From an uncultured Pseudacidovorax sp. (GTDB taxonomy: Bacteria; Pseudomonadota; Gammaproteobacteria; Burkholderiales; Burkholderiaceae_C): a stretch of DNA of 42,621 nt. The position numbers and the translations under genes are program-made. Location of the stretch: assembly GCF_913773995.1 (NCBI RefSeq), contig NZ_CAJYES010000003.1:1-42621 (forward strand). Reading direction: 5' to 3'. The notes below the pieces were generated by a model. It searched no databases and was not told the DNA's origin. It saw only the letters and a list, made by a program, of their open reading frames with translations. Of this stretch, positions 1 through 42,621 are shown in pieces; position 1 is the first letter of the stretch, and the number at the start of each line of letters is the position of its first letter.

Positions 1-7
1 TGAATTC

Positions 8-76
8 GCCGGCGACGCCGGCCTTCACTGAGGGCTACGGAAGTGTCCATTTCTCCACCAAGAATTAGGTGGAGAA
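8..76. repeat. two short inverted repeats at the left edge
   Basis: Positions 8-14 and 16-22 form a perfect 7-bp inverted repeat around a single base. Positions 51-59 (TTCTCCACC) and 68-76 (GGTGGAGAA) form a perfect 9-bp inverted repeat around 8 nt. Just downstream, 95-106 reads TTCACCGGAATC, similar to motifs repeated at the ends of IS21-family elements. The stretch 1-245 has no convincing gene, so it may be the decayed end of a mobile element or the 3' flank of a gene outside the window. The repeats are seen directly; the IS origin is a weak inference. Confidence 0.4.
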
Positions 77-245
77 GAGCATCCTTTGGTTTTCACCGGA
101 ATCAAGGTGGGCCGACTGGACGCTCACGCCGGTATGGGCCCTTTGCGCCAGCACGATGGCCGGCTACAGTCGGCCAGCAACGGCCGCTCGCGTCGCAGGC
201 ACAATCTGACCGCTATCGGACATCCAGGCTCCCGACTCTAGCGCC

Positions 246-569
246 ATGAATCCAGATTCTGTTATCCAAGATGCAATCGAGCGTGGCGAACGGTATGGCT
301 TGGAATCTCTGACCGGGGTTCAGAGGGTGGTGTTCGCGATTTCCGAGGCGGAGGTCTACTGTGACAACAACGGTATCGACGGGCTAATTCACCGATACGG
401 CGTCCCTGGCATGCGCACCTTCGCCGAGGCCTTTGACGCGGTCGGAGCAACTGATGTCGCGAGCACGTTGCTCGCCTTGGCGAAAGGTGCGCCGCCGCCG
501 GAGGCCTTGCTCGATCGCGCAAATAGGCTAATTGTTGATCGGCGAGGCTACACATACGAGAGCTTGTAG
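246..569 (+). CDS. DMP19/DUF4375-like small protein
   Basis: A 107-residue protein without signal peptide or membrane segment. The segment around residues 24-50 (TGVQRVVFAISEAEVYCDNNG...) resembles the core of the DMP19/DUF4375 family, where a helix rich in acidic and aromatic residues precedes an N-G motif. The proteins of that family studied so far include a neisserial DNA-mimic protein, but the cellular role here is unknown. No good Shine-Dalgarno sequence precedes the ATG. It lies in a run of three small plus-strand genes separated by spacers with related motifs, which suggests accessory, transferable DNA. The family call rests on motif resemblance only. Confidence 0.6.
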   Translation: MNPDSVIQDAIERGERYGLESLTGVQRVVFAISEAEVYCDNNGIDGLIHRYGVPGMRTFAEAFDAVGATDVASTLLALAKGAPPPEALLDRANRLIVDRRGYTYESL

Positions 570-668
570 AAACTCGTAGAACGTGACGCCTGATGCGCCA
601 AACCGGAAGTTGTCCGCCAGAACCGGACATTCAGATCAGCCTGCCGACTTACCCTCTTGCGCCTATGT

Positions 669-986
669 ATGACCCTGAAAGCTGACCTAAACATCGCCGA
701 GATTCCCCACGAGTCAGGAGCTATCAAGTTCCGGTATGCGCGGGTGTTGGCTCCTGACAGGACTCGATGGATTCGCCATGGCGTTTTCGTGGAGTATCAC
801 GAAGACGGCACGGTCGCTTCTGAAGGGCAGTACGTCGATGGCAAGGAAGATGGGTTCTGGCGAGACATCCCTCCCAACGGTCATCCTGCGGCAGAGGGCC
901 ATCACCGTGCAGGGCAAGAGGTCGGCATCTGACGATTTTGGAAGTTTGATGGGACCGAAGAGCCGAGCACCAACTATGGCGACTGA
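669..986 (+). pseudogene. MORN/YwqK-like protein gene with in-frame stop (Trp to stop)
   Basis: From the ATG at 669 the frame encodes 87 residues. It includes a MORN-type motif (G-x-F-x-x-Y-x-x-D-G-T-V-A-S-E-G-Q-Y-V-D-G-K) followed by a second, related unit P-P-N-G-H-P-A-A-E-G-H-H-R-A-G-Q-E-V-G. This is the pattern of the YwqK-type repeat proteins. The frame then meets TGA at 930-932. Reading through it gives R-F-W-K-F-D-G-T-E-E-P-S-T-N-Y-G-D and a second stop at 984-986. MORN motifs normally continue G-x-W-x-F-W, so the TGA most likely replaced a TGG tryptophan codon. The product therefore loses about 18 C-terminal residues and may be inactive or merely shortened. A TTG 12 nt upstream (657) is an alternative start. 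Function unknown. Confidence 0.65.
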
Positions 987-1173
987 CGGCCAGGAGCAGC
1001 CGGTCGCGATACCGGCACATTCCGGCCGTAAGCCGACCTTCGCATGCGAGGGTCACTTGTAACGGCGAACCGAAGCGCGCCGCTATAGTTGTGCAGCCCT
1101 CACTTGGCAGACTTTCAAGGCCGCGCCACAACGCGCAGCCGCCACCACTCCACCGAGCAGCTGAGAGCACTGC

Positions 1174-2118
1174 ATGGCCGCACCACAAACCGAGCGTCTT
1201 GGCGTTTCGGCGCTAGACCACTTCTTCTCGCAGCATGGTTGGCTGTTCCGAGAACAGACCACGCACGATTATGGGATCGACGCGCACATTGAAATCGTAA
1301 AAAATGAGCGTCCGACCGGAAAGCTTATTGCCTTGCAAATCAAAAGTGGCGCAAGCTTTTTCACTGAGGAGACCAACGAGTCTTTCGTTTTCAGGACCGA
1401 TGACAAGCATGTTGTCTATTGGGTTGAACACTCAATGCCCGTGGTCCTTGTCCTTTACAACCCGACTACTAAAACGGCGCACTGCTGTGAGGTGAACCGC
1501 GACACAGTTACGAACACCGGCAAGAAATGGAAGATTGAAGTCCCGAAGATTGACATGCTTGCCAACCCAGAGCAGTCGCTGCATGAGCTGGAGTCGCTCA
1601 CCCAGCCAGAACCGTACGTTCGCCGTTTAAACAGGTTGCGCATTGACCGTCGTTGGATGGACTTAATCGAAGAAGGTTTGGAGGTTCGTGTGACCTTCGA
1701 TAAATGGGTGAACAAGTCACTCCCGCGCTATCAGGTCACCATCTATACCGAGGACGAGAGAGAGGCTTGGCCGACTCTTTACGCCCCCGGCGTTGGGATC
1801 GAAGGCATGCTCCAACATTTCTTTCCCTGGGCGGATTTCACCGTGGACAGCGATGAACATGAGAAGGGAGCGCGGGAAAAGTACGAGGCAGAGTGCTACC
1901 TGTACCACTACCGGGAAACAGGGGAATCGTTCTACAGCCAAAGTTTCGACGATTGGTACAACGCGCCCAAGGGTCTTGTCCCGGTTTTAGAGAATGGTGA
2001 GACCGAAACCTACGTGTTGATCTTGTCATTGAACGAATTCGGCAAAAGCTTCTTGGTCGTTGATGACTACCTTGCTGACCCCGACGCTCAGGAAGTAATC
2101 GGATTCGAATTGAAATGA
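1174..2118 (+). CDS. DUF4365 domain protein, PD-(D/E)XK-like nuclease fold
   Basis: A 314-residue protein. The first ~150 residues match the DUF4365 pattern: T-E-R-L-G near residue 6, then H-D-Y-G-I-D-A-H-I-E with Asp36, then L-Q-I-K-S-G with Gln55 and Lys57. This arrangement (E ... D ... QxK) is that of the PD-(D/E)XK nuclease superfamily, and DUF4365 proteins are often found among phage-defence and restriction genes. Residues ~155-314 form a C-terminal region I do not recognise; it is rich in aromatic and acidic residues. There is no membrane segment. It is the last of three small accessory genes at the left edge and is followed by about 260 nt with no gene. Nuclease activity is inferred from motif spacing, not shown. 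Confidence 0.7.
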   Translation: MAAPQTERLGVSALDHFFSQHGWLFREQTTHDYGIDAHIEIVKNERPTGKLIALQIKSGASFFTEETNESFVFRTDDKHVVYWVEHSMPVVLVLYNPTTKTAHCCEVNRDTVTNTGKKWKIEVPKIDMLANPEQSLHELESLTQPEPYVRRLNRLRIDRRWMDLIEEGLEVRVTFDKWVNKSLPRYQVTIYTEDEREAWPTLYAPGVGIEGMLQHFFPWADFTVDSDEHEKGAREKYEAECYLYHYRETGESFYSQSFDDWYNAPKGLVPVLENGETETYVLILSLNEFGKSFLVVDDYLADPDAQEVIGFELK

Positions 2119-2376
2119 TGTCGGCAGAGGCGCGTCGTCGCCCGTCGCTCGACTCGCGCGCTTGGACCGCGGATTGGGAGTAAACGCTGCGACCGCCTCA
2201 ATGCGCCGTCGGTCCGGCATGCTGGGCCTTAACCGACCTCTCCCTGTCAACGGCTTCTGGCCGATAGTACCTGTTCGATTCTCTTTCGCGTGCAGCTGCA
2301 ACCAGCCTGAAGCCGGCGTTCAGGACTCCGAGTGCGTCTGACCGCTCTTGGCCGATAGCAGTCGCCGGAGAATCTA

Positions 2377-3105
2377 TCAAAACAGGCCGCCTTGCGCCGG
2401 CGCGTGCGGTGCTGACGGCGCTGGTGGCGCTGGTGGCGCCTCAGGCTTCACGACGCGGTTCGGCGGACCCGGACGTTTTTCTCTGGCTTGAGGGAATCCT
2501 GTAATCGCTCCCTGCCACTGCCTGAAAAACCGGGGCGCATCCGCCAAGGGACATGCCATCCAGGCGTCGTACTCTTCCGGATCGAGGAAAACCGGCATCC
2601 GCTTCTCCGTCCCCGGCTCGTGGAACTGGCTGTAGAAGGGATGTGCATCGCAATTCACCGTCAGCATCGTGTAGCTGAACTTCTCGACACCGTGTTCCAG
2701 CCACTGGCTGTACAGGCCAGCGATGCCGAACGGCGTGCCGTCCTCCTTCTCAATGCGCCAGCGCTCGCTGGTCAGGTCCTCAGCGTACTTGGGCTCGAAG
2801 ACCGCCTTGGCCGGGATCACGCAGCGCAGACCGCGTGCCCAGCTTTCCTTGAAGCTCGCCTTGGTGCTCACCGTCTCGCTGCGCGCGTTGTAGGTGCTGC
2901 GGCCGTACGCCACCTCGCGGCGCCAGGGCGGCAGCAGACCGAAGCGTCCAGCCTCAAACTCCCGCTGGCCGTTCACCAGCCGAATGAACGGCCCCAGCCC
3001 GGTAGGGTAGAGCTCGGGAGGCGTCTCGACCTGCGCGTCTCTCTGCACACCGAAGAACGCCAGGAGCTCATCGGCGTTTGTCACGGGCAGATAGTTCGCG
3101 CACAT
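2377..3105 (-). CDS. yedK: SRAP/YedK (HMCES-type) abasic-site-binding protein
   Basis: A 242-residue SOS-response-associated peptidase (SRAP) protein. The family crosslinks covalently to abasic sites in single-stranded DNA through the amino group and thiol of Cys2. The start at 3105 is fixed by the family rule Met-Cys: after Met removal Cys2 becomes the N-terminus. Other expected residues are visible: Y-N-A-R-S-E-T (Asn73, Arg75, Glu77), a Phe-Glu at 103-104, and His162 followed by R-M-P at 169-171. The C-terminus ends in a Pro/Ala-rich tail. The open frame runs on upstream to 4635, but that part is antisense to imuA and imuB. The gene is divergent from the imuA–imuB–dnaE2 cassette, separated by about 320 nt, consistent with a shared DNA-damage theme. 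No LexA box was seen at its own start. Confidence 0.92.
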   Translation of the reverse strand: MCANYLPVTNADELLAFFGVQRDAQVETPPELYPTGLGPFIRLVNGQREFEAGRFGLLPPWRREVAYGRSTYNARSETVSTKASFKESWARGLRCVIPAKAVFEPKYAEDLTSERWRIEKEDGTPFGIAGLYSQWLEHGVEKFSYTMLTVNCDAHPFYSQFHEPGTEKRMPVFLDPEEYDAWMACPLADAPRFFRQWQGAITGFPQAREKRPGPPNRVVKPEAPPAPPAPSAPHAPAQGGLF

Positions 3106-3264
3106 GGAATCGATGATAGGCCGCGGGACGTCGGCACGACTTTCTGAAGAAATCTCACGACGTAAGGCTTGGACGCCGAGGCCGCGCCACCATCCCGGAC
3201 GGGTTGCCCATGGAAGGCAGTTGTCCCAACCGACTGCGCATTCCCCCTCCCTTACAACCCCTTT

Positions 3265-3288
3265 GGCCTGCCCTGCGCAGGCCTTTTT
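3265..3288 (+). terminator. intrinsic terminator, no gene upstream
   Basis: GGCCTG (3265-3270) and CAGGCC (3278-3283) form a perfect 6-bp stem around a 7-nt loop, directly followed by five T residues on the plus strand. It reads as a plus-strand Rho-independent terminator. The only annotated gene upstream in that direction is the DUF4365 gene ending at 2118, with the minus-strand SRAP gene in between. It may therefore end a small transcript from 3106-3264, or be left over from a lost gene. The rest of the 321-nt gap 3106-3426 shows only the LexA box. Confidence 0.6.
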
Positions 3289-3397
3289 CTTGGGGGCGCC
3301 GACGCACGGGTGTAGCTCCGCGCAGCAGGCCTTTCTAGAGGTCGCTGACAAGAAATTTAACGGTCGGCGCGCCCCCACAAGGGCGCTGGATCGGATA

Positions 3398-3413
3398 CTG
3401 TACGCCCATACAG
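3398..3413 (+). promoter_or_regulatory. LexA (SOS) box upstream of imuA
   Basis: CTGT-ACGCCCAT-ACAG is a perfect match to the CTGT-N8-ACAG operator of LexA in beta- and gammaproteobacteria. It ends 13 nt before the imuA ATG. LexA bound here should block transcription of imuA–imuB–dnaE2 until RecA triggers LexA cleavage. I could not assign clear -35 and -10 boxes around it. Confidence 0.88.
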
Positions 3414-3426
3414 CTTCTCGATTCAC

Positions 3427-4230
3427 ATGACCGCCGCCCTCCCCCACTGGTCCGAGCCCGAGCTGCCTCCTGAGGCGCCGGCTCGGACGCGGGCCGTCGT
3501 GGTGCCCGGCGAGATTCCTCAGGGCGTCTGGCGCGGCAGCGAGCTGGGCAGCCAGGTTGCTGAAACCGTACCGTCCGGCTGGGCCGCGCTCGATGCGCAG
3601 CTGCCGGGCGGCGGATGGCCACGCCGCTCGCTCACCGAGGTGCTGACGCCGCAGCCTGCCGTCTGCGAATGGCGCCTGCTCGGTGGCGTGCTTGGCCAAG
3701 TCGCCGCTGCTGGGGGCCAGGTGGTGCTGGTTGGCCCGCCCAAGCCGCCGCACCTGCCGGGCCTGCTGCATGCCGGCATCGGCGCCGCCCAGGTGATATG
3801 GGTGAAGGCCGAGACGCCGGCCGAGCGCTTGTGGGTCACCGAGCAGATGATCAAGTCCGACGCCGCCGGCGCCATCGTGGCCTGGCTGCCGCAGGCGCGC
3901 CAGGAGCAGATCAGGCGCCTGCAGGTCTGCGCACTCGCCTGTAAGGCCCCCGTCTTCCTGTGCCGACCCGAAGCGGCCCGACATGACTCCTCGGCCGCGC
4001 CGCTTCGCCTGCACACGACCTTCCGGCTGGACTGGGAACTGGAGGTCGACATCTTCAAGCGCCGTGGCCCCGCCCTGGACGCACCGCTTCGCCTGCCTTC
4101 CATTCCGGGCGGCCTGTCTTCCATCCTCACGCCTCGGCTGCTGACGCCGAGCCGCCTGACCCAAGCCAAGGAGGCCTCGCATGCTGTGGGCAGCCCTGCT
4201 CCCCGCACTCGAGAACACGCCCTCCACTGA
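3427..4230 (+). CDS. imuA: ImuA, translesion-synthesis accessory protein (RecA-like)
   Basis: A 267-residue protein of the ImuA/SulA-like group, first gene of the SOS-induced mutagenic cassette. Landmarks are V-W-R-G-S-E-L near residue 35, the segment V-P-S-G-W-A-A-L-D-A-Q-L-P-G-G-G-W-P near 49-66, as in RecA-related proteins, and R-L-W-V-T-E-Q in the middle. The product is thought to act with ImuB and DnaE2 in bypass of damaged template. The start is uncertain: the ATG at 3427 lies only 13 nt after the LexA box and has no ribosome binding site, so a nearly leaderless mRNA or a later GTG at 3499 or 3502 is possible. The end overlaps the start of imuB by 50 nt. Confidence 0.9.
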   Translation: MTAALPHWSEPELPPEAPARTRAVVVPGEIPQGVWRGSELGSQVAETVPSGWAALDAQLPGGGWPRRSLTEVLTPQPAVCEWRLLGGVLGQVAAAGGQVVLVGPPKPPHLPGLLHAGIGAAQVIWVKAETPAERLWVTEQMIKSDAAGAIVAWLPQARQEQIRRLQVCALACKAPVFLCRPEAARHDSSAAPLRLHTTFRLDWELEVDIFKRRGPALDAPLRLPSIPGGLSSILTPRLLTPSRLTQAKEASHAVGSPAPRTREHALH

Positions 4231-5491
4231 GCTGCTGCATGGCGCCGCGCAGTGGGCGATGCAGTACACACCGCGCGTCACGGTCCTGGAGGCCTCCGCG
4301 CTGGCCATGGAGCTGTCCGCGAGTACGCGCCTCTTCGGCGGCAAGCGCCTGCTGGTGGAGCGCGTGCGCAACGAGGCGGCGGAACTCGATCTGCGCGTGC
4401 CCAGCTGGGCACCGACGAGCCTGGCCGCCCTGGCGCTGGCCCGGGCCGGGCAGACGAACGGGTTCAGCAAGCCGCTGGCGGAGGTGCTGGACGCCCTGCC
4501 CTTCGATGCGCTGAGCGCCGCCCGGGTGCATGAGGCCACGCTGTCCCGGCTGGGCTGCCGCAATCTGGGCCATGTGCGGGCCCTGCCACGTGGCGGCCTG
4601 AGCCGGCGCTTCGATGCCGGCCTGCTGACCGCCATGGACCAGGCCTACGGCCTGCGGCCAGAGACGCACGCCTGGGTGCAGCCCGCCGACCGCTTCGCCC
4701 AGCGTCTGGAACTGATGTCGCGCGTGGAGCTGGCCCCGGCCATGCTCTTCGGGGCGCGGCGCCTGCTGCTGCAGCTGTGCGGCTGGCTCGCCGCCCGGCG
4801 CAGCGGGACCACCGCCATCACGTTGAAGTGGTGCCACGACGTGATGCGCAGCAAGACGGCCGGCGACGGCGGCGAACTCACCGTGCGCACGGCCGAAGTC
4901 ACGCGCAACGTCGAGCACCTGTCGCGCCTGCTGGCCGAGCACCTGGCCAAGGTCGAGCTCAAGGCGCCAGTGGGCGATCTGGAACTGATCGCCGACGAGG
5001 TGCAACCCTTGGAAGAGCGCAGCGGCGCCCTGCTCCCCGATCCGGCGCAGAGCGGCGAGTCCCTCGCGCTGGTGCTGGAGCGGGTGGCCGCCCGCCTGGG
5101 GCCCGAGCGCGTGCTGCGCCCGGTGACCGCGGCAGACCACCGCATGGAGTGGATGGTGCATTGGCAGCCAGCCGACCAGCCGCTGCCTCGAAAGGCCGTG
5201 CACGACGTCTCGCTGCCGCAGCCCACGTTCATGCTGCCCCAGCCGCTGAAGCTGGCGGTGCGCGGCGACCGGCCGATCTACCAAGGGCCACTCATCATGC
5301 TGTCGGGCCCCCACCGCGTCGAAGGCGGTTGGTGGCACCGGCTTTCCGACGACCAGGGCCAGCAGTCCACGGCCAACGTGCTGCGCGACTACTGGGTGGC
5401 GCTGAGCGAGCACGCCGGCGTGCTGTGGGTGTTCCACACCCGCCTGGACGACGAGCGCGGCGCCTGGTTCCTGCAGGGCGTCTTTGCGTGA
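4181..5491 (+). CDS. imuB: ImuB, catalytically inactive Y-family polymerase homologue
   Basis: A 436-residue Y-family DNA polymerase-like protein. ImuB proteins carry the palm/finger/little-finger fold but not the catalytic acidic residues, and serve as a hub linking ImuA, the beta clamp and DnaE2. Here the N-terminal strand reads M-L-W-A-A-L-L-P instead of an acidic metal-binding motif, and V-L-E-A-S-A-L-A-M-E-L stands where active enzymes have S-x-D-E. This agrees with an inactive polymerase. The start is well supported by AAGGAGG at 4168-4174, 6 nt before the ATG. It overlaps imuA by 50 nt and is followed by dnaE2 after 9 nt, so the three genes form one SOS-controlled operon. Confidence 0.93.
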   Translation: MLWAALLPALENTPSTELLHGAAQWAMQYTPRVTVLEASALAMELSASTRLFGGKRLLVERVRNEAAELDLRVPSWAPTSLAALALARAGQTNGFSKPLAEVLDALPFDALSAARVHEATLSRLGCRNLGHVRALPRGGLSRRFDAGLLTAMDQAYGLRPETHAWVQPADRFAQRLELMSRVELAPAMLFGARRLLLQLCGWLAARRSGTTAITLKWCHDVMRSKTAGDGGELTVRTAEVTRNVEHLSRLLAEHLAKVELKAPVGDLELIADEVQPLEERSGALLPDPAQSGESLALVLERVAARLGPERVLRPVTAADHRMEWMVHWQPADQPLPRKAVHDVSLPQPTFMLPQPLKLAVRGDRPIYQGPLIMLSGPHRVEGGWWHRLSDDQGQQSTANVLRDYWVALSEHAGVLWVFHTRLDDERGAWFLQGVFA

Positions 5492-5500
5492 GGCAGTCCC

Positions 5501-8500
5501 ATGGCGCTTTCCCACTACGCCGAGCTTTGGTGTCTCTCCAATTTCTCTTTCCTCCACGGCGCCAGCCATCCTGAAGAACTGGTCGAGCGTGCCCACGAGC
5601 TGGGCTACTCAGCTCTGGCCCTCACAGACGAGTGCTCGATGGCCGGCATCGTGCGGGCGCATGTGGCGGCTAAGGAGGTGGGACTCAAGCTGCTGATCGG
5701 CGCACAGTTCAAGGTCGAGCACAACGCCCCGTTCACCTTCATCGTCCTGGCGCGCAACCTGCAGGGCTACGGCAACCTGTGCGAGTTCATCACCAGCTTG
5801 CGGCGCAGCGCGGACAAGGGGACCTACCGGCTGACCTTCGGCCACCTGGCCAAGCAGCGCTTCGAAGACTGCCTGGTGCTGCTGGCCCCACCGCGCGGCA
5901 CCACTTCTGACCACCTGAACGCCCTCACCGACTGGTTGCAGGCGAGCTTCGAGGATCGATGCTGGCTGGTCGCGCTGCGTGAACGGGTTCTCGGCGACGA
6001 GATGTGGCTGCACCAGTTGCGCCAGGCCGCGAACGCCTTCGGTGTGCCCGTGGTGGCCGCTGGCGACGTCCACATGCACTTGCGCTCCCGCAAGCCGCTG
6101 CAGGACGTCCTGACCGCCACCCGCATCGGCAAGCCACTCACGGAATGCGGCCTGGCCCTTCAGCCGAACGCCGAGCGCCACCTGCGCACCCGGCTGCGCC
6201 TGGCCCAGCTCTACCCCGCGTCGCTGCTGCGCGAGACCCTGCGCGTAGTTGAACTCTGCGACTTCTCGCTGGACGAGCTGCGCTATCAATACCCCGACGA
6301 GGTCGTGCCAACGGGCGAGACCCCGGCCTCCTATCTGAGGCGCATCACCTACGAAGGTGCAGGCCGCCGGTGGCCGGAGGGCGTCTCAGCCAAGGTGCAG
6401 CAGCAGATCGAGCACGAACTGTCGCTCATCTCCGAGCTGCACTACGACCACTACTTCCTGACCGTCTACGACATCGTACGCTTCGCTCGCTCCCGACACA
6501 TCCTCTGCCAAGGACGGGGCTCTGCGGCCAACTCGGTCGTCTGCTACTGCCTGGGGGTCACCGAAGTGGATCCGGCGCGCATGTCGGTGCTCTTCGAGCG
6601 CTTCATCAGCCGGGAGCGTAACGAACCGCCAGACATTGACATCGACTTCGAGCACGAGCGCCGTGAAGAGGTCATGCAGTACCTGTACCAGAAGTACGGG
6701 CGCGACCGCGCCGCCCTCGTGGCGACGGTGATCAGCTACCGGCCGCGCTCGGCGATCCGGGACGTGGGCAAGGCCCTCGGCTTCGACCTGGAGACAGTGG
6801 ATGCCCTGGCCAAGGGCCACCAGTGGTGGGACGGGCGCGAAGTGCGGCCGGAGGCCTGGGCCGAGGTTGGCCTCGATCCCGACGACCTGCAGGTGCGCCA
6901 GCTGGTGGCGATCACGCAACAGCTGATGGGGTTCCCGCGCCACCTGTCGCAGCACGTGGGCGGCTTCGTGCTCACGCGAGGCCCGCTCGCCCGCATGGTG
7001 CCCATCGAGAACGCCTCGATGGTGGACCGCACGGTGATCGAGTGGGACAAGGACGATCTGGATGCCGTGGGCCTGCTCAAGGTGGACTGCCTGGCCCTGG
7101 GCATGCTCACCGCAATCCGAAAGTCGCTGGAGTTCATCGGCGAGCGCAGGGGCTACCGCTTCGAGATGCAGGACATCCCGGCGGAGGACCGCACGACCTA
7201 CGACATGATCTGCAAGGCCGACACGGTGGGTGTGTTCCAGATCGAGAGCCGGGCCCAGCAGGGCATGCTGCCGCGCCTGAAGCCCCGCTGCTTCTACGAC
7301 CTGGTGATCGAAGTCGCCATCGTGCGGCCTGGGCCCATCCAGGGCGGCATGGTCCATCCCTACCTGAACCGGCGCCAGGGCAAGGAGCCGGTGACCTACC
7401 CCAGCGAAGCGTTGAAGGAAGCGCTGGGCCGTACGCTGGGCGTTCCGGTGTTCCAGGAGCAGGTGATGCAGATCTCCATCCTCGCCGCGGGCTTCACGCC
7501 GGGCGAGGCGGACGGGCTACGGCGCTCCATGGCCGCGTGGAAGCGCAAGGGCGGGCTGCAGCAGTACTACGACAAGATCGTCAACGGCATGACGGACCGT
7601 GGCTACGACGAGGCCTTCGCCAAGAGCATCTTCGAGCAGATCAAGGGCTTCAGTGAATACGGTTTTCCGGAGAGTCACGCAGCCAGCTTCGCGCTGCTGG
7701 TCTACGCCAGCTGCTGGATCAAGTGCCATCATCCGGCGGAGTTCCTGGCGGCCATGCTTAACAGCCAGCCGTTGGGTTTCTATTCGCCTTCGCAGCTGGT
7801 GCAGGACGCGAAGCGGCATAACGTCGTTGTGCGGCCCGTGGACGTGATGCACAGCCAGGTGGACTGCTCGCTCGAAGGTCTGCCGCATCCGCCGGCGGTG
7901 CGGCTGGGCCTGCGCATGATCGACAAGCTCAAGGGTGAGTCGGCGCAGCGGATCGTGCAGGCGCGGGAGCAGGCGCCGTTCGACAGCGCAGAAGACCTGG
8001 CACGGCGGGCAGGCCTTGAACAGCACGAACTGAAGATCCTCGCGGCAGCCGATGCGCTGATGAGCCTGTCTGGTCACCGGCGCCAACAGGTCTGGGATGC
8101 GGCAGCGCTGCGACGAGCGCCGATGCTGCTGCAGGACGCACCGGTGGATGAGGACTATCTGGAGTTACCCGAAGCACCGGAGGGCGAAGAGATCGTTTGG
8201 GACTACCGGTCCCTTGGCTTGACGCTGCGGCGCCACCCGCTGGCATTGCTGAGGGAGAAGCTCAAAGCCAAGGGGCTCAGCACCGCGGCTGACCTGTATA
8301 ACCTGCCCAGCGGAAGGCATGTGCGCTACTGCGGCATCGTGACACTGCGCCAGCAGCCGGACACGGCCAATGGCACGATCTTTGTCTCACTGGAGGACGA
8401 GACGGGCGTGGTGCAGGTGATCTGCTGGAAGAGCCTGCGAGAGCAGCAGCGTGAGGTGATGCTGCGGTCTAGGCTGCTCGCTGTGCGCGGCGAATGGCAG

Positions 8501-8602
8501 CGCGAGGGCGAGGTGCGAAACCTCATTGCGCATCGGCTTGCCGACCTGTCACCGCTGCTAGGGCGGCTGGCTGAATCTGCGGACAGTCGGGATTTTCGAT
8601 GA
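5501..8602 (+). CDS. dnaE2: DnaE2, error-prone DNA polymerase III alpha subunit
   Basis: A 1033-residue C-family polymerase, about the usual length for DnaE2 (~1050). It replicates past lesions with ImuA and ImuB and causes induced mutation. Visible parts: an N-terminal PHP domain (C-L-S-N-F-S-F-L-H-G at 11-20, A-L-T-D-E-C near 43); the palm motif P-D-I-D-I-D-F around 377-383; the second catalytic Asp in L-L-K-V-D-C-L-A-L-G near 525; helix-hairpin-helix sequences; and a C-terminal OB fold (R-Y-C-G-I-V ... V-S-L-E-D-E-T-G) around 940-1015. The first PHP metal ligand, His in many relatives (L-H-C-L-S-N), is Trp here. The clamp-binding tail of replicative DnaE is absent, as expected. It starts 9 nt after imuB. 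A small GC-rich hairpin (8623-8643) follows without a T-run. Confidence 0.96.
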   Translation: MALSHYAELWCLSNFSFLHGASHPEELVERAHELGYSALALTDECSMAGIVRAHVAAKEVGLKLLIGAQFKVEHNAPFTFIVLARNLQGYGNLCEFITSLRRSADKGTYRLTFGHLAKQRFEDCLVLLAPPRGTTSDHLNALTDWLQASFEDRCWLVALRERVLGDEMWLHQLRQAANAFGVPVVAAGDVHMHLRSRKPLQDVLTATRIGKPLTECGLALQPNAERHLRTRLRLAQLYPASLLRETLRVVELCDFSLDELRYQYPDEVVPTGETPASYLRRITYEGAGRRWPEGVSAKVQQQIEHELSLISELHYDHYFLTVYDIVRFARSRHILCQGRGSAANSVVCYCLGVTEVDPARMSVLFERFISRERNEPPDIDIDFEHERREEVMQYLYQKYGRDRAALVATVISYRPRSAIRDVGKALGFDLETVDALAKGHQWWDGREVRPEAWAEVGLDPDDLQVRQLVAITQQLMGFPRHLSQHVGGFVLTRGPLARMVPIENASMVDRTVIEWDKDDLDAVGLLKVDCLALGMLTAIRKSLEFIGERRGYRFEMQDIPAEDRTTYDMICKADTVGVFQIESRAQQGMLPRLKPRCFYDLVIEVAIVRPGPIQGGMVHPYLNRRQGKEPVTYPSEALKEALGRTLGVPVFQEQVMQISILAAGFTPGEADGLRRSMAAWKRKGGLQQYYDKIVNGMTDRGYDEAFAKSIFEQIKGFSEYGFPESHAASFALLVYASCWIKCHHPAEFLAAMLNSQPLGFYSPSQLVQDAKRHNVVVRPVDVMHSQVDCSLEGLPHPPAVRLGLRMIDKLKGESAQRIVQAREQAPFDSAEDLARRAGLEQHELKILAAADALMSLSGHRRQQVWDAAALRRAPMLLQDAPVDEDYLELPEAPEGEEIVWDYRSLGLTLRRHPLALLREKLKAKGLSTAADLYNLPSGRHVRYCGIVTLRQQPDTANGTIFVSLEDETGVVQVICWKSLREQQREVMLRSRLLAVRGEWQREGEVRNLIAHRLADLSPLLGRLAESADSRDFR

Positions 8603-8814
8603 CGGTGCAAAGGAGCATAACCAGCCGCCCCTCGGAGCGGCGGCACATGGGCAATGTAGCAACTGCGATGCATTACGCGGCAAGCAGAGGGAGTACGCGG
8701 ACACTGTTGGAAAAGGGAACACCAGAAGGCCGAGTGATGTTGGCCGATGCAGACGGTCGCGTCGACTGAGAGCAGCGCGGCTTCGTCCGCGAAGGCCAGG
8801 CCTACGAGGCGAGC

Positions 8815-9267
8815 TTGTTGGGACGGGTTGACGTAGACGCCTATGTCCAGGGCGGCCGTATCCGGGTGCGCCTGCACGAAAAGGGCGGCAAGCTGCACGC
8901 TGTGCCCTGCAACGCGATGCTTGAGCGCTACCTGCTGGCCTATCTCGACGGAGCGGGCATGCGTGCTGATTCGAAGGGTTTCCTGTTCCGCACGGCGCGC
9001 GGCACGACGGGACAACTGTCCGAGCGGCCGATGGGTCAGTCCGACGCCTACCGCATGATCCGGCGCCGCGCCGCCGCGGCCGGCATCGCGACCCTCGTCG
9101 GCAACCATTCGTTCCGCGCGACCTGCATCACCGAGCTGCTGCGCAACGGCGGCAAGCTCGAAGATGCGCAATGGATGGCAAACCATGAGAGCGCGCGCAC
9201 GACCGGCCTCTATGACCGGCGCAACGACGACATCAGCCTCGACGTGGTCGAGCGGATCGTGATCTGA
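8815..9267 (+). pseudogene. tyrosine recombinase, C-terminal catalytic half (fragment)
   Basis: About 150 residues of the catalytic domain of a phage-type tyrosine recombinase. Seen are R-L-H-E-K-G-G-K (beta-sheet Lys region), H-S-F-R-A-T (box II H-x-x-R), the second His in A-N-H-E-S, and the nucleophile Tyr in G-L-Y-D-R-R. The N-terminal core-binding domain and the box I arginine are missing. The frame is open only back to 8770, where it meets TGA at 8767, and the residues encoded between 8770 and ~8820 do not look like integrase. The matching N-terminal half sits on the opposite strand at 9307-9582. No start with a ribosome binding site is visible; the fragment cannot be an active recombinase alone. 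Confidence 0.75.
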
Positions 9268-9306
9268 GGACACCCAGCAGGCGGACTTCGATGTTGAGGA
9301 CGACGA

Positions 9307-9582
9307 CTGCTTGACCGATGGCAGCGCCAGCTCGATCTGTAGCGTCTCGACATAGGCCGCGACATGGACCGGCTCGATGTCGCGCAGCTCGGTGATGCCG
9401 GCTTCGTCGCTACACCAGACCGCGAACTGCGTGGCGGCGCGCGCATAGGCGCGGCGCGTGTTCGGGTTGCGGATGTTGGCCGTGAAGAATTCGAGATAGC
9501 GCCTGGCCGCGTCGGGCGTCGGCGCGAAAAGCGCCGGCAGGACGGGCAGGTCCGCGGTGATCTTCGTCAGCGCCCCTGCCAT
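9307..9582 (-). pseudogene. tyrosine recombinase, N-terminal core-binding half (fragment)
   Basis: Starting at an ATG (9582), about 92 residues match the N-terminal SAM-like core-binding domain of phage-type integrases. Examples are A-A-R-R-Y-L-E-F-F, N-P-N-T-R-R-A-Y-A-R-A-A-T-Q-F, D-I-E-P-V-H-V-A-A-Y-V-E and L-A-L-P-S-V-K-Q. In intact relatives V-K-Q is followed by a helix of the type H-L-A-A-L/I-R-M-L-F; here it continues into unrelated sequence (S-S-S-S-T-S-K...), so homology stops near 9307. The open frame continues antisense through the C-terminal half and is not meaningful there. The start lies 11 bp from a 44-bp inverted repeat that could be the enzyme's own recombination site. Confidence 0.72.
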
Positions 9583-9593
9583 GCCCCCTCGCC

Positions 9594-9637
9594 GTTAACC
9601 GGTGCTTGATAACGTCCTTTATCAGGCACTGGTTAAC
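9594..9637. repeat. 44-bp inverted repeat, possible recombinase core site
   Basis: Left arm GTTAACCGGTGCTTGATAA (9594-9612) and right arm TTATCAGGCACTGGTTAAC (9619-9637) are inverted copies matching at 17 of 19 positions, separated by a 6-bp spacer CGTCCT. Two arms around a 6-8 bp spacer is the layout of tyrosine-recombinase core sites. It lies just upstream of the start of the integrase N-terminal half (9582). It has no T-run on either side, which argues against a terminator. I see no second copy in the window. Confidence 0.7.
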
Positions 9638-9740
9638 AAGAAGTGAAGGGGCCGGATCAAGACCTGTCGGGCCCGCATCGGCTGCGGTATGGTGCTGGCA
9701 GAGGTGCGCTGCGTCGCGCCTACCTGTGGAGGAAGTTCAG

Positions 9741-10742
9741 GTGTTCATTCTCGATACCGATCGTCTTCGCATCGGCGACATCATCCTGACAGCGGACCAG
9801 ACGCTGCTTAGCAAGGGCATACGTGCGGCCACCGGAGGCTCGTTCTCTCACGCCATGCTCTACGTGGCGGACCACAGCTACATCCACTCGGACGGCGACG
9901 GGGTCCATTCCGGCAACACGCAGAGACGGTTGTTCTCCGCCCTCGGTGATGCAGCCGTTCTGCGCCTGCGGACTCCTGATGCTTCAGCCGTGGAACGCGC
10001 GTGTGTGTACGCGCGGACCCAGGTCGGAAAGCAATATTCGAAGGCGGAGGCCGTCAGGTCAAGAAAATTTAGGGATGTGGCGGATCAGCTGGAAGACTCG
10101 AACCGCCAGTTCTGTTCGCGGCTGGTCGCGCAGGCCTATTCGTTTGCCGGAGTGCCCCTCGTTCCTAACGCGGACTACTGCTACCCGAGCGACTTTGCCA
10201 GCTCGCAGCTTCTGCTGGCGGTTGCGGCGCCGCTTCGACAGGCGCGCGCCGCCGAAATCAAGTTCGCCCAGTCCGAAAACCCTATTGAGCGGCAGACGCG
10301 AGCGACCAACTTCATCCTGGACGAGGTGCGCAAGCTCAGCGGTCTCGACATTCAGACCTTTGAGCAACTGCCGGAATTTCTCATCCAGAACCCACAACAC
10401 GATGCAGCGGTGTGCGAGATCGTGAAGGCGTCAGGCTACCTCGATTTATGGAAGGAAGATGTACTGCGCAATCCTTGGCGCTACGACGCCGCGGAGTTTA
10501 GGAGGCTCCCTTTGCCATCTGCCGAACGAGAGCGCGTTGCGCGTCGGGAATTGCCCGCTGCCGAGCAGCAGCTTCAACAGTTCACGTTCGTGTACGGGCA
10601 GTACCTGACGCTCTGGCAACAAGCAAAGCTTAACTACTTCGCGGCGGAACTGCAGCTCTACATGTACCTAATCGATGTCACCAAGCAGCGGATAGAGGCG
10701 GCGCGCCAAGTGCTGGGGCAGCGTCCTGCAGGCGATACCTAG
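9741..10742 (+). CDS. NlpC/P60 (YiiX/YebB-like) papain-fold hydrolase domain protein
   Basis: A 333-residue protein from GTG 9741, chosen because GGAGGAA lies 7 nt upstream. The frame is open back to 9606, but that part has no family similarity. The N-terminal ~170 residues look like the circularly permuted NlpC/P60 (YiiX-like) fold: R-I-G-D-I-I-L-T-A, then the catalytic-type His in F-S-H-A-M-L-Y-V, then Cys in Q-F-C-S-R-L-V-A-Q-A-Y. Such proteins are cysteine hydrolases acting on peptidoglycan amides, or on acyl or amide bonds. Residues ~175-333 are helical and charged and I do not recognise them. There is no signal peptide, so a cytoplasmic target is more likely than cell wall. Its TAG stop overlaps the stop of the convergent helicase gene (shared CTAG), which ties it to the defence island. 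Confidence 0.72.
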   Translation: MFILDTDRLRIGDIILTADQTLLSKGIRAATGGSFSHAMLYVADHSYIHSDGDGVHSGNTQRRLFSALGDAAVLRLRTPDASAVERACVYARTQVGKQYSKAEAVRSRKFRDVADQLEDSNRQFCSRLVAQAYSFAGVPLVPNADYCYPSDFASSQLLLAVAAPLRQARAAEIKFAQSENPIERQTRATNFILDEVRKLSGLDIQTFEQLPEFLIQNPQHDAAVCEIVKASGYLDLWKEDVLRNPWRYDAAEFRRLPLPSAERERVARRELPAAEQQLQQFTFVYGQYLTLWQQAKLNYFAAELQLYMYLIDVTKQRIEAARQVLGQRPAGDT

Positions 10743-12262
10743 ACTACGAACAGAGGGCTTGGATTCGTTCGTGACACTACCAGCTGCAGCCGATGCGTGG
10801 CGCGGCTTAGCGCGACGTACAGCAGGCAGCGCGCATCTTCCTTGTCCGGAAACGTGTCAGCGTTGACAGGGAGAAGAATGACGCTTTCGCATTCGAGGCC
10901 CTTGGCCTTGTGAATCGTGCTGATCGCGCGAGCGGGCGGGCTTGGCCGGGCGTAGGTGCGACGGTGCGTGATCTCGGCGAGCCCGATGTCAGGGCTCTCG
11001 TAGTCACCAAGCCGCACAGCCTCCCAAAATTCTTTGCCGTGATCGATCTCGATAGCGCCGAAGGCTGCCTGCTGTTCCTTCATCTCACGCAGGCGCCGCA
11101 GCATCTTCGACACGCCATGATGATCGGGTTCGGCCGTCAGCGAACGGGCAAGCTCCTGGATCAGGGCCGGTTTGCCGGATGTGGATTTCGTGCAGCCCTC
11201 TGTGGCTTCGCGGATCAGTCGATCGCCGAAGGCTGATGGACTGAAGCCCTTACCGACATCGTCCATAAAATCGACAACGGCCGCGGCAATGGCGGCCGCG
11301 TTGCCCATGTCGGCCTGGATTGCGGCAACGAGACGGTCAAGTCCGTCCCTGGTGTGTCCCTCCCAGATCGGCAGGCGGCGCATGAACATGGCCCGGATTG
11401 CCCGTGCGGTGTCGTTGTATCGCGTGAGGACAAGCAACGATGACTGGGTCTTTTCAAAGTCGTCGATCGGCTTCCGCTGCATCGACGCCAGCTGGATGCC
11501 CATGCGGACCTGCGACTGGTTTTCGGCGATCACTACCTGAACACTGTCCGGCAGCCCGGACCTCAGATCGATGCGACCGTTGTTCTGCAGCGTCTCGCGT
11601 GCCTTAAGGGTCCACGCCCCAAGATCAGGGCAGCCACCGCGACCCCAGCGATGGGGAAAGTCCAGCCGCTCGAAAGCTTGTGCTGCACCGGTCAGCGCAT
11701 TCCAGTCGTAGCGCGGCAAGGCCCCTTTTACCGGCTTGTCGGTAAAGATGCGCTGCATCGGGTCGGCGAATATCCGCACACGCGACCCCTGCCCGGCTAG
11801 TGCCATCACGACGGCATGCTGATCGCCGCTTGAATCCTGGTGTTCGTCACACAGCACGACGGGGTAGCGACGCGCTGCAGCAGTCGCGACCATGGGATGG
11901 CGCTTGAGCAGCGCGGCCGCGCGCAGCGCAAGCTCGCCGTAGCCATCCTTGCGTTGACGAACCCATGCTGCTGTGTCCGCCGGCAAGCCGAGGCCCGCGT
12001 GATACGCACCGGCAATGCTGGCAATCAGGCTGTCGATCGTCGCGATTTCTACACGGGAGCCGGCCCCTTTGGTGCGGCTGGCGAAGACTGAACATGCGGC
12101 ATGCGTGTGCGTCAGGATGAGCATGCGCTGCGCGTCGCGGGCTCCGGACAGCGCATTGGCGTAGTCCGCGCCTTGATGGGTCTTGCCACAGCCCGCCGGC
12201 GCTTCCACGACGACAAGCGGAGCGTCGGAACGGATGGCGGCGCTGACACTCGCGTCGCTCAA
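10739..12262 (-). CDS. gajB: UvrD/Rep-type helicase, GajB-like (Gabija)
   Basis: A 507-residue superfamily 1A helicase. Motifs: Walker A A-P-A-G-C-G-K-T (21-28), T-H-T-H-A-A (motif Ia), DEHQD (139-143), F-A-D-P-M-Q-R-I-F (motif III), I-S-T-I-H-K-A-K-G-L-E (motif V) and Y-V-A-L-S-R-A-T-H-R-L (motif VI) near the C-terminus. It is much shorter than UvrD (~720 aa) but close to GajB of Gabija (~495 aa), which pairs with an OLD nuclease. The TTG start at 12262 is chosen because it overlaps the stop of the OLD gene (TTGA), giving translational coupling. Later uncoupled starts cannot be excluded. It is the last gene of the six-gene operon. Helicase type is sure; the Gabija assignment follows from the partner. 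Confidence 0.88.
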   Translation of the reverse strand: MSDASVSAAIRSDAPLVVVEAPAGCGKTHQGADYANALSGARDAQRMLILTHTHAACSVFASRTKGAGSRVEIATIDSLIASIAGAYHAGLGLPADTAAWVRQRKDGYGELALRAAALLKRHPMVATAAARRYPVVLCDEHQDSSGDQHAVVMALAGQGSRVRIFADPMQRIFTDKPVKGALPRYDWNALTGAAQAFERLDFPHRWGRGGCPDLGAWTLKARETLQNNGRIDLRSGLPDSVQVVIAENQSQVRMGIQLASMQRKPIDDFEKTQSSLLVLTRYNDTARAIRAMFMRRLPIWEGHTRDGLDRLVAAIQADMGNAAAIAAAVVDFMDDVGKGFSPSAFGDRLIREATEGCTKSTSGKPALIQELARSLTAEPDHHGVSKMLRRLREMKEQQAAFGAIEIDHGKEFWEAVRLGDYESPDIGLAEITHRRTYARPSPPARAISTIHKAKGLECESVILLPVNADTFPDKEDARCLLYVALSRATHRLQLVVSRTNPSPLFVV

Positions 12263-14022
12263 GATGGCAGGTCTTCCAGAATTGGCAGGCCCGCCGCGGT
12301 GCGAGCAGCATTGCAAAAAGGCAGCAGCTGCGTCTTGACTGCGGGCCAGACGCCAAGGCTGAACAGCTTTTCGGCAAGTTCGCGGCCGCCGCGTTCCGTC
12401 TTGAACCAGTCCTGCGACTGCTTGCTATACGTCTTCTTCTCGGCCTCTGGCGTGCCTTCCGGCACGGTGCCGCCAGCCGCTTCTCTGACGAGCCGCTTCA
12501 GTTCGACCCCGGCCTTAGCCTTGATGCTGGCGAAGTCCTTCGGATCGATCTTGAGACGCATCGCCAGGGAACGTAGCCGGCGCCCGGTCTTTTCATCGTC
12601 GGGGTCGGTGATGAAGGCTTCGATCTTGTCATCAGTGAGTGCATCGACGATGTTGGATTCGATGTCGCCCGTTTTCCAGCGAAACAGCAGTGGACCAAGC
12701 TTCTTCTGCACTTCCGTCCAGCGCGTCGGGTGCCTGTTCTCGTCGTCAGCGAATCCGCCAAACTGCATGCCGCCTTTGGATAGGGATTCCAGCAGCTCGA
12801 TCGTCGTGTCATGACCGCCGCCATCAGCGACGTGGAACCCGAGAGGCTGGAGTTCCGATGCCAGCGCTTTTGTGAGCAGACACCGGACGAATCCAACTTC
12901 AGTGATGCCCTCGGCGACGATGGTCAACCGGGCAAGAAACGCATCAGGGTCGGTGGCGCGGAGTTTCGTGACCTTCGTGCCTGTGAGTTGTCCCAGTCCG
13001 CCCGTCTGGTCCATGTACCAGAGAGACGCTTTGCCGGCGGCGGAGATCGCTGCTGGGCTATGTGTCGTGATGAACGCCTGCGACGAGGCATCCTGCAGCC
13101 TCGCCATCAGGATGCGCTGTCGGTACGGCTCCAGGCCACGCTCGACTTCATCGACGATGGTGATCGGATTACCGCCCTGAATCTGCTCGGCGATGGCCAG
13201 CGCCGACAACCGCCTGGTCCCAGCGCCCCAGCTTGATAGGGGCAGCTGTACCGTCTCGCGCATTGCCGTCAATCCGACGAGGGAGGCGATCGACGGTCCC
13301 TGCCCACCCGTAAGGGCGATATCGAGATCATTCGGTAGCTTGTGGTCGCGGAACACCTTGTTCAACTTGCCGAGAGCCTTGCGTGCATCGTCGGATAGCT
13401 GCGAAAGCATGTCGTCGTTCTCGGCGAGCTTGTTCGCTATGCGAGCGCGGAGCCCCTTGTCGGTCAACAGCCTGTCCAGTGCCGAACCCTGCACGAGCCG
13501 CAAGTCCCGATCATTGCGATCGTCGCCACTCAGGCGCACCAGTCCGATCGCGCGACGAAATGAAACTGGCAACGATTCCGTCATCCCGCTCGGCTGAACG
13601 ATCTCGTAGCTGAGTTCGAGGTCGGAGGTGCCACGAACGCGCAACACGTACACCTCTTCGCCGGCAGGCTCGCTGCCTTCGTCGTGAGCCGGAACGGTTG
13701 CGTTCTCGCCGTTCCAGTTCCACGGCCACGACGGCTTCGTCAGCTGATTGATGCCAACGCCCGCGGGCAAGGCCATCACGGCCTCGATGCTGAATTCCGC
13801 CGCTTCGTCGCGCAGGTTGTAGTCGCTGTCCAGGACCGACGCACTGTTCGTCGGGCTCAGGAGAAGGCTGATCGCATCGAGGATCGTCGTCTTGCCGACA
13901 TCGCCACCGCCGAGGATGAGGTTGACGCCGCGCGCCGGGTGCCACGACAGGTGCTTGATGCCGCGGAAACGCTCGATGGTCAGCTTGTAGATCGTGGGTA
14001 CGCTGGGGCTGCCTGTTGTCAC
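12259..14022 (-). CDS. gajA: class 2 OLD-family ATPase/TOPRIM nuclease, GajA-like (Gabija)
   Basis: A 587-residue protein, close to the ~578 residues of characterised GajA. The N-terminal ABC-type ATPase has Walker A G-G-G-D-V-G-K-T (38-45), a signature-like S-W-G-A-G-T-R-R (264-271), Walker B I-T-I-V-D-E-V-E (287-294) and the switch His in T-T-H-S-P. The C-terminal TOPRIM domain has the invariant Glu in V-A-E-G-I-T-E (Glu371), Asp400 in A-D-G-G-G and an acidic cluster F-A-D-D-E near 425-428. Class 2 OLD nucleases are defined by an adjacent UvrD-like helicase, as here. In Gabija, GajA nicks specific DNA and is held off by nucleotides. The GTG start overlaps the vsr stop by 4 nt (GTGA). Confidence 0.9.
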   Translation of the reverse strand: MTTGSPSVPTIYKLTIERFRGIKHLSWHPARGVNLILGGGDVGKTTILDAISLLLSPTNSASVLDSDYNLRDEAAEFSIEAVMALPAGVGINQLTKPSWPWNWNGENATVPAHDEGSEPAGEEVYVLRVRGTSDLELSYEIVQPSGMTESLPVSFRRAIGLVRLSGDDRNDRDLRLVQGSALDRLLTDKGLRARIANKLAENDDMLSQLSDDARKALGKLNKVFRDHKLPNDLDIALTGGQGPSIASLVGLTAMRETVQLPLSSWGAGTRRLSALAIAEQIQGGNPITIVDEVERGLEPYRQRILMARLQDASSQAFITTHSPAAISAAGKASLWYMDQTGGLGQLTGTKVTKLRATDPDAFLARLTIVAEGITEVGFVRCLLTKALASELQPLGFHVADGGGHDTTIELLESLSKGGMQFGGFADDENRHPTRWTEVQKKLGPLLFRWKTGDIESNIVDALTDDKIEAFITDPDDEKTGRRLRSLAMRLKIDPKDFASIKAKAGVELKRLVREAAGGTVPEGTPEAEKKTYSKQSQDWFKTERGGRELAEKLFSLGVWPAVKTQLLPFCNAARTAAGLPILEDLPS

Positions 14023-14501
14023 TTCCGGGCTCTCCCTTGGTCAATGTTCTCCCCGGCGATATCGAGCATCGGGCCGGCACCATTCCGGACAAAGTGAGTG
14101 GCGCTGTCAAGGACGCCGTCTTCAGGAAGGCGGCCACTGCCGCGCAGCGCGCATTCCCAAATGACCAGCACGCGCCAGCCTTCGGCCAGCAGCGCATCGA
14201 CCGCCCTTTGATCGCGCGTAGCGTTTGCTGCCAGCTTGGTCTGCCAGAAGTCCTGCCGCGTCGCGGGCAGCTTCGACAGCGCGCAGCCATGCGCGTGCCA
14301 GAAGCAGCCGTGAATGAATACGGCTGTATGGTGCTTCGGAAAGACGAGATCGGGCCGGCCGGGGAGTGACCGGTCATGCAGGCGGTAGCGCAGGCCCCGC
14401 GCGTGCAATCCGCGGCGGATCAGCATCTCGGGCTTCGTGTCCTTGCCCTTGATGCGGCTCATGTTGAGCTGGCGCTGTTCGGGTGTCAGCACGTCGGCCA
14501 T
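14019..14501 (-). CDS. vsr: Vsr very-short-patch mismatch endonuclease
   Basis: A 160-residue Vsr protein. It shows M-S-R-I-K-G-K-D-T-K-P-E near residue 14, P-G-R-P-D-L-V-F with the catalytic Asp near 50, and H-G-C-F-W-H-A-H-G-C of the zinc-binding/mismatch-binding region. Vsr nicks DNA at T:G mismatches made when 5-methylcytosine deaminates inside the site of its partner methylase, and so starts repair. Here the partner is most likely the cytosine-5 methylase of the same operon. The ATG at 14501 directly abuts the stop of the McrC-like gene (no gap), and the end overlaps gajA by 4 nt. A tail of about 25 residues extends beyond the usual Vsr core. Confidence 0.93.
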   Translation of the reverse strand: MADVLTPEQRQLNMSRIKGKDTKPEMLIRRGLHARGLRYRLHDRSLPGRPDLVFPKHHTAVFIHGCFWHAHGCALSKLPATRQDFWQTKLAANATRDQRAVDALLAEGWRVLVIWECALRGSGRLPEDGVLDSATHFVRNGAGPMLDIAGENIDQGRARK

Positions 14502-16163
14502 TCACGCTCCCGCTCCCGCGTCTGCCACGATGGTGCGCAGACAGCCCCGCAGCTCTTCGCCCGACATGCCGGGCCGCAGCGTCACCGCGCCGAAGCGGAA
14601 TTTCTCGCGGTACTCCGGATGGAAAAGCCGGCCCGGTACGGGCGTGGCCTTGAAGTCCGTCTGCGGGCCTGCCGGCACATGCGGGGTAAGCAGATAGGCG
14701 GCTGTCACGATGCCCTCGGTCCGGCCGCTGCCAACCTCCTGCACGAGCGCGTCGCGGTAGGTGTGGATCGAGTTCAGCGCATCGTTGAGGCCGTCATTGA
14801 TGCGGTACTTCGCGTCGAGCACGATCACCCGCCGTTCCGGGCCGCCCAAGTCCCTGCCCGCCAGCACAACATCGGGCACCATCGTCCGGCTGAAGCTGCC
14901 CTCGCGGCTGTCCTCGACCCAGTATTCGCGGTACTGCCGCTGGAAACACAGCACGCGGTCACCACCAATCGGGACGGTGATCGCGCCGGCCGCGATCGTC
15001 ACGCCGCCGCCGGCCTCGCTGAGGAACAGGTTGCTCAGGTCCACGCCCGACGTGCCGTATTCCTCGACGGCGGCGCGCAGCAGGCGCAGGAAGCACCACA
15101 GCTCGTACAGCTCATAGGTCCGGGCCAGCGGCATCTGCAGGAAGTCGCCGAACAGGGCCGCGAGGCCGAGATTCATGTCCTGCCAGAGCCGATAGAAGCG
15201 CTGATAGACCGGATCGTTGCGGAACAGCGAAGACATGCGCAGCAGCGCCGGCCCCTCGCCGACCTCGGCCATGAAGCCGGCCGCCGCGACATCGTTCAAG
15301 CGCCGCGCGATCCGCCGCGTCCGCACGGCCCAGCTGCCCGCCGTGGTAACCGTCTCGGGATCGTCGGTGGTTCCTGCCTTTACCAGCAGCTCGGCGATAC
15401 CGGAGAGCCAGGCCGCCCAGGAATGCAGGCAGGCCTTGATCTGCCGGTGCTCGGGGATGTCCACGCTGTTGCGTCGCTGCCGTAGCGTGATGTGCGCCGG
15501 CAGGCGACCCTTCAGCGCGGCCGGCAGACGCGAAGGCCGTACCGTTTCGGTCCTGATTACGCCGGACCGGAAGGACTTGATGATCTCGGGGCCTGTTGCG
15601 CGTGTGGCGCGGTGCGCCGGCACTGTAATGTCCTCGGCGCGCAGATAGTGGCGCGGGGCACGCGCAATCGCCTCGACCGTCGCGACGATCGCTTCGGCGC
15701 GCGAGCGCAGGAACTCGAGGCGGGCCAGCGGCGGCTGCCGGTTGCCCGGCTGACGGGCAATGCCCTTGCGGAACGCGCTCAGCGAGAACAGCGCGAACGT
15801 GTCTTCAAGGACTTCGCGCACCATCGCGTCGAAGTCGTCGCGCGTGAGCTTGCGCAGGTCTGGATCGGTCGTGACCTCGAAGCGGCGCGTCCCGATGCCT
15901 GGCACGCGCAGCACGGCCCCGACCATGCCGGCATGAAACCCAGGCTGCCAGCGCCAGCGGGCCTTGCGCGGTTCGCGCGAGCGCAGCGCCTCGACGGGCG
16001 CATCGTCGATCAGCAGGTCGGCCGCAAGCGCATCGTCGCTGTCGCGCAGCTCAAAGAGATAGGACGCCCCTTCCCGCACCGCGCCGGGCGGCACCGCATC
16101 CGGCACAGGCCAGACCTGCCATGCCGGTCCGCCGCCTTCCGCCTGGATGTAGAGCGCCGCCAC
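14502..16163 (-). CDS. DUF2357/McrC-like PD-(D/E)XK nuclease subunit
   Basis: A 553-residue protein with DUF2357-like organisation: a long N-terminal beta-rich and helical region and a C-terminal nuclease domain. The nuclease signature is V-P-D-V-V-L-A followed by R-V-I-V-L-D-A-K-Y-R-I around 425-453, a clear P-D ... D-x-K pair. Such proteins are encoded beside McrB-type motors and act as the cleavage subunit, as McrC does in McrBC and as the second restriction subunit does in LlaJI-type systems. The GTG start lies 3 nt after the stop of the McrB-like gene. It could be called mcrC-like, but overall similarity to McrC cannot be judged here. Confidence 0.82.
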   Translation of the reverse strand: MAALYIQAEGGGPAWQVWPVPDAVPPGAVREGASYLFELRDSDDALAADLLIDDAPVEALRSREPRKARWRWQPGFHAGMVGAVLRVPGIGTRRFEVTTDPDLRKLTRDDFDAMVREVLEDTFALFSLSAFRKGIARQPGNRQPPLARLEFLRSRAEAIVATVEAIARAPRHYLRAEDITVPAHRATRATGPEIIKSFRSGVIRTETVRPSRLPAALKGRLPAHITLRQRRNSVDIPEHRQIKACLHSWAAWLSGIAELLVKAGTTDDPETVTTAGSWAVRTRRIARRLNDVAAAGFMAEVGEGPALLRMSSLFRNDPVYQRFYRLWQDMNLGLAALFGDFLQMPLARTYELYELWCFLRLLRAAVEEYGTSGVDLSNLFLSEAGGGVTIAAGAITVPIGGDRVLCFQRQYREYWVEDSREGSFSRTMVPDVVLAGRDLGGPERRVIVLDAKYRINDGLNDALNSIHTYRDALVQEVGSGRTEGIVTAAYLLTPHVPAGPQTDFKATPVPGRLFHPEYREKFRFGAVTLRPGMSGEELRGCLRTIVADAGAGA

Positions 16164-16166
16164 GGT

Positions 16167-17843
16167 TCACCGCATCGCCTGGAAGGAGCCGAAGTCGTCG
16201 AGATCGGTCAGCAGCCGGCGGACGAAGGCCTGCGCGCGCGGCAGGCCTTCACAGGCCTTGTCGAGGCCGGTCAGCAACGTGCGTTGCCGTTCGGCACCGC
16301 GCAGCTTGACCAGCACCTTCTGCACGAGCAGCTGGTCCGTGACATCGGCCGCAGCGCTCTCCAGGTGCGCGGCGTCGAAGGCGTGATAGCGCACGAATTC
16401 CTCGATCAGCCGGTAGCCGAAGCCGAGCCCGTATTGCTGCATGAGGCCGTGGATTTCGGTCAGCTTCGCTTCGGACGCGGTACGCGCATCCTTCAGCTCG
16501 GGATAGCGGGTTTCGAGCGAAGCGAGGAAGCCCGGCACATCAACCGCGGACATATCGATCACCGACGCGCGGTCGAGGACCTTGTCGCTGACCGGGTTCG
16601 TCGTCTCATCGACGTTGATGGTGCCGATGATGAACAGGTTCGCCGGCAGTGGCAGCTCGGCCCGGATGCTGGCGCCGGTCGTGCCTTCAAGCGGCACGCT
16701 GTTCGAGTGCAGCTGCAGCCGGCCCTGGGTCTCCATGCAGGACAGCACGTCGGACAGGTAGTACTCGACGCGCGCCAGGTTCATTTCGTCGAGGATGACG
16801 AAGACCGGGGACTCGCGGTGCGCGGTCGCGACCAGCACCGCTTCGAGGAAGGTCGGCACGACATAGCGGTTCGTCAGCACGTCGAAATAGCCGGTCAGCC
16901 CGGTCGGGTCGGTCCACTCCGGCCGCACCGGGCACTCGAAGATCAGCGGATCGTCGTCCGTGTTCGAGGTCAGGCCATGCACTGCCCTGGCGTACTTCAA
17001 GGCCAGCTGCGTCTTGCCAGTACCGGAGAGGCCGGACAGGATGACGAAGTGCTTGTGCGGCAGGAAATTCAGCGCTGCATGAAAGCGCTTTACTTCGCCG
17101 TTCGGATAGTGGCCGCCCAGTGCCTTGACGGCGGCTTCGATGTCGGCCACCGGGATGCTCGCCGGCATGCGGCGCATGGCCGGGCTCAGCGTCGCCGTAT
17201 CGGTCCAGACCGGCAGCTCGTGAATTTTCTGTGATCCGACCAAGCTGCCCAGCCAGCCGATGAACTCGCGCGCCAGCAGGCTGCGCCGGGCCGATGCGGT
17301 CGGTGGGTACAGTGCGACGACGATTTCATCCGGTTCCGTCGCCGGACCGAAGGGCGACATGTCGAAGGCGAGGCTGTCCCAGAACTTGGCGTTGCGCAGC
17401 CAGAGCCGCCCGTCGCGGGCGAGGTAGATCGGGACCAGGTTGTTGCGGGCGCTGTACTTGATGGTCGCGCCCGGAGCCTCAGGGGCTTCCTCGTCAGCGC
17501 CCTCGGACAGCAGATCGGCCGGTTCGGCGCCCGCGGCCTTCGCGGCGGCGCCGAGCTTCTTCATTTCGGCGAGGCGGGCCAGGAAGCTGGCCTTGTCCTT
17601 GCGCACCAGGACCGCGAAGTAAACCTCGTCCTCGGGCGGGAAGCGCATGACGCAGCCAAAGATCAGGGCTTCGGTGTCGTCCTTGACGTTGTCGAGATTG
17701 ACGACGCCGAGCTGGATGCCGCCCTCGACGATCTTGGCGCTGTTGGAGACGCCGAACAGCTCGCGCGGGCGGACTGCCTTCGAGGTCCCGAAATGCTTCT
17801 GCGCGGCCTCAAGAAACCGCTGCTGCCGCTCGACGGGGTTCAT
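16167..17843 (-). CDS. McrB-like AAA+ restriction motor with unassigned N-terminal domain
   Basis: A 558-residue AAA+ protein of the McrB clade. Walker A is G-L-S-G-T-G-K-T (271-278). Next come R-P-E-W-T-D-P-T-G-L-T-G-Y-F-D (308-321), typical of McrB proteins, then Walker B F-V-I-L-D-E-M-N-L-A-R-V-E-Y-Y (348-362) and G-T-I-N-V-D-E-T-T with K-V-L-D-R-A as sensor region. In McrBC the motor (GTP-driven) translocates DNA and drives the McrC nuclease. Residues 1-~230 are a separate region I do not recognise; by analogy with McrB they may read the DNA target or its modification. A charged Ala/Glu-rich linker lies at ~93-125. The ATG start lies inside the methylase gene (35-nt overlap). Confidence 0.88.
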   Translation of the reverse strand: MNPVERQQRFLEAAQKHFGTSKAVRPRELFGVSNSAKIVEGGIQLGVVNLDNVKDDTEALIFGCVMRFPPEDEVYFAVLVRKDKASFLARLAEMKKLGAAAKAAGAEPADLLSEGADEEAPEAPGATIKYSARNNLVPIYLARDGRLWLRNAKFWDSLAFDMSPFGPATEPDEIVVALYPPTASARRSLLAREFIGWLGSLVGSQKIHELPVWTDTATLSPAMRRMPASIPVADIEAAVKALGGHYPNGEVKRFHAALNFLPHKHFVILSGLSGTGKTQLALKYARAVHGLTSNTDDDPLIFECPVRPEWTDPTGLTGYFDVLTNRYVVPTFLEAVLVATAHRESPVFVILDEMNLARVEYYLSDVLSCMETQGRLQLHSNSVPLEGTTGASIRAELPLPANLFIIGTINVDETTNPVSDKVLDRASVIDMSAVDVPGFLASLETRYPELKDARTASEAKLTEIHGLMQQYGLGFGYRLIEEFVRYHAFDAAHLESAAADVTDQLLVQKVLVKLRGAERQRTLLTGLDKACEGLPRAQAFVRRLLTDLDDFGSFQAMR

Positions 17844-19314
17844 TGGCAGCCTCCCTTTCTTCTGTTTGTTGTTTGAGCGTCTTCATGATCTGCGTCGCGA
17901 CAGCCTTCGCGAGCAGCGGCGGGACGGCGTTGCCGATCTGCCGGAACGCCGGATTCATCGTGCCGCAGAACAGGAAGCCGTCGGGGAACGAGTGCAGCCG
18001 CGCGGCCTCGCGCACGGAGATCGTGCGGGCCTGCCTGCTGTCGTAGTGGATGTGGCTGTAGCTGTCCTTGCCGAGGTGCGCCATGAGCGTGCGTGCCGGC
18101 TGGTCGCGCCACATCTTGCGCCACTTGTTCGGGAACTTGCCCACGTCGTAGGGCGGCACGATCGAGGCCTTGATGTCCTCGTATTTCTGCGAGCCGGGTT
18201 TGACCTTCACCCCCTGCTTCGCGAGGTCGGCAAGGTGCTGCTCGAACATCGCCATGGCGTGTTCATAGGCCTGGGGATACTGGTCGCCCGGGTTCATGCG
18301 GGCGAAGAGCGGGTAATCGCGCGGCAGATATCGGATGACGTGGTCGGTCAGGACCGGCGGGGCCTCGAAGCCCGGCCAAGTCCGCATCAGCTTGGCATAG
18401 GGCGTGTGGGGTTCCCTGCCATAGGGCATGGGCACGTCGAAGCGGCGGGCGCCGCGGCGCAGCTTACCGCTTTTGAGCAGCTTGCGCGCGTCGATGGATG
18501 GCAGATCGCCGAGTGCATCTTCCGCAGTGATGGCCTGCGGCAGCGAGCGCGTGGCCTTTGGCGCGTGGATGTAGTGGTGCGCGTCGTCCGCGATCCCGCT
18601 GTCGAGGAACTTCAGTGCCACCGAGCGGGTGCCTTCATAGCCTGGCGGCAGGTCGATGAAGTGTGTCGGCTCGGGAAACGTCACCACATCGGCGATTTCG
18701 CGCCGGTAGGCGATCAGGATCATCCGCTCGCGCATCTGGGGCACGCCGTAGAAGGCAGCGTTCAGCAGCGTGTAGCGGCAGATGTAGCCCTTGCTCTCTA
18801 GGACTTCGGCGATCTCTTCGGCGATGTTCTGGCCGCCGTGGTTCAACACGTCGGGGACGTTTTCGACCACGACGGCAAGCGGCGCGAAGGCTTCGACGTA
18901 ACGCAGATAATCGATGTAGAGTTGGGCGCGCGGGTCGTGCTTGAACGCTTCGGCGTGGTTGTCCACCTCGCGCAGCTTGGGGCGGCCGACGCGGGCGAAA
19001 GCCTGGCAGGGCGGGCCGCCGACGAGCACGTCGAAGGCGTCAGCTGTCGGACCGGCCTGCAGGTCCTTCACGAGCTGATCCGGGCTGGTCTTCGTGATGT
19101 CGCGGGCCTGCGAATGCGCTGCGTCGCCACCGTGGAAGTTGCGGCCGTGGGACGCCGCGGCTTCCGGGTCGAATTCGACCGCGCCGGCGATCGAGAACCC
19201 GGCTGCCGAGAACCCGAGAGAGATCCCGCCGCAACCGGCGAAAAGATCGAGCACACGGGGCTTGCCGCCCGCCTGCAGGCGGGCAATCTTCTGGCGGATG
19301 GCGCGCGTGCTCAC
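17809..19314 (-). CDS. Dcm-type cytosine-5 DNA methyltransferase
   Basis: A 501-residue C5-methyltransferase with all main motifs: I V-L-D-L-F-A-G-C-G-G (21-30), IV G-G-P-P-C-Q-A-F with catalytic Cys103, VI V-V-E-N-V-P near 150, VIII Q-M-R-E-R-M, and X I-G-N-A-V-P-P-L near the C-terminus. The long stretch between VIII and X (~170 residues) is the target-recognition domain; the site cannot be predicted. It transfers a methyl group from S-adenosylmethionine to C5 of cytosine and should protect host DNA from the nuclease genes that follow. The start is GTG at 19314 with GGAAGG about 10 nt upstream. It is the first gene of a six-gene operon and overlaps the McrB-like gene by 35 nt. Confidence 0.93.
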   Translation of the reverse strand: MSTRAIRQKIARLQAGGKPRVLDLFAGCGGISLGFSAAGFSIAGAVEFDPEAAASHGRNFHGGDAAHSQARDITKTSPDQLVKDLQAGPTADAFDVLVGGPPCQAFARVGRPKLREVDNHAEAFKHDPRAQLYIDYLRYVEAFAPLAVVVENVPDVLNHGGQNIAEEIAEVLESKGYICRYTLLNAAFYGVPQMRERMILIAYRREIADVVTFPEPTHFIDLPPGYEGTRSVALKFLDSGIADDAHHYIHAPKATRSLPQAITAEDALGDLPSIDARKLLKSGKLRRGARRFDVPMPYGREPHTPYAKLMRTWPGFEAPPVLTDHVIRYLPRDYPLFARMNPGDQYPQAYEHAMAMFEQHLADLAKQGVKVKPGSQKYEDIKASIVPPYDVGKFPNKWRKMWRDQPARTLMAHLGKDSYSHIHYDSRQARTISVREAARLHSFPDGFLFCGTMNPAFRQIGNAVPPLLAKAVATQIMKTLKQQTEEREAANEPRRAAAAVS

Positions 19315-19383
19315 AGGCGCGCACCTTCCCGTGATTGCTTGGTGGTCATGGTCTTGTTGGGATTTTTGGAAGGGTCGGCGCCG

Positions 19384-19572
19384 TTACTGGCGGCGGAAAA
19401 GCGGGTACTGCGCCTCGACGTACTTCTCGACGGCGTCCCGGACGACCCAGGCGACGGACACCTTTTTGTCTTCGGCGATCCTTTCCAGCTCGGCGTAAAG
19501 GTCTGCGGGGAAGGTCACCGACGCGCGAGTGCCTTCCTTCGCCGGAGCGTGCTGTTTCGCGGTGACTGCCAT
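19384..19572 (-). CDS. ribbon-helix-helix (CopG/Arc-like) DNA-binding protein
   Basis: A 62-residue basic protein with a typical ribbon-helix-helix core: T-R-A-S-V-T-F-P-A-D-L-Y-A-E-L-E-R-I-A-E-D-K-K near residues 15-38, then V-S-V-A-W-V-V-R-D-A-V-E-K-Y. The ATG at 19572 is preferred to an upstream in-frame start (19641), because the added residues show no fold. Such proteins are dimeric repressors of their own operons, as in antitoxins and plasmid regulators. No toxin gene lies next to it. It ends 69 nt before the methylase gene on the same strand, and a repeat that looks like an operator lies 24 nt upstream of its start. It may control the restriction operon; this is an inference. Confidence 0.78.
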   Translation of the reverse strand: MAVTAKQHAPAKEGTRASVTFPADLYAELERIAEDKKVSVAWVVRDAVEKYVEAQYPLFRRQ

Positions 19573-19595
19573 GGGGCGCTGCGAGTGTGTGCGGA

Positions 19596-19626
19596 GATGC
19601 ACCACATTACACCACAGCGGTGCATC
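19596..19626 (-). promoter_or_regulatory. candidate operator of the ribbon-helix-helix gene
   Basis: GATGCACC (19596-19603) and GGTGCATC (19619-19626) form a perfect 8-bp inverted repeat with 15 bp between. Inside it CACCACA occurs twice (19600-19606 and 19610-19616), exactly 10 bp apart, one helical turn. Closely spaced direct repeats at one-turn intervals suit cooperative binding by ribbon-helix-helix dimers. The site lies 24 nt upstream of the start of such a gene. A further 11-bp palindrome GGGGTCACCCC/GGGGTGACCCC lies at 19634-19644. Binding is inferred. Confidence 0.5.
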
Positions 19627-19661
19627 CGGCCTTGGGGTCACCCCCTATGGCGGCGGTTTGG

Positions 19662-20357
19662 CTATGCGGCGGCGGCCGGCACCGTCTCGCGCGGGAACAG
19701 GTCGCCGTTCCCGGTGAGGTAGTACTTGTTCGCCTCGTTCACCTTCAGCGTCCGGCTGAATTCGCGATCGATGTTGATGAGCAGGCCGCTGCTGATGAGC
19801 AGGCTGATGGCACGGCGGATGTCGCGCTCCGGGATGCCGGTACGCGCGTGGATCGTCTCGTAGGCGGCCATCGTGTAAGCGACGGCGTTCGAGCGCACGG
19901 CAGCCAGGTACAGGTAGAGCTTGAGGGCATGCAGCTCGTGTTTCGAGCGCAGGCTGAAGGTGGTGAACGGCTGGATGACGCCGTCCTTCACGATGGCCCG
20001 GCAGGGCAGCTTGAACCACTTTTCGTGCGGTCCGGTCAGCACGTAGCTGCGCCGCTGGGCCGAACCTTGTGGCGTGACGAGGCCGGTCCGCTGCAGGCGC
20101 TTCAGCCCGTCCGCGACCATGGCGCGGGGGCGGCCGGTGGCCACTTCCAGCTCGTCATAGGTCGCATGCGCAATCACGGCCGTGGTGCCGTCCTCCTGGG
20201 TCTCGGTCCGGGCCTGGAACAGCAGCGCGACGTAAAGCATCAGGGCCGCAGCCGAGGTCGCCGCCGCCAGTTCGCCATCGGGCGCCCAGAGCAGTAGCGG
20301 TAGCGCATCGCGCACCGGCTCGGACGGTGCGCGATGCCAGGGCATCGCGCGGATCAC
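19662..20357 (-). CDS. tandem winged-helix DNA-binding protein
   Basis: A 231-residue protein without membrane segments. It contains two winged-helix-like units: T-Y-D-E-L-E-V-A-T-G-R-P-R-A-M-V-A-D-G-L-K-R-L-Q-R-T-G-L-V-T near 67-96, and Y-E-T-I-H-A-R-T-G-I-P-E-R-D-I-R-R-A-I-S-L-L-I-S-S-G-L-L near 168-195. Two winged helices in one chain occur in plasmid and phage replication initiators and in some island regulators; I cannot choose between these. The GTG start overlaps the stop of the small membrane-protein gene by 4 nt (GTGA), so translation is coupled. It precedes the ribbon-helix-helix gene by 89 nt on the same strand. Confidence 0.65.
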   Translation of the reverse strand: MIRAMPWHRAPSEPVRDALPLLLWAPDGELAAATSAAALMLYVALLFQARTETQEDGTTAVIAHATYDELEVATGRPRAMVADGLKRLQRTGLVTPQGSAQRRSYVLTGPHEKWFKLPCRAIVKDGVIQPFTTFSLRSKHELHALKLYLYLAAVRSNAVAYTMAAYETIHARTGIPERDIRRAISLLISSGLLINIDREFSRTLKVNEANKYYLTGNGDLFPRETVPAAAA

Positions 20358-20512
20358 TTCTTCTTCCCCGAGGCGTGCAGCTTGAGGATCACATGCAGCG
20401 CGTAGCCGACGACCAGCAGCGCCAGCACGGGGATCACCGCGGTGAGCAGCTGCACGAGCTGCGGCGCGTGGGCCGCAAGCCAGTCAAGCACGTTGAGAGT
20501 TTCTTTTTTCAT
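20354..20512 (-). CDS. 52-residue single-span membrane protein
   Basis: A short protein starting M-K-K-E-T-L-N-V-L-D-W. It has a hydrophobic span from about residue 19 to 43 (V-Q-L-L-T-A-V-I-P-V-L-A-L-L-V-V-G-Y) and a basic tail ending K-K-K. No family is recognised. It may be a holin-like or island-encoded membrane peptide. The ATG at 20512 has AGG at the expected distance; the open frame extends further upstream, but that part is Cys-rich and shows no family. The overlap with the winged-helix gene supports it being real. The 395 nt upstream (20513-20907) hold an AT-rich stretch at about 20530-20585, a possible promoter region, then the IS21 end. Confidence 0.55.
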   Translation of the reverse strand: MKKETLNVLDWLAAHAPQLVQLLTAVIPVLALLVVGYALHVILKLHASGKKK

Positions 20513-20818
20513 GTCGCACCTGAATTCAAAGAACCATGTGCAGCAATTTATTGAGACTAAGCAATTATCTCTAGATATCGGTGCGGGCCGTGGCGGTCTG
20601 TTCGACGAGAAACCGCATATGTGACAACGACTTGCACGGAATGCAAGCAGTCTGTGCGGGTCATAGCTTAGTTCATGAGTGGCCACCTGTGAAGGGTGGA
20701 CCGAGCGTCGCCGCGGTGGGCGGCCGGGTGCTACGCGCGCCGCGCGCCGAGCCCTGGGTCTCGGCCAGAGGTAACGCCCCCTGACGCGAACAGCATGTTG
20801 TCCGGCGCGGTGCTGGGT

Positions 20819-20858
20819 ATTTCGGCGATCGTGACCGCTGATTTCGGGATCGTGACCG
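20819..20858. repeat. IS21-type terminal direct repeats
   Basis: ATTTCGGCGATCGTGACCG (20819-20837) and ATTTCGGGATCGTGACCG (20841-20858) are near-identical direct repeats in tandem, 22 bp apart. IS21-family elements carry several such internal repeats near their ends for transposase binding. They lie beyond the 3' end of the istB remnant, where the end of the element is expected. Confidence 0.65.
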
Positions 20859-20907
20859 ACGCGCGGTTGTAGAGGCGGTTTGCGCGTAGTCAGTGTAGTT
20901 TTGGGGC

Positions 20908-21483
20908 CTACTGGGTCTGTTCGGGACCTCCTTTGTCGTGGGGCTGAGCGCTGCCCGCCGCACGGCGCAGCGAGTCGCCCTTGAGGCTGAGGCGGTGCTC
21001 CTTGGCCAGCAATCGATCCAGGATGGCGTCGGCCATGGTCGGGTCGCCCAGCCAGGCATGCCAGTGCTCCGCCGGCAGTTGCGTGGTCAGGATCGTGGCG
21101 CGAGCCGCAGTACCGGCACGGTCGTCAATGACCTCCAGCAGGTCGGCCCGGCTCGCCGGCTCCAGCGGGGCCAGGGCCCAGTCGTCGAGCACCAGCACCT
21201 CGGTGCGCGCCAAATTCGCCAGCCACGCCGCGAAGCCACCCTTGCCGTGCAGGATGCGCAGTTCCTCGGCCAGGCGCGGCACGCGCAGGTACAGCGCCGA
21301 GTGCCCCCGCCGGCAGGCCTGCTGCGCCAGCGCGCACGCCAGCCAGCTCTTGCCCGAGCCCGTTGGGCCCAGGCGTCGGCTGCAAAGCGGCACGGTTCGC
21401 GGATCCGTGTCGCCCACACGTTGCGGCCATAGGCTGCGCTGTGAAGCAATTGCGCGTAGAGCGCACGTATCCACCTGTGACAC
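20908..21483 (-). pseudogene. istB: IS21-family IstB ATP-binding helper protein, N-terminally damaged
   Basis: The C-terminal ~150 residues match IstB: Walker [15 protein letters not shown], then [12 protein letters not shown], Walker [25 protein letters not shown] and A-D-A-I-L-D-R-L-L. IstB is the ATPase regulator that works with the IstA transposase. Intact IstB has about 100 more N-terminal residues leading into the Walker A; here the residues before it do not match the family and the reading frame seems shifted. No istA is present. This is a dead remnant of an insertion sequence at the right-hand side of the defence island. Confidence 0.82.
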
Positions 21484-21549
21484 GATGGCCTGCTGGTCAA
21501 TCCCGGTCCGTCGTGGCCTACATCAGACACATACCCTAATTCCAAGTTC

Positions 21550-22731
21550 TTAGACGAAATCGAGGAAACCTTCGGACTCTGCTTCAGCGACTGAGATCTG
21601 GATTGGCGGCAGAGACCCGGCAGCGCAGGGTAAAAATCTTGGGAATTTTCCCATGCCAAACGTTCTGACGTTGAGCGGAAGCTGCGGTTTCGCGAATGCG
21701 TCCGTTAGCACCTGATACGCGGCCCAGCGCCTTATACCGCGGATTGTTCTAGCATCTCGAAGATCCGTGCGTCCTACTATGCGATTCCAGTATTTGGTCG
21801 GGTCTGCGTTGCAGTTGTGAACCCAAGCGTACAAGCCAGCGGCCGTGATCCATTTAGCCTCTAAGAGGTTAAGGATGACTAGATCGTCGGGCCTTTTAAG
21901 TGGAAGCACGTGCACCCAGTAGTGGACGTGGAAGCCTCTAAGGCGCCCATACTCCAGCGACCAAGAGTACCCCACGAACCGTTCACCGAGGATGTACTCC
22001 ATAGCGTCGTGAAACTTGGCGCGCAACGCCACGAATTCTTGAAGCTGTGCTTGCTTTTCGTCTTCGCCCGCCCCTTGGCGTTGATGGACGCGTTGGTCAA
22101 GATGAAGATCGAAGCGTAGTCCGAGTACTTGAGGATGGACGCTGCGCAGGTCCTCAACCCTCCTAAGCAAATCTCGAAACTTTTCAACGGCGTTGCGCTG
22201 AAACATGCGCTGCTCGTGACGAAGCTCAGGATCGCGTAGCGCGCTGCGCAGTTGAGCGACTTCTTGGTTTAACAATCTGAGTAATGCAATCTGGTGATCG
22301 ACGGGTCTTTCTTGCGCCGACCCTTGATAGAGCCCGCCAACCGAACCGAACCGCCACTCCATGAAACAATGCACAAAGGGAGAAAACTTGTGGGTGGGAA
22401 ACTCTTCTAGGACATCGCAAAGGTCAATAAGCATGGCTGCGCGAAGATTTCTAGCCTCTTCCGTCCAGGTAACTCTCGCTCTGGTCATGTCCGCAAGCGT
22501 GAGCGTGAGCATCGAACAGTCCTTATGGATTAGGTCGACCGCCGCGCGAGTGATCGTCATAAGCGCTCCTCTGACAGACCTACGATCAAGAGCCAATGGC
22601 TGGGCTGGGTTCATGTCTTCGTACCTTTCGACATTCGACTGTTGCCATATCCTTCTCGCCTCGCCTCCACATCTCGAAATGTGCTGGGCCGCGGCATCAG
22701 CGAGTCCCCAGGGCTTATCGTTGCTTCTCAT
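21550..22731 (-). CDS. YagK/YfjJ (inovirus Gp2-like) domain protein with HUH motif
   Basis: A 393-residue protein from ATG 22731, chosen because GAAGGA lies 6 nt upstream; the frame extends to 22833 without a ribosome binding site. The C-terminal half has the pattern of the YagK/YfjJ (inovirus Gp2) family: L-G-L-R-F-D-L near residue 208, Y-S-W-S-L-E-Y-G-R-L-R-G-F-H-V-H-Y-W-V near 265-283, and A-A-Y-Q-V-L-T-D-A-F with R-T-F-G-M-G-K near the end. F-H-V-H is an HUH (His-hydrophobic-His) metal-binding motif as in rolling-circle Rep and relaxase proteins, with several Tyr downstream that could be the nucleophile. A replication role in a phage satellite or plasmid is inferred. It lies between an IS21 remnant and tRNA-Phe; no other phage genes are visible. 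Confidence 0.7.
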   Translation of the reverse strand: MRSNDKPWGLADAAAQHISRCGGEARRIWQQSNVERYEDMNPAQPLALDRRSVRGALMTITRAAVDLIHKDCSMLTLTLADMTRARVTWTEEARNLRAAMLIDLCDVLEEFPTHKFSPFVHCFMEWRFGSVGGLYQGSAQERPVDHQIALLRLLNQEVAQLRSALRDPELRHEQRMFQRNAVEKFRDLLRRVEDLRSVHPQVLGLRFDLHLDQRVHQRQGAGEDEKQAQLQEFVALRAKFHDAMEYILGERFVGYSWSLEYGRLRGFHVHYWVHVLPLKRPDDLVILNLLEAKWITAAGLYAWVHNCNADPTKYWNRIVGRTDLRDARTIRGIRRWAAYQVLTDAFAKPQLPLNVRTFGMGKFPRFLPCAAGSLPPIQISVAEAESEGFLDFV

Positions 22732-24099
22732 GCAAATTCCTTCGATCTCTAGCAAGTTATGTTGATTGATGAAGCCAAGACCTTCACATGTTGCAACGGC
22801 GTTGCCGGCAAGATGGTGGCTTACAACCATCAACAGATAGGTGTTTTTTCGATATAGTTAGCGTTCCCTCAAGTTCGCTCCGCCAATTTAAGGCCCAACG
22901 GGGTTCACGCCCAGGCACTCCAATGGTCTAGCGCGTGATTCGACGCGGCTGACGAGGTCAGAGAACGCGGTTTTCTTTCGCTACGACGTTTTTCCGTCTT
23001 GCTCCGAGTTAGTTCCACATAGTTATTGCTTACTCAGATTTTTTAATCATTCAAGCGTCACACTCCGACCTTTATAAAGCGCCTGTGTCTGGACCATCCA
23101 GCGAACGTCCTGCCAAACTTGGAGGCGCCAAAAGGAGCAGCTCATTTTTGGCGCTGGTTCAAGCAAAGAGAACAGATGGCAATTTCAGTCAGGAATCGCC
23201 TTGCTCACACAGGACCGGTGCCGAGTACAGAACGTCTCACTGACCTCCACTTGCTTCGGGCGTCCTGCGCGGACCTACGCCCGAGCAGGGTCGGCTTGGA
23301 GTGCAAGCCGTCGCTGTAACGACCTCAGGCGCCGACTGAGTACGCACGAGAGCGCGTGTATGGCACCTGAGAACGCTGGGAGGCAGTCACTACTGGCCTG
23401 TGCGCCGCGCAGAGACGTGAAACACGCGCGGAAGAAGTACAGCGACTAAATGACTGGGGCTGGCCGACGGCGTCTGACAGCGCACACTCTCCCAGCGCTG
23501 GTGCTCGTGGCTTTCTTATAGCCCCTTGACGTCGACGGTGGTTGAGGCAGTGCGTCTGGACAGAAACGCCGCGACGCAGAGTGGTTGTATTTGGTCCATT
23601 CACGGTGCCTGAACCTCGGCGACATTCGCAGCCCGAGCCCGTGCTCCTGGAGCCCGCTGGGCGGAATGAAAGCTCCTCGACCACTTCGGCCGGCGCGGCA
23701 CAGTCTCCGCGCACTCTCTAAGCAAGATGCACGGAGTCCACGATGGCCGATCTGAACGTGACCTCGACTCTAATGCTCAGAGGTTGCGCGACTCACTTGG
23801 TGCTAGATGCGGACTGCCTCGTGGTCAAGCGGCTGATACACGTCCACCCACCCACCATCAGCCCAAACGGGACGCGGATTCGCGGATGTAGTCCGAGCAT
23901 CGATCAGCGCCGTGTTCAACCGCCGTGCAGTCATGGCATCGCCCTCCTGCTACATCTGCTACATCTAGCAGGCTTAGCAGCCCATCTGGAGATGCCCGGG
24001 CCGAAGTAGGGCTTCAGTTGCTCCCTACACGCCACCCCGTCCGATCGCCCTCGTGAAGGACTGGCTTCGAACTGCCTACATGACGCCTACATGGCTGAG
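22732..24099. other. gene-poor stretch next to tRNA-Phe
   Basis: About 1.37 kb in which no open frame has a convincing protein or ribosome binding site. It holds an AT-rich patch at about 22970-23085, and a perfect inverted repeat GCGCCAAAA / TTTTGGCGC (23125-23133 and 23146-23154). It also holds a tandem 9-bp repeat CTGCTACAT (23947-23964) and a doubled GCCTACATG motif near 24073-24093. The end lies beside the 3' end of tRNA-Phe, a common integration site, so this may be eroded integration-element DNA. Confidence 0.5.
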
Positions 24100-24133
24100 A
24101 AAACAAAAAAGCCCGACTCGGTTGAGTCGGGCT
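24100..24133 (-). terminator. intrinsic terminator after tRNA-Phe
   Basis: On the minus strand a perfect 10-bp stem (AGCCCGACTC / GAGTCGGGCT, plus-strand 24110-24119 and 24124-24133) with a 4-nt loop is followed by six T residues (24105-24110 read as A on the plus strand). It lies 26 nt beyond the 3' end of tRNA-Phe and should end that transcript. Confidence 0.9.
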
Positions 24134-24159
24134 AAGTGTCTGATTTCACAGAGAAAATT

Positions 24160-24235
24160 TGGTGGCCTGGGGCGGAATCGAACCACCGACACGCGGATTT
24201 TCAATCCGCTGCTCTACCAACTGAGCTACCGGGCC
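24160..24235 (-). tRNA. tRNA-Phe (GAA)
   Basis: A 76-nt tRNA with encoded CCA. The acceptor arms GGCCCGG and CCAGGCC pair, the D-arm region carries AGCTCAGTTGGTAGAGC, the anticodon loop reads TTGAAAA with anticodon GAA, and the T-arm has GGTTCGATTCC. The 3' end points towards the accessory region (lower coordinates), consistent with use as an integration site. It is followed by a strong terminator. Confidence 0.97.
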
Positions 24236-24278
24236 TTAAGGCTGGCCTTCTGTCTGTTCAACATCAGGCGAGCCTCAG

Positions 24279-24309
24279 ATTATAGCGCAGCTTTTTTCCC
24301 TTTCGACAA
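24279..24309 (-). promoter_or_regulatory. possible tRNA-Phe promoter
   Basis: On the minus strand a perfect TATAAT lies at 24284-24279, with a weak TTGTCG at 24309-24304 separated by 19 bp. It overlaps the end of the ntrX-like gene and would start a transcript about 35 nt upstream of the tRNA-Phe 5' end. The -35 element and its spacing are poor, so the call is tentative. Confidence 0.45.
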
Positions 24310-24972
24310 GTCCACGCCAAGTTGCTTGAGTTTTCTGTAGAGATGGGTGCGCTCCAACCCTGTTTTTTCGGCAACGCGGGTCATCGAGCCCCCCTCCATC
24401 GCGAGGTGGAACTCGAAGTAGGCCTTCTCGAAAGCGTCCCGCACTTCACGCAGGGGACGGTCGAGGTCGAAGGTCTGGCGGGCCTGGGGGCCGGGGTCGG
24501 GCGCCGCGGGGTGCAGCACCGCCAGGATGGGAGGCACGTTCGCCGGCAGGGCGCTGACCGGCGCGACCGCGGCGGGCGGTGGCGGCGCTGCCGCGGCGCG
24601 GCGGCCGTCGTCGCGTGTCAGCCCCTTCTCGACCTCCTTGAGCAGCTTCTGCAGCGTGATCGGCTTTTCGAGGAAGGCAACGGCGCCGATGCGGGTCGCC
24701 TCGACGGCGGTATCGATGGTGGCATGCCCGCTCATCATGATGACCGGCATGTTCAGGAGGCCGGCCGCCGACCATTCCTTGAGCAGCGTGACGCCGTCGG
24801 TGTCGGGCATCCAGATGTCGAGCAGCACCAGATCGGGACGCTCGCGCTGGCGGGCCGCTCGGGCGGCGGAGGCGTTTTCCGCCAACTCGACGTTGTGCCC
24901 TTCGTCGTTGAGGATCTCGAACAACAGGTCGCGAATGCCCAGTTCGTCGTCGACCACCAGGATGTTTGCCAT
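24280..24972 (-). CDS. ntrX: NtrX-like response regulator (receiver plus Fis-type helix-turn-helix)
   Basis: A 230-residue response regulator. The receiver domain (1-~120) has the acidic pair Asp8-Asp9, phospho-acceptor Asp52 in L-L-D-I-W-M-P, M-S-G-H-A-T, and Lys in F-L-E-K-P-I near 104. A Pro/Ala-rich linker (~125-165) leads to a Fis-type helix-turn-helix ending M-T-R-V-A-E-K-T-G-L-E-R-T-H-L-Y-R-K-L-K-Q-L-G-V near the C-terminus. Classical NtrX has a central sigma-54-interacting AAA+ domain; it is absent here, so the protein resembles the PrrA/RegA layout. The ATG at 24972 lies 40 nt after the kinase gene, the likely partner. It is probably involved in nitrogen- or redox-linked signalling, by analogy. 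Confidence 0.85.
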   Translation of the reverse strand: MANILVVDDELGIRDLLFEILNDEGHNVELAENASAARAARQRERPDLVLLDIWMPDTDGVTLLKEWSAAGLLNMPVIMMSGHATIDTAVEATRIGAVAFLEKPITLQKLLKEVEKGLTRDDGRRAAAAPPPPAAVAPVSALPANVPPILAVLHPAAPDPGPQARQTFDLDRPLREVRDAFEKAYFEFHLAMEGGSMTRVAEKTGLERTHLYRKLKQLGVDLSKGKKAAL

Positions 24973-25012
24973 GAATGCGAAGGGTTTTCTTGCTTGCTGC
25001 GGCCTGCGGCGC

Positions 25013-27322
25013 TCAGGCAGGCGACGAGGCCGCGGAGTGGGCCGTGTTGCCACCCGCGGGTGCGGCAGCAACGGTAAATGATAGCGACACTTGTGCACCG
25101 ACCACTTCGCCATCGGCCATGCGATTGGACAGGTCGACGCGCGCACCATGCTCGTCGGCGATCTTCTTGACCACAGCAAGCCCCAGGCCGGTGCCTTTGC
25201 TCTTCGTGGTCACGTAGGGCTCGAAGGCGCGCTGGAGGATGTTCTCCGCAAAGCCATGGCCGCCATCCTGCACCACCAGGCGCACGCGCTGGCCCGAATC
25301 GGCGAGCCGCGTGCGGATGAGCACAGGCGACGCGCCGTGCGCAGCCTCGGTGGCATCCTGCGCGTTCTGCAGCAGGTTGTGGATCACCTGACGCAGTTGC
25401 TGCGCGTCGCCGCGGATGGGCGGGCAGCGGGGATCCAGCTCGGTCTGCACCGGCACGCCGGCATGCTCGGCGGCGTACAGGTTCAGCACGTCGGCAACCA
25501 GGGCGTTGAGCTCCAGGGGCTTGAGCTCGGCCGCAGGCAGGCGGGCGTAGTCGCGGAATTCGTTCACCAACCGCTTCATCGCATCCACCTGTTCGACGAT
25601 GGTCCTCACGGACTTGTGCAGCACGGCCTCTTCGGTGGGCGCGACCTTGCCGGTGAGCTTGAGTTCGAGCCGTTCGGCCGACAGCTGGATGGGCGTGAGC
25701 GGGTTCTTGATCTCGTGCGCCAGTCGCCGCGCCACCTCGCCCCATGCCTGGCTGCGCTGCGCCGAGACGATCTCGGAGATGTCGTCGAACACCAGCAGGC
25801 GGGCTGCGCCCGGCAGCTGCGCGCCGCGGGCCACGATGTTGACGGCATTGCGCTGCACGCCCGTGCCCGCGGCATGCAGTTCGTAGGCATGCTGCCAGTG
25901 GTCCAGGCCATGCTGGCGTGCATCGGTCTCGAGTTCGTCGAACTGGCGCTGCACGGCCAGCCCGAACTCCGCCAGGCCCGGCACCTCCGCCAACGGCCGC
26001 CCCTCGTAGGCCGCCAGCGGCGCGCGCAGCACGCGGGTGGCACCGGGATTGGTCGACAGCACCGTGCCCGCCGCGTCCAGCACGATGACGCCCGAAGTGA
26101 GGTTGTCGAGGATGGTCTGCAGATTGGCGCGGGCCGCGTCGAGCTGCTTCATGCTCTGCTCGACCGCGGCGCGCGCCTCCGCCAGCTGCTGCGTCATCTC
26201 GGCGAAGGACCGCGTGAGGCCGCCGAGCTCGTCGCGCGCCCGCGAGACCTGGGTCGGCCGCAGGTCGCCGGCCGCCACCTGGCGCACGCCCTCGGCCAGC
26301 ACCAGCAGCGGACGGGCGAGCTGGTTGCCGAAGAGCACCGCCAGCAACACGGCGCCGAAGACGGCGAGGAACAGGCACAGTGTGAGCGTGCCGATGTACA
26401 TGCGGCGCAGGCCGTCCCGGGCCAGGGCGCGTTCCTGGTATTCGCGGTTGGCCTCCTGCACCGCCAGGGCATTGGCGACGATGGCCGGCGGCAGCGGCTG
26501 CACGATCTCCAGGAAGCGTGGCTCGTTCAGTTCGAAGCCGGGTCGTGGCACCAGCGCCATGGCCTTGACCACCGCCCTTGAAGAGGCGGTGGCAGGCGCT
26601 TCGGCCGTCTCGTCCAATCCCTCGATCCGGGCCGTCGCGCGGTCGGCGCGAACCTGGCGCAGTTGCTGCGGGCTCGGCCGCTCGGGACTGAGCTCGAAGC
26701 GCAGCGCGCCTGCACTGGCCACCAGTTGGCCGTTGGACGTCCACACCTGCACGGTGTTGGCCCCCAGCTGCTCGCGCAAGCGATCCAGCGCCACGGGCAG
26801 CGCCGTCTCGGGCGTGTTGGCCAACTGATTGCCGGCGGTGCGGGCCTTGGCCGCCAGGTCGTCGGACAGGGAGTCCAGCGTCGCACGGCCAAGGTTGAGG
26901 CCCGCATCGAGCGCGCCTTCGACCTTCACGTCGAACCAGCTTTCGATGGAGCGCGCGACGAACTGGTAGGACACCGCGTAGACAAGGATCCCGGGCACCA
27001 CGCCTACCAGCGCGAAGATCGCCGCCAGCTTGATCAGCAACCGGCTGCCGAACTTGCCCTGCCGCAGCCGCCGCGTCAGGCGGAAGGCCACCCACACCAG
27101 CACCAGCATGAGCAGCGAGGCGACCACGACGTTGACGGCGAAGAGCCGGGCGTAGTTCTGCTCGTAGAGGTCGCGGTTGTTGGTCGACTGGGCCAACAGG
27201 AACATCAGCACCAGGCCGAGCGCCGTGATGGCCGCCGCGCCCACCCCGACCCCCCAGCGCCGCGCCCGAGAGCGCCGGCGGGGGGGGGCTGCGCCAAGCC
27301 CACCGGGCTGCGTCTGCGTCAC
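25013..27322 (-). CDS. ntrY: NtrY-like membrane sensor histidine kinase
   Basis: A 769-residue NtrY-type kinase. Three hydrophobic segments occupy about residues 24-45, 60-80 and 95-120. A periplasmic-type region follows, then a fourth segment near 335-355 and a HAMP linker (P-L-L-V-L-A-E-G-V-R-Q-V-A-A-G-D-L). Next is a PAS domain (I-L-D-N-L-T-S-G-V-I-V-L-D), then the HisKA box L-A-H-E-I-K-N-P-L-T-P-I-Q. The ATPase domain has N-L-L-Q-N-A-Q-D-A, D-G-G-H-G-F and K-G-T-G-L-G-L. It should autophosphorylate on the HisKA His and pass phosphate to the downstream regulator. The GTG start at 27322 is chosen because it overlaps the stop of the DUF4390 gene by 4 nt (GTGA); an in-frame ATG lies at 27373. 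Confidence 0.9.
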   Translation of the reverse strand: MTQTQPGGLGAAPPRRRSRARRWGVGVGAAAITALGLVLMFLLAQSTNNRDLYEQNYARLFAVNVVVASLLMLVLVWVAFRLTRRLRQGKFGSRLLIKLAAIFALVGVVPGILVYAVSYQFVARSIESWFDVKVEGALDAGLNLGRATLDSLSDDLAAKARTAGNQLANTPETALPVALDRLREQLGANTVQVWTSNGQLVASAGALRFELSPERPSPQQLRQVRADRATARIEGLDETAEAPATASSRAVVKAMALVPRPGFELNEPRFLEIVQPLPPAIVANALAVQEANREYQERALARDGLRRMYIGTLTLCLFLAVFGAVLLAVLFGNQLARPLLVLAEGVRQVAAGDLRPTQVSRARDELGGLTRSFAEMTQQLAEARAAVEQSMKQLDAARANLQTILDNLTSGVIVLDAAGTVLSTNPGATRVLRAPLAAYEGRPLAEVPGLAEFGLAVQRQFDELETDARQHGLDHWQHAYELHAAGTGVQRNAVNIVARGAQLPGAARLLVFDDISEIVSAQRSQAWGEVARRLAHEIKNPLTPIQLSAERLELKLTGKVAPTEEAVLHKSVRTIVEQVDAMKRLVNEFRDYARLPAAELKPLELNALVADVLNLYAAEHAGVPVQTELDPRCPPIRGDAQQLRQVIHNLLQNAQDATEAAHGASPVLIRTRLADSGQRVRLVVQDGGHGFAENILQRAFEPYVTTKSKGTGLGLAVVKKIADEHGARVDLSNRMADGEVVGAQVSLSFTVAAAPAGGNTAHSAASSPA

Positions 27323-27939
27323 CGCGCCGCCTCCAGCGGCAGCCGGGTGCTGCGCTCCACCGACACGTTCCACTCGGACTGGCCCACCAACCCGATCTGG
27401 AACGGCCGGGGCAACTGCGAGGTGTCGAGCCGGAAGCGGAACACCACCGGGTGCGATCCGCCTTCGGCGATGTCGCCCACATCGGCCAGGCGCAGGCGGC
27501 CGATCCGACGAACGGCATCCAGGGCCTCGTCCAGCGTGTCGAAATGCTGCCCCAGCGTGACGCTGGAGGCCAGCGGCGTGATCGGCGTGGGTGACACATT
27601 GAGGCGCCAGCGGCGCATCAGCGGCTGGTACGCGAGCCGCATGTAGCGGGCGGCCTGGCCGATACGCTGATCGGTCCAGTACCAGCGTTCGCGGAAGAGC
27701 TCGGCCTCGGCCACGAAATGCAGGGCGATGCCCTTGTCCAGCACGTCGGACACGGCCGCCGGCAGCTCGAAGCGCACGGCGGCGCTCAGATAGATGCCAT
27801 CGTCCGTGGCTTCAAGGCGCAGCTGGGTGAGCTCGGCACGCGTCTGTTGGGCAAGGGCTGGCAGGGCGGCCAGCAGGCCCGCGCCCAGCGCGCCCGCCAG
27901 GAGCCGCCGCCGTGCCAGCTCAGGGAGCGTGCTTTTCAA
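27319..27939 (-). CDS. DUF4390 family exported protein
   Basis: A 206-residue protein of the DUF4390 family, which in Betaproteobacteria sits between rsmB and ntrY. The N-terminus R-R-R-L-L-A-G-A-L-G-A-G-L-L-A-A-L-P-A-L-A-Q is a signal peptide, possibly Tat-type. The rest contains R-E-R-W-Y-W-T-D, L-A-Y-Q-P-L-M-R-R-W-R-L-N-V and E-W-N-V-S-V-E-R-S-T, all typical. The first usable start is TTG at 27939, which overlaps the rsmB end by 20 nt; no better start is seen. It is probably translationally coupled to both neighbours. Its role is unknown; the steady link with the NtrY sensor suggests an envelope partner. Confidence 0.8.
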   Translation of the reverse strand: MKSTLPELARRRLLAGALGAGLLAALPALAQQTRAELTQLRLEATDDGIYLSAAVRFELPAAVSDVLDKGIALHFVAEAELFRERWYWTDQRIGQAARYMRLAYQPLMRRWRLNVSPTPITPLASSVTLGQHFDTLDEALDAVRRIGRLRLADVGDIAEGGSHPVVFRFRLDTSQLPRPFQIGLVGQSEWNVSVERSTRLPLEAAR

Positions 27940-29278
27940 GCAGCGCGTAGAAGAATCCGTCGTGCTCACCCAACGCATTGTCCGGGAGGCCGCGGGGGCC
28001 AGCACCACCTTGGGGCAGCAAATGGCCGGGCGATGGCAGCAGGCGCGCGTTGGTGTTGTGCGCAAGAAACGCGTCGATCTGGCGGGAGCCCTCCTCCCGG
28101 AACACCGAACAGGTGCAGTAAAGCAGCCGCCCGCCGACGCGGACCAGCGGCCACAGCGCCGCCAGCAACATCGCCTGCTGCACCGCGAGCTGCTCCACAT
28201 CGCTCTCGCGACGCAGCCAGCGCACATCGGGATGGCGGCGCACGATGCCCGAGGCCGTGCAGGGCGCATCGAGCAGGATGCCGTCGTAGGGCTGGCCGTC
28301 CCACCAGCTTTCGGGACGGGCGGCATCGGCCACCCGGATTTCGGCCTGCAGCCCCAGGCGCGCGAGGTTCTCGCCGATCCGCTTGGCGCGCTGGGCATCG
28401 ATTTCCAGTGCGGTCACCTGCACCGGTGCAGCGGCGTCCCGTTCGAGCAGGTGGGCGGTCTTGCCCCCGGGCGCGGCGCAGGCGTCCAGCAGGCGCAGGG
28501 CGGCGCCCGCGGGCTTGAGACCTTCGAGCAGCAGCGGTGCCGCGAGCTGGGCCGCCGCATCCTGGACCGAGAACTCACCGGCCTCGAAGCCGGGCAGCTG
28601 CTGGACGGGACGCGCTTCACGCAGTTCCAGGCCCTGCTCGGCCACCTTGCGGGCCGGCAGCTGCATCGCCGCCAGCGCCGGCAGATAGCGGGCGACCGAC
28701 GTCTTTCGTGCATTGATGCGCAGAGTCAGTGGCGCCGGGCCGTTGTCGGCCGTCAACACGCGCTGCCAGGCCTGGGGGTGGTCGCGTCGCAGGCGCTCGA
28801 TCCACCACCGGGGATGGTTCCACTGGGCCACCGGTTCGCGCTCGGTGGCGGCCACCAGTTCGTCGCGCTCGCGCAGGAAGCGGCGCAGGCAGGCATTGAT
28901 GAAGCTGGCCTGCGCGCGGGTGTGGGGCTGGCGCTTGGCCGCTTCGACGGTCTGATCGACCAGCGTGAAGGGCTCGTAAGGCGCGCGCTCGGGGTCCCAT
29001 GCCAGTGCCAGCGCCGTGCACAGCAGGGCGTCCGCGGCCGGCGGCGGGGTGCGCTTGGCCAGGTGGCGCCGAAGTGCCTCGCCGCGGCCCAGCCAGCGCA
29101 TGGTCTGGAAGGCGATCGCCTGCACGCCCGGGCGAAGGGCAGGCTCGACCTCGTCAAGCGCGGCGGTGCCGGACGCGCCGCCACGGACGGCCGCGAGCAC
29201 GCCCGCCACCAGTTGCAGCTGGCGCCAGAGCGGGGGCCCGAGGGGGGCGGAAGGGGAAAAGGAATCTCCGACGGACAT
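27920..29278 (-). CDS. rsmB: RsmB, 16S rRNA m5C967 methyltransferase
   Basis: A 452-residue RsmB. The N-terminal NusB-like RNA-binding domain (to ~150) contains V-D-Q-T-V-E-A-A-K and N-A-C-L-R-R-F-L-R-E. The C-terminal Rossmann methyltransferase contains D-A-C-A-A-P-G-G-K-T (SAM binding), D-A-P-C-T-A-S-G-I-V-R-R-H-P-D (motif IV, product-release Cys) and C-T-C-S-V-F-R-E-E (motif VI, catalytic Cys). It methylates C967 of 16S rRNA. The ATG at 29278 gives the expected length; the open frame upstream is spurious. It is first in the minus-strand group rsmB–DUF4390–ntrY–ntrX. Confidence 0.94.
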   Translation of the reverse strand: MSVGDSFSPSAPLGPPLWRQLQLVAGVLAAVRGGASGTAALDEVEPALRPGVQAIAFQTMRWLGRGEALRRHLAKRTPPPAADALLCTALALAWDPERAPYEPFTLVDQTVEAAKRQPHTRAQASFINACLRRFLRERDELVAATEREPVAQWNHPRWWIERLRRDHPQAWQRVLTADNGPAPLTLRINARKTSVARYLPALAAMQLPARKVAEQGLELREARPVQQLPGFEAGEFSVQDAAAQLAAPLLLEGLKPAGAALRLLDACAAPGGKTAHLLERDAAAPVQVTALEIDAQRAKRIGENLARLGLQAEIRVADAARPESWWDGQPYDGILLDAPCTASGIVRRHPDVRWLRRESDVEQLAVQQAMLLAALWPLVRVGGRLLYCTCSVFREEGSRQIDAFLAHNTNARLLPSPGHLLPQGGAGPRGLPDNALGEHDGFFYALLEKHAP

Positions 29279-29373
29279 CGGTGTGGGACAGGAAGACGGC
29301 GATGGTAATGGGTGCCCGCGCGCCGCCCTCGCCGCGCGCCGGCAGGAAGGTTGCCGCCACGGGCGGCCGGCAC

Positions 29374-29928
29374 TCAAGCCAGGGGTGCTGCCACCTTGAA
29401 GCGGGCCAGCCAGGCCACCAGGATGGCCGGAAACTGGCGAACTGCCGCGTTGTACTGAGCCACCGCGGCATTGAACTGGGCCTGCGCCACTTCGACATGG
29501 GTCGGCGGCAACGGCCACGCCGTGCCGGCAAGCAAATCGTCGGCCAGCAGGGTGGGCAGGACCTGGCCCGCGGCCTGTGCATGCTGGTGCCAGGCTGCCG
29601 CCCAGGCCCGCACAGCGGTCGCCAACGCAGCCATGGTGGGCGCATGCAGCGGCCTGAGCCGGGCGGCGCCCAGCGAAGTCGCCAGCTGTCCGCACGCACC
29701 CCGCAGCGTGGCGTCCAGGCCCCGCTGGGCTTCGTCGGCAGCAATCGGCGCCTGGGCGAGGAGTGACTGCACATGCTGCACCTGAGCCATCAGCGCGGCA
29801 TCGAGCTGCGCATAGGCCTGCACCGCCGCGCCCCGCAGGCGCACGAGGCGATTGTGGGCGCCGACGTACCAGAACACGCCGATGGCGATCACGCCCCAGC
29901 TGGTCAGCGAACTGGCCCAGCCGTTCAT
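29374..29928 (-). CDS. LemA-family protein
   Basis: A 184-residue protein with an N-terminal membrane segment (W-G-V-I-A-I-G-V-F-W-Y-V at about 11-22). This leads into the LemA-type helix N-R-L-V-R-L-R-G-A-A-V-Q-A-Y-A-Q-L-D-A-A-L. The C-terminus has the family pattern Q-F-N-A-A-V-A-Q-Y-N-A-A-V-R-Q-F-P near residue 160. LemA proteins are membrane-anchored helical bundles of unknown biochemical role, exposed outside the cytoplasm. The ATG at 29928 is placed just before the membrane segment. It follows the rpoC terminator and precedes rsmB by 95 nt. Confidence 0.82.
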   Translation of the reverse strand: MNGWASSLTSWGVIAIGVFWYVGAHNRLVRLRGAAVQAYAQLDAALMAQVQHVQSLLAQAPIAADEAQRGLDATLRGACGQLATSLGAARLRPLHAPTMAALATAVRAWAAAWHQHAQAAGQVLPTLLADDLLAGTAWPLPPTHVEVAQAQFNAAVAQYNAAVRQFPAILVAWLARFKVAAPLA

Positions 29929-29953
29929 GGCGAGGCCTCTCCAGGCGATGAAT

Positions 29954-29990
29954 GAAGAAACGCCCTCGCGCCGATGAGGGCGGGAGGGCG
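29954..29990 (-). terminator. probable terminator after rpoC
   Basis: On the minus strand CGCCCTC (29990-29984) pairs with GAGGGCG (29967-29961), with a further CCG/CGG pairing inside, and is followed by TTTCTTC. It lies about 80 nt beyond the rpoC stop and would end the rplKAJL–rpoBC transcript. A second GC-rich hairpin around 30037-30062 (arms GCGC-x-TGGCCCC / GGGGCCA-x-GCGC) lies closer to the stop but lacks a T-run. Confidence 0.6.
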
Positions 29991-30069
29991 TCGGGACGCG
30001 ATCATGGAAGCGATGCGGTCGTCTTTGGGCAGGAAGCGCGTGGCCCCACGGGGCCATGCGCGTCACGGC

Positions 30070-34305
<4,236 letters not shown>

Positions 34306-34324
34306 GTGACTCTTTCCCTTTCAA

Positions 34325-38449
<4,125 letters not shown>

Positions 38450-38543
38450 GAGAGCTCCGGGGCTTGAGATCATCAGCGACTAGGGTCAGTAACGCGTGCG
38501 CGTTCCTGCTTGGCGGCTGGCCACTACCAGCCGATGGCGGACG

Positions 38544-38685
38544 GCGATGCATTGCACATCGCCCGAACCAAGAGTCCTTCTGCAGTCGGGATCAGAAGGC
38601 ACTCGAAAACCGTCGCATGGTGGGGGCTTTCGGGTGCGCTCTGAAAGCGGCAAAGGCTGGAAGGCCCGCGAGGGCACTTCCAGCC
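38544..38685 (-). promoter_or_regulatory. rplL–rpoB intergenic attenuator/processing hairpins
   Basis: On the minus strand, right after rplL, a stem GGCTGGAAG / CTTCCAGCC with an inner GCCC/GGGC stem (38655-38685) is followed by TTTGCC. This is a partial terminator. Further on GCGATG / CATCGC (38544-38562) forms a second hairpin. In E. coli the same gap holds a partial terminator and an RNase III site that set the ratio of ribosomal protein to polymerase mRNA; by position these hairpins should do the same. Confidence 0.55.
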
Positions 38686-38701
38686 TCCAGAGGAAACCGA
38701 A

Positions 38702-39076
38702 TTACTTCAGTTCCACCTTGGCGCCAGCTTCTTCCAGCTTCTTCTTGGCGGCTTCGGCGTCGGCCTTGGCCAGGCCTTCCTTCACGGCCTTGGGAGCGGC
38801 TTCCACCAGGTCCTTGGCTTCCTTCAGGCCCAGGCCGGTGATTTCGCGCACCGCCTTGATGACCGACACCTTGTTCGCGCCGGCTTCGGTCAGCACGACG
38901 TTGAACTCGGTCTTCTCTTCGGCGGCCGGAGCGGCAGCGGCACCGCCGGCGGCGGGAGCGGCCATTGCAGCGGCGCTCACGCCGAACTTCTCTTCGATGG
39001 CCTTGACCAGGTCGTTGAGTTCGAGGACCGTCATGCTGTCCAGAGCGGTCAGGAATGCGTCTTTATCGAATGCCAT
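38702..39076 (-). CDS. rplL: 50S ribosomal protein L7/L12
   Basis: A 124-residue L7/L12. It has the N-terminal dimerisation region ([22 protein letters not shown]), an Ala/Pro/Gly-rich hinge (~37-53), and the C-terminal factor-binding domain (K-T-E-F-N-V-V-L ... [10 protein letters not shown] ... [11 protein letters not shown]). It forms the ribosomal stalk with L10 and recruits translation GTPases. It follows rplJ by 47 nt and precedes an attenuator-like region before rpoB. Confidence 0.99.
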
Positions 39077-39123
39077 GTTGATTTCCTAAAACAGATTGGG
39101 TTGATTGCCGCGCGATCAATGGA

Positions 39124-39651
39124 TCAGGCCGCGGCGGCCTCGGCTGCAGGTTCTTCTGCAGCGCCTTCGCCACGCTTGGCCGCCAGGGCACCCAGCACCA
39201 CGGCGGTGCGGGAGATCGGCGACATCAGCAAGCCACACAGCTGGGCCAGCAGCACTTCCTTGGTAGGAATGTTGGCCAGTTGCTTCACGCCTTCCACGTC
39301 CAGGGCCTTGCCTGCGAAAGCGCCACCGCGAATCACCAACTTGTCGTTGGTCTTCGCGAAGTCGGCCACCACCTTGGCGGCAGCGACGGCGTCTTCGGAG
39401 AAGCCATAGATCAGCGGACCGGTCATCTGGTCGCCGACGACCTCGAATGCGCTGCCAGCCACGGCACGGCGGGCCAGGGTGTTCTTCAGAACACTCAGGC
39501 TCACACCCTTTTCGCGGGCTGCGTTGCGCAGACGGGTCATGTCGGCCACCGTGATGCCACGGTATTCCGCCAGGACGAGCGTTTGAGCTTTAGCGGCGAG
39601 GCCGGTCACTTCAGCAATGACCGCTTCTTTCTCACTGCGATTCAGACTCAA
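39124..39651 (-). CDS. rplJ: 50S ribosomal protein L10
   Basis: A 175-residue L10, the base of the ribosomal stalk, which binds 23S rRNA and the L7/L12 dimers. It starts [14 protein letters not shown] after a TTG start codon at 39651, preceded by AAAAGGAG at a good distance. Typical segments are [17 protein letters not shown] and T-L-A-R-R-A-V. It lies 257 nt after rplA, a leader of the length used elsewhere for L10 autoregulation. Confidence 0.98.
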
Positions 39652-39908
39652 GGTCTACTCCTTTTCAATGTCGCCCGGTTGCCCGGGCGACGCCTTCATG
39701 CAGCGACCAACTGTTTCGGAACCGGAATTCCTTGCAGTGGGATCGCCATCTGCGCTGGCCGACCCGGGGTCGATTAAGGCGGCGAGGTTCGCACCCCGAC
39801 GCCGCCAGCGGTCTTGGATGGCCCGGAGCCCCTTCCCTGAGGAAGAAGGCCCCGGCCCACCACATCCGCCGTGCCGTCCGAGGACAGCACGGCAAATCAC
39901 GTTCAGGC
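39652..39908 (-). promoter_or_regulatory. rplJ leader (probable L10 autoregulatory region)
   Basis: The 257-nt gap between rplA and rplJ holds several hairpins on the minus strand. The clearest is GTCGCCCGG-GCAA-CCGGGCGAC (39670-39691), a 9-bp stem with a GNRA tetraloop ending just before the rplJ ribosome binding site. Another is CGTGCTGTCC / GGACGGCACG near 39860-39885. In other bacteria the L10-(L12)4 complex binds this leader and represses rplJL. That role is inferred from position and structure. Confidence 0.55.
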
Positions 39909-40607
39909 TCAGGCCTGGGCGATGGACTGCGTGTCCACGCGCACGCCCACACCCATGGTGGACGACACGGCGACCTTGCGCAGGTACACGCCCTTGCTGG
40001 TGGCCGGCTTGGCCTTGTTCAGCGCATCGATCAGCGCCACCAGGTTGCCCTGGAGCTTGTCGCTGTCGAAGGAGCGGCGACCGATGGTGCCGTGGATGAT
40101 GCCGGCCTTGTCGACACGGAACTGCACCTGGCCGGCCTTGGCGTTCTTCACGGCCGTGGCGACGTCCGGCGTCACGGTGCCGACCTTGGGGTTCGGCATC
40201 AGGCCGCGCGGGCCCAGGATCTGACCCAGGGTACCGACGACGCGCATCGCATCGGGAGCGGCGATCACCACGTCGAAGGGCATGTCGCCCGCCTTGACCT
40301 GCGCAGCCAGGTCGTCCATGCCGACGATGTCGGCGCCGGCAGCCTTGGCTTCCTCGGCCTTGGCGCCCTGGGCGAACACGGCCACGCGCTTGGTCTTGCC
40401 GGTGCCGTTGGGCATCACGACGGCGCCGCGCACCACCTGGTCCGACTTCTTGGCATCGATGCCGAGCTGCACGGCCACGTCGATGGACTCATCGAACTTG
40501 GCAGTGGCATGTTCCTTCACCAGCGCCAGCGCGTCGGCCAGCGGGTACAGCTTGGTGGTCTCGACCTTGCCCTGCAGGGCCTTGGCTTTCTTGGTCAGCT
40601 TGGCCAT
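39909..40607 (-). CDS. rplA: 50S ribosomal protein L1
   Basis: A 232-residue L1, normal length. Typical segments: [47 protein letters not shown], and the C-terminal [12 protein letters not shown]1 binds 23S rRNA at the E-site side arm and usually represses the rplK-rplA mRNA. The ATG lies 1 nt after the rplK stop, so the two genes are translationally coupled. Confidence 0.99.
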
Positions 40608-40608
40608 C

Positions 40609-41040
40609 TCACACGCCCTCCACGTTGACGCCCATCGAGCGGGCCGAGCCGGCGATGGTGCGCACGGCGGCGTCCAGGTCGGCGGCAGTCAGATCCTTCA
40701 TCTTGGCCTTGGCGATCTCCTCGAGCTGAGCGCGGGTGATCTTGCCGACCTTGTCGGTGTGCGGCTTGGCCGAGCCCTTGTCGAGCTTGATCGCCTTCTT
40801 GATCAGCGTGGTCGCCGGGGGCGTCTTGATGATGAAGGTGAAGCTCTTGTCCGCGAAAGCGGTGATCACCACCGGCAGCGGCAGACCGGGCTCGACGCCC
40901 TGGGTCTGGGCGTTGAACGCCTTGCAGAACTCCATGATGTTCAGGCCACGCTGACCCAGCGCGGGACCGATCGGCGGCGAGGGGTTTGCCTTGCCTGCCG
41001 GCACTTGCAGCTTGATGAAGCCGACGATTTTCTTCGCCAT
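40609..41040 (-). CDS. rplK: 50S ribosomal protein L11
   Basis: A 143-residue L11. The N-terminal part [23 protein letters not shown] is the family signature, and the C-terminal rRNA-binding domain ends [10 protein letters not shown]. It lies at the GTPase-associated centre of the ribosome. AAGGAG precedes the ATG at 41040. It starts a ribosomal-protein group after a terminator-like hairpin that separates it from nusG. Confidence 0.99.
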
Positions 41041-41105
41041 GCTTGACTCCTTGCGGGTGATGACGCCGCGGATATGTCCGCAGCTCCCCGGGGTTGCGAC
41101 TCAGG

Positions 41106-41140
41106 AAAAAAGCGGTCCGCCGAGTCGAAAGGCGCGGACC
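41106..41140 (-). terminator. terminator/attenuator between nusG and rplK
   Basis: On the minus strand GGTCCGCGCC (41140-41131) pairs with GGCGGACC (41121-41114) with small bulges, and is followed by GC and six T residues (41111-41106). It ends or attenuates the secE–nusG transcript 47 nt beyond the nusG stop, so rplK should have its own promoter or depend on read-through. I could not place clear promoter boxes in the remaining ~65 nt. Confidence 0.7.
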
Positions 41141-41186
41141 ACCCGAAGCCGCGACCGGCGCCGCCAGTCGCGTTCTTGTCTCTGTC

Positions 41187-41771
41187 TCAGGTCTTCTCGA
41201 CCTCGGCGAAGCCCAGCTCCACCGGCGTTGCGCGGCCGAAGATCATCACGGACACGCGCAGCTTGTTCTTCTCGTAGTTCACTTCTTCGACGGTGCCGTT
41301 GAAGTCGGTGAACGGGCCTTCCTTGACGCGCACCAGCTCGCCCACGATGAACTCCACCTTGTGGCGGGGCTTCTCGGTGCCTTGCTGCATCTGGTTGACG
41401 ATCTCGTCCACCTCGCGCTGCGAGATCGGCGCAGGCCGGTTCTTGGCGCCGCCCACGAAACCCGTCACCTTGCTGGTGTGCTTCACCAAGTGCCAGGTGT
41501 CGTCGTCCATCACCATCTCGACCAGCACATAGCCCGGGAAGAGGCGGCGCTCCATGGTGCGCTTCTGGCCGTTCTTGACGTCCACCACTTCCTCGCTGGG
41601 CACCAGGATGCGGCCGAACTTGCCTTGCATGCCTGCGCGGTTGATGCGCTCGGTGATGTTGCGCTCGACGGCCTTCTCCATGCCGGAGTAGGCATGGACC
41701 ACGTACCAACGCAGGTCCGGATTGGCCGGCTGTGCCGGGGCAGCGGTGTCGTTGTCGACGGTGTCGTTCAT
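41187..41771 (-). CDS. nusG: NusG transcription elongation/antitermination factor
   Basis: A 194-residue NusG. The NGN domain contains [27 protein letters not shown] and V-T-G-F-V-G-G. The KOW domain contains [22 protein letters not shown]. It binds RNA polymerase, reduces pausing, and links it to Rho and the ribosome. The ATG at 41771 shares one base with the secE stop (TAATG), giving tight coupling. The N-terminal ~20 residues form a short Ala/Pro-rich extension. Confidence 0.98.
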
Positions 41772-42154
41772 TACTTTTTCCAGCCCAGCAGCAGGTCGTA
41801 GAAGACCCACTCCAGGGTCTTGTCGGTCACCCAGAGGAACAGCGCCATGATCACCGCGAAGGCGAACACGTAGGCCGTCATCTGGATGGCCTCCTTGCGC
41901 GTCGGCCAAACGACCTTGCGCACTTCGCGCCAAGCGTCGCGGCCGAAGCCGTAGAGACGTTTTCCGCTCTCGGACACCGCAAAGACAGCCACGGCCGCAG
42001 CCATGCCCACCAGCAGCACGCCCCATTGAACCCATGCCCCCTGCCGGGCCAGCATGTAGAACGCCACAAGCGAGCCCAGCAGCAGCAGCACGGCTGCAGC
42101 CAGCTTCGCCTTGTCAGCGCCCGTCTGGACCGTTTCGATTTGAGTTGTGGCCAT
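41771..42154 (-). CDS. secE: SecE preprotein translocase subunit
   Basis: A 127-residue SecE of the proteobacterial three-span type: hydrophobic segments at about 18-36, 43-61 and 94-112. The conserved cytoplasmic amphipathic region [13 protein letters not shown] precedes the last span. It clamps SecY in the inner-membrane SecYEG channel. The gene follows tRNA-Trp and overlaps nusG by one base, the usual tuf–trpT–secE–nusG order. Confidence 0.98.
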
Positions 42155-42210
42155 CTCGGCAAATTCCTGGCCTTGCGGCCTGTGTATACGCCTGTTCGCA
42201 AGACGCCGAA

Positions 42211-42231
42211 GCCCGCCGGAGCGCGGCGGGC
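42211..42231 (-). other. hairpin between tRNA-Trp and secE
   Basis: GCCCGCC / GGCGGGC form a perfect 7-bp stem around 7 nt on the minus strand. No T-run follows, so it is more likely an mRNA or processing structure between tRNA-Trp and secE than a terminator. Confidence 0.4.
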
Positions 42232-42313
42232 TTGAAGCTGTTCGTTTTCGCCGAATCGGAGTCGGCTGGATCCGTGCTGTGAACTTCCGGACCCGTCGCC
42301 ACCCGCTAGGAGG

Positions 42314-42389
42314 TGGCAGGGGCAGTAGGAATCGAACCTACAACCTTCGGTTTTGGAGACCGACGCTCTGCCAATTGAGCTATACCCCT
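42314..42389 (-). tRNA. tRNA-Trp (CCA)
   Basis: A 76-nt tRNA with encoded CCA. The acceptor stem AGGGGTA / TGCCCCT includes one T-G pair, the D arm contains AGCTCAATTGGCAGAGC, the anticodon loop reads CTCCAAA with anticodon CCA, and the T-arm has GGTTCGATTCC. It lies between tuf and secE as in most Proteobacteria and is probably processed from the tuf–secE transcript. Confidence 0.97.
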
Positions 42390-42410
42390 AAGACCTGATC
42401 AACAGGCTTC

Positions 42411-42438
42411 GAGACGCCACCAAGACAGTGAGCGTCTC
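42411..42438 (-). other. hairpin between tuf and tRNA-Trp
   Basis: GAGACGC (42438-42432 on the minus strand) pairs with GCGTCTC (42417-42411) around a 14-nt loop just after the tuf stop. There is no T-run, so it may be a partial terminator or a processing site that frees tRNA-Trp from the tuf mRNA. Confidence 0.4.
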
Positions 42439-42448
42439 GGAACATCAA

Positions 42449-42621
42449 TTACTCGATGATCTTGGCCACGACGCCGGCGCCGACGGTACGACCACCTTCA
42501 CGGATGGCGAAGCGCAGACCTTCTTCCATGGCGATCGGGGCGATCAGCTTCACGGTGATCGACACGTTGTCGCCAGGCATCACCATTTCCTTGTCCTTCG
42601 GCAGCTCGATCGCGCCGGTCA
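42449..42621 (-). CDS. tuf: elongation factor Tu, C-terminal part (runs off the window)
   Basis: The last 57 codons of EF-Tu and a TAA stop. The visible end reads [19 protein letters not shown] ... [26 protein letters not shown], the conserved domain 3 end. EF-Tu brings aminoacyl-tRNA to the ribosome. Its place before tRNA-Trp–secE–nusG marks this as the tufB-type copy. Confidence 0.98.

Follow-up and report, generated by a model that had tools for sequence, protein, structure and literature searches.

An RHH-headed, LlaJI-like restriction cassette with a Gabija-like gene pair at its end in an uncultured Pseudacidovorax

Results and discussion

We analysed a 42,621-nt stretch of DNA from an uncultured Pseudacidovorax sp. 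(contig NZ_CAJYES010000003.1, positions 1 to 42,621; hereafter the window). It carries a minus-strand block of defence-type genes that is best read as an RHH-headed, LlaJI-like restriction cassette with a Vsr gene, onto whose end a Gabija-like pair appears to be stacked. Since the cassette is conserved without the pair and the pair occurs without the cassette, we consider it likely that the block represents two defence modules carried on a single regulated transcript, and not the single fused system that had been proposed for six of its genes.

Organization of the operon

The six genes of the original prediction are real and lie on the minus strand, and on re-reading, the junctions of -35, +3, 0, -4 and -4 nt and the non-ATG starts came out as claimed. 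The true first gene had been overlooked, namely an RHH (CopG-type) protein of 62 aa at 19384..19572 (minus strand; PF07878 7.1e-9, PF01402 9.9e-7). On the same strand follow a DNA (cytosine-5) methyltransferase of 501 aa with a GTG start (17809..19314; PF00145 2.2e-57, TIGR00675 3e-52), a McrB-like AAA+ NTPase of 558 aa with an NxD-type signature (N410, D412; 16167..17843), a McrC-like subunit of 553 aa with a GTG start that combines DUF2357 with a PD-(D/E)XK nuclease (14502..16163; PF09823 6.3e-15, PF04411 3.1e-14), and a Vsr T:G mismatch endonuclease of 160 aa (14019..14501; PF03852 1.8e-32, TIGR00632 2.1e-45). The last two minus-strand genes encode a GajA-like OLD-family ATPase/TOPRIM nuclease of 587 aa (12259..14022; PADLOC GajA 4.3e-72) and a GajB-like UvrD helicase of 507 aa (10739..12262; PADLOC GajB 1e-57, PF00580 3.1e-13). 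The GTGA start of the GajA-like gene overlaps the Vsr stop codon, and the TTGA start of the GajB-like gene overlaps the GajA-like stop codon; the TTGA start is backed by a second locus, L002, from the environmental Hydrogenophaga sp. NFH-34, and by four annotated plasmid relatives. Two earlier impressions were borne out: the methylase, McrB-like and McrC-like genes resemble LlaJI, and the final two genes resemble Gabija.

The whole block would be read as one transcript. A promoter and terminator scan of positions 10400-20400, which has little power, gave 0 promoter-like signals (1.3 in shuffled sequence) and 5 terminator-like signals (6.4 in shuffled sequence). Separate promoters had been named among the evidence that would refute the proposed fused system; no internal promoter turned up in this uninformative scan.

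Around the operon, a C92-family amidase-like gene (9606-10742) is convergent with it, the two sharing 4 nt at the helicase end, and a DNA polymerase III alpha-like gene lies nearby at 5501-8602 (PF07733 3.3e-90), which we take to be of the DnaE2 type. On the operon's other side are an IS21 IstB-like gene (20911-21483) and a tRNA-Phe gene (24160-24235), whose presence suggests an integration-prone region; a search of the window for a duplicated tRNA-Phe 3' end returned only the tRNA gene itself.

The RHH gene and the upstream element

The RHH protein is probably an autorepressor encoded by the first gene of the operon. An RHH-like ORF lies ahead of the methylase in 33 of the 34 loci in which the start of the methylase was called; this count comes from visual inspection of a filtered list, in which the ORF of L035 is weakly similar and none was found in L014. 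The RHH gene of L019 was detected by BLAST, and L031 is truncated by the contig end in this head count. The distance from the RHH gene to the methylase is 69 nt in the window and 70 nt in L002.

Upstream of the RHH gene, on the minus strand at 19598..19624, we found an operator/promoter-like element, TGCACC-N4-TGGTGTAATGTGGTGCA. It has one match in the window and 0 in 100 shuffles, although the pattern was derived from this same site and the comparison is not independent. When 11 of 14 upstream regions were aligned (L015, L033 and L037, with an RHH protein of another type, were excluded), 17 of the 18 invariant columns fell within the element, and the flanks diverged; in L005 the left half of the element deviates. 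Its 15-bp core has a single match in the 5.37-Mb genome at no more than one mismatch, and a control read backwards also has one. An exact copy of GTGGTGTAAWRTGGTG is present in 8 of 54 loci, 7 of them distinct. The element is the putative operator of the RHH protein.

The restriction cassette

Retrieval with the DUF2357/McrC-like query yielded 36 cassette loci. The methylase, McrB-like and McrC-like genes were matched in all of them and Vsr in 35, and the four genes are colinear on a common strand in 35 of the 36, L031 being cut by the contig end; these counts include partial matches in L009, L019 and L033, and in L031 at the contig edge. In 32 of the 34 loci having both genes called, the methylase and McrB genes share an overlap of 35 or 32 nt, and the N-x-D signature, with N410 and D412 invariant, is present in 36/36 aligned McrB-like sequences, the window included. 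The same query matched eight plasmid records, four of which were opened, and each of the four contained the methylase-McrB-McrC-Vsr set, with a CopG gene in the two rhizobial plasmids, no annotated CopG gene in the Deinococcus plasmid, and an inverted methylase in the Azospirillum plasmid. In whole-genome surveys the McrC-like protein is rare (2/399 in the order and 3/389 in the family, own genome counted).

In the McrC-like translation a PD...DAK pattern is visible, and Pfam reported no domains besides DUF2357 and the nuclease for this protein. CoCoNuT systems are marked by long coiled-coil domains fused to McrB; the McrC-like protein of the window retains its nuclease domain, and Pfam gave no HEPN match for any of the six operon proteins. 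The Vsr protein matches E. coli Vsr (1cw0) at 2.5e-37 across residues 2-150.

In the McrB-like protein, target sensing possibly resides in a domain formed by the N-terminal ~180 residues. An AlphaFold2 model of the protein (pLDDT 73.5) gave no Foldseek match at E <= 0.001, and a further look mostly concerned residues 215-534, not the N-domain. When the McrB-like protein of L006 (8342-9994) was compared with that of the window (16167-17843), its first ~180 residues proved to be of another type, with 10-50% identity per 30-residue block, despite a methylase 92% identical to the window's. In the accessible part of its description, the N-domain of R1.LlaJI alone is reported to choose the target (PMC1459862); if so, the two dissimilar N-domains of the window and L006 would have to read the same site. 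An N-domain of another type beside a methylase this similar is hard to square with an N-domain that sets the target alone. Across 34 sequences (33 of the 36 loci plus the window; L019, L031 and L033 lack the full set), similarity of the methylase target domain, with bounds estimated at 215-390, correlated with similarity of the McrB N-domain at 0.44 raw; correction for the other domains brought this down to 0.03, and the pairs are non-independent.

Canonical McrBC cuts methylated DNA. By analogy, the McrB-McrC part might be modification-dependent (type IV-like), with the methylase serving as a marker or decoy, and both the L006 combination and the loss of the domain correlation on correction would fit this. 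We nevertheless regard it as improbable: a 5mC-directed nuclease in one operon with a C5 methylase would threaten the host, both N-domain types may read the same site, and LlaJI, according to the accessible text, restricts unmethylated DNA in vivo (PMC1459862).

The Gabija-like pair

Residues E371, D426 and E428 are invariant across 11 aligned GajA-like sequences, including the window's and the shortened copy of L047. E371 and D426 align with the PADLOC-typed GajA of L033, and E428 occupies the second Asp position. The GajA-like profile reaches the solved GajA at E 0.0046, and the GajB-like profile matches UvrD itself at 7.4e-13, ahead of the solved GajB at 5.9e-10. Because the GajA-like protein is distant from the solved GajA, we ascribe a Gabija-type action to the pair through profile models and in qualified terms. 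A structure model of the GajA-like protein, built from three sequences, reached a pLDDT of 34.

The pair directly follows Vsr in one of the 36 cassette loci, L002, and in one more, L006 (of which L054 is a duplicate), it lies 3.6 kb beyond Vsr, behind a HATPase gene and with a short helicase. The cassette thus stands without the pair in 34 of the 36, though in five of these (L005, L009, L023, L031 and L036) the sequence available beyond Vsr is shorter than 3 kb. Conversely, the GajA-like query matched 254 plasmid records, nine of them at 43% identity or more and each with the helicase adjoining, and none of these nine is among the eight records matched by the McrC-like query. With tblastn of all cassette genes, the pair alone was found in seven opened plasmid regions (H2, H15 and H16 lie outside those opened; for L043, which lacks a gene table, tblastn was the sole reading) and likewise in L053, a further genome in which the ~6-9 kb flanking the pair on each side hold no other cassette gene. 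These counts go against the view of six genes fused into one system: homologues that almost never share this neighbourhood had been named as refuting it, and that is largely what we observe, with all six contiguous in 1/36 loci and present at a distance in 1/36. Neither the GajA-like nor the McrC-like protein had a close relative among viral contigs, and no phage record matched the GajA-like protein.

The genome surveys add a qualification. The GajA-like protein occurred in 2/399 genomes of the order (E <= 1e-40), 2/398 of the phylum (E <= 1e-60) and 1/389 of the family, own genome counted, and the only two of the 399 order genomes with a GajA-like protein are the only two with a McrC-like protein, namely the organism's own and G240, the genome of L006. 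That G240 carries both parts counts against full independence of pair and cassette, and the co-occurrence in the order could reflect a preference beyond defence-island clustering.

It is against this background that one integrated system has to be weighed, in which the methylation status read by the McrB-like protein would control the GajAB-like nuclease, or GajAB would process the ends made by the McrBC-like cutter. The shared order genomes, the overlapping genes, the single regulator with an operator-like element at the head, and the low-power scan without an internal promoter are all in line with it, as is the six-gene block kept whole in the second context of L002. Given the 34 loci with a cassette and no pair (five of them with under 3 kb beyond Vsr), and the pair on nine plasmids without a McrC-like match and in L053 without a cassette, we hold such integration to be quite unlikely.

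Comparison with a second copy of the block

The window and L002 share homology over positions 10739 to 19745 (88% DNA identity), and position 10739 is the final base of the helicase stop codon. The homology is unbroken across the Vsr-OLD joint, and all five junctions are identical. The block is intact despite ~12% DNA divergence, which is a point against the two-module reading. In blastn of the window outside the homologous block against L002, no match was found in the flanks. The dN/dS values between the two copies are 0.04-0.10 for all seven genes. Identity, junctions, dN/dS and the lack of matching flanks together argue for a conserved, transferred operon; the operon claim of the original prediction is thereby upheld in a second lineage. 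The dS values are uneven: RHH, methylase and McrB have 0.29-0.33, the McrC-like gene 0.43, Vsr 0.65, OLD 0.83 and UvrD 0.41. This unevenness suggests later exchange within the block.

Ten RHH-type loci, L002 included, were compared on the tail side. In the nine others, homology to the window breaks off within the 3' end of Vsr, the last matching position being 14140 in eight and 14146 in L019; L006 regains homology in the OLD gene. Most simply, the joining would have happened once and the block would have moved afterwards.

It seems highly improbable to us that the pair plays no part in the defence of this host and is carried only as a passenger. The helicase is short in L006, and some free-standing copies have it split or shortened (L041, L046 and L006 were excluded from the helicase alignment for being split or short), as might be expected of a passenger, but the dN/dS values against L002 are 0.10 for the GajA-like and 0.08 for the GajB-like gene, and the TOPRIM residues are kept.

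Genes following Vsr in related loci

We scanned the genes near the Vsr end in 16 of the 36 loci. Immediately downstream of Vsr, L005 carries PDC-S46 and L017 a weakly PD-Lambda-3_A-like gene (8.7e-7) followed by PDC-S06. In L003 (8659-12248) there are a 717-aa HATPase protein and an overlapping 478-aa protein, the latter with no PADLOC or Pfam match, which possibly form an unnamed two-gene defence unit, and L006 has a HATPase protein at 12145-14295. PADLOC assigned mREase_II to L007 (12122-12697; 2.2e-86) and L029 (12114-12641; 8.7e-81), and L016 (12077-12472) encodes a small protein related to these two by homology only; L032 has a CBASS-type 2TM effector. PADLOC terms mREase_II 'methyl-directed', and the genes of L007, L029 and L016 each adjoin an operon that is itself expected to methylate cytosine.

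Within ~0.4 kb of Vsr lie an OLD protein in L026, GmrSD in L030, a standard Gabija (GajA 2.9e-225, GajB 9.4e-215) with a pAgo-like gene in L033 (12273-17902), and a second McrBC-like pair (AAA_5, PF10117) in the extra locus L058 (G833; 6733-9863). The cassette upstream of the standard Gabija in L033 has a McrC-like gene that is matched only partly. The genes near Vsr in L022 and L034 had no match in the scan.

A tightly placed same-strand ORF follows 8 of 31 Vsr ends, as against 92 of 420 (22%) other gene ends in these loci, and 23 of the 31 Vsr ends have no coupled gene. An enrichment of coupled cargo after Vsr was accordingly rejected, also with a cruder random-position control (9/31 vs 30%). 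Since 92 of 420 other gene ends are equally tight, the tight coupling that had been taken as a sign of one system is ordinary and offers no argument for one machine.

These loci bear on a possible extension of the two-module reading, compatible with it and put forward tentatively, in which the cassette would be a chassis with an RHH-controlled 3' slot for interchangeable effectors, kept by selection for operator control. The differing genes directly after Vsr (PDC-S46, HATPase, PDC-S06, mREase_II, 2TM effector, GajAB) fit it, and so do the conserved RHH gene and an operator-like element conserved in the closer loci; the coupling hardly above that of other genes, the many Vsr ends without a coupled gene and the unmatched genes of L022 and L034 speak against it. 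The fuller version is rather doubtful, namely that the cassette is a mobile, self-regulated chassis whose operator controls interchangeable 3' cargo, with the GajAB-like pair as its dedicated second layer here, switched on when restriction fails.

Proposed working of the two modules

On the two-module reading, the first module would be a mobile restriction-modification cassette composed of the RHH protein, the C5-methylase, the NxD-type McrB-like motor, the McrC-like nuclease and Vsr. The RHH protein would repress the promoter and so set the level of the operon, and the methylase would mark the host DNA. As supposed for LlaJI, the McrB N-terminal domain may bind target sites without the mark, the AAA+ ring would power movement and the McrC-like subunit would cut, while Vsr would repair the T:G mismatches left by deaminated 5-methylcytosine. 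The second module would be the GajA/GajB-like OLD nuclease-helicase pair, which elsewhere has its own locus and is here joined to the Vsr stop codon, probably riding the cassette transcript by start-stop coupling. The likeliest course is that two layers act separately, restriction of unmarked DNA and then Gabija-type nuclease action during infection; they would be co-expressed and co-transferred and would not form one machine.

Relation to known systems and significance

BsuMI is grouped with LlaJI as a hetero-oligomeric restriction type. In the accessible part of its description, LlaJI shares with our operon C5 methylation, a McrB-like specificity subunit with a unique N-terminal and a GTPase-type C-terminal domain, a separate PD-(D/E)XK subunit and a similar gene orientation, and its purified subunits bound DNA and showed no GTPase or cleavage activity (PMC1459862). 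LlaJI has two C5-methylases, whereas the window operon has one, for which reason we call it LlaJI-like rather than LlaJI; by the same partial text, Vsr, the RHH gene and the NxD-type motor go beyond LlaJI (PMC1459862).

With the NxD branch of McrB proteins, as described in the accessible part of the source, the operon shares the N-x-D signature and the methylase association; that branch has extra McrC-fused domains and frequent two-component genes, in place of which the window operon has an RHH gene and Vsr (PMC11090510). The accessible account states that many NxD GTPases are methyltransferase-associated, defers the details to a forthcoming publication, and in that portion leaves Gabija unmentioned (PMC11090510). 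The last two genes resemble Gabija in having an OLD-type ATPase-TOPRIM protein beside a UvrD helicase, both matching the PADLOC GajA/GajB models, but they form a divergent subfamily with DxE where GajA has DxD in the accessible text (PMC10781630).

A parallel in principle is DarTG2 lodged within an RptR-controlled type I R-M operon, which, in the part of the source available, likewise has an attached defence system, a small regulator as first ORF and promoter repeats (PMC12255303). RptR is an alpha-helical homodimer, whereas the window regulator is RHH by Pfam; that case also concerns another R-M class with the cargo between the R-M genes, unlike the 3' cargo of the window (PMC12255303, same portion). 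No description of the operon appeared in the literature searched by title and abstract opening, and no pairing of DUF2357 with Gabija was found there, subscription papers and bioRxiv being outside the scope of both searches. The parts, and the principle of one defence system attached to another (PMC12255303, accessible part), are known; the combination did not turn up in the literature searched.

The block shows how a restriction-modification cassette with a putative repressor of its own can acquire a second defence system at its end, the whole being inherited as one block. Natural versions of the cassette exist with and without the Gabija-like tail, and it offers a clean test object for a methylase-linked NxD McrB system, a class in which, according to the accessible text, no McrB GTPase has been characterised (PMC11090510).
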